A stretch of DNA of 64,000 nt from Chromatiaceae bacterium (GCA_027078745.1 JALWWO010000010.1:62001-126000), one strand, 5' to 3'. Counted from the first letter of the stretch, positions 1 to 64,000 are shown. Notes: generated by a model not told the origin, from the sequence alone. Program-made: numbers and translations.

Positions 1-1164
1 AACGGCTTGAGCATCCAGGTCTACTTCGGACGGCGGAAGGGTTCTGCCAGCACGACAGATCTGAGCACTGCCGCCATCCGAGATACGGTAGCCGCTGCCT
101 GTAGCATCGCCACCCATACCCAGGAAGAACCTTGTTCAGGACTGCCGGATGCGGCGCATTTGGCCGAGGAGATTCCAGATCTGGATCTCGATCATCCTTG
201 GGACTTGACCGTAGAACAGGGGATAGAACTGGCCCGCATCTGTGAATCCGCCGCCCGCACCCTGGACAAGCGCATCGTCAATTCTGAGGGGGCGAATCTG
301 TCCACCCAGCGCAACCTGCACGTGTACGGCAATACCCTGGGCTTTCTGGGGGGCTATCCCAGCACCCGCCACAGTCTGAGCTGCGCTCTGGTGGCGCGGG
401 AAGGAGACAGCATGGAGCGGGATTATTGGTGGACCACCAGCCGCGCGCCTGAGGATCTGGAATCTCCCGAGCAGGTGGGGCGACGCGCTGCGGAACGCAC
501 CCTGGCCCGGCTCCACAGCCGCCGCGTTCCCACGGGTCCTGCGCCGGTGTTGTTCAGCGCGCCCATGGCAGCAGGCCTGTTGCGGAACCTGGTAGCTGCC
601 CTCAGCGGGGCGAATCTCTACCGCAAGGCGAGCTTTCTCCTGGATCAGCTGGGCACTCAGCTCTTTCCCGACTTCGTGCGCATCCATGAAGAACCCCATC
701 TGCCTCGGGCATTGGGCAGCGCACCCTTTGACGGGGAGGGGGTGGCAACCCGCGCGAAGGATTTGGTGCGGGAAGGGGTGCTGCGCACCTATCTGTTGGA
801 CAGTTATACGGCTTGCCGCCTGGGCCTGGTCACCACGGGCAATGCGGGGGGGGTGCACAATCTGCGCATCCAGCCCAATGCCGGGGATCGGGCGAGCTTG
901 CTGCGGGAGATGGATCGGGGCCTGTTGGTTACGGAACTCCTGGGGCAGGGGGTCAATCTGGTGACCGGCGACTATTCCCGAGGGGCGGCCGGCTTCTGGG
1001 TAGAAGGAGGAGCAATCCAATATCCCGTATCGGAGATCACCATCGCCGGCAATCTCAAGGAGATGTTTCGACAGCTGGTGGCGGTGGGGGATGACTGCGA
1101 TTTCCCCGGCAATGTGCAGACCGGTTCTTGGCTCATCGAACGAATGATGATCGCCGGTGCCTAG
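1..1164 (+). CDS. pmbA: PmbA/TldE metalloprotease subunit (5' truncated)
   Basis: C-terminal part of PmbA (TldE), which with TldD forms a cytoplasmic metalloprotease that matures microcin B17 and degrades CcdA in enterobacteria. The frame is open from base 1, so the gene begins upstream of the window. Visible family signatures include GSASTTDLS and AAACSIA near the left edge, SFLLDQLGTQLFP in the middle, and the C-terminal VSEITIAGNLKEMF followed by GSWLIERMMIAGA. About 387 residues are present, most of the usual ~450. The stop codon overlaps the stop region of the convergent L,D-transpeptidase gene by 4 bp, so the two genes share a tail-to-tail junction without room for a terminator. Confidence 0.95.
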   Translation, partial: NGLSIQVYFGRRKGSASTTDLSTAAIRDTVAAACSIATHTQEEPCSGLPDAAHLAEEIPDLDLDHPWDLTVEQGIELARICESAARTLDKRIVNSEGANLSTQRNLHVYGNTLGFLGGYPSTRHSLSCALVAREGDSMERDYWWTTSRAPEDLESPEQVGRRAAERTLARLHSRRVPTGPAPVLFSAPMAAGLLRNLVAALSGANLYRKASFLLDQLGTQLFPDFVRIHEEPHLPRALGSAPFDGEGVATRAKDLVREGVLRTYLLDSYTACRLGLVTTGNAGGVHNLRIQPNAGDRASLLREMDRGLLVTELLGQGVNLVTGDYSRGAAGFWVEGGAIQYPVSEITIAGNLKEMFRQLVAVGDDCDFPGNVQTGSWLIERMMIAGA

Positions 1165-1682
1165 GGGAAGATATCGATAGGGGTGCCGTCCGGCACGGCA
1201 TTCCAGATCTCGTCCATTTGCTCGTTGTTCACCGCAATGCAACCATCGGTCCAGTCCCGCCGGTCGTATTCCGCAAGCACCCGCTTGGAATGGATGTAGT
1301 TGGGCCGGCCGTGAATCATGATCATGCCGCCGGGATTCACACCCAGCGCTTTGGCTCGCGCTCGATCTTGGGCATTGGGATAGGAGATGTGAATGGATTT
1401 GTAGAAGCGGCTGTTGGGATTGCGCCAGTCCAGCACATAATGTCCCTCCGGCGTGCGCTCATCCCCCTCCTGCACCTTGTGCCCGATGGGCGCATCCCCC
1501 AAAGCGATGGGATATTCCCGCACCACCTTTCCCCGATAGAGCAAGCGCAACCGCCGCTCGGACTTGTCCACCACCACCCGATCTGCTCGCAAGGTTTCTT
1601 GCTGGGGTGGCGGCGTGGTGCAGCCGCTGAGCCAGAGCAAAAGCAGGATGCTCCCGAACCCCCATCCCACAGACTTCGGCAT
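1161..1682 (-). CDS. L,D-transpeptidase (YkuD/ErfK) lipoprotein
   Basis: A 173-residue putative peptidoglycan L,D-transpeptidase anchored to the membrane. The ATG at 1682 is preferred because GGGAAG lies just upstream and the preceding ptsP stop is one base away. Residues 1-20 form a lipoprotein signal ending in the lipobox LSGC, with Cys21 as the lipidation site. The YkuD catalytic region is seen as IMIHGRPN followed by TDGCIAVNN, which supplies the active-site His and Cys; the usual Arg after the Cys motif is Ala here, a modest departure. It closes a close-packed minus-strand run behind ptsP. The family forms 3-3 cross-links or anchors Braun-type lipoproteins; which of these applies cannot be told from sequence. 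Confidence 0.88.
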   Translation of the reverse strand: MPKSVGWGFGSILLLLWLSGCTTPPPQQETLRADRVVVDKSERRLRLLYRGKVVREYPIALGDAPIGHKVQEGDERTPEGHYVLDWRNPNSRFYKSIHISYPNAQDRARAKALGVNPGGMIMIHGRPNYIHSKRVLAEYDRRDWTDGCIAVNNEQMDEIWNAVPDGTPIDIFP

Positions 1683-1683
1683 G

Positions 1684-3954
1684 TCACTTCCCGGGACGCA
1701 CCAGACCCGCAAGCCCGATGTCTTCTAAAGTTTGCAGGAGCAGGCGGCGCACACAGTCGGAATCTTCACAATCTCGGGCTTGGGAATAGACTTCCCGCGC
1801 TTGGGTGCGGGTCAGGCTCCGAACTACCCATTTGACCCGCAGCAGACTGCCCGCGCTCATGCTGAGGCTGTGAATGCCCAGCCCCATGAGCAGGGGCACG
1901 GCGAGGGGATTGCCCGCCATCTCCCCGCAGATGCTCAGCTCACGCCCGTGGATGCGGGCGGCGATCATCACTTCTTCCAGCGCCCGCAGCACAGCGGGAT
2001 GCAGTTCATCATAGAGGCGGGCAACATGAACATTGTTCCGATCCACCGCCAGCAGATATTGAGTGAGATCATTGGTGCCCACGGACAGAAAATCCACTCG
2101 ACGCGCCAGTTCCCGGGCCTGGTACACAGCGGCGGGCACCTCGATCATGACCCCCACGGGCGGCATCTGCACCGAATAGCCCTCTTCTCGCAACTCGTTG
2201 TATGCCCGTCGGATCAGGCGTCGGGCCTCGTCCACTTCTCTAACCGAGCTGATCATGGGCAACAGGAGCTGAAGATTGCCCAGGTCCAGATTCGCCCGCA
2301 GAGCGGCCCGCACCTGGGTGAGGAAGATCTCGGGATGATCCAAGGTGATGCGGATGCCCCGCCAACCCAGAAAGGGATTGGATTCTGACTCCGACAGGGG
2401 AAAATAGGGCAAGGGTTTGTCTCCGCCGATGTCCAAGGTGCGGATGGTCACCGGTCTGGGATGAAAGATTTCCAGCACATGCCGATAATTCTCCATTTGC
2501 TCCCGTTCCCCGGGGAAGCGATCCCGCACCAGGAAGGGCAGTTCCGTGCGGTACAGTCCCACGCCTGCGGATTCCTCGATGCCCAGGGGCCGGGACTCCG
2601 AGACCAGCCCTGTGTTCAAAAAGAGCGGCAGGCTGTATCCATCCGGCGTTTCCGAAGGCAAGTTTCGCTGGCTCTCGATCTCATGGGAAAGCAGGCGATC
2701 ATCGTCTAGCAACCGCTGATACTCGTCCCGAACAGCAGGAGTAGGCCCTACATAGACCCGTCCCCGATAGCCGTCCAGGATGATTTCCTTGCCCTCCATT
2801 CGGCTGACTGGCAGATCCGCCACCCCCATGGCAGCGGGTACGCCCATACCTCGGGCGAGAATGGCGATGTGGGAGGAAGTAGAACCGGTGACGGACACAA
2901 TGCCTGCCAGGCGGTCTCGGGGCACGGAGGCCAGCTGCATGACGCTGATCTCCTCCCCCACCAACACTGTTTGATCTGGATAATGGGCGGGTTTCGCTTC
3001 CAAATGTTCCAGATGCATGAGAATGCGCCGCCCCAGATCCCGCACATCCGAAGCCCGTTCCCGCAGATAGGGATCTTCCATGGCCTCGAACACCCGGATA
3101 TGTTCGCGGATCACCTCTCGCAGGGCATAGGGTGCCCAAGAACCTTGGCGGATGCGTTCTATTGTGCCATCGATGAGGGTGTCGCTCTCCAGCATGAGAC
3201 GCCAGGCTTCGAACAGCGCCCGATCCTCTGCCCGCAGAGTCTCAGCCATGCGCTGGGCGAACTGGTCTAGCTCTGCCACCACTTCCGCCACCGCTTTGCG
3301 GAAGGCTGCTTCTTCTCGATCTGGATCTTGGGCGGGTCGATCCGGCGTCTTATCCAGATCTGCCGGCGGGTAGACCACCAGAGCAGTGCCGATGGCGATG
3401 CCTGGGGAAGCGGGCAGTCCTTGCAGAAAATGGTTCGGTAGGCTCCCCGCCCCTTGGAGCCGTGCCAGTTCTCCGCTGGTCTTGGCATGACTGATGGCAC
3501 CGGCCAGCTGAGAACCCAAGGTCATGACCAAGGTAACCGCATCGTCCTCAAAGGTTTGGGCTTCCCGCTTTCGCAGGGCTAACACCCCGAGCACCTTGCC
3601 ATTCTGGATGATGGGCACCCCTAGGAAAGCCCGATACTGCTGTTCACCGGTTTCTTCGAGGAAGCAATAGCGGGCATGTTGAGAAGCGTCCGCTAGATTC
3701 ACTGGCTCCGCCCGCTCGTTCACCAGACCGATCAGACCTCGATTCAGGGGAATGCGCACCTGTCCCACCGCTTCCGGCCGCAATCCGTCAGTAGCTTGAA
3801 GCACGTGGACGCGGGCGCTCGCATCCGTGAGGTAGACCGAACAGGCATCGGCACCAGTGGTTTCCTTGACCCGATGGACGATGATGTTCAGGGCTTGTTC
3901 CAGGTCGGAGGCATCGTTGACCTCTTGGACGATCCGACGAAGGTATTGAAGCAT
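1684..3954 (-). CDS. ptsP: PtsP, GAF-domain enzyme I of the nitrogen PTS (EI-Ntr)
   Basis: This 756-residue protein is the PEP-dependent phosphotransferase that starts the nitrogen-related PTS chain (EI-Ntr to NPr to EIIA-Ntr). An N-terminal GAF domain (about 1-160, starting LQYLRRIVQEVNDASDLEQAL) is followed by the enzyme I N-domain and phosphohistidine domain, with the active His in SVTGSTSSHIAILARGMGVP. The PEP-binding TIM barrel follows, with DIGGDKPLPYFP and the catalytic Cys in LSICGEMAGNP. Length matches E. coli PtsP. It lies 8 bp downstream of the YgbA-family gene and 1 bp upstream of the L,D-transpeptidase gene, so co-transcription is likely. No NPr or EIIA-Ntr gene is in the window. 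Confidence 0.95.
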   Translation of the reverse strand: MLQYLRRIVQEVNDASDLEQALNIIVHRVKETTGADACSVYLTDASARVHVLQATDGLRPEAVGQVRIPLNRGLIGLVNERAEPVNLADASQHARYCFLEETGEQQYRAFLGVPIIQNGKVLGVLALRKREAQTFEDDAVTLVMTLGSQLAGAISHAKTSGELARLQGAGSLPNHFLQGLPASPGIAIGTALVVYPPADLDKTPDRPAQDPDREEAAFRKAVAEVVAELDQFAQRMAETLRAEDRALFEAWRLMLESDTLIDGTIERIRQGSWAPYALREVIREHIRVFEAMEDPYLRERASDVRDLGRRILMHLEHLEAKPAHYPDQTVLVGEEISVMQLASVPRDRLAGIVSVTGSTSSHIAILARGMGVPAAMGVADLPVSRMEGKEIILDGYRGRVYVGPTPAVRDEYQRLLDDDRLLSHEIESQRNLPSETPDGYSLPLFLNTGLVSESRPLGIEESAGVGLYRTELPFLVRDRFPGEREQMENYRHVLEIFHPRPVTIRTLDIGGDKPLPYFPLSESESNPFLGWRGIRITLDHPEIFLTQVRAALRANLDLGNLQLLLPMISSVREVDEARRLIRRAYNELREEGYSVQMPPVGVMIEVPAAVYQARELARRVDFLSVGTNDLTQYLLAVDRNNVHVARLYDELHPAVLRALEEVMIAARIHGRELSICGEMAGNPLAVPLLMGLGIHSLSMSAGSLLRVKWVVRSLTRTQAREVYSQARDCEDSDCVRRLLLQTLEDIGLAGLVRPGK

Positions 3955-3962
3955 GGAAGGCG

Positions 3963-4322
3963 TTAGCGAGTTACCCGGGCCAGCTTGGGACTGGGGCGCA
4001 GTTTATCCAGCAGGTGCAACAGGGCAAGCCAGGGATGGCGGCGGGGCATGCGAGGACCCGCATAGCGCATGACAGCTTGGATCTCCGCCCGGCGCGCCGC
4101 GCTGTAGCAATGCACGGTGCACCGATTGCAGACCGGCTTTTGTTCCTGAAAGGGGCAGATGTCCAAGCGCCGATGGGCGTAATCCTGCAACCGCGCACAG
4201 TCTGGGCAGAGGCTCTTTTGCGCACCATGGGTATCTCGGCAATAGAGGTGTAACATGGCATCGATGATGCGCTTTTCCTGACGGATGCGGCGACCGGTCC
4301 CCCGTCTTCTCTGCCTGTTCAT
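3963..4322 (-). CDS. YgbA-family (nitrous oxide-stimulated promoter) protein
   Basis: A 119-residue cysteine-rich cytoplasmic protein of the YgbA_NO family, whose E. coli member is induced by nitric oxide through NsrR. The chosen ATG at 4322 follows the upstream stop by one base; an in-frame upstream extension to 4391 would overlap the preceding gene. Conserved elements visible are RIRQEKRIIDAMLHLYCRDTHG in shortened form (RQEKRIID, CRDTHG), the pair LCPDC, CPFQEQKPVCNRC, and VHCYSA. The many Cys residues suggest a metal or Fe-S site, which is inference. It sits between a CxxC thioredoxin-like protein and ptsP in a tight minus-strand run, hinting at a redox or nitrosative stress role. Confidence 0.8.
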   Translation of the reverse strand: MNRQRRRGTGRRIRQEKRIIDAMLHLYCRDTHGAQKSLCPDCARLQDYAHRRLDICPFQEQKPVCNRCTVHCYSAARRAEIQAVMRYAGPRMPRRHPWLALLHLLDKLRPSPKLARVTR

Positions 4323-4323
4323 C

Positions 4324-4566
4324 TCAGTCCCGCACCCAAGCGCGCACCTGATCGGGTCCGGGCAACCCGCCCGCATGGACGACCTGGCCATCCACCACCA
4401 CGCCGGGGGTGCTCAGGACACCGAATGCCAGGATTTCCGCCAGATCGGTGACCTTCTCCAGTCGAATTTCTACCCCCGCTTCCCGGGCCGCTTGGGCGAT
4501 GAGGTTGGCAGTGATCTCGCAGTTGCGGCAGCCACTGCCCAGCACTTGAATCGTTTTCATAGGCAT
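4324..4566 (-). CDS. Small thioredoxin-family redox protein (CRNC)
   Basis: An 80-residue protein of the small redox-active disulfide family (MTH895-like thioredoxin). It begins MPMKTIQVLGSGCRNC, with the active CxxC at residues 13-16, and carries the thioredoxin cis-Pro region STPGVVVDG about residues 52-60. There is no signal peptide, so it should act in the cytosol. A second ATG at 4560 is also possible. It is the first gene of a minus-strand run that continues into the YgbA-family gene one base later. TTGACA is present upstream around 4610, but no well-spaced -10 was found, so the promoter is not assigned. Confidence 0.85.
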   Translation of the reverse strand: MPMKTIQVLGSGCRNCEITANLIAQAAREAGVEIRLEKVTDLAEILAFGVLSTPGVVVDGQVVHAGGLPGPDQVRAWVRD

Positions 4567-4643
4567 GTCCGAATCGAGAACCTCAGAGCCCTATACCATA
4601 GCATTGTTGTCAACTTTTAGGAAAATACCCCAGGCGGATTGCC

Positions 4644-6839
4644 TCAGCGCACCCGCCACACATGGACCACGGGTTTGGCTCCATCCGCGAAGAGTTCCAG
4701 CACATAGAGCAGATCATGGGCGCGATCATAGGCAACTTCGCCGATCCGATACCGCCGTTGCACACCGGTGCCCAGCAGATCTTCTTCAATCCCCGCTGGA
4801 TTGAGAAACAGATGTTCATCGAAATCCAGATGAGCATAGGGCTGGGGTTCCCAGGGTTCCAAGGCTCCCGAAGCTACTTGGGCCAATTGGTCGGGATCGT
4901 AGAGGAGGAAGCGGGCATTGAATCGGCTCGACCACCAGCCCCGTTCTCCCAAGCAATCCAGTCCTTCGGTGCAGCAATGGGCAAGATCTTCTGGCGGGCA
5001 GGGGGTCCCGTCCGCCAGATAGCAGGCGATGCCCAGAAAGTCATCCTGCACACAGGGATATTCCGGCCCGCGGGGATTTCGATAGCCATACCAGTACTTT
5101 TCCCCGGTACCCTTGGTGCCCGCGAACAGCAGGGCGGATTTCCCCGTGCTGGTGGTGATCCAAGCGCCGCCCTCCCATTCGTCGGGGTGCTGATAGCCCT
5201 GCAAACTGTGGTAGGTTACATCTTCCGTATCCAGGGAGCTGGCATAGGCGAGCAGCACGCTGGCATCGAGGACCGCACCCGATGCCGGGGGGGTGCCCGC
5301 ATCGTCGAGCCAAGGCCGGTAGGCGATGAGATTGGGACCCATGCCGCCCCAGCCCCCATCTCGGAAGCGACCTGCCCCCAGATAGGCCCCTGACACCTGG
5401 GCATCGGCCCAAGCGGCGGGAATCTCCAGGAGATAGCCGTTGAGTCGGTAGGGGTCTAGGTCATCCAAATACCAGGCGCCCTGCAGCTGGGGGTCGGAAA
5501 GATCGGGATCAAACCAAAAATGGCTGGCATCTCGGGGCGTTGGCGGTTCGCTCTGATAATGGGCGCCCCAAGCCCCGTGGAGCTTGGGGCCCGTGGCCGG
5601 ATGATCCAGGTATTGCAGGGCAAGCCGAGGGATCTCTTCCAGATGGGTGAACCAACCGGAGAACACATTCTGAAAGCCCTGGAGAAACACCGCTTGGTTC
5701 AGGTCTTCCAAGCGATCTGAGATCACAGGAACGGGAATGGAGATTTCTGCGATCTGATCCCCGTCCGGCAGTTCTCCGTAGGCGATACGATCATGGCCGG
5801 AAATGTAGAGGGAACCCGGGAATCCGTCCGCCGGCCCGGTTGGATCCCCCCCGGGATGAAAGGTCATGGCATTGCCCCCATAGGCGAAGGTGCGGGGGCG
5901 GTTCCCATCGTCCGGAAGCCGAAAAGCACCTAAGTACTGAAAATCCTCTGGCATCAAGCGCTGGGTGCTTGTGGAGATCGTGCTGATGAGGTTGCCGCCA
6001 TCATCGCCCACCGGCGGGCAGAAGATCACCGCATCCCCGGCATCCAAGCTGGAATCCACCTGACAGGCGGAAGGGGCCGGGGCTGTACCGTTGATCGCTT
6101 CATACCAAAGGGTTGCGATCTGATCGTAGCCGCTGCTGTTGGGATGATTGCCATCGCTGCTCAACAGGGCGGGCGTTTCGAAAATGGTGGTCGAGTAGAA
6201 ATCCACCAGGGTAGCACCATAGGTAGCTGCCTGGGTCTGCACCCCCTGGTTGTAGCGCTGAATCTGAGCCGACATGCGCGGGATCTCCTCTTCCGTGATG
6301 CCGGGAAAGTATTCCTCGCGCAAACTAGGATCCGTGAGGACCGGCCGTCGAGATTGATCATCCAACAAAGCGATGTAAAGCGCAGCGCCGGTATCCCCGA
6401 GGGTGCGCAGAATCGTGCCCACCCGATCCAGAGCATCGCCGATCTCCACTTCCTCGCACTGATCCAAATCTCCCCCATACCATTCCGCACAGACTTCGGA
6501 ATTGTAGAGTCCGAACAGGTCGTTGCTACCGATCCACACCAAGGCCAGCTTTGGATTGCCGGTAGGCGCCCCGTTCAGCAGTTCCACGGCTTCCCCTAAC
6601 TGGGTGTTGATGAGATCTTCCGTGGTCTGTCCGGAAACCGCCAGGTTGTCCAGGGTGGAACCGGCATGATCGGACAGCAATAGGTTCAGCAATCGCTGGG
6701 GATAGCCGCCCTGAAAGGGCTCATCTCCATCTCCAGCGGTGAGGCTATCCCCGAGGGTGACGAGGCGGATCGGTTGTGCGCCGGCGGGCAAACTCAACCC
6801 CAGGGTCAGGCACATCATCATCCACAGAAACGCATTCAT
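4644..6839 (-). CDS. Secreted SGNH/GDSL hydrolase with a large C-terminal domain
   Basis: A 731-residue exported protein. Residues 1-21 are a signal peptide ending ALPAGAQ-like (LSLPAGAQ). The SGNH hydrolase domain spans about 25-250: GDSL with nucleophile Ser32, the Gly in NLAVSGQT, the GSND block with Asn106, and the catalytic pair in SSDGNHPNSSGY (Asp229, His232). Residues about 290-731 form a second domain I do not recognise, rich in Trp, Tyr, Pro and Asp, with MTFHPGGDP and SGHDRIAYGELPDGD early on and a terminal segment ending VVHVWRVR that may be a beta-propeller-like fold (inference). GGAGGT precedes the ATG at a good distance. Substrate is unknown; esterase or polysaccharide deacetylase activity is possible. 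It is monocistronic or leads the thioredoxin-like gene 77 bp downstream. Confidence 0.82.
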   Translation of the reverse strand: MNAFLWMMMCLTLGLSLPAGAQPIRLVTLGDSLTAGDGDEPFQGGYPQRLLNLLLSDHAGSTLDNLAVSGQTTEDLINTQLGEAVELLNGAPTGNPKLALVWIGSNDLFGLYNSEVCAEWYGGDLDQCEEVEIGDALDRVGTILRTLGDTGAALYIALLDDQSRRPVLTDPSLREEYFPGITEEEIPRMSAQIQRYNQGVQTQAATYGATLVDFYSTTIFETPALLSSDGNHPNSSGYDQIATLWYEAINGTAPAPSACQVDSSLDAGDAVIFCPPVGDDGGNLISTISTSTQRLMPEDFQYLGAFRLPDDGNRPRTFAYGGNAMTFHPGGDPTGPADGFPGSLYISGHDRIAYGELPDGDQIAEISIPVPVISDRLEDLNQAVFLQGFQNVFSGWFTHLEEIPRLALQYLDHPATGPKLHGAWGAHYQSEPPTPRDASHFWFDPDLSDPQLQGAWYLDDLDPYRLNGYLLEIPAAWADAQVSGAYLGAGRFRDGGWGGMGPNLIAYRPWLDDAGTPPASGAVLDASVLLAYASSLDTEDVTYHSLQGYQHPDEWEGGAWITTSTGKSALLFAGTKGTGEKYWYGYRNPRGPEYPCVQDDFLGIACYLADGTPCPPEDLAHCCTEGLDCLGERGWWSSRFNARFLLYDPDQLAQVASGALEPWEPQPYAHLDFDEHLFLNPAGIEEDLLGTGVQRRYRIGEVAYDRAHDLLYVLELFADGAKPVVHVWRVR

Positions 6840-7260
6840 CTCAGCACCTCCGCCCTTTTCCCTTCATTTTAGATGAAAATAGGCGGCGGACTGGAGAAAG
6901 GCGCGCAGCTCATTCGCTATCGGGTGCTGGGCAACATCGCTCTGGGTTTCCACGCCGACAGTCGCTTTCCTGATCTCCTTCGTCCTGCGGTGCTTCGTAC
7001 AAAATGCATCGTTTCCGGCGTCGCCTTTCGAGGGCAACGCCGAAAGAAAACAGATCTGGAAAGCATGCGATCGCACAGGTGATCGGAAGTGCGGAAATCC
7101 GGTCCGTTCGGGTTACCGCAGAACAGATGCTCAAGCTGGACCGGAATTATTCCCTACGTCAGATTCAGGCGGTCATTCAATTGAAGGGAACCACTCCGCA
7201 ATCTGAAATCCTTCTTTGCGGTAGCAATCGATTCCGCAGAAATCTCCCCGGAACAGCAAA
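6840..7260. other. Non-coding gap, 421 bp
   Basis: The left end holds the Shine-Dalgarno (GGAGGT, about 6843-6850, minus) and presumably the promoter of the GDSL hydrolase gene. Several short open frames cross the rest in both strands, but none shows a recognisable motif or a plausible ribosome site. The stretch near 7110-7240 contains a short inverted pair (TACCGCA near 7115 and TGCGGTA near 7217). No tRNA, clear terminator or mobile element was found. Confidence 0.5.
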
Positions 7261-8349
7261 TCACCGGTTCATGGCCATGCGGTCCCGCAGTCCCAAGGGG
7301 TCATCGGGATCCACCCCAGGCATAAAGGGGAGCTTGCGGTCCGCATGGGTCAATTGGTAGACCTTCCCCATCCAGTTACCCACCACGCCTTCTGCAGTAT
7401 CGTGCCAAGTGTTGTCCAGGCGCGGCGCGATGAGCTCCTCCGGAAAAGGCGGCGGTGGGCGTCCCTGATCCAAGGCTTCCAGCAGGCGATCCCGATGTTC
7501 TAACAAAATCTCTTGATCCCGCAGGCGGAAATAGTGCTGGGGAAAGGGGGGATAGTCGTGCCGCTCCCCGGCAGCGAAGCGGTTCACTTCCCGCTTGTAT
7601 TCCTTGAGCAAAGAGATGGTGTCGTATTCCGGATGTCCCTGGAAGAAAACCAATCGGAAACCGTCTTCACTGACCGCCAGATGCACGCCCGCTTCCTCGC
7701 TTTCCACCAGCACGGGCAGACCCGCAGCCTCGAACTGATGACGGCCGATCTCGTTGAAGCGGGAATGAGGTACATGAAATCTGGTGTTCACGCTGTTGAC
7801 CAGGGGATGGGCCCGATTTACCACCCGATGCTCATAGACCCCCCAGCGCTTTTCCGGCAAGTGATAGCGGCGTTGTCCGTAGCGGAACTGCAGCACTGCA
7901 TGGGTTGCCAAACAGGAACAGAGGGTGGAAGTCACCTGTTCCGCCGCCCAGTCGATCACTTGGATCAGCGGTTCCCAGAAGGGTTCATCCGCTAGGTTCG
8001 GCTGGGTTACATTGGCCCCCGTGATGATCAGGGCATCCAGGCCCTCCTGGCGGATCTGATCGAAGGATTCGTAATAGCGATCGATATGAGCCCGAGCGGC
8101 TTCACCTCGGGGCAGTGCGTCCAGGGTGAAGGGATGAACATAGAATTGGGCGATGGGATTGCTCTGACCTACCAACCGGAAGAATTGGCGTTCCGTAGCG
8201 GCCAAAGCCGCATCGGGCATCATGTTGCACAACCCGATGTGGAGCTCGCGGATGTCCTGATGCTTCGCCCGCTCCGGATCCAGGATCGTCTGACCCTCCT
8301 GACGCAAGCGTTCCAAAGCGGGGAGATCGATATGAGCGACGATGGGCAT
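7261..8349 (-). CDS. metA: Homoserine O-succinyltransferase-family enzyme (MetA)
   Basis: A 362-residue member of the MetA glutamine-amidotransferase-fold acyltransferases, which acylate homoserine in the first committed step of methionine synthesis. The catalytic Cys is in TSTLCSCLATHA (Cys146 aligns best with E. coli Cys142), and the His-Glu pair is in FFQGHPEYD (His239, Glu241). The N-terminus has the family block HIGLCNMMPDAALAATERQF. I recall close relatives annotated as succinyltransferase in halophilic and sulfur-oxidising gammaproteobacteria, but acyl-donor choice (succinyl- versus acetyl-CoA) is not certain from sequence. The ATG follows the P-loop gene stop by 5 bp with little Shine-Dalgarno signal, suggesting translational coupling. 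Confidence 0.88.
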   Translation of the reverse strand: MPIVAHIDLPALERLRQEGQTILDPERAKHQDIRELHIGLCNMMPDAALAATERQFFRLVGQSNPIAQFYVHPFTLDALPRGEAARAHIDRYYESFDQIRQEGLDALIITGANVTQPNLADEPFWEPLIQVIDWAAEQVTSTLCSCLATHAVLQFRYGQRRYHLPEKRWGVYEHRVVNRAHPLVNSVNTRFHVPHSRFNEIGRHQFEAAGLPVLVESEEAGVHLAVSEDGFRLVFFQGHPEYDTISLLKEYKREVNRFAAGERHDYPPFPQHYFRLRDQEILLEHRDRLLEALDQGRPPPPFPEELIAPRLDNTWHDTAEGVVGNWMGKVYQLTHADRKLPFMPGVDPDDPLGLRDRMAMNR

Positions 8350-8354
8350 GGGGA

Positions 8355-9215
8355 TTAGATCGGTTTCGAGGCTGATTGCCGTCCGATGGCTTCTTCGATG
8401 AGTTGGAGGAAATCCCGCTCATCCCGTACTTGGGCCACTTCGGTAGATTGCACCCGATAGCCGTGGGGTCTTGCAATCGCTTCGTAGCGAGGCACTCGAG
8501 CGTGAAACAGCCGAGGGAACACCCAGCGGGTGAAGTCGTCGGGATCGATCTCTGCCACATAGCGCAAGCCTCGCTCGGCGAGGAAATCGCTGATGGCTGC
8601 GGAGAGAAAAGCGGGCCGGTAGTACAGGGGTTTCGGATCCGCCTGCGCCCGCCGAATGAGGGTTTCTTCCTCGCTTTTCGGCACCTGAATGTAGAGAATC
8701 AAACTGTGTTCCGCGAGCAGGTCGATGACCTTGGGTTCCTCCAGTTCGCAGAGGGACCCCCCCACATCGTTGACCAGATGGGCATAGCCGTAAATCTCCT
8801 GGGCCTTCTGCAGAAAGATGGGCACATCCATCATGGCTGCGATTTCTGCCTGACGATACAGCGCTTGCCTGCGCTTGAATTCCGCAAGCCCGACACCGCC
8901 CAGTTCTGGATTGCCCAGTTTTCCCACGAAGCTCAGCACTGGCCCGAGGTCGTCCACCTTGATGTTGTTGCGGATAAAAATCCAGTCCCGCCGCAGCAAT
9001 TCCCGCAGGAAAGGCACCTGCATGGCCTGCATCTTGATGAGATCCAAAATGTGCTCATCCAGATAGCGGGTGCCGATGCGGTAATCACCGGAATAATGGA
9101 ACCAGTCGTGCCGCCGCAACAGGGTGGAAAGATAGGTCTTGCCCACGCCGGACATACCCAGCAACGTGACGCACTTGTGTTTCCAAGCGCGGAAGGATTC
9201 GACCGTAAATTTCAT
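8355..9215 (-). CDS. Uncharacterised P-loop ATPase/kinase-like protein coupled to metA
   Basis: A 286-residue soluble protein. The N-terminus carries a Walker A motif, GMSGVGKT at residues 20-27, in a context (VTLLGMSGVGKTYLSTLL) typical of small P-loop kinases. Downstream are YSGDYRIGTRYLDEH, NDVGGSLCELEE around residue 170, and a beta-strand ILYIQVPKSEEETLIRRA that resembles the later strands of kinase folds. No substrate domain is recognised. Relatives are, as I recall, annotated only as ATPase in gammaproteobacteria. It is the first gene of a two-gene unit with metA, 5 bp apart, so a link to methionine or one-carbon metabolism is plausible but unproven. Confidence 0.7.
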   Translation of the reverse strand: MKFTVESFRAWKHKCVTLLGMSGVGKTYLSTLLRRHDWFHYSGDYRIGTRYLDEHILDLIKMQAMQVPFLRELLRRDWIFIRNNIKVDDLGPVLSFVGKLGNPELGGVGLAEFKRRQALYRQAEIAAMMDVPIFLQKAQEIYGYAHLVNDVGGSLCELEEPKVIDLLAEHSLILYIQVPKSEEETLIRRAQADPKPLYYRPAFLSAAISDFLAERGLRYVAEIDPDDFTRWVFPRLFHARVPRYEAIARPHGYRVQSTEVAQVRDERDFLQLIEEAIGRQSASKPI

Positions 9216-9261
9216 CGGTTCGATCTATTCGATTTCTGTGGGCGAATGGGGGAGAAGAACT

Positions 9262-9288
9262 AATTTAGCATAGCCAAACAGTTTTCAA
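9262..9288 (-). promoter_or_regulatory. Possible promoter for the P-loop/metA unit
   Basis: On the minus strand TTGAAA (9283-9288) is followed after 15 bases by TAAATT (9262-9267), which is preceded by TGC as in an extended -10. The short spacer makes this a weak call. The site is about 45 bases upstream of the P-loop gene start, directly beyond the end of the polysaccharide cluster. Confidence 0.3.
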
Positions 9289-9875
9289 GTGTTGCGCCCG
9301 CAACTGCCCGGTTCCTGAGCCTCGCTTATGCGCCGCTCCTTGATCCTTTTCGCCGGAACGCCCAGAAAGACCCCCCAATGCTCCAAATCCTTTGTGGCCA
9401 GACTGCCCAAGGCGAGCACTGCGCCTTCACCTAGGGTTACACCAGGGCCCACCACTGCCCGGGCCGCGACCCAAACCCCATCCTTCAGCACGATGGGCTT
9501 TAGAATGAGATCGAACCCGGGCGCGCTCCAATCGTGGCTGCCGGTGCAGAGATAGGCTTCCTGGGAGATGCAGCAGTGTTTGCCGATCTCCACCGGAGCA
9601 AGGTTATCGATCCAGACCCCTTCCCCGATCCAACTGTAGTCGCCGACCGTCAACCGCCAGGGGAACTTGACGCGCACCCCGGGTTTGATGACAACCCCTT
9701 TTCCGATCTGAGCACCGAACCGGCGCAGCAACCAGCGCCGATGTGTTGACCCCGGCAGCCAAGACCGGACGAACAGGGCCTGCACCAGCAGCCAGAACCC
9801 TTCCACCCAAAAGGACCGCCCCCGAGACAGGGTAGAAGAAAACTGGCGGAGATCGGGTTTCCCAGCGCCCATCAT
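9285..9875 (-). CDS. WcaF-like left-handed beta-helix acetyltransferase
   Basis: A 196-residue hexapeptide-repeat acyltransferase of the putative colanic-acid acetyltransferase WcaF type, likely transferring acetyl from acetyl-CoA to a sugar of the surface polysaccharide. The family N-terminus is seen as GRSFWVEGFWLLVQALF. Hexapeptide rungs run from GAQIGKGVVIKPGV to VGPGVTLGEGAVLALGS, and the catalytic His lies in LCTGSHDW. It is the last gene of the minus-strand polysaccharide cluster and its ATG overlaps the galE stop in an ATGA arrangement, supporting this start. Confidence 0.85.
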   Translation of the reverse strand: MMGAGKPDLRQFSSTLSRGRSFWVEGFWLLVQALFVRSWLPGSTHRRWLLRRFGAQIGKGVVIKPGVRVKFPWRLTVGDYSWIGEGVWIDNLAPVEIGKHCCISQEAYLCTGSHDWSAPGFDLILKPIVLKDGVWVAARAVVGPGVTLGEGAVLALGSLATKDLEHWGVFLGVPAKRIKERRISEAQEPGSCGRNT

Positions 9876-10849
9876 CCAAATCGCTTTTGATGCCAGCGCC
9901 AGGCGTCCGCAACGATGTGATCTAAATCCGAATGCTTCGGATTCCAGCCCAGCTCTGCATAAGCTTTAGCAGCATCTGCGACCAATTGCGCGGGATCTCC
10001 CTTTCTTCGGGGTTGGATCGCATAAGGAATGGAATGACCGGTAACCCTTTCCACCGCTTGCAGCACCTCCCAAACGGTAGCGCCCTGACCTGTGCCCAGA
10101 TTTAAGGCCAGGGAAGCACCCCCATCGAGCAGATGGGAGAGGGCTGCGAGATGAGCGGCGGCGAGATCTTCCACATGGATGTAATCCCGTTCGGCGGTGC
10201 CATCTCGGGTCGGATAATCCCGACCGTAAATAGAAAACGGTGTTTTTTTTCCCTGCGCCACCGCCAGCAAAAGGGGGATGAGATGGGTTTCCGGATCGTG
10301 ATCCTCCCCGATCTGCCCGGCTGGATCTGCGCCGGCTGCATTGAAATAGCGCAACCGCGCAGACCGCAGTCCATAGGCCGTTTGAAAATCCATCATCATC
10401 CGCTCGCAAGCCCATTTAGTAAAGCCATAGGGATTGATGGGATTGCAGGGGGTTTCTTCTACGATGGGCAAGCGATCTGGCTCCCCATAAACAGCACAGC
10501 TAGAGGAAAATACGAGATTCGAGACCTTTGCTTGCACCATCGCCGCAAGGAGGTTGCGGGTACCGCATACATTGACTTCATAGTATAGATCTGGGTCTGC
10601 TACAGACTCACTCACATAGGCCAGAGCTGCCAGATGGATCACGCCATCAAATGATTGAGTTTCGAAAATTGATCCCAGGAGCTGGGTATCTCGCACATCA
10701 CCTTGGATGAAAGCACCCCATCGAACGAAATCCCGATGTCCACGGGAAAGATTATCTAGGACAACGGGTTCATGACCGGCGGCATACAAAGCCTTTGCGA
10801 TATGACTGCCGATATAACCGGCTCCTCCAGTGACCAAGATCTTCGCCAA
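9872..10849 (-). CDS. galE: UDP-glucose 4-epimerase
   Basis: A ~325-residue extended SDR epimerase that interconverts UDP-glucose and UDP-galactose (or the N-acetyl forms). The NAD-binding motif is VTGGAGYIGSH at the N-terminus, the catalytic Ser is in FSSSCAVYG, and the YxxxK pair is in NPYGFTKWACE. The start is taken as TTG at 10849 (TTG GCG AAG ATC), because AGGAAA sits about 10 bases before it and the previous stop is at 10860; the in-frame ATG at 10897 would force a 38-base overlap and an N-terminal extension absent from the family. It likely supplies galactose-type precursors to the cluster. Confidence 0.9.
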   Translation of the reverse strand: MAKILVTGGAGYIGSHIAKALYAAGHEPVVLDNLSRGHRDFVRWGAFIQGDVRDTQLLGSIFETQSFDGVIHLAALAYVSESVADPDLYYEVNVCGTRNLLAAMVQAKVSNLVFSSSCAVYGEPDRLPIVEETPCNPINPYGFTKWACERMMMDFQTAYGLRSARLRYFNAAGADPAGQIGEDHDPETHLIPLLLAVAQGKKTPFSIYGRDYPTRDGTAERDYIHVEDLAAAHLAALSHLLDGGASLALNLGTGQGATVWEVLQAVERVTGHSIPYAIQPRRKGDPAQLVADAAKAYAELGWNPKHSDLDHIVADAWRWHQKRFG

Positions 10850-10859
10850 AGCTAATTTC

Positions 10860-11639
10860 CTAGGGTCGCAACTGCCGATCCAAGAGTGCCACGGCAATCA
10901 TGAATTCTGCTAGCGTGCGCTGCATCACATAAAACCATCCGGGCCAACCATCCAGAATACACCTCTTGTAAAAAAGGGTGTAAAAAAAGACGATCCCCGG
11001 CATCAACCAAATCTTTTTCCGCAATCGATCCGCTCGATCTCCTTCATCGACATCCAGTTGTTCAAGATACTCCGCTTCTCTCCGCGCATAGTCGCATTGC
11101 GCAGAGAACCAGCGATCCAGGGGCTTTCTATCATCATGTATAATCCTCCCTTGTAGATCGGTCACTTTACCTGCTATAGAAACCCGATGTCCATGACCTT
11201 CATCTAGGTAATGAGCTGCTCGCCGGCGGTACAATACGGTTCTCGGTGGATAGATCGTACCCCGCAATAGTTTTCCATAAACTGAATAGATAAATCCAAC
11301 CCGATAGCCGGCGATTTCAGGATCAGGAACGAGGTGCTGTATTTCTTCAATCAGTGCATCGGTCAACAGATAATCCGCATCTAAGGAAAGCACCCAATCC
11401 GTTGTGATCTGAGCAAGTCCGAAGTTGCACTGTTGGGCAAAGCTATCGAATTTCCGATAGAGATAGCGCACATTTGGCGTTTTTTTCAACAATTCCAGCG
11501 TGTCATCTGTGCTTCCGCTATCGATGACCAAGATTTGCTTCGCCCAACTGAGCTTTCTCAGCACTCTGCCTATGTTCTCCTGCTCATTATAGGTGAGGAG
11601 CAAAACAGTAATCTCTTCTATGGGGAATCTTCCTTTCAT
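10860..11639 (-). CDS. Family 2 glycosyltransferase
   Basis: A 259-residue GT-A fold glycosyltransferase of the type seen in LPS and capsule loci (WaaE/KdtX-like). Motifs are TVLLLTYNEQENIGRVL, VIDSGSTDDT and the metal-binding LSLDADYLLT; a basic patch around DGWPGWFYVMQR near the C-terminus is typical of the group. The ATG at 11639 overlaps the upstream TGA by 4 bases, which fixes the start over an in-frame ATG 19 codons earlier. The C-terminal third contains a hydrophobic segment (GIVFFYTLFYKR) that may associate with the inner membrane. The sugar transferred is unknown. Confidence 0.88.
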   Translation of the reverse strand: MKGRFPIEEITVLLLTYNEQENIGRVLRKLSWAKQILVIDSGSTDDTLELLKKTPNVRYLYRKFDSFAQQCNFGLAQITTDWVLSLDADYLLTDALIEEIQHLVPDPEIAGYRVGFIYSVYGKLLRGTIYPPRTVLYRRRAAHYLDEGHGHRVSIAGKVTDLQGRIIHDDRKPLDRWFSAQCDYARREAEYLEQLDVDEGDRADRLRKKIWLMPGIVFFYTLFYKRCILDGWPGWFYVMQRTLAEFMIAVALLDRQLRP

Positions 11640-12787
11640 GATCGGGCTATGATCCGCCGATAGGCATCTTCCATTTGTTCCGCTATCTTCTTCCAAGAAT
11701 AATGGCTTTCCATCGCTTTTCTTCCCCGTTCCCCTGCGCTCTTGTCTTCCTGCAAAAGCGTGTGGATCGCACGACTTAAATCTAGATCCTTCTGCTCAGA
11801 AGGAGGCAGCACAATGCCAGCTCGGTATTTTTCTACGATCTCCGAAGCGCCGACTTCCTCGGTAACCACCACAGGACAATCCATAGCCATGGCTTCTAAT
11901 ACCACGATCCCAAAGTTCTCTGATTGAGAGGGCAATGCAAAGACGGCGGCTTCTCGGTAGAGCGACCATTTTTCCTCATCGACTGAACCGACGAAATGCA
12001 CCCGGTCCGCGATGCCCAAGGATTGCGCCAATCGTTCTAGGACGGGCTGATACTGCTCCTCGTCGTTGCCCGCGATGACCAAGGGAACCTGCGGCACCTG
12101 CGTCATGGCACGGATCAACCGGTCAATGCCTTTCTTCCAGTTGATTCTACCGAGATAGAGTACAAAAGGTTTTGGGATCTTGGAAAGCCAGGGAGGTGCG
12201 ATGAGCTTCTCCATCGAAGGAAAATCGATCCCGTTGGGAATTCGGATAATGGGCGCTAGATCTAACCCTAAGGCGGCGAGTTCTCGGAGCTCTCGTTGAG
12301 CCGTAACATGAATAGCAGCAGCTTGCGCTAGATTATACCGCTCGATGAGATGGATCCAGGCCCACTTGCGCCAACGCCCCTTCCGACGAATCAAAGCAGC
12401 ATCCAACATGCCTCGGGGAGAGAGCACATAGGGAATGTTCTGCGCGCGAGCTGTGCGAGCGGCTGCCCAGGTAGGCCAGAGAAATACGGAATGCAGATGG
12501 ACCAGGTCAAAGGTTGCGATCTCTTCCATCAACCGCTGCCTCATGGTGGGCGCATAATAGAGCCGTCTCAGCCAGGGCACGGGGAAATACCGAACTTGCA
12601 CCCCATCCAGCAGCACAGGACGATCCAGCGGAACGGGGGTATTATTCGGGCCATCCACATTGGTAGTGAATACCTGCACTTCGTGCCCTAGAGACACCAA
12701 CGCCCGGCACAAACCATGCACGGAGCGAATCGGCCCCCCGTATCGCACGGCGGGTAGATAGGTGGGAACTACTTGAAGAATGCGCAT
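11636..12787 (-). CDS. Family 4 glycosyltransferase
   Basis: A 383-residue GT-B retaining glycosyltransferase. The N-terminal domain starts MRILQVVPTYLPAVRYGGPIR, with the acceptor-side loop RYGGP typical of the family. The C-terminal domain shows VLYLGRINWKKGIDRLI and the EX7E nucleotide-sugar site within SQSENFGIVVLEAMAMDCPVV in part (ENFGIVVLE). It overlaps the following GT2 gene by 4 bases and follows the Wzy-like gene by 4 bases, so it is part of the same transcription unit. Donor sugar is not predictable. Confidence 0.9.
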   Translation of the reverse strand: MRILQVVPTYLPAVRYGGPIRSVHGLCRALVSLGHEVQVFTTNVDGPNNTPVPLDRPVLLDGVQVRYFPVPWLRRLYYAPTMRQRLMEEIATFDLVHLHSVFLWPTWAAARTARAQNIPYVLSPRGMLDAALIRRKGRWRKWAWIHLIERYNLAQAAAIHVTAQRELRELAALGLDLAPIIRIPNGIDFPSMEKLIAPPWLSKIPKPFVLYLGRINWKKGIDRLIRAMTQVPQVPLVIAGNDEEQYQPVLERLAQSLGIADRVHFVGSVDEEKWSLYREAAVFALPSQSENFGIVVLEAMAMDCPVVVTEEVGASEIVEKYRAGIVLPPSEQKDLDLSRAIHTLLQEDKSAGERGRKAMESHYSWKKIAEQMEDAYRRIIARS

Positions 12788-12791
12788 ATTG

Positions 12792-14216
12792 TTAGCTGAG
12801 CAGTTCCTTTCGGATTGGTAGAGAGGTATTTACAATTTCCCGATTCTTTCTAGTCGACTTCATCCAAATCGCCGCTCGCCAGAGTAGAGCAGCGAAAAAG
12901 CCCATCATTAAGCCCAAATTGATGAGCACAAAGGGATCTCCGAACAATTGCGTGGCTACGGAGAATACAGCGCCTTGGGTCAGTAGATAGCTACCGAGGA
13001 AAATCAATAATGGTAGGCTAGGATCTCTTTGTCGCTTTAGAAACCGAAGCAGCTTCAAGAGTACGATAACAAACCGCATTCCAAGGAAGAGGATGAGCAA
13101 TACGCCAGGAATACCCAGTTCCAGTACCAATTTTCCCATACCCGCTTCCCCCGCGCCGCCTACTGCACTGCTCAAGTCAACTCCGGCATAACGAGCGCCT
13201 TGAGAATAGACCCCAACGCCGAGACCAATACCATCCGCACGAATGATAGCGGATCGCATGAGGTTCAGACCGGTTTCAAGGCGATCATCCGCGCTGGTGA
13301 ATACGCTAAGTCCCCGACCGACATATTCCTGTTTCGGTACCTCCGTTAAGAAACCTGGGAATAAGCTGGCGACCCCTACTAGGGGAAGTGCCAGAATCAA
13401 CCATTTTCCTACCCCCTTGTAGAACAGACCCAATCCAATGGTTTGCAGCCCAAGAAACAGGGTCAAACCCAACAACATCTTTCGCCGCCCTGTATAGAGA
13501 ATAGCACCCGTGAGGAGGAGCATGAGAAGAACGACTAATAGCCAGAAAGCGGGACGCCTGCGATAAAAGGCTAGAATGAAGAGAAAAACTGCGCCGGTGG
13601 CCGCATGCCAAGAAGCGATCTCTCCCACCCGGAACGTTCCGGAGAAGGAGTGCATCACTGTTCCCATATCATAGATGATCAGGGCTTTTCCGATAAAAGT
13701 GCCCACATCTCGCAATATGGGCCAAGCATCCTGATACCAGACGGAAAGATAGACGCTGAGGGCTGCAGGCACCATGAGCAATACATACCACCGTAGATAC
13801 CAGAAGATCCTTCTGGGATCTCTCGCTAAGCCAGCGCCCAAGAGTACCGCCGCGAGGGGTACCAGGTATTCAATTGCCCCCAGCATGGGAACCAAGGGAC
13901 TCCAGCGCACCCCGGCATGAACCATCTGTAGGAAGAACAGCAAACCAAACAGGGACCAAAGCTCCCGCAGTCCTGGATCTTCCAGATACAACAGGCGAAC
14001 CGGGGCCAACTGCCTGCGTTGCCAGGCGAAGAACAGCACTAGAAGGAAGAGCACTGCAGGCCAGAGGATGTAGTAGGCCGGTACCCCAGGGGTAAGCTTT
14101 CGCAGGGGGCCTTGAAGCAAACCGGCGATCAGGACGAAGATAAACCCTGCTCGCCAGTTTTGGGCGGTCACGAGCAGGGCGATCAAGCTGATGCCAGCGG
14201 CGATCAGGAGGGCCAA
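12792..14216 (-). CDS. Wzy-like polysaccharide polymerase/ligase membrane protein
   Basis: A 474-residue polytopic inner-membrane protein with about 11-12 hydrophobic segments and a long loop around residues 295-365 (GFLTEVPKQEYVGRG, SADDRLETGLN, GVDLSSAVGGAGEAGMGKL). This topology, with one large periplasmic loop in the second half, fits O-antigen polymerase or O-antigen ligase-type proteins. Sequence is not similar enough to any member I know to choose between them. It overlaps the upstream GT2 gene by 13 bases. No Wzx flippase was found in this cluster, so the export route is incomplete in view. Confidence 0.72.
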   Translation of the reverse strand: MALLIAAGISLIALLVTAQNWRAGFIFVLIAGLLQGPLRKLTPGVPAYYILWPAVLFLLVLFFAWQRRQLAPVRLLYLEDPGLRELWSLFGLLFFLQMVHAGVRWSPLVPMLGAIEYLVPLAAVLLGAGLARDPRRIFWYLRWYVLLMVPAALSVYLSVWYQDAWPILRDVGTFIGKALIIYDMGTVMHSFSGTFRVGEIASWHAATGAVFLFILAFYRRRPAFWLLVVLLMLLLTGAILYTGRRKMLLGLTLFLGLQTIGLGLFYKGVGKWLILALPLVGVASLFPGFLTEVPKQEYVGRGLSVFTSADDRLETGLNLMRSAIIRADGIGLGVGVYSQGARYAGVDLSSAVGGAGEAGMGKLVLELGIPGVLLILFLGMRFVIVLLKLLRFLKRQRDPSLPLLIFLGSYLLTQGAVFSVATQLFGDPFVLINLGLMMGFFAALLWRAAIWMKSTRKNREIVNTSLPIRKELLS

Positions 14217-15163
14217 GAACGCCTTCCTGAACTGCTTCGATCAAGAAGTTTTGGCCCTGCTCGGTAAAGGCGCAAGGCGCCGATGAAAGCGCGCACCTCT
14301 CCCAAAAGCTTGGGGGGAATCCACCAGGGATGGCGGAGATGGAAACGGGTGCGCACCTCCCGGAAGGGCTTTCTCAGGATATACCAGAACCGTTCCCATC
14401 CTCGACCCTGGCGCAATGCAAAGTAATAATCCCCGATGCCGAAGATGGGCAGGGCGCTGCTGAGATGGGAACCCCGGGAGCGAATGCCCCCGCTGGGCGC
14501 TGCTAGATGATGGATGCTCGCACTGGGCTCAAACCAGATCCGGCCCCCTGCCCGCACCAATCGTTTGGCAAATTCTGATTCGAACCGAGCGGCTACCGGC
14601 GGAATGAACTGTTCGTCGAATCCCCCCAATTCCAGCGCTCTGCTGCGACGCACAGAAAGATTGCCCGCCATCGCATTTTCAATGTAGCCGGGAATCGTAC
14701 TGCGGAAGGGGAAATCCATGTACCGAAAGAGAAAACCACCTTTAGGCTGATAAGAAAGGGCTTCGGGCTGCTCCCCAGGTTGGATCACCTGACCCACCAC
14801 CGCCCAGACCTCCGGTTTTCGGTCATAGACTGCGAGATGATTTTGCAAGAGGTTCGGTTGCGGGCGGATATCATCGTCCACATAGAGCACGACCTCCCCC
14901 TTGGCTTCCAACAGACCCAGATTCATGGCATGGGTCAGTTGAGGTTCTGGAAGACGTAGCCAACGGATTTGATGATGCTCTGCCCATTGGGAGAGAGCTG
15001 CTTGAGTTTCTGGCAAGTGGTCAGCGGTTTGGTCGATGACCAATAATTCTAAAGCACCTGCGGTTTGGTCGATCTGCGGCAAGAGCTGTTCGATGGTATC
15101 GATCAATACCTGCTCTCGGCCATAGGTGACGATGACAACGCTCAGAGTCAAGGATGCTGCCAA
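14204..15163 (-). CDS. Family 2 glycosyltransferase
   Basis: A 319-residue GT-A glycosyltransferase. N-terminal SVVIVTYGREQVLIDTI, then ELLVIDQTAD, the metal-binding VLYVDDDIRP, and an acceptor region with NAMAGNLSVRRS and ELGGFDEQF. The C-terminal part, rich in Arg and Trp, ends without membrane segments. It overlaps the upstream GT4 gene by 16 bases and the downstream Wzy-like gene by 13 bases, so the three are translationally close. Function in surface polysaccharide assembly is inferred from position. Confidence 0.88.
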   Translation of the reverse strand: MAASLTLSVVIVTYGREQVLIDTIEQLLPQIDQTAGALELLVIDQTADHLPETQAALSQWAEHHQIRWLRLPEPQLTHAMNLGLLEAKGEVVLYVDDDIRPQPNLLQNHLAVYDRKPEVWAVVGQVIQPGEQPEALSYQPKGGFLFRYMDFPFRSTIPGYIENAMAGNLSVRRSRALELGGFDEQFIPPVAARFESEFAKRLVRAGGRIWFEPSASIHHLAAPSGGIRSRGSHLSSALPIFGIGDYYFALRQGRGWERFWYILRKPFREVRTRFHLRHPWWIPPKLLGEVRAFIGALRLYRAGPKLLDRSSSGRRSWPS

Positions 15164-16299
15164 TAGAGGACCTCCCGAAAAGCCGCGATCGTTCGATCAT
15201 AATGCCAATGGCGCATTTTCTCCCGACAGGCAGTCTGTAACTGTTCCTGATCGGGAAAGGCGGCTAATTTCCGCAGACATTGCGCTAAAGCTCCCGCATC
15301 TCCACTGGGAAATACAAAACCCGTCTTCCCTTCCTCAATGAGATCATAGGCGGCGCCCACCCCCGCCGATGCGATGGTAGGCACGCCACAGGCCAGGGCT
15401 TCATTGACCGACACACCCCAGGGTTCCCCCAGTGCTGGATGCACAAATGCTTGCGCGAGGGCGTACCAACGCGGCAGTTGGGAATAGGGCACATAGCCAG
15501 GCAGATACACCCGATCCTTTAGCGGAGCTAGGCATTCTTTCACCTTCTCCCGCAAAGGACCATCTCCCACTAAGATCAAACGCGCCTGATGGTTGTGCTG
15601 TGCAAAGGCGATGAACCCATCGATCAGCGTGAGGGGATCTTCTCGCGCATGCCATTTTAAGATTCCCAGGACTACGAAGGCATCTTCTGGAAATCCCAGG
15701 GCGGCCAACGCTTTCTGAAGGTTTTTCCGATAGTGTTCGGATCGCTCGAAAAACCAGTCGTTATCCACCGCATAGGGAAAGGGAAAGATCGGTTTCTGGA
15801 TGCCGGCAACCTGAATGAGATATTCCCGCGCCAAGCTACCTACCGGATGCCAAGCATCGTAGCGGCGCAGCCATCGAGGCAACAGAATTTTCTTGGCAAG
15901 TCCTTTCCAGCCGGAGAAATGGGAATGCAGCAAGGTATTATCCGAACGAAGACCGATGGGGATTCCTTGTTTCTTCAACAACCTGGCTAAGCGGCGATGC
16001 AGTGCTGGGAAATAGCCGCTGATCAGCACGTAATCCGGTCGGATCTTTCGTATCCAGGCCATCGCTGCCTTGGGATGTGCCTGCTGCCTAGTTAGCTTGT
16101 GATAGTCATAGGCAGCGTCCTGAATATGATCCCATTGCGGGGATTGAACGATTTCAGGATCCCAGAGGGGTGCTGATCGGTCGCACTGGGTGTAAAGAAC
16201 GCTGAGCTGAAAGTCTCGTACCTTTTCTGCAATTCGATGATATAGGGGAACGTCGAATTGGGTCGGCTTATCTTGAACGATCAGCAGGTGCTTCATCAC
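15148..16299 (-). CDS. Family 4 glycosyltransferase
   Basis: A 383-residue GT-B glycosyltransferase. The N-terminal half begins MMKHLLIVQDKPTQFDVPLY and includes YVLISGYFPALHRRLARL. The C-terminal domain has VVLGILKWHAREDPLTLI, RLILVGDGPLREKV, and the donor-binding GEPWGVSVNEALACGVPTI with the two conserved Glu residues. The ATG overlaps the upstream methyltransferase stop in ATGA form. The pattern is similar to capsule transferases that act on an undecaprenyl-linked intermediate at the inner-membrane face; the sugar is unknown. Confidence 0.88.
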   Translation of the reverse strand: MMKHLLIVQDKPTQFDVPLYHRIAEKVRDFQLSVLYTQCDRSAPLWDPEIVQSPQWDHIQDAAYDYHKLTRQQAHPKAAMAWIRKIRPDYVLISGYFPALHRRLARLLKKQGIPIGLRSDNTLLHSHFSGWKGLAKKILLPRWLRRYDAWHPVGSLAREYLIQVAGIQKPIFPFPYAVDNDWFFERSEHYRKNLQKALAALGFPEDAFVVLGILKWHAREDPLTLIDGFIAFAQHNHQARLILVGDGPLREKVKECLAPLKDRVYLPGYVPYSQLPRWYALAQAFVHPALGEPWGVSVNEALACGVPTIASAGVGAAYDLIEEGKTGFVFPSGDAGALAQCLRKLAAFPDQEQLQTACREKMRHWHYDRTIAAFREVLYWQHP

Positions 16300-16922
16300 A
16301 CCGAGACGACAATCCCTAAGCCATAATGGTGAGGATAATTATACACTGATTTTCCTGTTTTCTTGGCAATATCGATCACTGCGTTTCTAACATCGAGGAA
16401 GCTTTCCGTATCGTGGAAGATCGTCACCGTACTGTGCTCCGCAGCCCATAGCCCACATCGATAAGTGTCTTTATAGGTGTGCACAATATCTACATGGGCA
16501 AAATCATATTGATCCTGATCCCGTTCAATCCAGGATTGATAACTGCATTTATGCAATTCGATATTTGGAAAATCAGCCAGAGATTCTTTGGTGCGAAGAT
16601 AATGGTCTCCTTTGTGCGCGGTGTGGAGATCACCTTCAAATAAATCTATTCCAATAACGCGATCAAAATAATTGGATAAGATCACGGTAGAATAACCAAA
16701 TTCAACGCCGAATTCGATACAACGTTTTCTACCGACGTTAAAACGATCTAGAATGTCTGGGATAATCTCTTCCAATCCCGCCCAAGCGGAAGGAACAGCT
16801 ATTTTCCGCTTGGGCGGTACTAGTGCTAATGGCACATATTCCGGAATGTCGCGTCTTTTTCCATAGCGATTGCGAATTCGTTGAGGGAGACTCAGTATCT
16901 TAGAAAATAACTGTCTTTCCAT
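16296..16922 (-). CDS. Class I SAM-dependent methyltransferase
   Basis: A 208-residue protein with a Rossmann methyltransferase core: motif I is CIEFGVEFGYSTVILS around residues 68-84, the acidic end of strand two is VIGIDLFEGD, and DFAHVDIVHTYKDT corresponds to the acidic DxxH-type site. FHDTESF follows. Relatives in polysaccharide loci methylate sugars or chain ends. Base composition is visibly more AT-rich than in the neighbouring GT genes, as it is in the gene upstream, suggesting acquisition. It lies 9 bp after the GT11-like gene and overlaps the next GT4 gene. Confidence 0.78.
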   Translation of the reverse strand: MERQLFSKILSLPQRIRNRYGKRRDIPEYVPLALVPPKRKIAVPSAWAGLEEIIPDILDRFNVGRKRCIEFGVEFGYSTVILSNYFDRVIGIDLFEGDLHTAHKGDHYLRTKESLADFPNIELHKCSYQSWIERDQDQYDFAHVDIVHTYKDTYRCGLWAAEHSTVTIFHDTESFLDVRNAVIDIAKKTGKSVYNYPHHYGLGIVVSV

Positions 16923-16931
16923 AGGGTTCTC

Positions 16932-17891
16932 CTAATGAGCGGTGCTCAACACGGCGCTTACTTGTTCAAGAAACGCTTGATTCGGCGTATGCGGGTTAAA
17001 CTCCCCAATATATTGTCCCTTTCGGTTTTCTATCCCCCACTCTGAGAGAGGATGGCCAGGCGCGGATATCGTCGGCATCTGACCCAGAAAACAGGCCCAA
17101 GCGGAAAAGGTGCTGGAACTAGTTCCGATGAGCACCCTGGATCGAGAGAGGATGAGTAGATCGGTGATCGCCGTTCCTGGACGAAGAAAGATAACATTTT
17201 CCATTTTAAGGAGTTCCTCCAACATTTCTTCCGTACCGTCCGAGACCAAAAGCACCTTGGCAGGATAACCGAGCGATTCGCGGATCACGGCGATAGTCTT
17301 TTGATACCAAGAAATTGGGGTTTTCTGTAGCCAACCCACCCGCGTATAGGAGGGATCATCCGGTGCTTCCTTGAAATCATTTCCACAGCGAACATTCACT
17401 CCGATGGGTACTTGTTCAAATGAGTCTACAAAGTCAATATATTTCTTACGGGTGATCGCCTGTAGTTCCCTCAATAAAAATAGCTCCCAGCCATTGAGCG
17501 GCGAAAAACTAAATATAGGACGATCGAACAAGATATGGACGGGATGATCCTTTGGTAAGGAATTAGAGTGTATTTGATCTAAATCATCTTCGTGCAGTTT
17601 CAAGCACCGGGGATTCATCCTATTCCAAAGTCCATAGATCCAACGAAGATCATCTGATCGTCGTTGAAACAAGCGAAATAGAACAATGCGCTTTAGATAG
17701 GTCCTATAATCGATACCACCTCGAAGCAGTGGACCGATTGCAGGCCGAAACCACAGGGGGGCAATCATCTGTGCGCCATGGCGATGTGCGAAAATTCTAC
17801 ACCTTGCCCAGAAGAACAACCGATTGCCCAAGCCGGTGCCTCGGGCGAATTTAGGTTGGCAGTATAATTTCAATTTCTGTTCCTTGATCAA
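16932..17891 (-). CDS. GT11-like (alpha-1,2-fucosyltransferase-like) glycosyltransferase
   Basis: A 319-residue GT-B-like protein. Three stretches resemble the conserved motifs of GT11 and related fucosyltransferases: GVNVRCGNDF in place of HxRRGDY, VLLVSDGTEEMLEEL in place of the FSDD block, and GTSSSTFSAWACFLG in place of SNSTFSWWAA. The first motif lacks the typical paired Arg, so the assignment to GT11 is tentative. The N-terminus keeps GTGLGNRLFFWARCRIFA, typical of this group. Composition is AT-richer than the flanks. It is the first gene of the minus-strand polysaccharide cluster, 13 bp beyond the end of the T6SS phosphatase gene. Confidence 0.65.
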   Translation of the reverse strand: MIKEQKLKLYCQPKFARGTGLGNRLFFWARCRIFAHRHGAQMIAPLWFRPAIGPLLRGGIDYRTYLKRIVLFRLFQRRSDDLRWIYGLWNRMNPRCLKLHEDDLDQIHSNSLPKDHPVHILFDRPIFSFSPLNGWELFLLRELQAITRKKYIDFVDSFEQVPIGVNVRCGNDFKEAPDDPSYTRVGWLQKTPISWYQKTIAVIRESLGYPAKVLLVSDGTEEMLEELLKMENVIFLRPGTAITDLLILSRSRVLIGTSSSTFSAWACFLGQMPTISAPGHPLSEWGIENRKGQYIGEFNPHTPNQAFLEQVSAVLSTAH

Positions 17892-17904
17892 TCTCTCGCC
17901 CCAC

Positions 17905-18675
17905 CTAGATCTTGATGGTTTTCAAACTGCGGGTTTTCGTTTCTTCCGGTGCTCGCACGTCTACAACGATCACGGTGAGATTGTCCCGACAGGGGCGTTT
18001 TAGGGCCGTTTCCATCAATCGATCGCAGTTTTCCTGACAATCGCCTGTGGCGAGGATTTCAGCGATTTCCTCATCGTAGAGTTCCTTAGTCAAACCGTCC
18101 GTGCAGAGCAGGAATTTGTCCCCCGGCGCAAGGCTGTAGGCGAGGGCATCGATTTCTAGGGACTCATCCTGACCGATCGCCCGATAGATCACATTGGCAT
18201 GAGGATGATATCTGGCTTCCTCAACGGAGAGCTGACCACGGGCGACCAGTTCTTCTACCTGACTGTGATCTCGAGTCAGTCGCGAGAGGCGACCTCGTCG
18301 AAATCCATAGATCCGGCTATCGCCTGCCCATAAGCAAACCCCCTGCTTGCCGGTAGCTACCAATGCAGCAACTGTACTGCCGATGACTGCACCCGAACCT
18401 AATTGCCTCGCTGCTTGCACCAGTTCCAAGTTAACGGATAGAAGCCGCTGCCGCACGGCTTCCACGGGGTTCTCCCAGCAGGGTTCCAAAGAGAGCGAAG
18501 CCACAGCGTCCACAATCGCTTGGCTGGCCACATCGCCCCGCTGATGACCGCCCACGCCATCTGCGACGAGCCAAACGCCCCGTTCTGGCAGGGAAAGATA
18601 GGCATCCTGGTTGATCTCTCGCAGATTTCCCGGATGGGTGCAGCCGGCTGAGGCAAAAGAGAACATGTTATTCAT
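17905..18675 (-). CDS. pppA: T6SS PP2C-type Ser/Thr phosphatase (PppA)
   Basis: A 256-residue PPM/PP2C phosphatase, the type that in Pseudomonas removes phosphate from the FHA protein and switches the T6SS off. Metal-binding motifs are REINQDAYL, VADGVGGHQRGDVAS, LLCTDGLTKEL and RDNLTVIVV. The ATG at 18675 overlaps the tagF stop (ATGA), preferred over one seven codons upstream. No cognate PpkA kinase gene lies in the window. The gene ends the minus-strand T6SS arm. Confidence 0.9.
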   Translation of the reverse strand: MNNMFSFASAGCTHPGNLREINQDAYLSLPERGVWLVADGVGGHQRGDVASQAIVDAVASLSLEPCWENPVEAVRQRLLSVNLELVQAARQLGSGAVIGSTVAALVATGKQGVCLWAGDSRIYGFRRGRLSRLTRDHSQVEELVARGQLSVEEARYHPHANVIYRAIGQDESLEIDALAYSLAPGDKFLLCTDGLTKELYDEEIAEILATGDCQENCDRLMETALKRPCRDNLTVIVVDVRAPEETKTRSLKTIKI

Positions 18676-19358
18676 CCGAAAGGGGAACCAGTCCATAGAA
18701 GCGTTGTAAACGTGTCAGGCGGAGGCAATCCCCGGTACAGGCGCGCGTTGGGCCAGACCTGGACAGAACCTCCGGTCCACCAGAAAGAGAAATCCCCATA
18801 GCGTTGAAAAGCCAACTCCTCTGCGAGGAGGCTGGGCCCCATCGCTGCATCCTCTGGTTTGGAAAATCGCAGTATCAGTGTGTCGGATTCCTGCGGCTCA
18901 TAGGCGATTGGATGAGTCGGGGCAAGCATCGGTGGCCCGAGATCGCGCAGACGATCCTGCAAAGCATCGGCAGGCAGGGTTTCCTCTAGGGCCTGCAGGA
19001 GCAGGGATTCCAGCTGCTGAAACCAAGAGATTTGGGCGGCGATCTGAAAGAGACTCTGTTGTTCCGAGATGCCGAGAGCCGCTGTCAGGGGAAAATAGCG
19101 GCCTACCCGATCCACGCTCGGCAGCAGCACCCCGACCCAAGCGGATTTCCCGCAGAGCCCTGGCCGCAGGCAAAAGCGCCAGAGAGGTGCAGTGAGGTAA
19201 CAGTCCAGCCAATTCTGCTCCCTCAATTGATCCTGACTCGCCGCGATGCCTGCCTGCAACCATTGATCCCAGGGCACAGTAAAGCTCAGGGGCAGATCCC
19301 GACGCAGGAAATCCCCGTGGCTGGGAAGTTTGCCGAAGAAGCCAAGGGTATTCATCAC
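18672..19358 (-). CDS. tagF: T6SS-associated protein TagF
   Basis: A 228-residue cytoplasmic protein of the TagF family, a post-translational repressor of T6SS assembly in Pseudomonas. The signature N-terminus GFFGKLPSHGDFLRRDLP is present, then WLDCYLTAPLWRFCL and GVLLPSVDRVGRYFPLT. Length is typical for stand-alone TagF (in some species it is fused to PppA, which is the next gene here). The ATG overlaps the tssM stop. Its place between tssM and pppA supports a shared regulatory module with the FHA protein TagH. Confidence 0.92.
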   Translation of the reverse strand: MMNTLGFFGKLPSHGDFLRRDLPLSFTVPWDQWLQAGIAASQDQLREQNWLDCYLTAPLWRFCLRPGLCGKSAWVGVLLPSVDRVGRYFPLTAALGISEQQSLFQIAAQISWFQQLESLLLQALEETLPADALQDRLRDLGPPMLAPTHPIAYEPQESDTLILRFSKPEDAAMGPSLLAEELAFQRYGDFSFWWTGGSVQVWPNARLYRGLPPPDTFTTLLWTGSPFG

Positions 19359-22300
19359 AACTGATCCGGACAGCGAAAGCCTGTCAAGTCCTGCAGGCCG
19401 AAGGGATTGAGGACGCTGAAAGCGCGCACTTCAAAGCTGTGACTGAACTCACCCACCCGAATGCGGGTGCGGAAGCGGTCTGCACCCGGGCGCAGGCGGC
19501 CGGGATTCACCATACGATAGAACGCCCATTGGCCTGTTCGCCGCGTTTCATAGGATTGGCCTTCTCGATCGGTCACTTCCAGAGTCAGAAAGCCCGAGGG
19601 ATTGGGCCCAGGCCAGCGGCCATCCACAGGTGCAGGTTGGTCCGTGATGAAGCGGAGTTCCTGTCCCCCAAAGCGGATGATCAGGGTTTTGGAAGCCGGA
19701 TCTAAACGGCGGGGGATGAGGGAGAAGCGTAGGTCCGGAAGCTTACCGCCCTCGGGAAAGAACGCCTGCTGAATGGCTTGAGCTTGCTCGAAGGTTGCCA
19801 AGGATTGATCGGAGAACCCCAAGCTCTGCTTAGCCTTTTTGCGCCATCGCCAGGGATGCCGGCTGGTATCCACATAGGGGGCGAGCTGCTCTTGAAAAAA
19901 ACTGTCCAGCAAGCCTTCCTTGGCGAAGAGTCGCCCGAAATCATAGACGCTGATCTCCCGACGGCTGCGGGAAAAGGGATAGCGACCCTTGGAAAGTCGG
20001 TAGCACAGGGGGCGCACGCTGGATTGGTAGATGCCATTGATCCGCTCCCCCGCATCCCCCAGGGCCACCGCTTGGGCGTTGGCGGCGACCTGCCGCAGCC
20101 AGCGCCGCACCGGATCCGGGGAACGGGCGGCTTCCGTGCGCAGGCGCTGAAAGATGTCCCGTTCGCGGAAGGGATTTTCCGAGAAACCGCTCTCCGGTTC
20201 GATGGCAGAGAGCTGGCTATAGAGATCGCTCAGCAGGCGTTGAATGTCCTCTAGAGAAACGCTGCCCGAACCGTCCACCAGACGGGTCAGGGGCGCGAAA
20301 TGATATTCCACTCGCTTGGGGGGAAAGCTGGTGCTATCCAGCTCACCGCTCCGCTGGGCCTCACCGATGAGACGGGAAAGATAAGGGTTTTTGCGCCGCA
20401 AGTCCTCCAAAGCGATTTTTCCTATCGCACCGGTACCTTTGGGCAGACGCGCCAATTTCGTGTTGGTGTTCAGAGTATCCAACACCCGTTTCAAGGGGGA
20501 ATCCGGCCGAATCAGCTGGGCCACCTTTTCCGTGGCCTCCCGCACAGTGGTGAAAGCACGGAGATTGAGCTGGCTCAAGAGATTATCCCAGCGCAGGATA
20601 TATTCATCGATATAGAGGTCCAGCACGGATTCTTCCAAGTCCTCGAACTGTCCGGCGATCACCGGAGTGGGTTTGCCGTAGACCCAGGATTCCTTCCGCG
20701 CCCGCTGGATCAGTTGCAGGCTTTGGGGCTGAAAGAGCTGATAGAAGCCCCGATAGGTGAACAGAGCGGGGATTTCTAAGGATTTGGGATCCCTCAGGTC
20801 AAACACAGTCTCCGCATTGCGTCCGGCGATGTCCTGGATAGTCAGGGGCGCGGCTTCTCGCACGGCGGGCACGAGTTTCAAACGGCCGTAGACCAGCTCT
20901 GCCAAGGGCTGTTGCTCCAATTGCTCCCGCACCGCTCTGACCAACAGGCGGTTGGGTGCGATGGGCTCCAGATCTTGTTCCAGCAGGTAAGCGAGATGTC
21001 GGCTCAGCCTGGCAGGGATCGCTGAATTGGGGTAGCGCTGTTTCCAATCCGCCTTCGCCCAGACCAGTAGAGATTCCTTCTCCAGATGCTCGGGCTCCGC
21101 CAGCATGAGATAGCGCTTGAGCAGCTCATAGCTCTGAGAAGGGTCTTCCAGAGAATGCGCAAGGCGCTCTTCCAGCTGGGAAGCGAGGCCGGGCACCAGC
21201 AAGGCGTTGAGGGCGCGCACATAGGCGCCCCGAACTTGGGCTTGGATTTCCTCTCCCCGATAGAGACCCAAGCGCATGCTGAGGTCGGTGGACTGGCTGG
21301 GCTGCACCTGATCCAGCATCCCGCGCAAGGCATCGAGACGGGGCAGAATCTCCTCATAGGCGAGGGCAGAGGAAATCTTGTTCTCCGCGATCAGGGTTTC
21401 ATAGCGCTGCAACTGAGATGCCAATTCCGTGAGGAGTGCCCGATTGTTCGCGTAGCTCGCTGCCCAGGCCAGGGCGAACAATAGGGTGGTCAGGGCGATC
21501 AGCGCATAGGCACCCCACTGCATCCAGGCCCGCAACCGCTCTGCCCGGCGATCTGAGCCCGCCAAAGCTTGTTCCTGAAAGATCACGCGCCGGAGCAGAT
21601 CGCCGAGAAAATAGCTCTTGCCCCGACTGCCTGCCAGCACGGATCGGCGATCCTGTCCCAACGATTCCGCCAGATTGCCCAAAATGCGATCGATGGGCGT
21701 ACCCTCTTGGGTGCCGCTGGAGAAATAGACGCCCCGCAATCGCACCGGCTGTTCAAAGCGGGAACCTTGGAAGATCCCTCGGAGGAAGCGTTCCAGCGGG
21801 TCTTGCAGGGCTGCGAATTGCTGGGGGAACCCCAGAATCAGCGCCCGGCGCTGGGGGTCTCGCTCGGCGATCAACCGGTCGTTGCGCCGACCATAGAGCC
21901 GTTGGAGCAGCAGTTCGAATTCCGGCGCAAAGCGGGCCGCATAGTCCGGCGGCTCCCGAAACAGGGGGAAGGTCGCGCCCCAGACTTGCTGGCGTTCCTC
22001 CCGTCCCAGATCCTCGAAGAACTCCAGGAAACCGGCGAGCAAATCCGCCTTGGTGAAGAGCAGATAGACGGGTAAAGAGATACCGATCCGCTGCAGTAAT
22101 TCCTGCAAGCGCTTGCGGATGGCGCGGCAGTGGCGTGCCAAGCCTTCTTCGTCCAAAGTGAGGAGATCCGCGATGCTGAAGGCGAGGATCACCCCGTTGA
22201 GGGGTTGCCGCCGCCGGTACTTTTTGAGCAGATCGAGAAAGCTGAACCAGGCGGCCTGATCCACCGCCGCCTCGCTGTCCTGGGTGGTGTAGCGTCCGGC

Positions 22301-22858
22301 AGTGTCCAGCAGCACCGCTTCATCGGAGATCCACCAGTCGCAATTGCGGGTGCCCCCGACTCCCTGAAAGGACTGCTGGCCCAAGCGATCTGCTAGGGGA
22401 AAATCGAGGCCGGCGTTCGCCAAGGCGGTGGTCTTGCCGCAGCCCGGGGGACCGATGATGAGATACCAGGGCAGTTCGTAGAGACTCGCCGCCTTGCGTC
22501 CCTTCTCCCGAGGGCGGCGCAACAGTTCGACCGCCTGTTCAAATCGTTCCCTCAGGATTTCCTGCTCTTCGGAAACTGCGTCCGCCGGTTGTTCCTTCTC
22601 CTCGGCGGGGATGGCAGCGAGATCCGAAATCATTTGCTGTTCCTTCCGCCGAGTGCGCCAGAGCTGAAACAACAGGACCAGCAACCAGCAGACCAGGACC
22701 AGCAGAATGGCGGCGATCCGAGCGGAAACGGAGGCGAGCACCGGTTGATCGGCGATGGCGATCAGGGGGCCCAAAAGCCAGATGATCAGGGCGAGAGCAC
22801 CGAGACCCAGGGCAGAGAGGAACCAACGGTTGCGAAAGAAACGTAAGAGGTTGCGCAC
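19355..22858 (-). CDS. tssM: T6SS membrane complex protein TssM (IcmF/VasK)
   Basis: A 1167-residue inner-membrane protein, the central pillar of the T6SS membrane complex, linking cytoplasmic TssK to the outer membrane. Two N-terminal TM helices (about 13-35 and 45-67), a cytoplasmic GTPase-like domain with Walker A GPPGCGKT (residues 136-143), a third TM around 445-468 (YALIALTTLLFALAWAASY), and a large periplasmic domain follow. The C-terminal part has the conserved RFGGQELRF and WPGPNPSG stretches. Translation starts at GTG, immediately after the tssL TAA stop. Length is normal for the family. Confidence 0.95.
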   Translation of the reverse strand: MRNLLRFFRNRWFLSALGLGALALIIWLLGPLIAIADQPVLASVSARIAAILLVLVCWLLVLLFQLWRTRRKEQQMISDLAAIPAEEKEQPADAVSEEQEILRERFEQAVELLRRPREKGRKAASLYELPWYLIIGPPGCGKTTALANAGLDFPLADRLGQQSFQGVGGTRNCDWWISDEAVLLDTAGRYTTQDSEAAVDQAAWFSFLDLLKKYRRRQPLNGVILAFSIADLLTLDEEGLARHCRAIRKRLQELLQRIGISLPVYLLFTKADLLAGFLEFFEDLGREERQQVWGATFPLFREPPDYAARFAPEFELLLQRLYGRRNDRLIAERDPQRRALILGFPQQFAALQDPLERFLRGIFQGSRFEQPVRLRGVYFSSGTQEGTPIDRILGNLAESLGQDRRSVLAGSRGKSYFLGDLLRRVIFQEQALAGSDRRAERLRAWMQWGAYALIALTTLLFALAWAASYANNRALLTELASQLQRYETLIAENKISSALAYEEILPRLDALRGMLDQVQPSQSTDLSMRLGLYRGEEIQAQVRGAYVRALNALLVPGLASQLEERLAHSLEDPSQSYELLKRYLMLAEPEHLEKESLLVWAKADWKQRYPNSAIPARLSRHLAYLLEQDLEPIAPNRLLVRAVREQLEQQPLAELVYGRLKLVPAVREAAPLTIQDIAGRNAETVFDLRDPKSLEIPALFTYRGFYQLFQPQSLQLIQRARKESWVYGKPTPVIAGQFEDLEESVLDLYIDEYILRWDNLLSQLNLRAFTTVREATEKVAQLIRPDSPLKRVLDTLNTNTKLARLPKGTGAIGKIALEDLRRKNPYLSRLIGEAQRSGELDSTSFPPKRVEYHFAPLTRLVDGSGSVSLEDIQRLLSDLYSQLSAIEPESGFSENPFRERDIFQRLRTEAARSPDPVRRWLRQVAANAQAVALGDAGERINGIYQSSVRPLCYRLSKGRYPFSRSRREISVYDFGRLFAKEGLLDSFFQEQLAPYVDTSRHPWRWRKKAKQSLGFSDQSLATFEQAQAIQQAFFPEGGKLPDLRFSLIPRRLDPASKTLIIRFGGQELRFITDQPAPVDGRWPGPNPSGFLTLEVTDREGQSYETRRTGQWAFYRMVNPGRLRPGADRFRTRIRVGEFSHSFEVRAFSVLNPFGLQDLTGFRCPDQL

Positions 22859-24199
22859 TTAGAGGGATTCCCGTTCGTAGACGATGATTTCCACTCGCCG
22901 ATTGCGGGCGCGATGAGCCTTGGTATCGTTGGGTACCAGGGGTTCTGTATCTGCCCGACCTTCCGGAATCATGCGCTTGGGATCGCGCATATATTTGGCC
23001 AGCTCATTCATCACATTGCGGGCGCGGGCTAGGGACAGTTCCCAATTGGAAGGGAACGACAACGTGCGGATGGGCACATTGTCGCTGTGCCCCACCACCA
23101 ACACCCGGCCTTCCACCTGATCGATGGCCTTGGCGATGCGCTCCAAGATCGGGAGGAAGCGCGGGGCGATCTTGGCGCTACCAGATCGAAACAGGGTGTC
23201 GGAATTGAAGCGGATGAGAGAGGTTAATCCCTCTTGCTGCACATGCAACAGGCCGAGCTCGATCTCCGGTTGCAAGAGTTCCTGAAGATGGAGCTTGGAA
23301 ACCGGTTCCGGCGGGAGGGGCGGCGGTGATTCTTCTGACGGCAATGTTTCCTGCACCAGATTGCTGGTCAGAATAGGAAGGCGCTGTCGTTCAAGCCGAG
23401 AGAGCTTGGCGAAGACTGGATCCGCCGCTTGGCTCAGGGCGATGAAGAAGCCGAGATAGAGGCTCGCGAGCAGCGCAGTTGCGAGCGCTGCCAACACCCA
23501 CAGGGGCAGATAGCTGGTGATGCGGCGGGCGCCGCTTTCCACCCCGCGCCAATGGGGGGAGAGGCTGCGCTCCGGTGCTCCCCGCTGGGCCCGCAGGACG
23601 CGGAACAAATCATCGATGACCTCCGCCAAGCGCGCTTGCCCCCGATCCAGTACATGATATTTCCCTTCAAAACCCAGCACCAGACAGGCGAAGAGGAGTT
23701 CCAGCAGGAAGAGATTGCGTCCGGGCTGTTGCTTCGCCCGATCCAAGATGGCGAAGAATCGATCCCCACCCCAGGTCTCGTTGAATAAAGTGCTCAACAG
23801 ACTTTCTTTCCGCCATGGGCTCTGCTCACCCCAGGGGGTATTCAACACCGCCTCATCCACAAAGGTGCAGAGGGCATAGCGGGCGTCCGGCAATAAGGCA
23901 GCCGCTGATTCCCCCGCCCGCCGAACCTGCTGATCGAAGGCGGCTAGGTCTTTCAGGAACTGGGCGCGCAGGCCATAGATATCTTCCCAAGTGGCGGTGT
24001 TGCGGATCCGAGTAGCCCGGAAGAGCAGGGGTAACGCCGCTTCCACCAGAGGATTCCAGCGGTTTAGCTGCACAGGCAACGGCGCTACCGGGGCTTCCGG
24101 TGTGGAAGCCCGCAGGTTGCGGAGATCCTCGGCCTCACCCGAGCGGGGGCGGAATCCCGGTCGGGGACGGATCAGGGTTTTGTCTAGGTCGTCGGACAT
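22859..24199 (-). CDS. tssL: T6SS protein TssL (DotU) with C-terminal OmpA domain
   Basis: A 446-residue evolved TssL: DotU-type cytoplasmic domain (about 45-230), one TM helix (WVLAALATALLASLYLGFFI), and an OmpA-like peptidoglycan-binding domain at the C-terminus. The latter shows LFRSGSAKIAPRFLPIL, VVGHSDNVPIRT and RARNRRVEII. The protein joins TssM and TssJ in the membrane complex; the fused OmpA domain anchors the complex to the cell wall without a separate TagL. The ATG at 24199 has GAGGTG at a good distance and is preferred over an in-frame ATG 18 codons earlier that would overlap tssK. Confidence 0.94.
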   Translation of the reverse strand: MSDDLDKTLIRPRPGFRPRSGEAEDLRNLRASTPEAPVAPLPVQLNRWNPLVEAALPLLFRATRIRNTATWEDIYGLRAQFLKDLAAFDQQVRRAGESAAALLPDARYALCTFVDEAVLNTPWGEQSPWRKESLLSTLFNETWGGDRFFAILDRAKQQPGRNLFLLELLFACLVLGFEGKYHVLDRGQARLAEVIDDLFRVLRAQRGAPERSLSPHWRGVESGARRITSYLPLWVLAALATALLASLYLGFFIALSQAADPVFAKLSRLERQRLPILTSNLVQETLPSEESPPPLPPEPVSKLHLQELLQPEIELGLLHVQQEGLTSLIRFNSDTLFRSGSAKIAPRFLPILERIAKAIDQVEGRVLVVGHSDNVPIRTLSFPSNWELSLARARNVMNELAKYMRDPKRMIPEGRADTEPLVPNDTKAHRARNRRVEIIVYERESL

Positions 24200-24206
24200 G
24201 AGCACC

Positions 24207-25535
24207 TCATTCCCGAATCGCCCAAAATTCCATCTGCATGCCTGGAAATTCACCGCTCACATGGATAGCGAATCCGCCGGAATGATGCAGTTGTTTCCAG
24301 TATTCGCTGCTGCGGTCGAGCTCAAAGTAGACGGAACCGCTTCGGAAAGGCAGCTGGCGGGGCGCCACGGGCAGGGGGCGAAGTAAGATGCCGGGAAGCG
24401 CCAAATTCACCAAATCTCGGATCTTTTCCACCGGTCCAATCTTGACCTGGGTGGGAAAGATTCGGCGCAGCTCTTCCACAGACATGTCCGCGCGCACCAC
24501 CAGAATAAAGCTGGCATCCACCAAGAGCTTGCGATCGAAGACCGCCGCCACCCGTACCCCATACTTGCGTTCCTGCAGGGGGATGGGGATGGCGTTGCGA
24601 TCCAACACCATGCTGAGGGAGTGGCGCAAGCTGCGCAGGACAGGCTCGAAGCTGGCCTGTAAATTCTCGTGATCATAGGGAGGAAAGGTTCCTGGGCGCT
24701 TCTCCGGCATGAAGGTGGATAATTCTCCCGCCATCGCCAAAAAACTGCGGAACAAGACTTCCGGATGGAGTTGGGGCAGTTCCCGATAATGGGTCATGAG
24801 GGGTAAAAACCGGTTCACCACCTGGAGCAGCAGGAAATCCGAGAGCTCTGCATTGCCCCCTCGCCCTGCTTCCGCTACGCGATCGGCGAGGGCTTCGCTG
24901 CGATGGCGCAGCAGCCGCGTCATTTCTTCCAGATAGCCTTGTAGCTTAGGCGCAGCTTGACACTGTATCACTGTGGGCACAAAGGCATCATCCAGCACGA
25001 TTTCCCGATTGCTCCGGCTTTCGAGCACGCGCGCTATGGGAATGCAGCTGTATTCCCCCCGATCCTCTTCTTCGCTGAGGAGGCGCAGATTCAATCCGGA
25101 CACTTGAAGGGTCGCGGTGCCGCCGTCCGGTCTGCTGATGTCTCGGACTTCCACTTCTCGCGCCCGCTGCCGCGCTGGGATCAGCAGGTTGTCCTCCGCC
25201 ACCTCCGGCAGGTTCTCCCGCTGGATGGGCAACCCTAGATAGAGAGTCAGTTGATGCGCGTTTTCGGGAATGTCCAGGGCGGGAGGGGGGAAATCCTGAT
25301 CCGGCAGAGAAAAGGGGGTGCCGTCGGGAAAAATGCCTCGGGCCTGGGCCAGGGCGATCTTTCCCGCGCTCAGCTGTGCTTCGTCTAAGCGCAGCGCGGA
25401 CAGCCCCCAGCCGAATGGGGTCAGGGATTCGCAACGTCCCTGCACCCAGCGCTCCAGATGGCGCTGCTGCTGTTGAAAGTGCTGAGGCTGGAGGAACATG
25501 CCTTCCGACCAAACGACGCGACCATACCAGGACAT
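24207..25535 (-). CDS. tssK: T6SS baseplate protein TssK
   Basis: A 442-residue cytoplasmic protein linking the T6SS baseplate to the TssL/TssM membrane complex. The start MSWYGRVVWSEGMFLQPQHF is a classic TssK signature, and LPGILLRPLPVAPRQLPFR and YFELDRSSEYWKQL occur near the C-terminus. Length is standard. It follows tagH by 15 bp and precedes tssL by 7 bp in the same minus-strand arm. Confidence 0.95.
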   Translation of the reverse strand: MSWYGRVVWSEGMFLQPQHFQQQQRHLERWVQGRCESLTPFGWGLSALRLDEAQLSAGKIALAQARGIFPDGTPFSLPDQDFPPPALDIPENAHQLTLYLGLPIQRENLPEVAEDNLLIPARQRAREVEVRDISRPDGGTATLQVSGLNLRLLSEEEDRGEYSCIPIARVLESRSNREIVLDDAFVPTVIQCQAAPKLQGYLEEMTRLLRHRSEALADRVAEAGRGGNAELSDFLLLQVVNRFLPLMTHYRELPQLHPEVLFRSFLAMAGELSTFMPEKRPGTFPPYDHENLQASFEPVLRSLRHSLSMVLDRNAIPIPLQERKYGVRVAAVFDRKLLVDASFILVVRADMSVEELRRIFPTQVKIGPVEKIRDLVNLALPGILLRPLPVAPRQLPFRSGSVYFELDRSSEYWKQLHHSGGFAIHVSGEFPGMQMEFWAIRE

Positions 25536-25550
25536 AGGCGATTTCCGAAG

Positions 25551-26957
25551 CTAGGACTTCTTCTTGTGCTGGGCGAGCTGGGCTTCATAAACCCGCACGA
25601 AATGGGCTCCAAAGATACCATGAAAGTCATCCTCTGCCTTTTCCTGAATCTGTTTGTAATAGGTCTTGTAAAACGCCCAGTGGGCATCTCCGAACAGACG
25701 GCGTTTTTTCTCCGGGCTGGCCTGATAAGCCACTTCCACGGCTTCCGGGGAAAATTCCTGTAGCAACGCTTGAAAAGCGGCTTTTACACCGGCGATGAGG
25801 GCGAGCTCATGTCCTGCTAAGTCTTCAAAGGCTTCCTGAAAGGCTGCTTCCGCGTCCAAGAACCCCGGCGGCGGATCCAGGAAAAGTTGCCGGAGGGCGT
25901 GATCTGGGTCCAAGGTAAATTTCAGAGGATTGTTGTTAGCGGGTTGCACGGTGGTTTGCGCGGTGCGGAAGCCCTCTTTAATGGTGCGCCGCCCTTTGAG
26001 CAGTTCCAACGTGCCCTGCGTGATCAAGCGCAGCAACTGCCCGAGGCGGCGTAGGAATTCTTGTTGAGCTTTCGGGGAGAGTTCCCGGGGGGGCAGCCCA
26101 AGGCCTTCCCAGAAGGCCTGGAGGAGAGGGGATTCCTCTTGGGATTGAGGGGGCGCTTGGGCATCAGAACGCGATTGATCCGCCTGGGCTTTAACGGACG
26201 GAGAATGCGCTGGTGTGGGAGCTGGCGGGGGTTCTGGCGGACTGGGCATCGGTTCAGCCGCGAACGATGCGGTCACAGCAGTTGAATTTGACCCAGCCAG
26301 GGGTTCCGGTTGGTTCTCATCAACATGCAGATCTTCCCCTTCTTCGCCCCACCAATCTTCCGGCAGAATTTCTTTCACCGGAGGAGGCACAGCCGCTTCG
26401 ATGATCTGGGGTTTGGCTTCTGACGGGCGGAAGTGCTGCTGATCTGCCGCCAGATGGTCGCTTTGACTCGCACCCATGCCCGCATCGGATACACCGGGCA
26501 TCCCAGGTTCCAGCTGCGGTCCTGCGCCCGCCGGAGGTTCGTAGGGCTGGGCGATGAATTCTCCAGAGTTGGATTCCGGAGACTCAATTTGCGGTTCAGA
26601 GAGTAGGGATTCCTCCGAGACTCGTGTTGCGTCTTCTTCTAAGAGCGCGACTTGAATTTCATAGTCGCCGATGTAGAGGAGATCCCCAGGATGCAGCAGC
26701 TGACGTTCCCCCTTGGGCAGAGGAACTTCCAATTGATTGAGAAAGGTGCCGTTAGTGCTCTGATCCTCGATGAAGTATTGGCCCTGTTCATAGTGAATGC
26801 GAGCGTGATGGTTGGAGATAATGCGTTCGGGATCGGGCAGCACCCAATCGTTATCCCGTGCTCGCCCGATGCTGCCTCCGCGCAGGCGGAATAAAGCTTG
26901 GGCGTCCGATCCGAGACTAGGCGCTTGGGCGCTGGAGATCCTGAGTTGTAAATACAT
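25551..26957 (-). CDS. tagH: T6SS FHA-domain protein TagH (Fha)
   Basis: A 468-residue protein with an N-terminal FHA domain (about 1-100; GRARDNDWVLPDPERIISNHHA and QSTNGTFLNQ in shortened form: ISNHHARI, DQSTNGTFLN) that binds phosphothreonine. A Pro/Glu-rich linker of roughly 150 residues follows, then the C-terminal T6SS-FHA helical domain (about 280-468; LGQLLRLITQGTLELLKGR, NNNPLKF). In Pseudomonas the FHA protein is phosphorylated by PpkA and dephosphorylated by PppA to trigger assembly. It is the first gene of the minus-strand arm; a 14-bp tandem repeat lies directly before its start. Confidence 0.92.
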   Translation of the reverse strand: MYLQLRISSAQAPSLGSDAQALFRLRGGSIGRARDNDWVLPDPERIISNHHARIHYEQGQYFIEDQSTNGTFLNQLEVPLPKGERQLLHPGDLLYIGDYEIQVALLEEDATRVSEESLLSEPQIESPESNSGEFIAQPYEPPAGAGPQLEPGMPGVSDAGMGASQSDHLAADQQHFRPSEAKPQIIEAAVPPPVKEILPEDWWGEEGEDLHVDENQPEPLAGSNSTAVTASFAAEPMPSPPEPPPAPTPAHSPSVKAQADQSRSDAQAPPQSQEESPLLQAFWEGLGLPPRELSPKAQQEFLRRLGQLLRLITQGTLELLKGRRTIKEGFRTAQTTVQPANNNPLKFTLDPDHALRQLFLDPPPGFLDAEAAFQEAFEDLAGHELALIAGVKAAFQALLQEFSPEAVEVAYQASPEKKRRLFGDAHWAFYKTYYKQIQEKAEDDFHGIFGAHFVRVYEAQLAQHKKKS

Positions 26958-26959
26958 TG

Positions 26960-26987
26960 TTTTGAAGTCTCAGTTTTGAAGTCTCAG
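26960..26987. repeat. 14-bp perfect tandem duplication in the T6SS divergent promoter region
   Basis: TTTTGAAGTCTCAG occurs twice back to back (26960-26973, 26974-26987). It begins 2 bases before the tagH ATG, so it occupies the tagH leader in the 110-bp divergent region between tagH and tssA. No strong Shine-Dalgarno is seen for tagH in it. Confidence 0.9.
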
Positions 26988-27067
26988 AAGAATCATCTTG
27001 TAGTTTTGCAACCTTCTAGTAAGCTTAAAAGGATTCAACCTCTCTTCTCTTGCGATGGAATCGAGGC

Positions 27068-28108
27068 ATGCAGCCCATCGACGTGGAAGCCTTGGCCAAG
27101 CCCATCTCTGCCGAAGAACCGAGCGGTCCAGACCTAGAATATGATCCCGATTTCATGGCGCTGGAAGAGGCGGCGCGCACGGAGCCGGAACAGCAATTTG
27201 GAAACACCATCATAGCGGCGCGGGAACCGGACTGGCCTAAGGTACGAGATTTAGCCTGTACGGTCCTCAGCCGCAGCAAGGATCTTCGGGCTGCGCTCTA
27301 CCTCGTGCAAGCCCTCACCCAGGGGAACGGGCTTTCAGGACTTGCCCAGGGGTTGCAGCTCTTTCATCGCCTGCTGAGCAATTATTGGGATTCCCTGCAT
27401 CCCCAGCTAGATCCCGAAGATGACCTAGATCCCACAGAACGGGTGAATCTCGTGGCTTCCCTCTGCGATGCGGAGCGCATTCTCACGCCGGTTCGCCACG
27501 CACCCATGGTGCAGATTCCCGGGCTCGGTGGCATTGCTTGGCGGGATGTGCTCGTAGCCCGGGGACAGTGGCCGCCAGAGGAAGAAGAGGAAGTTCTCAA
27601 GCTCGATTCCATCGAAGCTGCCATCCGAGATTTGGAGCCCGCGCAGGTGCAAGCTGCTCAAGAGACCCTGGCCAGTGCCCTGACCAGCCTTAGCGCCATC
27701 GAGCAGGAGTTATTAGAACGGGTAGGTGTGGGCCACGCAGTGAGTTTGGAAGCCCTCAGCACCTTGCTGCGGGAGATTCAGGCTTTCTTGGGGGAACAGC
27801 TGCAAGGGCAGGATGCGGTTTCCGAATCCCCGCTGGAAGAATCGGAGGCTGAAGAAGCGCGGGAACCGGCAATATCCCATCCGCAATCCGGTGCTCCCGG
27901 CGAAATTCGCTCGCCACAAGACGTGGTGCAAGCCTTGGATCGTGTCATCGCCTATTATCGGAAGCATGAACCCACTAGCCCAGTGCCCCTGCTTTTAGAA
28001 CGGGCTAAACGGTTGGTTTTCGCCAATTTCTTAGAGATCCTCCGAGATCTCGCACCGGATGCCCTACCCCAGGCGGAACAGATCACCGGCACCCGATTAG
28101 AAGAGTAG
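27068..28108 (+). CDS. tssA: T6SS protein TssA (ImpA N-terminal family)
   Basis: A 346-residue TssA, which caps and guides sheath/tube assembly from the baseplate. The ImpA_N signature is visible from the start: MQPIDVEALAKPISAEEPSG and DLEYDPDFMALEEAAR, and later GNGLSGLAQGLQLFHRLL and NYWDSLHPQLD. The C-terminal part with RVIAYYRKHEPTSPVPLLLE is typical of short TssA proteins. ATG 27068 matches the family start better than the in-frame ATG at 27050. It heads the plus-strand arm, 21 bp upstream of tssB. Confidence 0.92.
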   Translation: MQPIDVEALAKPISAEEPSGPDLEYDPDFMALEEAARTEPEQQFGNTIIAAREPDWPKVRDLACTVLSRSKDLRAALYLVQALTQGNGLSGLAQGLQLFHRLLSNYWDSLHPQLDPEDDLDPTERVNLVASLCDAERILTPVRHAPMVQIPGLGGIAWRDVLVARGQWPPEEEEEVLKLDSIEAAIRDLEPAQVQAAQETLASALTSLSAIEQELLERVGVGHAVSLEALSTLLREIQAFLGEQLQGQDAVSESPLEESEAEEAREPAISHPQSGAPGEIRSPQDVVQALDRVIAYYRKHEPTSPVPLLLERAKRLVFANFLEILRDLAPDALPQAEQITGTRLEE

Positions 28109-28129
28109 CGCAAGCATCAGGAAATCCCA

Positions 28130-28660
28130 ATGGCTCGAGAAAGCAGTCAGAAATTCATCGCCCGCAACCGCGCCCCGCGGGTGCAGATCGAATACGATGT
28201 GGAAGTCTATGGTTCGGAGAAGAAGGTCCAGCTTCCCTTTGTCATGGGGGTCATGGCGGATCTTTCGGGCAAGCCCAAAGAACCCCTGCCCCCGGTGGCA
28301 GATCGCAAGTTCTTGGAAATCGATCTCGATAACTTCGATGACCGCCTCAAGGCTATGAAGCCTCGGGTGGCCTTTTCCGTGCCCAATGTGCTCTCGGGGG
28401 AGGGCAATCTCAGCGTGGATCTCACCTTCGAAAGCATGGATGATTTTTCTCCGGCAGCGGTGGCGAAGAAGGTGGACGCCCTGCGGGTCTTATTGGAGGC
28501 GAGAACCCAGTTGAGCAATCTGCTCACCTATATGGATGGCAAGACCGGCGCGGAGGAGCGCATCGCGGAGCTCTTGAACAATCCGGCGCTGTTGCAGTCC
28601 TTGGCTTCCGCCCCTAAGCCCCAAACAACCTCTCAATCTCCTGCTGAGGATAAGGATTAA
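28130..28660 (+). CDS. tssB: T6SS contractile sheath small subunit TssB
   Basis: A 176-residue sheath protein (VipA/HsiB) that pairs with TssC. Signatures: SQKFIARNRAPRVQIEYDVE near the start, LPFVMGVMADLSG, and KFLEIDLDNFDDRLKAMKPR. The C-terminal segment is short and polar, as usual. It lies 13 bp before tssC. Confidence 0.96.
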   Translation: MARESSQKFIARNRAPRVQIEYDVEVYGSEKKVQLPFVMGVMADLSGKPKEPLPPVADRKFLEIDLDNFDDRLKAMKPRVAFSVPNVLSGEGNLSVDLTFESMDDFSPAAVAKKVDALRVLLEARTQLSNLLTYMDGKTGAEERIAELLNNPALLQSLASAPKPQTTSQSPAEDKD

Positions 28661-28673
28661 AGGAGTCTAACCC

Positions 28674-30179
28674 ATGGCTGAGCACGAACAGCAAACGCAA
28701 GCCGCCCCAATCGCGGAGGAAGTTCAGGCTGCGCCCTCTGAGTTCAGCGCTCTGCTCGCCAAAGATTTCCGGCCCAAGACCCAGGAAGCCCGGGAAGCGG
28801 TGGAAGAAGCGGTCCGCACCCTGGCGCAACAGGCCTTGGAACATACAGCACTCCTCTCTTCAGATGTGCTGGACACCATCGAGCGCTTGATCGCAGAGAT
28901 CGACCGCAAGCTGAGCGATCAGCTCAACCAGATCATGCATCATCCGGATTTCCAACAGCTGGAAAGCGCGTGGCGAGGGTTGCATTATCTGGTTTCTAAT
29001 ACAGAAACCGATGAGATGCTCAAGATCCGGGTCATGAACATTTCTAAAAAGGAGTTGCATAAGACCCTGAAGAAGTACAAGGGGACGGCCTGGGATCAAA
29101 GCCCGCTCTTCAAAAAGATCTATGAAGAGGAATACGGTCAGTTCGGCGGCGAGCCTTATGGCTGCTTGGTGGGAGACTATTACTTCGATCATTCCCCGCC
29201 GGACATCGATCTCTTGCGGGGAATCGCTAAGATCTGCGCTGCCTCTCACTGTCCTTTCATCGCGGGCGCTTCCCCCACCGTCATGCAGATGGAAAGCTGG
29301 CAGGAGCTGAGCAATCCCCGGGATCTCACCAAGATCTTCACCACAGCGGAATACGCCGCCTGGCGCTCCCTGCGGGAATCTGAAGATGCCCGCTACATCG
29401 GTTTGACCATGCCCCGCTTCCTCGCGCGCCTGCCCTATGGGGCTAAGACGGATCCGGTGGATGAGTTCGACTTTGAGGAGGACACGGCGGGGGCGGATAG
29501 CAGCAAATATGTTTGGGCGAACTCCGCCTATGCCATGGCGGTGAACATCAATCGGTCTTTCAAGCTGTACGGCTGGTGCAGCCGCATTCGAGGCATCGAA
29601 TCCGGCGGTGCGGTGGAGGATCTCCCCACCCATACCTTCCCCACGGATGATGGGGGTGTGGATATGAAATGCCCCACAGAGATCGCCATCAGCGATCGGC
29701 GGGAAGGGGAGTTGGCGAAAAATGGATTCATTCCCTTAGTGCATAAAAAGAACACGGATTTCGCCGCCTTTATCAGCGCTCAATCCCTACAGAAACCCAT
29801 GGAATATGAAGATCCGGATGCGACCGCCAATGCAAACCTCGCGGCCCGTCTCCCCTATCTGTTTGCTACCTGCCGCTTCGCCCATTACCTCAAGTGCATC
29901 GTGCGGGACAAGATCGGTTCCTTCAAGGAGAGAGAGGACATGGAGCGGTGGTTGAACGATTGGATCATTGAGTATGTGGACGGTGATCCCAAGCATTCCA
30001 CCGAGGAGACCAAAGCGAGGAAGCCCTTGGCGGCAGCGGAAGTGCAAGTGGAAGAGGTGGAGGGGAACCCAGGCTATTACACCTCGAAGTTCTTCCTCCG
30101 GCCTCATTACCAGCTGGAGGGCTTAACCGTATCCCTGCGGCTCGTTTCCAAGCTGCCCTCCGTGAAGGCAGGGGGCTGA
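28674..30179 (+). CDS. tssC: T6SS contractile sheath large subunit TssC
   Basis: A 501-residue sheath protein (VipB/HsiC). Signatures are IDRKLSDQLNQIMHHPDFQQ, ESAWRGLHYLVSNTE, PFIAGASPTVMQM and the C-terminal NPGYYTSKFFLRPHYQLEG. With TssB it polymerises into the contractile tail. The length is normal and no frameshift is seen. A small hairpin and then hcp follow within 55 bases. Confidence 0.97.
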   Translation: MAEHEQQTQAAPIAEEVQAAPSEFSALLAKDFRPKTQEAREAVEEAVRTLAQQALEHTALLSSDVLDTIERLIAEIDRKLSDQLNQIMHHPDFQQLESAWRGLHYLVSNTETDEMLKIRVMNISKKELHKTLKKYKGTAWDQSPLFKKIYEEEYGQFGGEPYGCLVGDYYFDHSPPDIDLLRGIAKICAASHCPFIAGASPTVMQMESWQELSNPRDLTKIFTTAEYAAWRSLRESEDARYIGLTMPRFLARLPYGAKTDPVDEFDFEEDTAGADSSKYVWANSAYAMAVNINRSFKLYGWCSRIRGIESGGAVEDLPTHTFPTDDGGVDMKCPTEIAISDRREGELAKNGFIPLVHKKNTDFAAFISAQSLQKPMEYEDPDATANANLAARLPYLFATCRFAHYLKCIVRDKIGSFKEREDMERWLNDWIIEYVDGDPKHSTEETKARKPLAAAEVQVEEVEGNPGYYTSKFFLRPHYQLEGLTVSLRLVSKLPSVKAGG

Positions 30180-30185
30180 GGCAAC

Positions 30186-30201
30186 CGCAGCCTAGACTGC
30201 G
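30186..30201 (+). other. Small hairpin between tssC and hcp
   Basis: CGCAG and CTGCG form a 5-bp stem around a 6-base loop just after the tssC stop. There is no T-run, so it is more likely an RNA processing or stability element than a terminator; it could help raise hcp mRNA relative to tssB/C (inference). Confidence 0.35.
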
Positions 30202-30234
30202 ACAGTGTGTTTACTCAATCGAGAGGATCCCATC

Positions 30235-30714
30235 ATGGCAGTTGATTTCTTTCTCAAACTCGGTGACATCGAAGGCGAATCCAAGGACAGCACCTATGAA
30301 GGTTGGATCGAAGTGCTGGGTTGGAGCTGGGGGATGTCTCAATCCGGCACCATGCACACGGGCACCGGTGGCGGCACAGGCAAAGTGAGCGTGCAGGACT
30401 TCAGCGTCACCAAATATGTGGACAAGTCCACCCCCAACATCATGCAGAAATGTTGTACCGGCAAGCACTATGACAAAGTGATCTTCATCGCTCGGAAGGC
30501 GGGGGATAAGCCTCTCGAATATGTGAAGCTGACCATGGAGGAAGTCATCGTCACTTCTGCGAACACCGGCGGTGGCGTGGGAGAAGAACAGGTCACGGAA
30601 AACATCACCCTTAACTTCGCTCGCTACAAATACGAGTACACTCCGCAAACCGCATCGGGTGCAAAGGGTGGCACCATCACCCAGACCTTCGACATCCGCC
30701 GCAACACGGAATAA
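30235..30714 (+). CDS. hcp: Hcp, T6SS inner tube protein (TssD)
   Basis: A 159-residue Hcp, which forms hexameric rings of the T6SS tube and is secreted. It begins MAVDFFLKLGDIEGESKDST, with GWIEVLGWSWGMSQSGTMH and HYDKVIFIARKAGDKPLEY further in. The ATG at 30235 has GAGAGGAT at a good distance; an in-frame ATG 10 codons earlier is not supported. No VgrG or PAAR gene follows. Confidence 0.96.
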   Translation: MAVDFFLKLGDIEGESKDSTYEGWIEVLGWSWGMSQSGTMHTGTGGGTGKVSVQDFSVTKYVDKSTPNIMQKCCTGKHYDKVIFIARKAGDKPLEYVKLTMEEVIVTSANTGGGVGEEQVTENITLNFARYKYEYTPQTASGAKGGTITQTFDIRRNTE

Positions 30715-30725
30715 GCTGTGTTTCT

Positions 30726-30749
30726 CCCCCCGCCTATTGGGCAGGGGGG
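30726..30749 (+). terminator. GC-rich hairpin after hcp
   Basis: CCCCCCGCC pairs with GGCAGGGGGG (one bulged A) around a TATTG loop, 11 bases after the hcp stop. A strong stem with no following T-run, so a factor-dependent terminator or 3'-end stabiliser is as likely as an intrinsic terminator. Confidence 0.5.
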
Positions 30750-30770
30750 CAGCACGCTTTCATAGCACTC

Positions 30771-32105
30771 GTGAACATCCTTTCATTCGGGATCCTCATT
30801 TCCCTTTGGATCGGGTTAGCCGGGATCACGCGGGCATCGGACGTACCGCATTACCCCTTTCCACAGCATCGGAGCTATGGACAGGATCTCATCTTGCCCA
30901 GCCGATACCCCCAGGACCAGCTGGATGAGGATGTCCGGAGATTCTATGAGGTTTGGAAGGAAAACTATCTCGTGGCTGCCGGGGAAGACGAGGCGGGGAA
31001 TCCCTTATTCCGCGTTGCGTTTGGAGTCCCGGGCACAGAGCGGCATCACACCACAGTATCTGAAGGACAGGGTTACGGCATGATGATCGTCGCGCTCATG
31101 GCGGGCCATGAGACCGAGGCGAAAGCCTTGTTCGATGGGCTGTGGCGATTTGTCGGACAGCATCCCAGTGAAATCGATCCGAGATTGATGGCCTGGCGGG
31201 TTTCCGATGACCCGCAGACAGGGGATGCGACCAGCGCCTTTGATGGCGATGCAGATATCGCCTTCGCCTTGTTACTGGCGGATCGTCAATGGGGTAGTGA
31301 TGGCGAGATCGATTATGCAGAAGCTGCCCGAAGGTTGATTGAAGCGATCCGTCAATCGGAGATCGGCCCCCGCAGCAAGCTACCCATGCTCGGCGATTGG
31401 GTAGAACCCGATGGCTCAGAATACAACCAGTATGCGAGCCGAAGCTCGGATTGGATGCTGTTGAATTTCAAAGCCTTTTTCTACTTCACCCGCCAGGAAG
31501 ATTGGCTGCAGGTATTGGAGAAAGCTAGGGAAACCGCCAGCTATTTGCAAGAAAACTACAGCCCTTCAACGGGTTTGCTTCCCGATTTCATCGTACCTCA
31601 ATCCACTGCTGATCCAACCCCGAAACCTGCGGCACCCGATTTCCTGGAGGGCGCTCATGATGGGCACTACTATTACAACGCCTGCCGGGTACCCCTTAGA
31701 ATCGGCTTGGATGCCTTGCTGAACCGGAAAGCCGTTTCTAAAGCAATCGTCAAAAAGATCTCGACATGGGCAGAGCACTCACACAACGGCAACCCCCATG
31801 CGATCGCTGCTGGCTATGATCTGGATGGAAGCCCCCTTCCGAACAGCGAGTATTTTTCCACTGCATTTCTCGCCCCCCTGGGCGTCGCCGCTATGAATGT
31901 GCCTGCACAACAAGCCTGGCTGGATGAGATCTATGAAGCGATCCGAAGGACCCACCAAGACTATTATGAGGATAGCTTGACGCTGCTATCCTTGCTGGTG
32001 ATGACGGGCAATTTCTGGGATCCCACGGATTATGGGAATGCGTTCTTCTACCCCATGATTCCGTGCACGCCTCCGGCGAACCCACCGTCCTGTTGTTGTT
32101 TATAA
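30771..32105 (+). CDS. Secreted glycoside hydrolase family 8 (endoglucanase, BcsZ-like)
   Basis: A 444-residue protein starting at GTG with a signal peptide (about 1-22). GH8 enzymes cut beta-1,4-glucans (cellulose, chitosan, xylan). The catalytic acid Glu98 is in TVSEGQGYGMMI, and the SAFDGDADIAFALL block (Asp158, 160, 162) holds the second catalytic Asp. Length is typical of bacterial GH8. The C-terminus is odd: it ends in PPANPPSCCCL, with three adjacent Cys. There is no bcsA or bcsB nearby; it follows hcp after a hairpin, so either an independent cellulase or a T6SS-associated cargo is possible, the signal peptide favouring the former. Confidence 0.88.
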   Translation: MNILSFGILISLWIGLAGITRASDVPHYPFPQHRSYGQDLILPSRYPQDQLDEDVRRFYEVWKENYLVAAGEDEAGNPLFRVAFGVPGTERHHTTVSEGQGYGMMIVALMAGHETEAKALFDGLWRFVGQHPSEIDPRLMAWRVSDDPQTGDATSAFDGDADIAFALLLADRQWGSDGEIDYAEAARRLIEAIRQSEIGPRSKLPMLGDWVEPDGSEYNQYASRSSDWMLLNFKAFFYFTRQEDWLQVLEKARETASYLQENYSPSTGLLPDFIVPQSTADPTPKPAAPDFLEGAHDGHYYYNACRVPLRIGLDALLNRKAVSKAIVKKISTWAEHSHNGNPHAIAAGYDLDGSPLPNSEYFSTAFLAPLGVAAMNVPAQQAWLDEIYEAIRRTHQDYYEDSLTLLSLLVMTGNFWDPTDYGNAFFYPMIPCTPPANPPSCCCL

Positions 32106-32307
32106 CCGTCGAATTGGCCGGGGAGATCGGAGGATCCGCACTGCCCTTCCACGGCGCCGAAAAAGGTCCCGCTAAGTTGCACGACCTAGGGCGGATGGAC
32201 AACGGACAGAACTGCGCCTCTTCTGGGCAGGCGGCTTTGCTCGGGGTACGGACATGTTTCCAGGTCTAGAAGCACCAAGCTCCCCATCGATGCTGGATCT
32301 GGATGAA

Positions 32308-32398
32308 TGGCGGAGAGAGAGGGATTCGAACCCTCGATGGGCGTTTAACCCATACTCCCTTAGCAGGGGAGCGCCTTCAGCCACTCGGCCATCTCTCC
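32308..32398 (-). tRNA. tRNA-Ser (GCT anticodon)
   Basis: The minus-strand sequence folds as a 91-nt class II tRNA: 7-bp acceptor stem GGAGAGA/TCTCTCC, D arm, anticodon loop CTGCTAA with anticodon GCT, long variable arm, and T arm GGTTCGAATCC. The 3' CCA is encoded (TGG at 32308-32310). It lies downstream of csrA on the same strand, as in many gammaproteobacteria. Confidence 0.97.
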
Positions 32399-32440
32399 AA
32401 AGGAGAACTTCGTTATTATAGGTACTCCCTCCCTCGCTGG

Positions 32441-32656
32441 CTACCCTTGAGAATCCAACGGTTTCTCATCCTTTAGGGGTGAAGCTGCCTGTCTTTCCCG
32501 TTTGATTCGCTCGTAGATCTCTTCCCGATGCACAGCCACGTCTCTGGGGGCGCTGACCCCGATTCTGACCTGATTTCCCTTTACACCCAAGACGGTGACG
32601 GTTACGTCATCTCCAATCATGAGGGTTTCTCCAACCCGCCTGGTCAATATCAACAT
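32441..32656 (-). CDS. csrA: Carbon storage regulator CsrA
   Basis: A 71-residue global post-transcriptional regulator that binds GGA motifs in mRNA leaders. It begins [17 protein letters not shown], with [20 protein letters not shown] and [12 protein letters not shown], including the RNA-contacting Arg44-like position. The start at 32656 has AAGGAGC upstream; an in-frame ATG nine codons earlier is rejected. The tail after residue 60 is a few residues longer than in E. coli. It sits between lysC and tRNA-Ser, the conserved order. Confidence 0.97.
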
Positions 32657-32751
32657 CAGTGTTTTGCTCCTTGTTCCTTGCATCCAGTGGATGCCTCGAT
32701 CCTCAGAAACAGCGGCTCCTCCCTTATACCGCTTCCCCTGCGCGGTGCCAA

Positions 32752-33978
32752 CTAGCCGCTTTCCTTCTCCAGACCAAAGGCTTGGTGCAGGGCACGCACG
32801 CCGAGTTCCAGATATTTTTCGTCCACAACCACAGAGATCTTGATCTCCGAAGTGGAGATCATGCGGATATTGATGCCTTCCTTCGCCAGCGCCGCGAACA
32901 TCTTGCTGGCGATGCCCGCATGGGAGCGCATGCCCACCCCCACCAAGGAAATCTTCACGATCCGATCATCGCCATCCACCGCTCTGGCGCCCAAGGCATC
33001 CGCTGTGCTCTGCAGGATCGACAGGGCGCGCTCGTAATCATTGCGATGCACCGTGAAGGTGAAATCCGTGGTGGTTCCATCCGCCCCGATATTCTGCACG
33101 ATCATGTCCACTTCGATATTGGCTTCAGCGATGGGGCCCAAAATTCGATGGGCGATCCCGGGTTGATCGGGCACGCCGACGATGGTGAGCTTGGCTTCAT
33201 CCTTTGCGAATGCGATGCCAGAGATAACCGCTTGTTCCACAATGTCTTCCTCGAAAGTGATGAGGGTGCCTTCTCCCTCTCCGAAGCTGGACAGCACCCG
33301 CAAGGGCACTCGATACTTGCCTGCAAATTCCACCGCTCGGATCTGCAACACCTTGGAACCGAGGCTTGCCATCTCGAGCATTTCCTCGAAGGTGATGCGG
33401 TTGAGCTTTCTCGCACGGGGTTCGATGCGGGGATCTGTGGTATAGACTCCATCCACATCGGTATAGATCTGGCATTCCTCTGCCTTGAGGGCCGCCGCCA
33501 CGGCAACTGCGGAGGTATCGGAACCGCCCCGCCCCAGGGTGGTGATGTTGCCCGCCTCATCCACCCCTTGAAAACCGGCCACCACCACGACCCGCCCCGC
33601 CTGTAGATCGGCCCGGATGCGTGCCCCGTCGATCTCTTGAATCCGGGCCTTGTTGTGGGCGCTGTCCGTACGGATGCGCACCTGAGCGCCCGTATAGGAA
33701 CGAGCGGGACAGCCGATCTGTTCCAGGGCCATGCTCAACAGGGCGATGGTAACCTGCTCGCCGGTGGACAGCAGCACATCCAGTTCTCGCGGGGAGGGGG
33801 GGTTCTGAATGGCCTTAGCGAGCCCCAAAAGCCGGTCGGTTTCTCCGGACATGGCGGAGACCACCACCACCAGCGAATTGCCCGCATCCCGCCAGCGCTT
33901 CACCCGCTGGGCCACCGCCTGAATGCGCTCCACCGAGCCCACAGAGGTGCCGCCATATTTCTGTACGATCAATGCCAT
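32752..33978 (-). CDS. lysC: Aspartate kinase
   Basis: A 408-residue monofunctional aspartokinase that makes aspartyl-phosphate for lysine, threonine and methionine synthesis. The N-terminal [13 protein letters not shown] and [18 protein letters not shown] and [10 protein letters not shown] show the kinase domain; two ACT domains (around 265-400) bind the inhibitor amino acids. Fits the LysC alpha-type size. It follows alaS by 12 bp. Confidence 0.96.
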
Positions 33979-33990
33979 CGTAAAATCCTG

Positions 33991-36600
33991 TTAAGCCGTG
34001 CGCACTGCGCCCTTTGCCTTCACCCAATCCTTCACAATGCCCAGGGCTTTGGGCAAGCCGGTGAGATCATTGCCGCCCGCCTGGGCCATATCCGGACGAC
34101 CGCCCCCACGCCCCCCCACCTGGGCTGCTGCGAGCCGGACCAGCTCCCCCGCCTGATAGCGGTCTGTCAGATCCTGGGTGACGCCGGCGACCAAATTAAC
34201 CTTGCCGTTCTTCTCCGTAGCCAACAGGATGATTCCCGAACCCAGCTGATCTTTGAGCCGGTCCAGGATGTTCCGCAGGGATTTGGGATCTGCCCCTGGG
34301 ACTTGGGCGGCCAGGACCTGAACGCCCTGAATCTCCTGCACCTGTTGCAGGAGCGATTCCCCGGCTGTGTGGGCGAGCTTGGCTTGGAGCCGGGCCAATT
34401 CCTGTTCTAACTGCTTGGTGCGATCCACCAGGGCCAAAATCCGATCGTCCAGCGCTTCCCGTCCTGCCTTCACCAGGGCGGCAATGCGCAGCAATTGTTC
34501 TTCATCGGATTCCACCACCGCCAAAGCTCGGGCACCGGTAACCGCTTCGATGCGCCGCACGCCGGAAGCGATCCCCCCCTCGGACAGGATCTTGAACAGC
34601 CCGATATTGCCCAAGGCCTGCACATGGGTGCCGCCGCACAGCTCGGTGGAAAAATCCCCCATGCGCAGGACGCGCACCTGCTCCCCATATTTCTCTCCGA
34701 ACAGGGCCAAGGCACCCTGCTTTTTCGCCGCCTCCAAAGACATGATCTGGGTTTCCACGGGCAGATTCTCCCGAATCTTTCGATTGACCAAGCGTTCGAT
34801 GGCCAAGAGCTGTTCCCGTTCGATGGGCTGGAAATGAGAAAAATCGAAGCGGAGCCGATCCGGTGCCACCAGAGACCCCCGCTGCTGCACATGATCCCCC
34901 AGGATCTGGCGAAGGGCGGCGTGGAGCAGATGGGTAGCGGAATGGTTCAGGGCAGTGGCCTGCCGACGTTCTTCATCCACTTGGGCTTCCACCAGATCGC
35001 CCAGATGGAACCTGCCCGTTTCCACGCGGCACAGATGGACGAGGGCATCCCCTTGCTTCTGAGTATCCCGCACGAAGGCTCGGGCGGTCTCCGTAGTCAA
35101 CCAACCCTGATCCCCCACCTGACCGCCGGATTCTCCGTAGAAAGGGGTTTTTTCCAGAACCACCCAGCCTTCTTCTCCAGCGGCGAGCTGTTCGCAGGGT
35201 TCCTCTGCCCGAAAAATTCCGATGATGCGGGCCTGATCCCGCAAGCGTTCGTAGCCCGTGAACGGGGTGATTGCTTCGATCTGCAAACCCTCTGAGGCGC
35301 TTGCATGGAACAGACTCGCCGCCCGGGCGCGATCGCGTTGCTTTGCCATCTCCCGTTCAAAGCCCGCTCGATCGATCTGCAAGCCCCGTTCCCGCGCTAC
35401 ATCTGCCGTCAGATCCACCGGAAAGCCGTAGGTATCGTAGAGCTTGAACACCAGCTCCCCCGGGAGCTGACCCCCCGAATGCGCTGCCAATGCTTGGCTG
35501 AGTATTCGCATCCCCTGATCCAGGGTTTCCGCAAACCGTTCTTCCTCCAGGCGGAGCACCTGAACCACCCGTTCCTGCGCCGCGCCCAGCTCGGGGAAGG
35601 CTGCACCCATCTCCTGCACCAGGGGGGGTACGAGCCGATAGAAGAAAGGTTCCTCGCAGCCCAGTTGATAGCCGTGGCGCACCGCCCGCCGGATGATGCG
35701 CCGCAGCACATAGCCCCGCCCCTCGTTGCTGGGAATCACCCCATCCGTGATGAGAAAGGCGGCAGAACGGATGTGATCGGCGATGACCCGCAGGGCTTTT
35801 GCGCGGAGATCTGGGGCACCGGTGATGCGGGCAGCGGCTTCGATGAGATGGACGAAGAGATCGATTTCATAGTTGCTGTGCACCCCCTGCATCACGGCGG
35901 CCAAGCGTTCCAACCCCATGCCCGTATCCACCGAAGGGCGGGGCAGGGGATGGAGCTGGCCCGAAGCATCCCGATCGTACTGCATGAAGACCAAATTCCA
36001 GATCTCCACATAGCGATCCCCTTCTTCCTCCGAGCCCGGGGGACCGCCGGGGATCTCGGGGCCGTGATCGTAGAAGATTTCCGAGCAGGGACCGCAAGGG
36101 CCCGTATCGCCCATGGACCAGAAGTTATCCTGCTCACCGCAGCGAGAGAACCGCTTGGGATCCACCCCGATTTCCCGCAACCAGATCGACGCCGCTTCCT
36201 CATCCTCTCGGAAGACGGTCACCCAGAGCCGTTCCGGTGGCAGTTGCAACACTTCGGTGAGATATTCCCAAGCATAGCCGATGGCTTCCCGCTTGAAGTA
36301 GTCGCCGAAGCTGAAGTTACCCAGCATCTCGAAAAAGGTGTGATGCCGCGCTGTGTAGCCCACGTTCTCCAAATCGTTGTGCTTACCTCCCGCCCGCACG
36401 CAGCGTTGCGCGCTTGCCGCTCGGCGGTAGGGCCGCTTCTCCCGACCCAGGAACACTTCCTTGAACTGCACCATGCCCGCATTGGTGAACAGCAGGCTGG
36501 GATCATCGGCGGGTACGAGGGAGCTGCTCGGCACGATCTCGTGATCCTGTCGGGCGAAGTAGTCGAGAAAACTGGCTCTCAGCGCTGCACTGCTTTTCAT
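33991..36600 (-). CDS. alaS: Alanyl-tRNA synthetase
   Basis: An 869-residue class II synthetase. Features in order: catalytic domain starting [19 protein letters not shown] and [16 protein letters not shown], the editing domain with [14 protein letters not shown] and zinc-ligand ELCGGTHV, and the C-Ala domain with [14 protein letters not shown]. Length is normal. Its ATG overlaps the recX stop by 4 bases (ATGA), indicating co-transcription. Confidence 0.98.
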
Positions 36601-37049
36601 GAATGGGTGCTCTCAGCCTGGAGAAAACGGTGGATGAGTTCCATGGGAAATCCCCGATATTGCAGGAAGCGGAGGCGGCGCGCCCATTCCTGCCGATTGC
36701 GCGGCCGGTGGGGGCCGAATTTCCTTTCCACCACGCGGGCCATCTGTGCCAACCAATCTTCCTGGGAATAGCCGTCGAGAAACTGCCCGATGAGCGCATC
36801 GGAGATGCCCCGCTCCCGCAGCGCTTGCCGAATGTACAGGGGGCCGAAGCCTTTTTCCAGACGCGCCGCCCCATAGCATTCCGCCATGCGGGCATCGCTG
36901 AGCAAATTGCGTTCCCGGAGGCGTTGCAACAAGGATTCGATCTGATCTAGGGCATAACCTCGGGCCCGCAGCTTTCTGCTGAGCTCCGCGCGGCTGTGCT
37001 CCCGACGAGCGAGCAGCCGCAGGGCTTCTTCCTCGATGCTTCGGTTCAG
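36597..37049 (-). CDS. recX: RecX, RecA regulator, probable CTG start
   Basis: A ~150-residue protein that inhibits RecA. Tandem three-helix repeats are visible: [39 protein letters not shown], and [16 protein letters not shown]. No ATG, GTG or TTG exists in frame between a site deep inside recA and residue ~40 of the protein. A CTG at 37049 is preceded seven bases away by GGAGGAGG and forms a CTGA overlap with the recA stop, so I place the start there; the resulting length equals the family norm. It is therefore translationally coupled to recA. Confidence 0.88.
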
Positions 37050-38086
37050 GAATACGCCTCCTCCGGGGCATCCCCTGGCGTTCCCTCTGCATCCCGCTTG
37101 GGCAGCAGCTGTTCCCGAATCTTTTCCTCGATCTCCGCCGCCAGACGGGGATTTTCCTTCAGGGCGCTGCGCACCTTGTCTTTGCCCTGGCCGATCTGCT
37201 CTCCGTTGTAGCTGTACCAGGCGCCGGACTTCTCCAAGATGCCGCACTTAACCCCGAGATCCACGATTTCCCCTTCTCGGGAAATGCCCTCTCCGTAGAG
37301 AATATCGAAGGTAGTCTGCTTGAACGGGGGCGCCAGTTTGTTCTTAACCACCTTGACCCGCGTTTCGTTGCCGATGACTTCATCGCCCTTTTTGATGGAA
37401 CCGATGCGTCGGATGTCCAGGCGCACGGAAGCATAGAACTTGAGGGCGTTGCCGCCGGTGGTGGTCTCCGGATTGCCGAACATGACGCCGATCTTCATGC
37501 GGATCTGATTGATGAAGATCACCGTGCAGTTGGCGCGCTTGATGTTGCCCGTGAGCTTCCGCAGAGCTTGGGACATGAGACGGGCTTGCAGCCCCACATG
37601 GGAATCCCCCATCTCCCCCTCGATCTCCGCCTTGGGGGTGAGGGCGGCCACGGAATCCACCACCACCACATCTACCGCGCCGGAGCGCACCAACATATCC
37701 GTGATCTCCAGGGCCTGTTCCCCGGTGTCCGGCTGGGAGACCAGCAGATCATTCACCTGCACCCCCAGCGCTTCCGCATAGATGGGATCCAGGGCATGTT
37801 CCGCATCCACAAAGGCACAGGTACCCCCTTCTTTTTGGGCTTCGGCGATGATGTGCAGGCTCAGGGTAGTTTTGCCGGAGGATTCTGGCCCATAAATCTC
37901 GATAATCCGTCCCTTGGGAATGCCGCCGATGCCCAAGGCCAGATCCAGCCCGAGGGAACCGGTGGAAAAGACCTCCACATTGCGCACCGTGCCCGCATCC
38001 CCCATGCGCATGACTGAACCCTTGCCGAACTGCTTTTCGATCTGGGCGAGCGCGGCGGCGAGCGCCTTCTTCCGCTGTTCATCCAT
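37046..38086 (-). CDS. recA: Recombinase A
   Basis: A 346-residue RecA for homologous recombination and SOS induction. Start [20 protein letters not shown] matches the family; the in-frame upstream ATG at 38119 adds 11 residues absent elsewhere. Walker A is [10 protein letters not shown], the L2 loop region [19 protein letters not shown]-type sequence is seen in parts, and the acidic C-terminal tail ends [10 protein letters not shown] did not see a clear LexA box (CTGT-N8-ACAG) in the 60-base gap after thpR, so recA may be read partly from upstream. Confidence 0.98.
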
Positions 38087-38146
38087 CCTCAGGGGTCCCC
38101 TTAGTACCGAAGAAATCACGGTTCGTAGTATCGCATATCGGGGGAT

Positions 38147-38662
38147 TCATGGCGACAGGGGCCAACGTTTCCGTACCTGATAGCGGGGTGTTGCACCTGT
38201 CTTGCTGTGGGCCAACACAAAGCTTTCCACCGGCCAGGCGATGGGCTGGGACAACCCGCCGGGGCGGATGGGTTTTGCCTTGCGCAACAGAGTGACATGG
38301 GGATGATAGGGTCGCTGTTCCCGCCGAAACCCACAGGGTTCCAGAACACTCCAGAGCCTGTTCACCAACTGCCTCAATTCGGAGGGATGGGTGCGCAGGC
38401 CGCACCAGCCCACCCGCGCGCGGGGGAAGCTGCCGAAGCAATCGAGCTGTACAGCGAAGGGAGGGCAGCTCAGGGAATCCGCAGCAGCTAGCGCGCAGTC
38501 CAGCTGTGCCGGAGAAAGGATGCCGAGAAAAGCCAGGGTCAGATGAAAATCTGCCGGATGAACGCGGCGGCTTCCGGGCTGATCGAGCTGGGCTTGCACG
38601 GCCCGCAGCGCCTGCCGCTGTTCTTCCTCGGGCCAGAGGGCAAAGAAAAAGCGTTCTCCCAT
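38147..38662 (-). CDS. thpR: RNA 2',3'-cyclic phosphodiesterase (ThpR/LigT)
   Basis: A 171-residue 2H-phosphoesterase. The two catalytic HxTx motifs are HLTLAFLG (around 40-47) and HVTLLRKA (around 121-128). The family cleaves 2',3'-cyclic phosphates and can seal tRNA halves in reverse. It lies 4 bp after cinA and about 60 bp before recA on the same strand, so likely part of one operon. Confidence 0.93.
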   Translation of the reverse strand: MGERFFFALWPEEEQRQALRAVQAQLDQPGSRRVHPADFHLTLAFLGILSPAQLDCALAAADSLSCPPFAVQLDCFGSFPRARVGWCGLRTHPSELRQLVNRLWSVLEPCGFRREQRPYHPHVTLLRKAKPIRPGGLSQPIAWPVESFVLAHSKTGATPRYQVRKRWPLSP

Positions 38663-38666
38663 GTGC

Positions 38667-39146
38667 CTATTTCAGCCATTGGAGCAAGGTTTCCAAGGCG
38701 TATTCGATGGACTGTTCCCGCACCGCCTGCCGATCTCCCGGGAAATGCTGGCGGTGCACGATGGGTTCCTGATCCAACCAAGCCCAAGCGAAATACACAG
38801 TGCCCACGGGTTTCTCCGGCGTTCCCCCGCTGGGACCCGCGATGCCGCTCACCGCCAAACCTACCTGGGCGGCGCTGCGGGCGAGACAGCCCCGCACCAT
38901 GGCAATCACTGCCGGCGCGCTCACCGCCCCATGGGCGCGCAAGAGTTCGGAAGAGACGCCCAACAGCCTTTCCTTGGCTCGATTGCTGTAGGTGATAAAG
39001 CCCGAGTCGAACCAATGGCTGGCACCGGGCACCGCCGTGATCGCCTGGGCGATCCCACCGCCGGTGCAGGACTCGGCACAGCTCAGCATCCAGCCCCGTT
39101 CCTGCAGTCGCTGCCCGATGGCTTGAATCCAGGTTTGTAGGATCAT
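38667..39146 (-). CDS. pncC: CinA C-terminal-type nicotinamide-nucleotide amidase
   Basis: A ~159-residue stand-alone CinA/PncC domain that deamidates NMN to nicotinate mononucleotide in pyridine nucleotide salvage. Signatures: LSCAESCTGGGIAQAIT, GSHWFDSGFITYSN in part, GIAGPSGGTPEKPVGTVYFA. ATG 39146 is chosen from family alignment over an in-frame ATG 26 codons earlier. It opens the cinA-thpR-recA-recX-alaS-lysC-csrA block. Confidence 0.92.
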   Translation of the reverse strand: MILQTWIQAIGQRLQERGWMLSCAESCTGGGIAQAITAVPGASHWFDSGFITYSNRAKERLLGVSSELLRAHGAVSAPAVIAMVRGCLARSAAQVGLAVSGIAGPSGGTPEKPVGTVYFAWAWLDQEPIVHRQHFPGDRQAVREQSIEYALETLLQWLK

Positions 39147-39241
39147 CAGAGTTCGTACCGCGCTGAATGCAAATTCTATAGTCCCAGAAAACTTTTTGCG
39201 CAGGGTAGAATATTTTTCTCCCAAGCAGTCGGTATGCCCTC

Positions 39242-40408
39242 ATGCACATCGGTCCCCGAGAAATCACCACACCCTTCCGGCCCATCCCCCTGGAAGTGCC
39301 GGAGGGCATGAAGCCCAATGAGTTCTTCAACAGCGCGGAAAACCTGCGGGATCTGGCCCAGAACAACGGCCTGCTGACTAATCCGGAAAACCTGCTGCTT
39401 TACCGCAAGGCCTTGGGCCATTCCTGGGAATTCGACACCTCCATTCTCTACAACACTTCCCAACTCATCCTCAATCCTCTGGGGCGGCCAGTGCGCCGCA
39501 CTCAGGTGCCCGAGGCGGTCAAGCGGGTTTGGAATCGCATGAATCAGCTCCTCATCCAGTACATGTTGGAGGAATACCCGGATCCGGAAGAGGCCCTGGT
39601 GCTAGCGGGAGAAGCGAGCCTGGATGCTACCTGGCCCCTGACCGCACCCGGGGTGCCCAGCATCCGCATGTTGCACAATCATTTCATCGTCTTCCCCATG
39701 GAAGCCCTCCGCCAAGCGGAACTGGCGGACCCCGCCAATCCCAATCTCACGGACGGGGGGCAGCACAGCTTGTTTCAGGCCTACATGCGGCGGGTATACC
39801 GGCGCTTTCTGGAAGAGGTCCTGAATTTCCAGATTCTGGAACCCCTGCCCACAGAGCAATCCCAACTGAAGCTCACCGGCTATCCGGAGGGGTTACCCTG
39901 CTGGAAGATTCGGGGCGGTGGGGAAGCCTTGAAGGATATCCGGTTCTGGCGGGAGTACGATGCGTTGCTCCAGGGGTTTCTGGACTTTTACCGCACCTTC
40001 TTTTCCCAGGTATCCAGCCGCAACGCCCCGCTGCTGGAAGATGTGTATTTCCCCGAGGCGGTGGAACGCCTTTTACTATTCGACAACGATTTCCTGAAGA
40101 CGGCGAAGAAGGTGCGGGATCGCTGCATTCAGGATCCCGCCTATGCTAACGCTATCCGCTGGCAGCCCGCGTTCAAGCAGCTCATCTATCGCAACGACGC
40201 GGGAGACCTCTTGGTTACCATCAGTCAAAATTCCGTGGGCAATGCCATCACAGAATTGCTCGGGGTAGTGGTGAAGCGGGTGCCGGATGCGGCAGCCTAT
40301 GAACGCTTTGAACCCCGACTGATCGAACGCTTGCTCGAAGTGCGGGCGCGGCTTATAGAAGCGGATCTGGGGGAAGGCATCGCCACGAGCGCTTGGCCTG
40401 CGGGCTGA
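39242..40408 (+). CDS. Uncharacterised conserved-looking protein with HNH-type motif
   Basis: A 388-residue soluble protein I do not recognise. It has no signal peptide or TM segment. It carries MLHNHFIVFPME (His145-Asn-His147) that loosely recalls HIT/galactose-phosphate uridylyltransferase active sites but lacks the rest of that fold, so I do not assign a function. Codon use matches the neighbours and the frame is long and uninterrupted, so it is a real gene. A TAGAAT hexamer lies about 30 bases upstream without a good -35. It is 4 bp upstream of the TtcA-family gene, so the two are probably co-transcribed, with the ferredoxin reductase after that. Confidence 0.8.
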   Translation: MHIGPREITTPFRPIPLEVPEGMKPNEFFNSAENLRDLAQNNGLLTNPENLLLYRKALGHSWEFDTSILYNTSQLILNPLGRPVRRTQVPEAVKRVWNRMNQLLIQYMLEEYPDPEEALVLAGEASLDATWPLTAPGVPSIRMLHNHFIVFPMEALRQAELADPANPNLTDGGQHSLFQAYMRRVYRRFLEEVLNFQILEPLPTEQSQLKLTGYPEGLPCWKIRGGGEALKDIRFWREYDALLQGFLDFYRTFFSQVSSRNAPLLEDVYFPEAVERLLLFDNDFLKTAKKVRDRCIQDPAYANAIRWQPAFKQLIYRNDAGDLLVTISQNSVGNAITELLGVVVKRVPDAAAYERFEPRLIERLLEVRARLIEADLGEGIATSAWPAG

Positions 40409-40412
40409 TTCC

Positions 40413-41150
40413 ATGAAAAGCACTGCCCCGCCGAAATCCCTGTTGCGCCGGATGGGGCGCGCCATCGCGGAGTTCGAGATGATCCGCCCGGGGGATCGGA
40501 TCCTGCTCGGCGTCTCCGGTGGCAAGGATTCCCTTTCCCTGTTGCATCTGCTCCGGCATCTCCAGCGCTATGCTCCGGTGCCCTTTCATCTGGGCGTGGC
40601 CACCGTGGATCCCCAGATACCCGGATTTGACCCTGCACCCCTGAAAGCCTATTACGATCAACTCGGCGTGCCCTGGCATTATGAATCCCAGCCCATCTTG
40701 GCGCAGGCCAAAACCCGGATGCAGGGGGATTCTTTCTGTGCCTACTGCGCGCGCATGAAGCGCGGTATTCTATACAGCCTCTGCCGGCGGGAAGGATATG
40801 GTGTGCTGGCCTTGGCCCAACATCTGGATGATCTGGCGGAGAGCCTGTTGCTGTCGCTCTTCCACGGCGGCCAGCTGCGCACCATGAAAGCCCATTATCG
40901 AAATGATGCGGGCGATGTACGCATCATCCGGCCCTTGGTCTACTGCCGCGAGCGGCAGACGGCGGCTTTTGCTCGCGATGCTCGGTTGCCTGTGGTGCCG
41001 GACAGTTGCCCCGCCTGTTTCTCCGCACCCACCCGTCGGGAACAAATGAAGGCTTTATTAGCGCGGGAAGAATCCCAACATCCTCAACTCTTCGCCAGCA
41101 TTCGGCAGGCGATCAAACCCTTGTTGATTGAGGGGAGTATCCCCCGATAG
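40413..41150 (+). CDS. TtcA-family PP-loop ATPase (tRNA thiolation type)
   Basis: A 245-residue adenylating enzyme of the TtcA/TtuA group. The PP-loop SGGKDS is at 35-40; the paired CxxC motifs that hold the Fe-S cluster in TtcA are CAYC (109-112) and CPAC (199-202). The stretch ALAQHLDDLAESLLLSLFHG aligns with the TtcA GHHRDD block. It is shorter than E. coli TtcA (about 310), missing parts of the N- and C-termini. TtcA makes 2-thiocytidine at position 32 of some tRNAs; whether this paralogue does is uncertain. It is followed 24 bp later by an Fe-S flavin reductase. Confidence 0.82.
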   Translation: MKSTAPPKSLLRRMGRAIAEFEMIRPGDRILLGVSGGKDSLSLLHLLRHLQRYAPVPFHLGVATVDPQIPGFDPAPLKAYYDQLGVPWHYESQPILAQAKTRMQGDSFCAYCARMKRGILYSLCRREGYGVLALAQHLDDLAESLLLSLFHGGQLRTMKAHYRNDAGDVRIIRPLVYCRERQTAAFARDARLPVVPDSCPACFSAPTRREQMKALLAREESQHPQLFASIRQAIKPLLIEGSIPR

Positions 41151-41174
41151 CGCATTGCACAAAAGGAAGTACCC

Positions 41175-42191
41175 ATGGGTTTTACCGTTACCACCCTGCC
41201 GGCCCAACATCGTTTCGATGTGGTGCCCGGGGAAGACATTCTGACCGCCGCCCTGCGCCAGGGCATTCATTTGCCCTATGTGTGTCGAGAAGGGGCCTGC
41301 GGTTCTTGTGCGGCTCACTTGGTTTCCGGGCAAGTCCAGTATCCCAATGGGCTGCCTGCCGCACTGCAGGATCAGCCGGAAACTCGGTGCCTGACCTGTC
41401 AAGCGGTGCCGGAAAGCGATCTAGTGTTGCAGGTCGATGAGGTGCAGGGCCCTAGAGAAATTCAACCCCAGATCTTGCCCTGTCGGGTGGTGCACAAGGA
41501 ACGCCTGAATCACGATGTGATGCTGCTGAAGCTTAAGCTGCCGGATCAGCAGCGATTGGAATTCTTCGCCGGCCAATATCTGGATTTTCTGCTGCAAGAC
41601 GGGCGGCGGCGCGCCTTTTCCATCGCCAACGCCCCCCAGGATAATGCATTCATCGAACTGCACATCCGCCATGTGCCTGGTGGTAGCTTCACGGACTATG
41701 TATTCAATCAGCTGGAAGAAAAGGCCGTTCTGCGCATTCAGGCCCCCTTGGGTGGGTTCATGCTGCGGGAAAATCCGGATCGCCCCTTGCTCTTCGTAGC
41801 GGGCGGCACGGGCTTCGCGCCCATCAAGGCCATGTTGGAAGATGCCTTTCACCGCGGTGTTTCCCAGCCCATGACCCTGTATTGGGGCGTGCGGAGCCGT
41901 CGGGATCTCTATCTACCCGACTTGCCCGAACGCTGGGCAGAGACCCATGCCAATTTCCGCTATATTCCCGTGCTTTCTGAACCAGATGAAGATTGGACGG
42001 GCAGAACCGGTTGGGTGCACGAGGCGGTGTTGCAGGATCATCCCGATCTCAGCGGCTTCGATCTCTATATCAGCGGCCCGCCCATCCTGGTGGAAAAGGG
42101 CCGTCAGGCTTTTGAGCAAGCCGGATTGCCCCGAGCGCAGCTGTTCTCGGATGCCTTTGAGTATGCGGCGGATGCGAAGCAATCTCCCTAG
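41175..42191 (+). CDS. 2Fe-2S ferredoxin:NAD(P)H reductase, AscD/E3-like
   Basis: A 338-residue flavoprotein. The N-terminal plant-type [2Fe-2S] domain has Cys37, Cys42, Cys45 and Cys75 (VCREGACGSCAAHL then RCLTC). An FAD-binding domain (RRRAFSIANAPQ) and NAD-binding domain (FVAGGTGFAPIKAML and the C-terminal YISGPPILVEKG) follow. This architecture is that of CDP-6-deoxy-glucoseen reductase and phenol/methane monooxygenase reductases; the partner is not known. Position right after the TtcA-family gene suggests it could donate electrons to that protein's Fe-S chemistry (inference). Confidence 0.88.
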   Translation: MGFTVTTLPAQHRFDVVPGEDILTAALRQGIHLPYVCREGACGSCAAHLVSGQVQYPNGLPAALQDQPETRCLTCQAVPESDLVLQVDEVQGPREIQPQILPCRVVHKERLNHDVMLLKLKLPDQQRLEFFAGQYLDFLLQDGRRRAFSIANAPQDNAFIELHIRHVPGGSFTDYVFNQLEEKAVLRIQAPLGGFMLRENPDRPLLFVAGGTGFAPIKAMLEDAFHRGVSQPMTLYWGVRSRRDLYLPDLPERWAETHANFRYIPVLSEPDEDWTGRTGWVHEAVLQDHPDLSGFDLYISGPPILVEKGRQAFEQAGLPRAQLFSDAFEYAADAKQSP

Positions 42192-42247
42192 GAACTCTCC
42201 GAAAATCCATCTGTCCGATGCTGAAATTCAGCGCTGGAGAATCACCC

Positions 42248-43660
42248 ATGTTGCGAAATCTTCTGATCGGTAGCCTGTGCGTGTTGCTGCTGCCCTTCGG
42301 CAGCACAGCCCAGGAAAGCGGTGTGGAGAGGCTGCGGCAGATCGGCAAAGCGTTCACCGCCGTGGCCAAACGGGTTTCCCCCGCCGTGGTCAACATTCAG
42401 GTAGCGAGCCGAAGCGATCAACCGGAAATGAACAGCCTGAACCAGGAATTCTTCCGGCGCTTCTTCGGGGAAAAACTGCCTCATCGACGTACTCATCCCC
42501 GCTTTGAGGTGAGTCAGGGCTCCGGCTTTGTCTTCGCTACCCAGGGCACGCCGGACTCTGGCAAGAGTTACATTCTCACGAATTATCATGTGGTAGAGGA
42601 TGCCGAGGAAATCCAAGTGCGGCTGGAAGATGGCCGAGAATTCGAGGCTAGGATTCGAGGCACGGATTCCCATTCCGATGTGGCGGTCATCGAAATTCCC
42701 ACGGGGAATCTGCCGGTGCTACAGCTCGCGGACTCCAATCAACTCGATGTGGGGGAATGGGTGCTGGCCATCGGCAACCCCTTCGGACTCCGGCATACGG
42801 TAACCGCAGGTATTGTGAGCGCCACGGGCAGAACGAGCTTGGGCATCAATGATTACGAGAACTTCATTCAGACAGATGCCGCCATCAATCCGGGCAACTC
42901 CGGTGGGCCCCTGGTCAATTTGGATGGGCAAGTGGTAGGCATGAACACCGCCATCTTCAGCCGGAGCGGCGGCTATATGGGGGTTGGGTTCGCCATCCCT
43001 AGCAATCTGATCCGGGCCGTAGCCACCCAATTGATCGAGCGGGGACAGGTGACCCGCGGCTTTCTGGGAGTGGGGATTCAACAGCTCACGCCGGAATTGG
43101 CCCGCTCCTTCGGGCTCAAGCAACATGTGGGCATTCTCATCGCGCAGGTTTATCCCAATTCTCCGGCCGCTCGGGCCGGGTTGCGACAAGGAGATATCAT
43201 CCTCGCCCATGACGGCGTGCCCATGAAGGACATCGGCGTCTTCCGCAACCGGATCGCGCTCAGTCCTCCAGGCACCCTGGCCCATCTGAAAGTACTGCGG
43301 GAGGGGGAACCTTTGGAACTCGATGTGCGAATCGGTACCTTGGAGGAAGACCAATTTGCTCGTCTGAGCAAATCTCGAGGGGCTCCAGATCTGGGATTGA
43401 GCGTGCAGACTATCACGCCTAAACTCGCTCGGCAGCTGGGCGTAAGCGCCGGGGAAGGGGTGGTAGTTACGCGAGTGCAGCCGGGTTCCATCGCAGACCA
43501 AGCGGGCATCGAGCCCGGGGCCCTGATCCTGCAAGTCAACCGCCAGCCCATCAGCAGCGCAGCGGATTTCCGTCACGCGCTGGCCAGCAGTCCGAACCGG
43601 CAGGCCCTGCTGCTCGTGCGCCATCAGGGAATCCAGCAATTCATCGTCTTGGGTTGGTAG
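42248..43660 (+). CDS. HtrA/DegP-type periplasmic serine protease
   Basis: A ~470-residue secreted protease/chaperone. A signal peptide spans residues 1-22; the catalytic triad is His114 (LTNYHVVEDA), Asp144 (HSDVAVIEI) and Ser218 (NPGNSGGPLV). Two PDZ domains follow (around 270-370 and 385-470), with TRGFLGVGIQQL and the terminal LLLVRHQG. The ATG at 42248 has CTGGAGAA upstream and is better than an earlier in-frame ATG. It degrades or refolds misfolded envelope proteins. Confidence 0.94.
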   Translation: MLRNLLIGSLCVLLLPFGSTAQESGVERLRQIGKAFTAVAKRVSPAVVNIQVASRSDQPEMNSLNQEFFRRFFGEKLPHRRTHPRFEVSQGSGFVFATQGTPDSGKSYILTNYHVVEDAEEIQVRLEDGREFEARIRGTDSHSDVAVIEIPTGNLPVLQLADSNQLDVGEWVLAIGNPFGLRHTVTAGIVSATGRTSLGINDYENFIQTDAAINPGNSGGPLVNLDGQVVGMNTAIFSRSGGYMGVGFAIPSNLIRAVATQLIERGQVTRGFLGVGIQQLTPELARSFGLKQHVGILIAQVYPNSPAARAGLRQGDIILAHDGVPMKDIGVFRNRIALSPPGTLAHLKVLREGEPLELDVRIGTLEEDQFARLSKSRGAPDLGLSVQTITPKLARQLGVSAGEGVVVTRVQPGSIADQAGIEPGALILQVNRQPISSAADFRHALASSPNRQALLLVRHQGIQQFIVLGW

Positions 43661-43698
43661 TTCTTGAATCGGACCCAGGGAACGGGTCCGCCCGATCC

Positions 43699-44079
43699 AT
43701 GCATATACTGATCAGCCGCATCCGGCAATATTGGCTTTTCCTCACAATTCTTTGCCTATTCGGCATTACCCTGTTATCTCTCTGGCCACTGGAACAACTG
43801 CCCGAAGTGCCGGGAAGCGATAAAACCCATCATCTCATCGCCTATGCGGCACTGATGTTTCCCGCTGCCTTGAGAAGACCGAAGCATTGGCCCTATTATG
43901 CGGCGTTTTTCCTGTTGTACAGTGGGGCAATTGAGTGGATTCAACCCTGGGTCAACCGCTATAGCGAATGGCTGGATCTGCTGGCAAACGGCCTGGGTTT
44001 GTTGTCGGGTATCATTTTGGCGAGTGTGGCCAATCGATTTTTTCAGACCATTCCCGGATCGCTCAGAAGATCTTCATGA
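43699..44079 (+). CDS. VanZ-family membrane protein
   Basis: A 126-residue protein with about four TM helices. The VanZ-like features are SDKTHHLIAYAALMF, the pattern AIEWIQPWVNRYSEWLDLLANGLGLLSG in pieces, and a hydrophobic start. Relatives are of unknown biochemical function, though VanZ gives low teicoplanin resistance in enterococci. The stop overlaps the DUF971 ATG (ATGA). Confidence 0.87.
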   Translation: MHILISRIRQYWLFLTILCLFGITLLSLWPLEQLPEVPGSDKTHHLIAYAALMFPAALRRPKHWPYYAAFFLLYSGAIEWIQPWVNRYSEWLDLLANGLGLLSGIILASVANRFFQTIPGSLRRSS

Positions 44080-44504
44080 AGACCCATCCTCGGCCCACGG
44101 AAATTCGGCTCCATCAGCAATCCCGCCTTTTCGAGATCCACTATGCGGACGGGGCGCATTTTCTCCTGCCCTGTGAATACCTGCGGGTCTACTCCCCTTC
44201 CGCAGAGGTGCGCGGCCATGCACCGGAAGAAGCTGTGCTACAGGTGGGCAAGGAGCGGGTGAACATCCAGCGCTTGGAACCCGTGGGCAACTATGCCCTG
44301 AAGATCTACTTCGACGATGGGCACCATTCTGGCCTGTTCGATTGGGCCTATCTCTACCGGTTGGGGCGGGCTTGGCAACCCCTGTGGCAGGACTATCTGA
44401 AGCGCTTAGAAGAAGCGGGCCATGCGCGCACCGCCCCGGATCCGTTCTGCCAGCTGCAAGCACAAGGAAAACAGCCTGCCCAACTGCCTGAGCGAAGGGA
44501 TTGA
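44076..44504 (+). CDS. DUF971-family protein
   Basis: A 142-residue protein with the DUF971 domain also found at the N-terminus of gamma-butyrobetaine hydroxylases. Signatures: IRLHQQSRLFEIHYADG, FLLPCEYLRVYSPSAEV and GNYALKIYFDDGHHSGLFDW. A conserved metal-type site involving these Cys/His positions is inferred from the hydroxylase structures. The start ATG overlaps the VanZ stop. Often, as I recall, DUF971 genes neighbour Fe-S or ubiquinone genes; no such link is visible here. Confidence 0.9.
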   Translation: MKTHPRPTEIRLHQQSRLFEIHYADGAHFLLPCEYLRVYSPSAEVRGHAPEEAVLQVGKERVNIQRLEPVGNYALKIYFDDGHHSGLFDWAYLYRLGRAWQPLWQDYLKRLEEAGHARTAPDPFCQLQAQGKQPAQLPERRD

Positions 44505-44574
44505 TCGGGATCAGTGCTTTTTCATGAATTCGGAAGCAGGCTGTTGACGCTGTTTTTCCCGACGCCAAAACCCC

Positions 44575-44814
44575 ATGCGCAGATCCCGTTTTCTGTTGAT
44601 CGCCTGGTCCTTGGGTAGTTCGCTCGTGCTATTGAGCCTGTTTGCATCGCCGCCCTCGGTGCCTAAGCACAACTTGCCCCTGACCGATCTGGCTCTCTTC
44701 ACGGAAGCCGCTTATACCCGGCATCGGAGCCTGGCCACCCCCCAGAGCGCCTTCACGGAATTCCCCTTGGGCCTGGATCTCTTTCCCTCTGGCTCCCTGG
44801 TGCCGCCCCCATGA
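44575..44814 (+). CDS. Small exported or membrane-anchored protein of an ABC operon
   Basis: A 79-residue protein I do not recognise. Residues 5-26 form a single hydrophobic signal or anchor (FLLIAWSLGSSLVLLSLFA), and the rest is periplasmic, with TDLALFTEAAYTRHRSL and a Pro-rich end (PSGSLVPPP). Its stop overlaps the ATG of the FtsX-like permease by 4 bases, which strongly suggests a working gene coupled to the ABC transporter. Could be a substrate- or permease-associated subunit; that is inference. Confidence 0.65.
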   Translation: MRRSRFLLIAWSLGSSLVLLSLFASPPSVPKHNLPLTDLALFTEAAYTRHRSLATPQSAFTEFPLGLDLFPSGSLVPPP

Positions 44815-45944
44815 GGGTGTTTCTGCGGCGGCAACGCTACCTGCTGGAATACAGCCTCGCTTCCCTCGCGCGGCATCCCGGGAAATATGTCCTGCTCCTG
44901 TTGGTCTACAGCTTGTTAGTCTTTCTGTTGGCCTCCGTCTTGCTCTTTTCCCAAGCCCTGCACCGAGAGACCGAAGTGCTCCTAGCCGATGCGCCGGAAA
45001 TCCTGGTGCAACGGTTGCTCGCCGGTCGGCCGGTGCCCGTGCCCGCCGCCTATCTGGAACGCCTCCAGGGCATCCGAGGGATTCGGGAACCATCGGGCCG
45101 GCTCTGGGGCCTGTTCTACGATCCCATCGTGCGGGCAAACTACACGATGCTAGTGCCTCAAACCCCGGAGATTCCCGCCGGCGAGATCCAGATTGGCCGG
45201 GGGATCGCCCGCAGCCGAGGGCTGGAAGTGGGGGATTATCTCAGCCTGCGGAACGCTTCGGGAGCAACCCAAGCTTGGCGGGTCGCCGCTCTGCTGGACG
45301 GCGAGGCGGAGTTGGTGAATCAGGATCTCATCCTGATGAACACGGCGGATTTCCGGCAGTTCTTCGGCTATCCTGAGGGCAGGTTTACTGATCTCGTCCT
45401 GCGGGTGCCCAACGAACGGGAGCAAGCCACCATCGCGGAAAAGATCGTGCGAATCCTGCCGGACACGCGCCCCATTCTCCGTTCGGAACTGCTGCGCACC
45501 TATAGCGCCCTGTTCTCCTGGCGGCAGGGCTTGATCTTCTTGATCCTGTTGGGGGTGCTGCTCGCCTTCGTCATCCTCGCCTGGGATCGAGCTTCCGGGC
45601 TGAGCAGTGAGGAACGACGGGAAATCGGCTTGCTCAAGGCCTTGGGCTGGGAGACCAGCGATCTATTGCGCATGAAATTTTGGGAAGGTGCGGTGCTCTC
45701 CCTGAGCGCCTTTCTGCTGGGCGATCTGCTAGCCTATGCCCATGTTTTCTTCTTCGGGGCCGGCCTGTTCGCGCCGGTACTTCAAGGCTGGGCAGTCCTC
45801 TATCCCCAGTTCCATCCCAAGCCCTTCATCGATGGCTTTCAGATCGCCACCCTCTTTTTCTTCACTGTCTTTCCCTACACGGTGGCGACGATTGTGCCCA
45901 TCTGGCGGGCCGCCATCGCCGATCCCGACGAGATCATGCGATGA
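44811..45944 (+). CDS. FtsX-like ABC transporter permease
   Basis: A 377-residue MacB/LolC-type permease. One TM helix near the N-terminus (YVLLLLVYSLLVFLLASVLLF), an extracytoplasmic domain of about 190 residues, then three TM helices from about 236 (LIFLILLGVLLAFVILAW; GAVLSLSAFLLGDLLAYA; FFTVFPYTVATIVPI). The RREIGLLKALGWETSDLLRMKF coupling segment typical of FtsX-like proteins is present. Its start overlaps the small protein stop and its stop overlaps the ATPase ATG, both in ATGA form, giving a three-gene unit. Confidence 0.92.
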   Translation: MRVFLRRQRYLLEYSLASLARHPGKYVLLLLVYSLLVFLLASVLLFSQALHRETEVLLADAPEILVQRLLAGRPVPVPAAYLERLQGIRGIREPSGRLWGLFYDPIVRANYTMLVPQTPEIPAGEIQIGRGIARSRGLEVGDYLSLRNASGATQAWRVAALLDGEAELVNQDLILMNTADFRQFFGYPEGRFTDLVLRVPNEREQATIAEKIVRILPDTRPILRSELLRTYSALFSWRQGLIFLILLGVLLAFVILAWDRASGLSSEERREIGLLKALGWETSDLLRMKFWEGAVLSLSAFLLGDLLAYAHVFFFGAGLFAPVLQGWAVLYPQFHPKPFIDGFQIATLFFFTVFPYTVATIVPIWRAAIADPDEIMR

Positions 45945-46621
45945 TCCGCTTGGAAAACGTTTGCAAGCTGTACAATCAGGGCCAGCACAATGAGGTGCGG
46001 GCGATTTGGGAGCTGAGCTTGCAGTTGGCGCCGAATCAAATCACTGTGTTCCGCGGTCCAAGCGGTTCGGGCAAGAGCACCCTGCTCGCCCTGATCGGTT
46101 GCTTGACTCGCCCCACTCGGGGGCGGATCTGGCTGGAAGGGGAACTGCTCTCCAATCTGCCGGAACGCTTCATGACCCAAGTGCGGCGGGAAACCTTCGG
46201 ATTCATCTTCCAACGGTTTAACCTCATCCGCGGGATGACGGTTTTGGAGAACCTCCTGGTGCCCGCCTATCCCCTCGCCCCCCCCTATTCACGACTGCGC
46301 GCCCGCGCCATGGAACTGTTGCATCAGTTCCGCTTGGCAGATCGGGCCCACAACAAGGCGGAATGGCTGTCCGGCGGCGAAGCCCAGCGCACCGCTATTT
46401 GCCGCGCCCTGATAAACGATCCCAAAATCCTCATCGCCGATGAGCCCACCGCCAATCTGGATCGCCAGCTCTCTCGGGAATTCATGGGCTACCTGGAAGG
46501 ACTTCAGGCAGAGGGAAAAACCGTGCTCATCAGCTCCCATGACCCCCTGGTCTTCGAGCGTCCGGGCATCGCTCGCATCGTCGCACTCTGCGATGGGCGG
46601 TTGTGTTTGAAGGAAGAATAA
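45941..46621 (+). CDS. ABC transporter ATP-binding protein (LolD/MacB type)
   Basis: A 226-residue ATPase. Walker A is GPSGSGKSTLLALIG, the signature is LSGGEAQRTAICRAL and Walker B is ILIADEPTANLD; the H-loop is ISSHDPLV. It partners the FtsX-like permease directly upstream. Such type VII ABC machines usually perform mechanotransmission or extrude from the outer leaflet; the cargo is unknown. No TolC or adaptor gene is adjacent. Confidence 0.94.
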   Translation: MIRLENVCKLYNQGQHNEVRAIWELSLQLAPNQITVFRGPSGSGKSTLLALIGCLTRPTRGRIWLEGELLSNLPERFMTQVRRETFGFIFQRFNLIRGMTVLENLLVPAYPLAPPYSRLRARAMELLHQFRLADRAHNKAEWLSGGEAQRTAICRALINDPKILIADEPTANLDRQLSREFMGYLEGLQAEGKTVLISSHDPLVFERPGIARIVALCDGRLCLKEE

Positions 46622-46989
46622 AGAGTCAGATAAGCCCAGCCTGTCATTCCGGCCGAAGCGCAGTGAAGAGCCGGAATCCAATCGACAGGAACCGCGGGTG
46701 CCGGAACCAGCATCCTCGCCGGCGGCGGTTGCCAAAACAAACCCACCGATTACTCCCAATCAACCGGTTGTTCCGCCGAAGCCATCGCTGACACCGGAAC
46801 AAGAACTGCGGGCATTCATCACCTGGGCGGAGACCCATGACATTCCTGAAAGCCGCACTGCCGGACAGCATCCGTTCTCTATCTGCTGCGGTAGCAACAA
46901 TCGCTTCGGGATGAGTCGAAAGACTAACGCTGAATCCCTTCGATTATCCGATCGTGCCGAGCCTGGGCGGGCGGATCAGGCGGGAGGAA
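46622..46989. other. Non-coding gap with an inverted repeat and a Pro-rich frame remnant
   Basis: The 368-bp gap between the ABC ATPase gene and tRNA-Thr holds an inverted repeat (46646-46677, separate entry). A plus-strand frame from 46698 reads proline-rich text followed by SLTPEQELRAFITWAETH and loses sense before running into the tRNA. It might be a fragment of a secreted protein, but no start site or homologue is evident. No promoter or terminator was identified with confidence. Confidence 0.4.
46646..46677. repeat. Inverted repeat ATTCCGGC...GCCGGAAT
   Basis: Perfect 8-bp arms, ATTCCGGC and GCCGGAAT, around a 16-base loop, set 25 bases after the ABC ATPase stop. The wording GTCATTCCGGCCGAAGCGCA is like dispersed intergenic palindromes seen in many bacteria, though no second copy was seen in this window. 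It could also act as a factor-dependent transcription stop. Confidence 0.55.
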
Positions 46990-47974
<985 letters not shown>

Positions 47975-47981
47975 CCGGCGC

Positions 47982-48518
47982 TCAGGGATTCGCCCGCAGG
48001 CGCTGCTGAATGGCTGCCTGGCGCTGAGCTTCTGCATCTGCTTCCGTGGCGAAGAGGGGGGAATTCTGCCATTGTCCGCGCTGGGCATCGAACTGGGAAA
48101 AGCGATAGCCCTTGCCCACTTTGAACACCGGCGTGATCTCATGTTCCACTTGGGCTTGCCGCTGGGGATCTGGGGGCACTGTCTGTTCCCCGGGCTCCCG
48201 GAAAAAAAACTGGGTGTTCTGGATTTCCCCGTGGGTGTCCAGTTCCACCGCTTCCAGCCCGGGCAGGCGCTTGAGGAGATAGGCCGCCATGAGCATGCCC
48301 AACCGATGGTTTTCCTTTTCCAACGCGGTGAGCAGTTTGTTGGCTACGATCTGCCCCCGCTGGATCTGGTTGGGCTGTTCGACCCATTCTCGGCTCATCT
48401 GCCAGCCCTGATCCATGTCTGCATCCAATTGCGCGAAGAAGTCTTCCGCCTCCGTCAGGAGCTGGGAAGGCACTTGTAGACTGTATTCCAAATCGTCGAT
48501 GATGGCCTTGAGCAGCAT
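47982..48518 (-). CDS. Uncharacterised soluble protein upstream of gluQ
   Basis: A 178-residue protein I do not recognise. There is no signal peptide or TM segment. A helical N-terminal half (MLLKAIIDDLEYSLQVPSQL, AQLDADMDQGW, ANKLLTALEKENHRLGMLMA) is followed by a beta-rich part (VFKVGKGYRFSQFDAQRGQW). GGAG lies 7 bases before the ATG. It is the first gene of a likely unit with gluQ and tRNA-Thr. Confidence 0.8.
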   Translation of the reverse strand: MLLKAIIDDLEYSLQVPSQLLTEAEDFFAQLDADMDQGWQMSREWVEQPNQIQRGQIVANKLLTALEKENHRLGMLMAAYLLKRLPGLEAVELDTHGEIQNTQFFFREPGEQTVPPDPQRQAQVEHEITPVFKVGKGYRFSQFDAQRGQWQNSPLFATEADAEAQRQAAIQQRLRANP

Positions 48519-48579
48519 TTGATCTCCGCACCCTAGGCTCTAGACGGGTGCGACCTCCGTTGATTGCCGTGCAGAAATG

Positions 48580-48622
48580 AGGTGCTCATCGTGGTTCCGG
48601 GAACTGCTCCGATGGAGCACCT
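48580..48622. repeat. Long imperfect stem-loop between divergent genes
   Basis: AGGTGCTCATCG and CGAT-G-GAGCACCT form 12 pairs with one bulged base around a loop that itself contains GTTCCGGGAAC. It lies between two genes that diverge, so it is not a terminator; an operator or leader RNA structure is possible. Confidence 0.5.
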
Positions 48623-48689
48623 GTCTAGGATAGCCGGATCCGGGGGCATGGGCGGCTAGCGCAATCCCCCTCCCCGGTTCCGATCTCGA

Positions 48690-48695
48690 TATAAT
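48690..48695 (+). promoter_or_regulatory. Perfect -10 hexamer upstream of ctpA
   Basis: TATAAT lies 36 bases before the ctpA ATG. No convincing -35 is seen 17 bases upstream (the region is C-rich), so the promoter may need an activator or be weak. Confidence 0.4.
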
Positions 48696-48730
48696 GCATT
48701 CAACCTTCCGTTAGTTTCATCTGAGCCTTT

Positions 48731-50089
48731 ATGCGTGCCAACCTCTTTGTTCCCCTCTTGTCCCTCGGCCTGTTCCTGAGCTTTGGCCTTTCCCTGCGGG
48801 GAGAAGAGCCCCCAACGGAGAAGCCGCAGCCCACCGCCACCCCGTTAGAAGAACTGCGTCTGTTCGCAGAGATCTTCGGTCGCATTAAGAGCGACTATGT
48901 GGAACCGGTGGACGACCGCACCTTGCTGGAAAACGCCATCCGGGGAATGCTCTCTGGGCTGGATCCCCATTCCTCTTATCTGAACGAAGAGGAATATCGG
49001 GAATTGCAGGTGGGCACCTCCGGAGAATTCGGGGGCTTGGGCATCGAAGTGGGGGTGGAAGATGGCTTTCTCAAAGTCATCGCCCCCATCGATGACACCC
49101 CAGCCCAGCGGGCGGGCATCCAGGCGGGAGACCTCATCGTCCGCATCGATGGGAAGCCCACCAAGGGCATGGATCTCAGCAAAGCGGTTCAGCTCATGCG
49201 GGGAAAACCGGGCACCAAGATCAAGCTTATGGTGCTGCGGGAGGGGAAGGACAAACCCTTCTCTGTGGAGATCACACGGGCAGTGATCCACATTGCCAGC
49301 GTTAAGCATCAATTGTTGCAGCCCGGCTACGGCTACGTGCGCATCGCCCATTTCCAATCGGGCACCACCGATGATCTGCTCAAGGCGGTGGACCAGCTGA
49401 TACAGGAGAACGAAGGGAAGCAGCTCAAGGGCCTGGTGCTAGATCTGCGAAACAACCCCGGGGGCGTGCTGAACGGCGCGGTCGGGGTCAGCGATGCCTT
49501 TCTGACCGCTGGGTTGATCGTCTCCACCAAGGGCCGGTTGGCAGATGCGGTGCTCGAATTCCAGGCGGGGCCCGATGATATTTTGGACGGTGCGCCCCTG
49601 GTGGTCTTGGTGAACGGGGGTTCCGCCTCCGCCTCCGAGATCGTCGCCGGTGCCCTCCAAGACCATCAGCGGGCCATCATCCTGGGTACGCGCACCTTCG
49701 GCAAGGGCTCGGTGCAAACCATCGTGCCTATCAACCATCGCCGAGCCCTGAAGCTCACCACCGCCCGCTACTACACCCCCTCCGGCCGGTCGATTCAAGC
49801 CCAGGGCATCGAACCAGATATTCGCCTTTACCCGGGCAAGCTCAAGCTCGCCGAACAGGCCGACGGAGGCGGGCCCCTGCGGGAAGCGGATCTGGTCCAT
49901 CATCTGGAAAATCCGAAATCCGAAAATGCGGACCAGGAAAAACCCGAGGCGACCCAGGCGGAAACATCCTCGAAACCCGCGGAAAAGGCGAAAAAGGAAG
50001 AAAACCGCGCCTTGCTCGAAGATTATCAGATCAACGAAGCGCTGAATATCCTGCGCGCCCTCAGCCTGTACAACCGGAGAGAGAACTAG
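48731..50089 (+). CDS. Carboxy-terminal processing protease (S41, CtpA)
   Basis: A 452-residue exported S41 protease. Signal peptide about 1-23, a PDZ domain (about 95-180, EFGGLGIEVGVEDG), then the catalytic core with the Ser in GGSASASEIVAGAL (Ser300) and the Lys in RTFGKGSVQT (Lys325). The C-terminus is Lys/Glu-rich. Such enzymes trim periplasmic substrates, often peptidoglycan hydrolases, with a lipoprotein adaptor. It is followed 2 bp later by the DJ-1 gene. Confidence 0.94.
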   Translation: MRANLFVPLLSLGLFLSFGLSLRGEEPPTEKPQPTATPLEELRLFAEIFGRIKSDYVEPVDDRTLLENAIRGMLSGLDPHSSYLNEEEYRELQVGTSGEFGGLGIEVGVEDGFLKVIAPIDDTPAQRAGIQAGDLIVRIDGKPTKGMDLSKAVQLMRGKPGTKIKLMVLREGKDKPFSVEITRAVIHIASVKHQLLQPGYGYVRIAHFQSGTTDDLLKAVDQLIQENEGKQLKGLVLDLRNNPGGVLNGAVGVSDAFLTAGLIVSTKGRLADAVLEFQAGPDDILDGAPLVVLVNGGSASASEIVAGALQDHQRAIILGTRTFGKGSVQTIVPINHRRALKLTTARYYTPSGRSIQAQGIEPDIRLYPGKLKLAEQADGGGPLREADLVHHLENPKSENADQEKPEATQAETSSKPAEKAKKEENRALLEDYQINEALNILRALSLYNRREN

Positions 50090-50091
50090 CG

Positions 50092-50640
50092 ATGCCCTCT
50101 GTACTCATCCCTTTAGCAGAAGGTTGCGAAGAACTCGAAGCCGTTACCCTCATCGATCTGTTGCGCCGCGCTCAGATCGAAGTGATCACCGCGGGGCTCA
50201 AGCCCGGGCCGGTGCGGTGCAGCCGGCAGACGGTCTTAGTGCCGGATGTGGAATTGGATGCGGTGCTGGAACGGGATTTCGATCTGATCGTGCTCCCCGG
50301 CGGATTACCGGGCACCACGAATCTGGATGCAGATCCCCGCATTCATCAGCTGCTCAAACGCCACCATGAACAGGGGCGCTATACGGCAGCTATCTGCGCA
50401 GCCCCTCAGGTCTTGGCCCATGCTGGGCTGCTCCAGGGAAAATCTGCCACCAGTTATCCGGGCGTGCTCTCTGCCCGAGACTATCCCGAAGTGCGTGTGC
50501 TGGAATCACCGGTGGTGAGAGATGGTCAGGTGATCACTTCCCGCGGACCCGGCACCGCCATGGATTTCGCCCTGCAGCTGATCGAAGTCTTAGCGGGCTC
50601 CGATCGTCGGCAGGAAGTGGAAGCCCAGCTCGTCCGCTGA
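50092..50640 (+). CDS. DJ-1/PfpI-family protein (YajL-like)
   Basis: A 182-residue protein of the DJ-1 superfamily. The nucleophile elbow is AAICAAPQVLAHAG, with the Cys about residue 102; the acidic partner residue is in AEGCEELEAVT near the N-terminus, and ISRGPGTAMDFALQLIE-like text (TSRGPGTAMDFAL) completes the fold. Proposed roles are glyoxalase, deglycase or thiol-stress chaperone; debated in the family. GGAGAGA is present upstream. Confidence 0.92.
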   Translation: MPSVLIPLAEGCEELEAVTLIDLLRRAQIEVITAGLKPGPVRCSRQTVLVPDVELDAVLERDFDLIVLPGGLPGTTNLDADPRIHQLLKRHHEQGRYTAAICAAPQVLAHAGLLQGKSATSYPGVLSARDYPEVRVLESPVVRDGQVITSRGPGTAMDFALQLIEVLAGSDRRQEVEAQLVR

Positions 50641-50668
50641 GCCGAATGGATGCGCACTGGCCGAGCGG

Positions 50669-51694
50669 ATGCGAGATCTAGGCGTTGCCCTGCTCCTCGC
50701 CTTCGGCATCGCTGCCCTAGGGACCCAACTGCTCGCCCGCTCGTCCGCTCGGCTGCGCTTCCTGTTGGATCAGGCTAACGCCCGCTCCCTGCATCGGGGC
50801 GCCATCCCCCGCGCCGGTGGTATCGCCCTCTTCCTAGGCCTGGGCGCGGGCGTGCTGCTCGGAGGGCCGGAGGCCCTGCCCCCCGCCTGGCCCTGGATCG
50901 CCAGCGCCCTGGGTCTCGTCGCCCTGGTCTCCCTCTGGGATGATGCGGGGGAGGTCCATCCGCTGTTCCGCCTCTTCGTGCAGACGCTCGCCGCTTTGGT
51001 GCTCCTGGCGGGCGGGCTGCGCTGGTCGCCCCTCGCCCTGCCCGGGCTGTCCTATCCACCGCCGGATTTGCTGGCCGAGCTGCTGACCCTGCTCTATCTC
51101 CTCTGGCACATCAATTTGTATAACTTCATGGATGGCATAGACGGCTTGGCGGGGGGCATGGCATTGTTCGGCTTCGGCACCCTGGGCTTCCTGGGCTGGC
51201 AGGCGGGGGCGTGGGATTTCGCTCTGGTCAACGGGCTGATCGCCGCCGCTGCGGCCGGATTCTTGACCGGCAATCTGCCCCCCGCCCGCATCTTTCTGGG
51301 GGATCTGGGTTCCACCGGCCTGGGCCTGCTGGCCGGTTCCCTGTCCCTGCTCGGCGCCCAGCAAGGTTTATTTCCCCTCTGGATTGCCTGGCTGATCTTC
51401 TCCCCCTTTCTCTGGGATGCCACCTGGACCTTGCTGCGCCGTGCTTTTCGGGGGGAAGTCCTGTGGCAGCCCCATCGATCCCACCATTATCAACGCCTGG
51501 TGCTGGCGGGTTGGTCCCAGAAGAAAACCCTGGGTTTTGCCTATGCGCTCATGCTCGCCTGTAGTCTCAGCGCCCTGGCCGCGCTTCGCATGGATTCCAG
51601 AGAACAGGCTTGGCTCATCGGGGCCTGGGTCTGTGTCTACGGACTGTTGAGCGCTCGGGTAGAACAGATCGCAGGCCATGAACCCCTGGTTTGA
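50669..51694 (+). CDS. WecA/MraY-family polyprenyl-phosphate sugar-phosphate transferase
   Basis: A 341-residue protein with about 10-11 TM helices, which starts lipid-linked polysaccharide synthesis by placing a HexNAc-phosphate on undecaprenyl phosphate. Conserved motifs: SLHRGAIPRAGGIA, the Mg2+-site region SLWDDAGEVHP, the FMDGIDGLAGG block, and WQPHRSHHYQRLV. The last is like the WbpL/WbcO group that uses FucNAc or QuiNAc. It is 28 bp after the DJ-1 gene and overlaps the following WbpM-like gene by 17 bp. Confidence 0.9.
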   Translation: MRDLGVALLLAFGIAALGTQLLARSSARLRFLLDQANARSLHRGAIPRAGGIALFLGLGAGVLLGGPEALPPAWPWIASALGLVALVSLWDDAGEVHPLFRLFVQTLAALVLLAGGLRWSPLALPGLSYPPPDLLAELLTLLYLLWHINLYNFMDGIDGLAGGMALFGFGTLGFLGWQAGAWDFALVNGLIAAAAAGFLTGNLPPARIFLGDLGSTGLGLLAGSLSLLGAQQGLFPLWIAWLIFSPFLWDATWTLLRRAFRGEVLWQPHRSHHYQRLVLAGWSQKKTLGFAYALMLACSLSALAALRMDSREQAWLIGAWVCVYGLLSARVEQIAGHEPLV

Positions 51695-53522
51695 ACGGTT
51701 GCGCTCCCGCACCACCGCCTTCGCGCACGACCTGTTCATGCTGCCCATCGCCTGGCTCCTGGCCTATTGGTTGCGGTTCAACCTGGGGGAAATCCCCGCG
51801 CCCTATTTCCAAACCGCTCTCCTTGCCCTGCCTCTGGTGATCTCGGTGCAAGGCGCGGTGAACTGGTGGTTTGGACTCTACCGAGGAGTCTGGCGGTTCG
51901 CCTCCCTCCCCGATCTGATCCGCATTCTAAAGGCCGTGGCTGTGGGCACGGCGGCCATCCTCTTCTTGCTCTTCCTCTTCAACCGAATGGCCTTCGTCCC
52001 CCGCTCTGTGCCCGTGCTCTACGGCATTTTGCAACTCTTTCTCCTGGCGGGCCCGCGCCTGCTCTACCGTTGGCTTAAGGACCATCGGCTCATGCTGCGG
52101 GAAGGGAAGCGGGTGCTCATCGTGGGGGCGGGGCGGGCCGGGGAAATGCTGGTGCGGGATCTTCTGCGGGATCCCGAAGCCCCCTATCTGCCGGTGGCCT
52201 TTGTGGATGACAAGCTGCGCCATCACGGGGGGGAAGTCCAGGGCGTGCCCATCCGAGGCACCACGGATCAGCTCCCCGCGCTGGCGGAAGCGTTGCAGAT
52301 CGATCTGATCCTGCTCGCCATCCCCAGTGCCACTGCCAAGCAGATGCAACGGCTTGTTTCTCTGTGCGAGCAATCGGGCCGTCCCTTCCGCACTGTGCCC
52401 CAACTCAGCGATCTCATCAACGATCAGCGCTCCTTCCGGCAGATTCGCCCGGTGCGCATCGAAGATCTGTTGGGGCGGGAACCAGTGCGCCTGGACTGGG
52501 AAGGCATTCGGCAAGGCATCGCGGGCAAGCGGGTGTTGATCACCGGTGGGGGCGGGTCCATTGGTTCAGAACTGTGCAGACAGCTCGCCCGAGCGGGTAC
52601 CGATTCCCTCATCATCGCAGATCATTCGGAATTCAATCTTTATAAGATCGACCGAGAGCTAAACGGCGGTGCCGCGCCCAAGGTGCTGAGCCGGCTGGTG
52701 GATGTGGTGGATGCCCAAGCGCTGGATCAGCTCTTCGCGCATACTCGTCCGGAAATCGTCTTCCACGCCGCCGCCTACAAACATGTTCCCCTGTTAGAAC
52801 ATCAGGTGCGGGCGGCGGTGCGCAACAATGTGCTGGGCACCCAGCGGGTGGCAGAAGCGGCGGATCGCTGGCAGTGCGAACGCTTTGTGCTCATCTCCAC
52901 AGATAAGGCCGTGCATCCCGCCAATGTGATGGGGGCTACCAAGCGCATCGCTGAACGCCTCTGTCAGGACTACGACCGCCGTTCCCGCACCAGTTACACG
53001 GCGGTTCGGTTCGGCAATGTGCTGGGCTCCGCCGGCAGCGTGGTGCCCCTGTTCCGCCAGCAGATCGAGCGGGGTGGGCCGGTCACAGTCACCCATCCGG
53101 AGATCCAGCGGTTTTTCATGACCATCCCCGAAGCCTGTCAGCTCATCATGCAAGCGGCTGTGCTCGGGCAGGGCGGAGAAATCTTTGTGCTCGACATGGG
53201 AGAACCCATTAAAATTCGCTATCTCGCGGAGCAGATGATCCGCCTCTCCGGCAAGCGACCCGGGGAGGATATCCCCATCGAATACATCGGATTGCGTCCG
53301 GGGGAAAAGCTCTATGAGGAGCTGTTTTATCGCACAGAAGCGCTGATCCCTACGGATCATCCCCAGATCCGCATGGCCCAAGCCCAGGAAGCGCCGGATC
53401 CGGGGTTTGCCCGGGCGCTGAACTGCCTGCTCGCCGCGTTGGATGGGGAAGAAGCGCGGTTGCGCGATCGGCTCGCCGAATGCTTGTCCTCGATTGCTCA
53501 AACGGAAGAAGCCCATGTCTGA
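51678..53522 (+). CDS. WbpM/CapD-family UDP-HexNAc 4,6-dehydratase
   Basis: A 614-residue membrane-bound epimerase/dehydratase. Four N-terminal TM helices (from DLFMLPIAWLLAYWL), a CoA-binding-like domain (VLIVGAGRAGEMLVRDLL) and an SDR domain with GGGGSIGSELCRQL. The catalytic region STDKAVHPANVMGATKR has Met in place of the usual Tyr, as in WbpM. This gives UDP-4-keto-6-deoxy sugars for QuiNAc/FucNAc synthesis, which fits the WecA/WbpL-like transferase immediately upstream. The pair forms the start of an O-antigen-type pathway. Confidence 0.92.
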   Translation: MNPWFERLRSRTTAFAHDLFMLPIAWLLAYWLRFNLGEIPAPYFQTALLALPLVISVQGAVNWWFGLYRGVWRFASLPDLIRILKAVAVGTAAILFLLFLFNRMAFVPRSVPVLYGILQLFLLAGPRLLYRWLKDHRLMLREGKRVLIVGAGRAGEMLVRDLLRDPEAPYLPVAFVDDKLRHHGGEVQGVPIRGTTDQLPALAEALQIDLILLAIPSATAKQMQRLVSLCEQSGRPFRTVPQLSDLINDQRSFRQIRPVRIEDLLGREPVRLDWEGIRQGIAGKRVLITGGGGSIGSELCRQLARAGTDSLIIADHSEFNLYKIDRELNGGAAPKVLSRLVDVVDAQALDQLFAHTRPEIVFHAAAYKHVPLLEHQVRAAVRNNVLGTQRVAEAADRWQCERFVLISTDKAVHPANVMGATKRIAERLCQDYDRRSRTSYTAVRFGNVLGSAGSVVPLFRQQIERGGPVTVTHPEIQRFFMTIPEACQLIMQAAVLGQGGEIFVLDMGEPIKIRYLAEQMIRLSGKRPGEDIPIEYIGLRPGEKLYEELFYRTEALIPTDHPQIRMAQAQEAPDPGFARALNCLLAALDGEEARLRDRLAECLSSIAQTEEAHV

Positions 53523-55266
53523 TGCCCAAGTGCTGGCGGAACGACAGGAAGCGCCGCTCGGCTTAGAAGATTTGCCGGAAGCTGCGGAAATGAGCCCAGC
53601 CGATCAGGTGCTCGCCCATCTGCAGGAAGCAGAGAAGCTTTCTCCGGGGGATCTCCACCGCGCAAAACGATTGGCGGAGGAAAGTGGCGATCCCTTGCTC
53701 CGGCTGTTGGTGCGCCTAGGGCTGGTCTCGGAACGGGACCTGGCCCAAGCGTTCTCAAAGGTGTTGGGACTTGATCTCGTGGAAGCCAAGGATTTTCCCG
53801 AGGAACCGATCGCTGCGGAGTGCCTGAGCCTGCGCTTCCTACAAGACAGCCAGATCTTGCCCTTGGCTGAGCGGGAAGAGGTGCTGATCGTGGCCTTTGC
53901 AGATCCCACGGATGCTTTCGCGCGGGAAGCGGTGGCCGCCGCCGCAGGCAAGGCTGTTCAAGCCAAGGTAGCCCTGCCCAGCGAGATCGATGCGGCCCTG
54001 GAACGCATCTATGCCCAGGATGAACCGGAAGAAGCGCTGATCGATGAAGCGCTGGGGGAGGTGAACGAGGAGGACATCGAACACCTCAAGGACCTGGCGA
54101 GCGAAGCGCCGGTCATCCGGTTGGTGAACCAGATCATTCAACGGGCGGTGGAATCCCGGGCTTCGGACATCCACATCGAACCCTTTGAAGATGAACTGCG
54201 GGTGCGGTATCGGGTGGATGGTATGCTCACCGCCGTTTCCTCCCCACCCGCCCGCTCCACCGCAGCGGTGATCTCCCGCATCAAGATCATGGCGAAGCTC
54301 AACATCGCCGAGCGCCGTTTGCCCCAGGATGGTCGCATTCCCCTGCGCGTCCAGGGCAAGGAACTGGATCTGCGGGTGTCCACCGTACCCACGATGTTTG
54401 GAGAAAGCGTGGTCATGCGCCTCTTGGACAAGGAAAGCGTGCGCTTTGACTTCGATGCCTTGGGCTTCGACGGCAACCCCCGAGAACGGTTGGAGCAGGT
54501 GTTGGACATGCCCTATGGCATTCTGCTGGTTACCGGCCCCACGGGCAGCGGCAAGAGCACTACCTTATACACCGCCCTCAGCCGCCTGAACACGCAAGCG
54601 CGGAAGATCATCACGGTGGAAGATCCGGTGGAATACCAGCTGGCTGGCATCAATCAAATCCAGGTGAAACCCCAGATCGGCATGACCTTCGCCAGCGCCC
54701 TGCGGTCCATCGTGCGCCAGGACCCGGACATCATCATGGTGGGGGAGATGCGGGATCTGGAAACCGCCCGCATCGCTGTGCAATCCGCCCTCACCGGCCA
54801 TATGGTGCTCTCCACCCTGCACACCAATGACGCCGCTAGCGGGGTCACCCGTCTGCTGGACATGGGCGTGGAAGATTATCTACTCACTTCCACCATCAAC
54901 GGCATTTTGGCCCAACGGCTGGTCCGCCGGCTCTGCCCCCATTGTCGGGAAGCCTATGCGCCCTTGCCGGAACTGGTGGCGAAATTCCGCCGCGTCGCGC
55001 CCGATCTCCATTCCGTCCGCCTCTTCCGGGCCAAGGGTTGCGAACAGTGCAACGGCACCGGCTATCGGGGGCGGCTGGTCATCGCGGAAATGCTGCGCAT
55101 GAGCGACCCGATCCGGCGGGCGGTCTTGGAACATGCCACGGCGACGGAGATCCAGCGCATCGCGCGGGAGGAAGGGATGCTCACCATGTATGAAGACGGC
55201 CTGCGTAAGTCTTTGTTGGGATGGACCACCTTGGAAGAGGTGCTGCGGGTGGCGGAGGAGCATTAG
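53515..55266 (+). CDS. gspE: Type II secretion ATPase GspE
   Basis: A 583-residue secretion ATPase. Order: N1/N2 domains (about 30-165), then the C-terminal ATPase with Walker A GPTGSGKSTTLY (341-349), Asp box ITVEDPVEYQLAGINQIQVK in parts, the Walker B/His region IIMVGEMRD and HMVLSTLHTNDA. The tetracysteine zinc motif is CPHC and CEQCNGTG. The end GMLTMYEDGLRKSLLG resembles GspE more than PilB. The start at 53515 overlaps the WbpM-like gene by 8 bases. It is followed by gspF but no other gsp gene is present. Confidence 0.93.
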   Translation: MSDAQVLAERQEAPLGLEDLPEAAEMSPADQVLAHLQEAEKLSPGDLHRAKRLAEESGDPLLRLLVRLGLVSERDLAQAFSKVLGLDLVEAKDFPEEPIAAECLSLRFLQDSQILPLAEREEVLIVAFADPTDAFAREAVAAAAGKAVQAKVALPSEIDAALERIYAQDEPEEALIDEALGEVNEEDIEHLKDLASEAPVIRLVNQIIQRAVESRASDIHIEPFEDELRVRYRVDGMLTAVSSPPARSTAAVISRIKIMAKLNIAERRLPQDGRIPLRVQGKELDLRVSTVPTMFGESVVMRLLDKESVRFDFDALGFDGNPRERLEQVLDMPYGILLVTGPTGSGKSTTLYTALSRLNTQARKIITVEDPVEYQLAGINQIQVKPQIGMTFASALRSIVRQDPDIIMVGEMRDLETARIAVQSALTGHMVLSTLHTNDAASGVTRLLDMGVEDYLLTSTINGILAQRLVRRLCPHCREAYAPLPELVAKFRRVAPDLHSVRLFRAKGCEQCNGTGYRGRLVIAEMLRMSDPIRRAVLEHATATEIQRIAREEGMLTMYEDGLRKSLLGWTTLEEVLRVAEEH

Positions 55267-55269
55267 CTC

Positions 55270-56478
55270 ATGCCGAACTATGCTTATAAGGCTGTGCGCA
55301 TGGACGGGGAGACCGTCGAAGGGGAGATGGAAGCGCCAGAGGAAGCGGCGGTGATCCATCAGTTGCAGCGGGATGGGCTGATTCCCCTTCAGGTGCGATC
55401 TACCACCAGCTTTCGCCATCAGCTGACCCGCCGTCGGGTGCAGCATCTGACCCGGAAGGAAATCGGCATCCTCACCCGAGAGCTAGCGACCCTGCTGGAA
55501 GCGGGGCTGACGCTGGATCGCTCCCTGCAAATCCTTTTAGAACTCAGCGAAGATGAGCGCTTGAGTCGAGTGCTGCGGGATCTTCAGGAGCGGGTTCGGG
55601 GCGGTTCCACCTTTTCCGCTGCCTTGGAAGCCCAGAAAGATCAGTTTCCCCGCCTCTACATCAACATGGTGCGAGCGGGGGAAGCCAGCGGTGCCTTGGA
55701 TGGGGTGCTCCTCCGGCTGGCCGACTATCTGGAGCGCGCGGAGGAACTGCGGGGCACCGTGCAATCCGCCCTGGTCTATCCGACCATCCTGCTGGTGGTC
55801 GCCGGGCTTTCGGTCATCCTGCTGTTGGTCTTTGTGGTGCCCAAGTTTGCGGTGCTGTTCGAGGACATGGGCGCTGCCCTGCCCTTGCCCACCCAGATCG
55901 TCATGGGCATCGGGGATTTCTTCCGGAATTACTGGTGGGCCCTGCTGGTGGCCCTGGCGCTCATCGCCTTGGGGATCGAGCATGCCTTGAAGAAACCCGA
56001 GGTGCGGGACCGCTTCGATGCCTATGTGCTGCGCATGCCCCTGTTCGGGGATCTGGTGTGGAAGATGGAGACCGCCCGCTTCTGCCACACCCTTTCTACC
56101 CTGTTGAAGAACGGCTTGCCCCTGCTCAACGCCCTCAATCTGGCGAAGGAAGTGGTGAACAACCGCCGCCTTCTGGCCCTGTTGGCGGAGGCCAGCCAGG
56201 ATCTGAAGCACGGCAAAGGGCTGGCAGAGCCCATCGCCAAGCGAGAGATCCTGCCCCAGATGGCCTTGCAGATGATCCGCGTGGGGGAGGAATCCGGCCA
56301 TCTGGATGCCATGCTCACCAAGGTGGCCCAGATCTATGAGAAGGAAACCCAGGCGAGCATCAAACGCCTGCTCAATCTGCTGGAACCCGCCCTCATCATC
56401 GGTCTAGGCATCACCGTGGCCGGCATCATCATCTCCATCATCGTGCCCATCCTTGGGGCGAATCAGCTGGTCATGTAA
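55270..56478 (+). CDS. gspF: Type II secretion inner-membrane protein GspF
   Basis: A 402-residue platform protein. It begins MPNYAYKAVRMDGETVEGEM, has ELATLLEAGLTLDRSLQILL, and two T2SSF domains separated by TM helices (LILLLVFVVPKFAV-like text at about 170-195; a second at about 220; the last at 375-395, LIIGLGITVAGIIISIIVPIL). Together with gspE it makes a two-gene unit without pseudopilins, gspC/D or gspL/M nearby. Whether it serves a complete T2SS elsewhere or a pilus-like device is open. Confidence 0.93.
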   Translation: MPNYAYKAVRMDGETVEGEMEAPEEAAVIHQLQRDGLIPLQVRSTTSFRHQLTRRRVQHLTRKEIGILTRELATLLEAGLTLDRSLQILLELSEDERLSRVLRDLQERVRGGSTFSAALEAQKDQFPRLYINMVRAGEASGALDGVLLRLADYLERAEELRGTVQSALVYPTILLVVAGLSVILLLVFVVPKFAVLFEDMGAALPLPTQIVMGIGDFFRNYWWALLVALALIALGIEHALKKPEVRDRFDAYVLRMPLFGDLVWKMETARFCHTLSTLLKNGLPLLNALNLAKEVVNNRRLLALLAEASQDLKHGKGLAEPIAKREILPQMALQMIRVGEESGHLDAMLTKVAQIYEKETQASIKRLLNLLEPALIIGLGITVAGIIISIIVPILGANQLVM

Positions 56479-56482
56479 GGCC

Positions 56483-56965
56483 TCAGCCCTGATCCAGCTT
56501 TTTCAGGAGATCGGGTTGGACCTCGTCGAAGCGCAGGATCCGCTTGCCCCCGTGATCTTGGAGAAAGGCCTTGGCATCCGCTTCGCTCTTCAGGGGGATG
56601 AGCTCATGGCCCATGGGCCCGAGCACATCGGAACCCACCACATACCAGGCTTCCTGAGCCGGAATCCAACGCAATCCATAGTATTCCTTGACGGCGATTT
56701 GTTGAATCTCCTCCCGCCGGTGTCCGGGTGCCCATTTGGGCAGATCCAGCAGATACTTGAACAGATCTTTGGCCCCGTCGAAATAGGCCCGATGGCCATC
56801 TTTATAGACCACAGCCGCGACCCATTGGGGATATTTCGCCACGAACATGCCGCACACCGGGCAGGTGTCCCGAGGACCGGGCTCGGGAATGCTGAAATCG
56901 CTGCCCCAACTGGACAGCGCTGGCAAGAGTAAGAGGAGGAAAAACCAGTTTTGTACTCTGTGCAT
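56483..56965 (-). CDS. NosL-family periplasmic protein
   Basis: A 160-residue exported NosL-type protein (nitrous oxide reductase accessory; binds Cu(I) in NosL of denitrifiers). Residues 1-20 are a signal peptide without the lipobox Cys of classic NosL, so it is probably soluble or cleaved. The motif TCPVCGMFVAKYPQWVAAVVYK and the later FDGAKDLFKYLLD are diagnostic. A TTG upstream in frame is not used; GGAG precedes the ATG at 56965. It is last in the five-gene minus-strand cassette and ends 4 bp from convergent gspF. Confidence 0.88.
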   Translation of the reverse strand: MHRVQNWFFLLLLLPALSSWGSDFSIPEPGPRDTCPVCGMFVAKYPQWVAAVVYKDGHRAYFDGAKDLFKYLLDLPKWAPGHRREEIQQIAVKEYYGLRWIPAQEAWYVVGSDVLGPMGHELIPLKSEADAKAFLQDHGGKRILRFDEVQPDLLKKLDQG

Positions 56966-57014
56966 CCTGAGGAACTCCAAGGGTTTTGGGCCGGCACCGA
57001 CCCGAGTTGATGGT

Positions 57015-57680
57015 TCAGCCTTTTTGCATCCGCTGTCGCCGTTCCGCCCGACGCTTGCGGATCATGCGGGTATCCCGCGCCATGTCGAGATAGGTCTGTT
57101 GCAGGGCTTCCTCGAAATCTCCCAGCTTGCCCCCCTGCTTTTCTTGGGTGGCTGCTGCCAGGGCGCGATCGCCGAAGGCCCGCTTGCTGTTTGCAGTCAT
57201 GGTGCCCCGCAGCTTGCTGCCGATGAGGTAGATGGCCTTTTCCACGGGGATCAGGGGTTTGATGGACTGGGTTGCGCCGGAATCCGCTGCATAGATAGCT
57301 TTGGGGCCCCGATCTAGGTTCAACATCAGGCTGATGGCCAGGCAGTGGATGGAGCAGGTGCCATCCACCAGATCATCTTCATAATGGACCAGATGGCGGG
57401 AATGGTGCCATTGGGTTCGGCTCATGCCGCAGTAGGGGCACCGCGGGTATTTCTCCAATTCTCGTTGCAGGGGTGCCGGGTCCGGCGGGGTCTTGGGAAT
57501 GAACTGCAAGGGCGTGCCGTCGCCTTCACAGCGTTCGCCAGCTTCTACCCAACCCTTCCCGGGTACCAGCGCCCCGATGCTGCTCGCATCGGCCAACAGG
57601 GGCACCGTGGCCGCTGTCAGTCCTAGGGTGCCGAATCCCTTCAGCAGGGTTCTGCGCTTGGGATCGTGATCGCTACACAT
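57015..57680 (-). CDS. Second NosL-family protein with Tat-type signal
   Basis: A 221-residue protein. The N-terminus KRRTLLKGFGTLGLTAATVP is a probable twin-arginine signal. The NosL-like metal motif is RCPYCGMSRTQWHHSRH, followed by GTCSIHCLAISL, both rich in possible copper ligands. A basic C-terminal tail (RMIRKRRAERRQRMQKG) is unusual. Export via Tat suggests a cofactor- or metal-loaded protein. It lies 49 bp before the other NosL gene and 24 bp after the TauE/SafE-like gene. Confidence 0.83.
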   Translation of the reverse strand: MCSDHDPKRRTLLKGFGTLGLTAATVPLLADASSIGALVPGKGWVEAGERCEGDGTPLQFIPKTPPDPAPLQRELEKYPRCPYCGMSRTQWHHSRHLVHYEDDLVDGTCSIHCLAISLMLNLDRGPKAIYAADSGATQSIKPLIPVEKAIYLIGSKLRGTMTANSKRAFGDRALAAATQEKQGGKLGDFEEALQQTYLDMARDTRMIRKRRAERRQRMQKG

Positions 57681-57704
57681 CGCATTGACTCCACAGTTTG
57701 AGGA

Positions 57705-58325
57705 TCATCCGTTGGCAAGCCCCCGCATGATCTGGAAGAAGGTCCAACCTTCGTACAGGGTCCAAAGACCCAGAAAGAGCACCAGCACCCCCCCGAATCG
57801 GGCGCCGGCGCGGTTCATCGCATAACCGAGTCGGGCGCTGCCCAGGCTCAGCAAAGCCATGAGCAGGGTGCCCAGTCCGAAGGCACCCATGAGCAGGGCG
57901 GCTTTCAGGGGATCGGCACTGGACGCCGCGCGGATCCCCACGGAAAACACCAGGCTACAGGGCATCAATCCGTTGAGCATTCCGGCGGCGGCTGCCGTCC
58001 GAACGCGGGCGGGACAGCCCTGCTTGGGCCGAAGGATTCCATCCAAACCCAAGCCCGAGATCCAGAGACCAGCCCCCATCATGAGCAGGCCTTGCCCCTT
58101 GCCCAACAGACCGGTCTGCACCAGCACTCGCCCGGCCAAAGCGCCCAGGGTGCCCAAGAGCACATAGGTGCCGATCCGCGCGCCGTGATAGGCCAGCACT
58201 GATCTGAACCCTGCCCCGCGATGCAGAAAGAAGCCACCGGCGAGACCGCTGCACATGCCCAAGCAATGGGGAATCCCGAGCAGACCGGTGATGAAGGCTA
58301 AGCCCAGGGTGAATTCCCCGTTCAC
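57705..58325 (-). CDS. TauE/SafE-like (UreH-domain) membrane protein
   Basis: A 206-residue protein with about six TM helices. The Cys/His signature GIPHCLGMCSG in the first helix and GLMPCSLVFSVGI in the middle are typical of the sulfite exporter TauE/SafE or DsbD-like family often found in copper-oxidase maturation loci. It may transport metal or reducing equivalents; the substrate is not known. It overlaps the TlpA-like gene by 4 bases and lies 24 bp before the Tat NosL gene. Confidence 0.84.
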   Translation of the reverse strand: MNGEFTLGLAFITGLLGIPHCLGMCSGLAGGFFLHRGAGFRSVLAYHGARIGTYVLLGTLGALAGRVLVQTGLLGKGQGLLMMGAGLWISGLGLDGILRPKQGCPARVRTAAAAGMLNGLMPCSLVFSVGIRAASSADPLKAALLMGAFGLGTLLMALLSLGSARLGYAMNRAGARFGGVLVLFLGLWTLYEGWTFFQIMRGLANG

Positions 58326-58810
58326 AAAAGATCTTCCACCAGTTTCCGAAAGAGCGTCGGGCTGGATTCTCCCAAGACCTTGGTGGCCACGCGGCCTTGC
58401 CGGTCGATGAGCACTGTGGTGGGCAAGCCGATGACCCCGTAGGCCTGGGCCACCTGGCCCGATGGATCCAAGAGCACGGGATAAGAAATCCCCAAGCGAT
58501 CCACAAAGCGCTGGGCCTTCGCCCGATCCTGGCGCACATTGATGGCGAGGATTTCCAACCCCTTCGGCCCGTGGCTCTGATAGATCGGCTCGATCTCTTG
58601 CATCTCCGTCTTACAAAAGGGGCACCAGTCCGCCCAGAACCTTAGGGCGACCACTTTTCCCGAGAGATCTGTTGGAAAATCGAGGGTTTCCCCGGACAGA
58701 TTCTGGAGCTGAAAGGCGGGCGCCAGCTGACCGGGGGTCAGTTGCGGACTTTTCTCACCGCAGGCGCTGAGGAGCAAGCTGACTAAGAAAAAAAGGCGGA
58801 ACCACCGCAT
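58322..58810 (-). CDS. TlpA-like lipoprotein thioredoxin
   Basis: A 162-residue periplasmic thiol-disulfide protein with a lipoprotein signal (LLLSAC, Cys17) and a thioredoxin domain with the active site WADWCPFCKTEM and the cis-Pro GVIGLPTTVLID. The family reduces CuA-binding or haem-ligand cysteines in cytochrome oxidase or N2O reductase maturation. It is 0 bp after the 8-TM gene (adjacent ends) and overlaps the TauE/SafE-like gene by 4 bases. Confidence 0.9.
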   Translation of the reverse strand: MRWFRLFFLVSLLLSACGEKSPQLTPGQLAPAFQLQNLSGETLDFPTDLSGKVVALRFWADWCPFCKTEMQEIEPIYQSHGPKGLEILAINVRQDRAKAQRFVDRLGISYPVLLDPSGQVAQAYGVIGLPTTVLIDRQGRVATKVLGESSPTLFRKLVEDLL

Positions 58811-59806
58811 CTATAGCAGCACCAGATGAGAATGAAATATGGCATAGGCGGATAAACCGTAGAAAACGCCGAATCCCGCCAGGGCAATCCCCGCGAGAAA
58901 ACGGCTTTCCCTGGGCACGACCTCCGCCAGGCTCGGCACGTTGCGCCAGCGATGAACTAAGCTCGCTGCCAGGGCGAAGCTGAGGCCGAGGAACCAGGAC
59001 AGATAAAACCCATAACCGATGTAATGATACTCGGATTGTAACAGGCAGAAGGGGCAATGGTGATGCGGATTCTCATAGACCCAGAGGGCGATGCTGGACA
59101 CCAGGACAGCTAATGCGATGGCCCCCGCAGCCCCGGCGGACAGGGAGAAATAGCCCGCACCGCGTCCTTTCCACAGAAAATAGCTGCCGGTGGCGAACAG
59201 GAGCAGGCCGCTGATGCCCAGGGCGATCAGGCTGAGACCGGGATCTAGGCTGGATACCTGGGCGGCGACCCCCCGCCCCGCCGGCGTGAACAGAGTGCCG
59301 CAACAGGAAGTGATGAGATCGGGATGCAACCCCTGGAAAAACCGCCATTGGCTCAGGGTCTCCCAGAGGGAGAAGGGGAAGATCATCGCCAAAAAGGCGT
59401 ATTTCACGCGGATCAGGGGATAATCCTTGGCCTGGTTATCCAACCGGTTGAGCAACAGCCAGATGGCCCCCAGCAGGGAGACCAGCAGTTTTAAGAACAA
59501 AGTTTGCCAACCGCCGGGCGCCGCGTTGAGCACACCGGTAGCGCACATGGCGCCCACGAACTGGGGGGCCAGCTGGTCTGCGTTATAGATAAACAGCAGC
59601 AACCCGAGGATTTCACTGAAGAAACACCAGGTGACCAAGGTAGCGATGAGATAGGTGCGGCGCTCTAAGCGGAGCTGTAATGCACTGCCGCTGCGGAGAT
59701 CCCAATGCCGCAGAATTTGAATGCCGAATCCGGTGGCCAGCGCCAGCAGGGCGCTGAGGGTGAAGGAAAGACCGTTGAGCGCCAATACTGCCGGTGCCAT
59801 CCCCAT
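58811..59806 (-). CDS. 8-TM membrane protein with HHHCPFC motif (unrecognised)
   Basis: A 331-residue integral membrane protein I do not recognise. About eight TM segments (near 8-30, 52-74, 101-121, 134-152, 190-212, 222-245, 262-286, 302-322). Between segments 6 and 7 is ENPHHHCPFCLLQSEYHY (His248-250, Cys251, Cys254, His261), and the loop before segment 5 has ITSCCGTLF (Cys168-169). This density of Cys/His facing one side suggests metal binding or thiol chemistry. It is the first gene of the cassette with the TlpA-, TauE/SafE- and NosL-type genes, so a copper-handling role is plausible. Confidence 0.75.
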   Translation of the reverse strand: MGMAPAVLALNGLSFTLSALLALATGFGIQILRHWDLRSGSALQLRLERRTYLIATLVTWCFFSEILGLLLFIYNADQLAPQFVGAMCATGVLNAAPGGWQTLFLKLLVSLLGAIWLLLNRLDNQAKDYPLIRVKYAFLAMIFPFSLWETLSQWRFFQGLHPDLITSCCGTLFTPAGRGVAAQVSSLDPGLSLIALGISGLLLFATGSYFLWKGRGAGYFSLSAGAAGAIALAVLVSSIALWVYENPHHHCPFCLLQSEYHYIGYGFYLSWFLGLSFALAASLVHRWRNVPSLAEVVPRESRFLAGIALAGFGVFYGLSAYAIFHSHLVLL

Positions 59807-59822
59807 ACGGTTGAGCCCTCTG

Positions 59823-61000
59823 CTAAGCTTCTCTTTTCCTAGTGTACCGGATCGCTTCCATTCTTTGAGTGGAGTTGCTCAGTCTGCTTGGACAGTGGAG
59901 AGAATGTATCGCTGCACAGAATTTTGAACAATCTACGATTCCCTGTCCTTCGTGGTTCGAACGATCAGCGAAGTAGGCATAATGCTTCCCACCGACCAAG
60001 CTTGCTATCGGAGAAAAGAAATCTAGAAAGGCATCTTCTTGGAAAATTTCGATTACTATGGGCTATTTGAAAAAATTAAATTAGTAAATCCAGTCCCGTG
60101 CGGGCCGACAATAATTTGCGCTTGATGAAAGAGATAGATTTGATCGTCCAACAAAAGATTGCCTAATATAACTGTAGAAACCCAGTTTCTCTAATGCATC
60201 TGCAACTTCCTCTTCATTAAAAATTCGGTTCCTTTTTTGCTCTCAGCTCTACTGATAAATAAGCGACGTGGTACATTTTTTTGGTTGGGGCTATATTCGG
60301 GAATGTTCTTTCCCGTAACCACTGTATGGTTGAGGGTGCAGGCGGCATAGTTCCCGATGGTTTATGCTATGAGGGGATATATAGCGTATCTACCGGAAGA
60401 TGTTCTTCCGAATATTCCTCATAGGAGCCCTTATGATAGCCGAGAAGTTCTAAATAACGCTTCTGCCATGCTGCAAGCCCAGCCGGCAGAAGCAGCGTTG
60501 GTCTTTTAGTAATGGATTCATAACTGCGGATACAGGGAAGGCAATCTGTAACCCAATGATAATAATTGAATGGAACGGATTGCTGAGGGGGAAAAATTCG
60601 CCATTCCGCCTTTGTGGAATGGTAAAAAGCTATTAAACAGAATATGAAATGGCTTGAGGGTCTTTTGGCGGCTAAGCATAGTGAACTCTGTCCCATGGGT
60701 GTGCTCTGTAATGATCCTCCTATTCCTCGTAACAGGCGTTGCTCGGCAACCCAACAGACGGCAATCACGGATAGCATATAACTTGATCTTTGGCCACCAG
60801 GGGGTTTGATGAGTTGAAATATCTCCCTTACGATTAAGGAACCTGCTTGGGGTTAAAGAAGAGCATTCCCGATCTTGAATCTCTTTTACAAACGATCTAT
60901 CCGGGAGTTCACCCCTTTCTATGGTAAGGACTTTGCCAAGTAAGACCTTCAACTTGTGTCGGTACCTAAGTATTTTCTTAATTGTATTGATTATACACAT
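59823..61000 (-). pseudogene. Decayed family 61 glycosyltransferase
   Basis: Reading the minus strand in shifting frames gives an almost complete GT61-type protein. Pieces in order: MCIINTIKKILRYRHKLKVL and AIRDCRLLGCRATPVTRN (from 61000); FNYYHWVTDCLPCIRSYE and LLLPAGLAAWQKRYLELLGY (to about 60400); an in-frame TAG at 60367-60369; PSGTMPPAPSTIQWLRERTF; RRLFISRAES (about 60242-60268); RNRIFNEEEVADALEKLGFY (about 60175-60235); DDQIYLFHQAQIIVGPHGTG and FTNLIFSNS (about 60060-60155); then IVIEIFQEDAFLDFFSPIAS and GGKHYAYFADRSN. At least four frameshifts and one stop break it; two shifts fall at A-runs (60274-60280, 60234-60239). The region is AT-rich, unlike its neighbours. Confidence 0.85.
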
Positions 61001-61228
61001 AGGAATCGAACTTAATTATCTCTGTTGAATAGTGGATCGAATCCAAATAGATTCGGCATTTTATCCTGTCAAGGGTAAATCAGATGCGTTCGCTAGTCAT
61101 CGATCTGAAAGCCCAGCTCAGAGTACTAGCATCTTAGGAGCCCCGCCGAGATACCGCCAGCCCCTGCGCACAAACCTCCAAGACCCTCTGATAAAATCTC
61201 CAAATCACCGTTTGAACCTCAGGAATCC

Positions 61229-62131
61229 ATGCCGAAACCCTCCATCGCCCTGAGTGTGATTGTGGTGAACTTCAATGCAGGGGCCCTGCTCAGCCGATGC
61301 GTGGGCGCCGTGCTGGAGTCCTTCGCCGAAGTCGAAATCTATGTGAGCGACAACGGTTCCTCCGATCAGAGCCTTGCCCAGCTTCGCGCTCGATATGGGC
61401 GGGATCCCAGATTGCACATCCTGGAAAATCGGGCCAATCTGGGCTTTGCTCGAGCCAACAATCTAGCGCTGGAGCAGACCCGCGCCCCCTTTCTCCTCTT
61501 TCTCAATCCGGATTGCATCGTGCAGCCGAATACCTTGCATCGCATGATCCGCTTTATGGAAAGCATGCCCCAGGCAGGCATGGCGGGCTGTGTGATCCGC
61601 AATCCCGACGGCACAGAACAGGTGGCCAGCCGGCGCACCATCCCCGATCCTTGGGTGGCCTTGGTGCGCTTTCTCTACCTCGATCGGATTTGGCCGGACC
61701 TGGTAGGCGGCAAGCGCCTCAACCGCACGGATGAGCCGCTGCCCGAAGCGCCCGTGGCAGTGGAAGCCATTTCCGGTTCCTTCATGCTGGTCCGGCGGGA
61801 AGCCTTGGCCTCGGTGGGTCCCCTGGATGAAGGCTATTTCCTGCATTGCGAAGATCTGGATTGGTTCGTGCGCTTTCGCCAGGGAGGTTGGCAGATTTAC
61901 CTGGTGCCTGATGCGGAGGTGGTCCATTACAAGGGGGCTTGCAGCCTACGCCGGCCCATCGCGGTGGAGTGGCACAAGCACCGGGGCATGGTGCGTTTCT
62001 TCCGAAAGTTTCAATCTCAAAGGCACTCCATGCCCTTCCGCCTGTTGGTGATGCTGGGCATCTGGGCGCATTTTCTCGCCGTCCTGATCCCCCAAAGCCT
62101 CCGCCAACTGAAGCAAGGGGGAAAAGCCTGA
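61229..62131 (+). CDS. Family 2 glycosyltransferase (rhamnosyltransferase-like)
   Basis: A 300-residue GT-A glycosyltransferase. N-terminal SVIVVNFNAGALLSRCV, DNGSSDQS, the RANLGFARANNLAL block, the FLLFLNPDCIVQP metal motif, and AISGSFMLVRREAL with YFLHCEDLDWFVRF. A hydrophobic C-terminal helix (LLVMLGIWAHFLAVLIP) anchors it to the inner membrane. CTCAGGAA precedes the ATG. Its stop overlaps the next gene by one base (TGATG). Confidence 0.9.
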   Translation: MPKPSIALSVIVVNFNAGALLSRCVGAVLESFAEVEIYVSDNGSSDQSLAQLRARYGRDPRLHILENRANLGFARANNLALEQTRAPFLLFLNPDCIVQPNTLHRMIRFMESMPQAGMAGCVIRNPDGTEQVASRRTIPDPWVALVRFLYLDRIWPDLVGGKRLNRTDEPLPEAPVAVEAISGSFMLVRREALASVGPLDEGYFLHCEDLDWFVRFRQGGWQIYLVPDAEVVHYKGACSLRRPIAVEWHKHRGMVRFFRKFQSQRHSMPFRLLVMLGIWAHFLAVLIPQSLRQLKQGGKA

Positions 62132-63195
62132 TGGAAAAGTGCGGGCAGAACTGGCGGGGAAAAAAGGTGCTGGTCACCGGCGCCACCGGTCGAATCGGGC
62201 GGTTTCTGGTAGCTGCCCTGTTGGAACAGAGGGCGGAAGTGAGGATTCTGACCCGCAGACCTCGCCCAGATCTTTGGGAAGACGCCCCGCTCCGCTATCA
62301 TCTGGGGGACATGACCCAGCCCGATCGATTTCCGGCCCTGCTCCAGGGTGTGCAATACCTCTTCCACCTGGCCAGCCATCAGCCCGCTCCGGGCACCCTG
62401 AACCCCTATGAAGATCCTCTGCATTGGAAAGTGACGGCGGAGGGCACCGAACACTTGGTCCGAGCAGCCGCTCGGGCGGGGGTAGAACGGCTGATCTATT
62501 TCAGCAGCATCAAGGCGGTCGGAGAGATCACCGGCAGGCAATCGGGCCCCTTGGATGAAGATAGCCCTGCCCGCCCCAGCACCTGCTATGGTCGGGCCAA
62601 GCGGCAGGCGGAAATTTTTGTGTTGGAAGCCGATGATCCCGAGGGGATGCGCACCAGCGTGCTGCGGCTGCCCATGGTCTACGGGCTGCCGGGGCGCGGC
62701 AATCTGCCGCGGATGATCCAGGCCATCGCCCGCCACCGGTTTCCCCCCTGGCCCAAGCTCGAAAACCGGCGTACCGCCATTCATGTGGCGGACGCAGTCG
62801 CCGCCGCTCTGCTGGTGGCCCAGCATCCTCGGGCAGCCGGACGGCTCTACTTCGTCCACGACGGGGAGCCCTATTCCACCCGCTGGCTCTACGAACAGAT
62901 CTGTTTAGCCCTGGGCCGCCCGATTCCCCGCTGGACCCTACCTTTCTGGCTGCTCAAGCTCGCCGCCCTGCTGGGGGATATTGGGCAGGCCATCAGCGGT
63001 CGACCCATGCCCCTGAATCGGGAGGGCTTGGATAAACTCACCGCTAACGCCTGGTACAGCATGGCGCGGATTCAGCGGGAACTGGGCTTTGTGCCTCAGC
63101 ACTGCCTGCGCACGGAGCTCGCAAACCTTGTGCAGACTTTCAAGGCCGGCGCATTCTCCCCCAGAGCAGGAGCACAGCCCCCAGGGCGAAGCTGA
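62131..63195 (+). CDS. NAD-dependent epimerase/dehydratase (extended SDR)
   Basis: A 354-residue SDR protein. The nucleotide motif is [20 protein letters not shown], the active Ser/Tyr/Lys are in [11 protein letters not shown] and [12 protein letters not shown]. It resembles UDP-sugar 4-epimerases/WbpV-type sugar reductases that finish QuiNAc or FucNAc precursors, which would match the WecA/WbpM pair at 50.7-53.5 kb (inference). ATG at 62131 shares a base with the GT2 stop. Its 3' end overlaps the convergent ubiB gene by 56 bp. Confidence 0.88.
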
Positions 63196-64000
63196 ACAGG
63201 CCCAATCCCCGGGCAGTGGCGGGGGAGAGCAGGGCACCCGGGCCGAGGACGAGCAGCAAGGTGCCCGCCAAGAGCAGGGCGCTGCCTTCCACCGCATTTC
63301 GATGGCCCATCCGTTCCCGCCGCAAGGCTTCCCGCAATTGCTCGGTCTCTTCACAGCGACTGCGGGCGCTCAAGATCTGCTGCTGAAAGCCGGATAGCAC
63401 TTGATAGGCTAGCAGGGGCCATTCCGGCAGCTGCTCGGACAGGGGATTGAGGTTTTCCCTAGTGCGTCGGAGGAAGGCGCGCGGCCCCACCTGATGGCGC
63501 ATCCAGCGTTCTAGAAAGGGTTTCGCCGTGGTCCAGAGATCCAGTTCCGGATAGAGCTGCCGCCCCAGACCCTCGATGTTGAGCAGGGTCTTTTGCAGCA
63601 GCACCAATTGGGGCTGAATCTCCATGTCGAACCGCCGAGCGGTCTGGAACAGGCGCATGAGGAAATGGCCGAAGGAGATTTCCGCCAGGGGCCGGCCGAA
63701 ATAGGGTTCGCTCACCGTGCGCATGGCGGATTCGAACTCATCCACCCGGGTGCCCGGGGGCACCCAGCCGGATTCAATGTGCAGCTCCGCCACCCGCCGA
63801 TAATCCCGATGGAAAAAGGCCAACAGGTTTTCCGCCAGATAGCGCTGATCCTCTGTGGTGAGGGAGCCGACGATGCCGAAATCCACGGCGATATAGCGGC
63901 CGCTGGGCTCCACGAAGATATTGCCCGGATGCATGTCCGCGTGGAAAAAATTGTGCTCGAAGACCTGTTTGAAAAAGATCTCCACGCCCCGTTCCCCGAG
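63140..64000 (-). CDS. ubiB: UbiB-family ubiquinone biosynthesis kinase-like protein (5' truncated by window end)
   Basis: C-terminal ~286 residues of UbiB, an atypical kinase-fold ATPase needed for ubiquinone synthesis. The HxDxHPGN motif is [16 protein letters not shown], followed by [11 protein letters not shown]; two TM helices at the end ([18 protein letters not shown] and [14 protein letters not shown]) match the family. The frame is open to the window edge at 64000, so the start lies beyond. The overlap of 56 bp with the convergent epimerase gene is long but both frames look intact. Confidence 0.95.

Follow-up and report, generated by a model that had tools for sequence, protein, structure and literature searches.

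A candidate eight-gene periplasmic copper-delivery module with paired NosL proteins, an ABC transporter and an unnamed eight-helix membrane protein

The 64,000-nucleotide stretch of DNA analysed here (the window) carries a cassette of five genes on the minus strand, running from 59,806 down to 56,483, and a separate block of three genes at 44.6–46.6 kb that encodes a small membrane protein and an ABC transporter. On balance we favour the reading that these eight genes constitute one periplasmic Cu(I) delivery module; it builds on observed gene content, gene order, co-occurrence, conserved residues and fold classes. The original prediction had described a five-gene cassette that might deliver copper. 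All five reading frames are present where it placed them. The unit itself is incomplete, as the ABC transporter genes (44,575–46,621), which it overlooked, sit elsewhere in the same window. The observation is real, and the system it belongs to is larger than was stated.

The first gene of the cassette (58,811–59,806) encodes a protein with eight transmembrane helices (8-TM), which belongs to no named family and was characterised from its sequence, a predicted model and conservation among relatives. It abuts a gene (58,322–58,810) for a TlpA/ResA-like thiol-disulfide oxidoreductase with the lipobox LLSAC and a WCPFC active site, assigned from its sequence, from Pfam (AhpC-TSA/Redoxin, 98 bits) and from NCBIfam, in which ResA is the nearest model, with a score under the model cut-off. 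A 4-bp overlap leads into a gene with a GTG start (57,705–58,325) for a DsbD_2 membrane protein (85 bits), annotated as TauE/SafE-like and containing PHCLGMC and MPC motifs. This is followed after 24 bp by a Tat-type NosL (57,015–57,680; twin-arginine signal, CPYCGM and CSIHC motifs, conserved M161), and after a further 34–49 bp by a Sec-type NosL (56,483–56,965; Sec signal, no lipobox, CPVCGM motif, conserved M123). The ATG at 56,965 is the better start for the Sec-type protein; its residue numbering here counts from the TTG start at 56,980. The sequence contains the twin-arginine motif KRRTLLK, the TlpA lipobox and the Sec signal. The tight packing attributed to these genes is confirmed, and they are spaced as in an operon. 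Pfam likewise bears out the two NosL proteins and the TlpA-like protein, and places the membrane protein encoded by the third gene in DsbD_2. A CxxC-type motif had been claimed for every product; the motifs are present, although CLGMC of the DsbD_2 protein and CSIHC of NosL have the spacing CxxxC, not CxxC. A search for RNA elements nearby gave a tRNA only.

The remaining genes lie 12 kb from the cassette on the plus strand, opposite to it, where a search of the host's own genome with the permease of relatives found an orthologue. They encode, in order and with successive genes overlapping by 4 bp, a 79-residue single-TM protein with a conserved periplasmic tail (44,575–44,814; sequence, and a profile built from relatives), a 377-residue type VII (LolC/MacB/FtsX-like) ABC permease (44,811–45,944; identity, a relative's domain, predicted model) and the 226-residue ABC ATPase partnering it (45,941–46,621; gene calls and profile, with an ABC_tran domain in the relative at locus L018). 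The small protein has no Pfam family. The window permease shares 59% identity with the permease of L018, which has an FtsX domain, and its model matches LolCDE, MacB, HrtBA and BceAB in structure comparison; FtsX domain and LolC/MacB-like fold are the features of a type VII ABC transporter. The likeness to LolCDE, MacB and BceAB lies in the permease fold, whereas the partners differ and nothing points to a lipoprotein or a peptide as cargo.

The two blocks are joined in relatives. In a sample of 369 genomes of the host's class, own genome included, the 8-TM protein occurs in 11 (the own genome and ten others, at 41–51% identity), and the permease occurs in the identical 11, a coincidence with a hypergeometric probability of 3e-21, uncorrected for phylogeny (shared ancestry). 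A scan of GTDB genomes confirmed at least 556 relatives of the 8-TM protein, of which the best 80 were used to inspect loci. The usual order is the small single-TM protein, a 377-residue FtsX/MacB-type permease, a 225-residue ABC ATPase and then the 8-TM gene. Among those best 80 of at least 556, permease and ATPase lie near the 8-TM gene in 73 of the 75 loci with enough upstream sequence, and the gene for the small protein is next to that for the permease at 68 of 75 informative loci. Both flanks are readable at 47 loci; at least one NosL is present at 41 of these, two at 38, TlpA at 36 and DsbD_2 at 23. NosL was found in all 36 of the other 8-TM genomes searched, even where it does not adjoin the 8-TM gene. 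The gene order noted in the cassette recurs in dozens of genomes with the ABC genes added, a repetition that speaks against a chance arrangement. Since relatives join the ABC block to the 8-TM gene and the permease and 8-TM protein occur in identical genomes, the eight genes of the window are a single system in rearranged form. By analogy with these relatives, the split ABC genes and the cassette probably function together in this genome. Beyond the genes of the cluster no neighbour was constant in the relatives' loci, nor was any single enzyme within 10 kb. No plasmid-borne relatives of the cluster were found. A reading as a defence system was rejected; the search gave generic ABC ATPase matches only.

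In the 8-TM protein, residues C88, C168, C169, H249, C251 and C254 are invariant in 81 of 81 sequences and H250 is kept in 80, defining the motifs MC (C88), CC (168–169) and HHCPFC (H249 to C254); no cysteine other than these five is conserved across the 81. An AlphaFold2 model built from the same 81 sequences (pLDDT 91.6, pTM 0.88) has eight long helices, in agreement with the eight spans originally called. By helix counting the conserved Cys and His residues all fall on one face, in loops poor in Lys and Arg, and on the opposite face two of the four loops are rich in these residues. By the positive-inside rule this would place the conserved face in the periplasm. Neither an accepted Pfam family nor an NCBIfam match was obtained for the window protein, its 80 relatives have no consistent Pfam match, and the profile found no sequence match among PDB chains. 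Foldseek of the model against the PDB gave no known fold (best E 0.04, TM about 0.2). The original prediction allowed that the protein might belong to an already characterised family with another role; Pfam, NCBIfam and the PDB point to none. This brings to light an unnamed membrane protein family, modelled with confidence and marked by invariant Cys and His residues.

The NosL pair speaks for copper. Both proteins pass Pfam PF05573 (116 and 48 bits; cut-off 24) and are homologous to the solved structures 7og7, 7osf, 7znq and 2hpu. Copper-binding chains of lipoprotein NosL are among the solved structures to which the Sec-type protein is homologous; the Tat-type protein is a more distant homologue. 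In each, the CXXCXM (CXM) motif and a second conserved Met are kept, with C40, C43, M45 and M123 invariant in the Sec-type and C81, C84, M86 and M161 in the Tat-type; the CXM and second Met are the likely Cu(I) ligands of NosL (PMC6530538). The NosL of nos operons is lipid-anchored through an N-terminal Cys, whereas the module proteins have no lipobox. Only one of 58 Sec-type sequences shows a lipobox pattern, and 50 of 53 Tat-type sequences show a twin-arginine pattern. Both NosL proteins are probably soluble in the periplasm. Together with multicopper oxidase, CusBA and P-type ATPase genes adjoining some relatives' loci, the ligand motif and the homology to solved NosL support the copper-handling role first proposed.

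The absence of nosZ and of oxidase genes had been taken to mean that the cassette could load some other enzyme. That absence is true of the window and not of the genome (2.18 Mb, 24 contigs, judged 97% complete). A clade II (Sec-dependent) nosZ is found on contig C19 (870 bits against an NCBIfam cut-off of 625), near NosD, a third NosL, and an ABC ATPase and a 275-residue protein in the nosF and nosY positions, which are probably nosFY. A cbb3 oxidase is encoded on contig C6, where CcoN passes its cut-off and neighbouring genes read as ccoOQP and ccoGHIS, the CcoGHIS set appearing complete. On contig C2 a COX1-family gene adjoining a small c-type cytochrome reads as norCB. A multicopper oxidase search of the own genome gave no match. 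As the genome carries nosZ, the lack of it from the window is no argument for another client here. The cassette does not show the linkage of a nos operon (nosZ and nosDFY with nosL); that operon lies on C19 with a NosL of its own rather than drawing directly on the cassette genes.

This arrangement bears on whether nitrous oxide reductase uses the module as an auxiliary factor besides NosDFYL, for example at the CuA site. In its favour are the clade II nosZ of the own genome and the enrichment of nosZ in class genomes with the 8-TM protein (6/11 against 52/358 without; Fisher p 0.003). Yet of 32 genomes carrying the 8-TM gene 17 have no nosZ, among them the complete, single-contig genome G136, and in the relatives' loci examined nosZ did not turn up close to the module. 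The own nos operon, moreover, has its own NosL, NosD and ABC genes. NosZ as sole client is ruled out by the 17 genomes, and we consider an auxiliary role for this enzyme unlikely. That roughly half of 8-TM genomes are free of nosZ does lend support, outside the own genome, to a client other than NosZ.

A comparable argument can be made for heme-copper oxidases, mainly cbb3, with the module as an extra assembly factor. DsbD_2 proteins and P1B ATPases also occur in cbb3 assembly loci. CcoO is present in 10/11 class genomes with the 8-TM protein against 216/358 without (p 0.056), and a COX1-family gene is present in 36 of 37 8-TM genomes, the family including nitric oxide reductases. One culturable relative, Sedimenticola selenatireducens (L079), has nosZ together with several COX1-family genes. 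The association is weak, since many genomes of the class have cbb3 anyway. In G136 the module occurs in the absence of cbb3, which rules cbb3 out as sole client, another genome (G379) has no COX1 match, and the own cbb3 operon has its apparently complete CcoGHIS set; the reading is improbable.

It counts against delivery that, at the majority of loci, no gene within 10 kb was recognised as encoding a cuproenzyme. Outside the Gammaproteobacteria the surroundings are more telling: two multicopper oxidases lie upstream of the cluster in a Nitrospiria genome (L107), CusBA together with multicopper oxidases is found in a Thermodesulfovibrionales genome (L108) and a deltaproteobacterium (L103), and CusBA stands beside the cluster at L085. 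In some Gamma- and Betaproteobacteria (L018, L039, L072, L102, L106) a P1B ATPase is part of the cluster; the one tested, from L018, passes both heavy-metal and copper-translocating models. A link to thiocyanate dehydrogenase, a copper enzyme, was also considered and dropped; no open-access paper was found that mentions the two together. CusBA-type pumps and multicopper oxidases, known in copper resistance, adjoin several non-gamma loci, and LolC/MacB-type ABC systems are not known to import substrates into the cytoplasm. Both points would suit a role in detoxification or export of periplasmic copper in place of its delivery. Against this, NosL, TlpA and DsbD_2 are biogenesis-type proteins and the cluster shows no conserved partner in the outer membrane; such a role has a low probability in our estimate.

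Returning to delivery of Cu(I), we infer the metal, the electron path, the role of ATP and the client as follows. Electrons from the cytoplasm would reach the lipoprotein TlpA by way of the DsbD_2 protein, and TlpA would keep the cysteines of NosL and of the client reduced and copper as Cu(I). For the B. japonicum oxidase, TlpA reduces copper-site cysteines before metallation (PMC7558416). The two soluble NosL proteins would carry Cu(I) in the periplasm, and the 8-TM protein, with a putative Cys/His site on the periplasmic face, may serve for membrane docking or for exchange of copper or thiols. The LolC-type ABC pair would use ATP to move periplasmic domains and bring about conformational release, as NosDFY does for NosL when nitrous oxide reductase is assembled, or as in LolCDE. 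The client would be whichever extracytoplasmic cuproenzyme the lineage has, and is probably not one fixed enzyme; candidates are cbb3 oxidase and/or NosZ here, and multicopper oxidases in some Nitrospirae and Deltaproteobacteria. The broader proposal, that this is a widespread cuproenzyme-maturation machine independent of N2O reduction, in which a LolC/MacB-type engine, the new 8-TM protein and paired soluble NosL proteins load the client, is one we advance tentatively. Few routes for loading copper enzymes are known, and the module would contribute one that is driven by ATP.

Among known systems, NosDFYL likewise combines a NosL chaperone with an ABC permease and ATPase in periplasmic copper insertion. 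It differs in that the module has a LolC/MacB-type permease, not NosY, lacks NosD, adds the 8-TM protein, TlpA, DsbD_2 and two non-lipidated NosL proteins, and is often found in genomes without nosZ. As in TlpA/Sco/PCuAC cytochrome oxidase assembly, a TlpA-like reductase adjoins a copper chaperone; here, however, the chaperone is NosL, an ABC transporter is present, and no Sco or PCuAC was recognised in the cluster. FetABCDEF, which accompanies the iron uptake system FetMP as an accessory module, offers a parallel in layout. It comprises an 8-TM protein, an FtsX-type permease, an ATPase and thioredoxins (PMC10783030), and thus shares with the module the combination of 8-TM protein, FtsX-type permease, ATPase and thioredoxin-like lipoprotein(s). 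A FetMP-FetABCDEF-like cluster from the same class (L114) was used for comparison. The permease is detectably related to FetC: its profile scored 50 bits with FetC of L114, and 17–20 bits with two MacB-like permeases taken from the own genome as controls; the module ATPase is no closer to FetD than to controls.

These parallels favour a system that handles another metal or acts in thiol redox like Fet, with the NosL domains repurposed. The module nevertheless has one permease, not two, and NosL replaces FetM and FetP. Its 8-TM protein lacks the DUF2318 and YHS domains and has no homology to FetA (hhalign of its profile against FetA of L114). Neither the FTR1 permease FetM nor the P19 protein FetP, nor a DUF2318 gene, is among the conserved neighbours in the cluster, and the own genome gave no PF10080 (DUF2318) match. 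With copper-related neighbours in addition, we regard a Fet-like role as very unlikely. The best explanation is a module that works like NosDFYL and is organised like FetABCDEF, as a member of neither. No prior description of such a cluster was found in the open-access papers searched.

NosL has been described as a dedicated nitrous oxide reductase chaperone, and genomes are annotated accordingly. A module with two NosL proteins in nosZ-free genomes suggests that a NosL annotation need not imply N2O reduction. Against copper delivery stands a NosL family protein of Sulfurospirillum whose level goes up when pyruvate is fermented (PMC6242987), so that not every NosL homologue need serve a copper enzyme.

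In nearly all relatives the 8-TM gene is directly preceded by the half of the system that encodes the ABC transporter, and the copy in this genome is therefore rearranged: here the transporter half lies at 44575-46621 of the window, on the strand opposite to the 8-TM cassette, and adjoins a tRNA-Thr gene (46990-47065). Directly upstream of the 8-TM gene sits an AT-rich island (60000-61000; GC 0.42 vs about 0.60 around it), within which a convincing intact gene was not seen. The locus of one relative (L017, 10180-12732) carries a tandem pair of ORFs between the 8-TM and TlpA genes; both are 412 aa long, share identical first 40 residues and look transposase-like by eye. The pair apparently interrupts the operon of that relative.

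The genome itself has a clade II nosZ operon on another contig (C19; locus L016, 5140-15268); the operon also includes nosD and nosL, together with genes that are probably nosF and nosY. One or more multicopper oxidase genes adjoin the cluster in a Nitrospiria genome (L107, 1783-6106), a deltaproteobacterial genome (L103, 7-2577) and a Thermodesulfovibrionales genome (L108, 12055-16727); one of these oxidases contains FG-GAP repeats. A complete FetMP-FetABCDEF-like cluster, from a genome of the same class as our own, served for comparison (L114, 3522-11178).

At another locus (L025, 11470-13071) a NosL-like ORF, at about 530 aa, is far above the usual length, which suggests a NosL fused to another domain. 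Elsewhere in the window, the gene run at 17905-30714 reads, judged by its ORFs, like a type VI secretion cluster, with an IcmF-like protein of 1167 aa, TssK/TssL-like, sheath and Hcp-like proteins.
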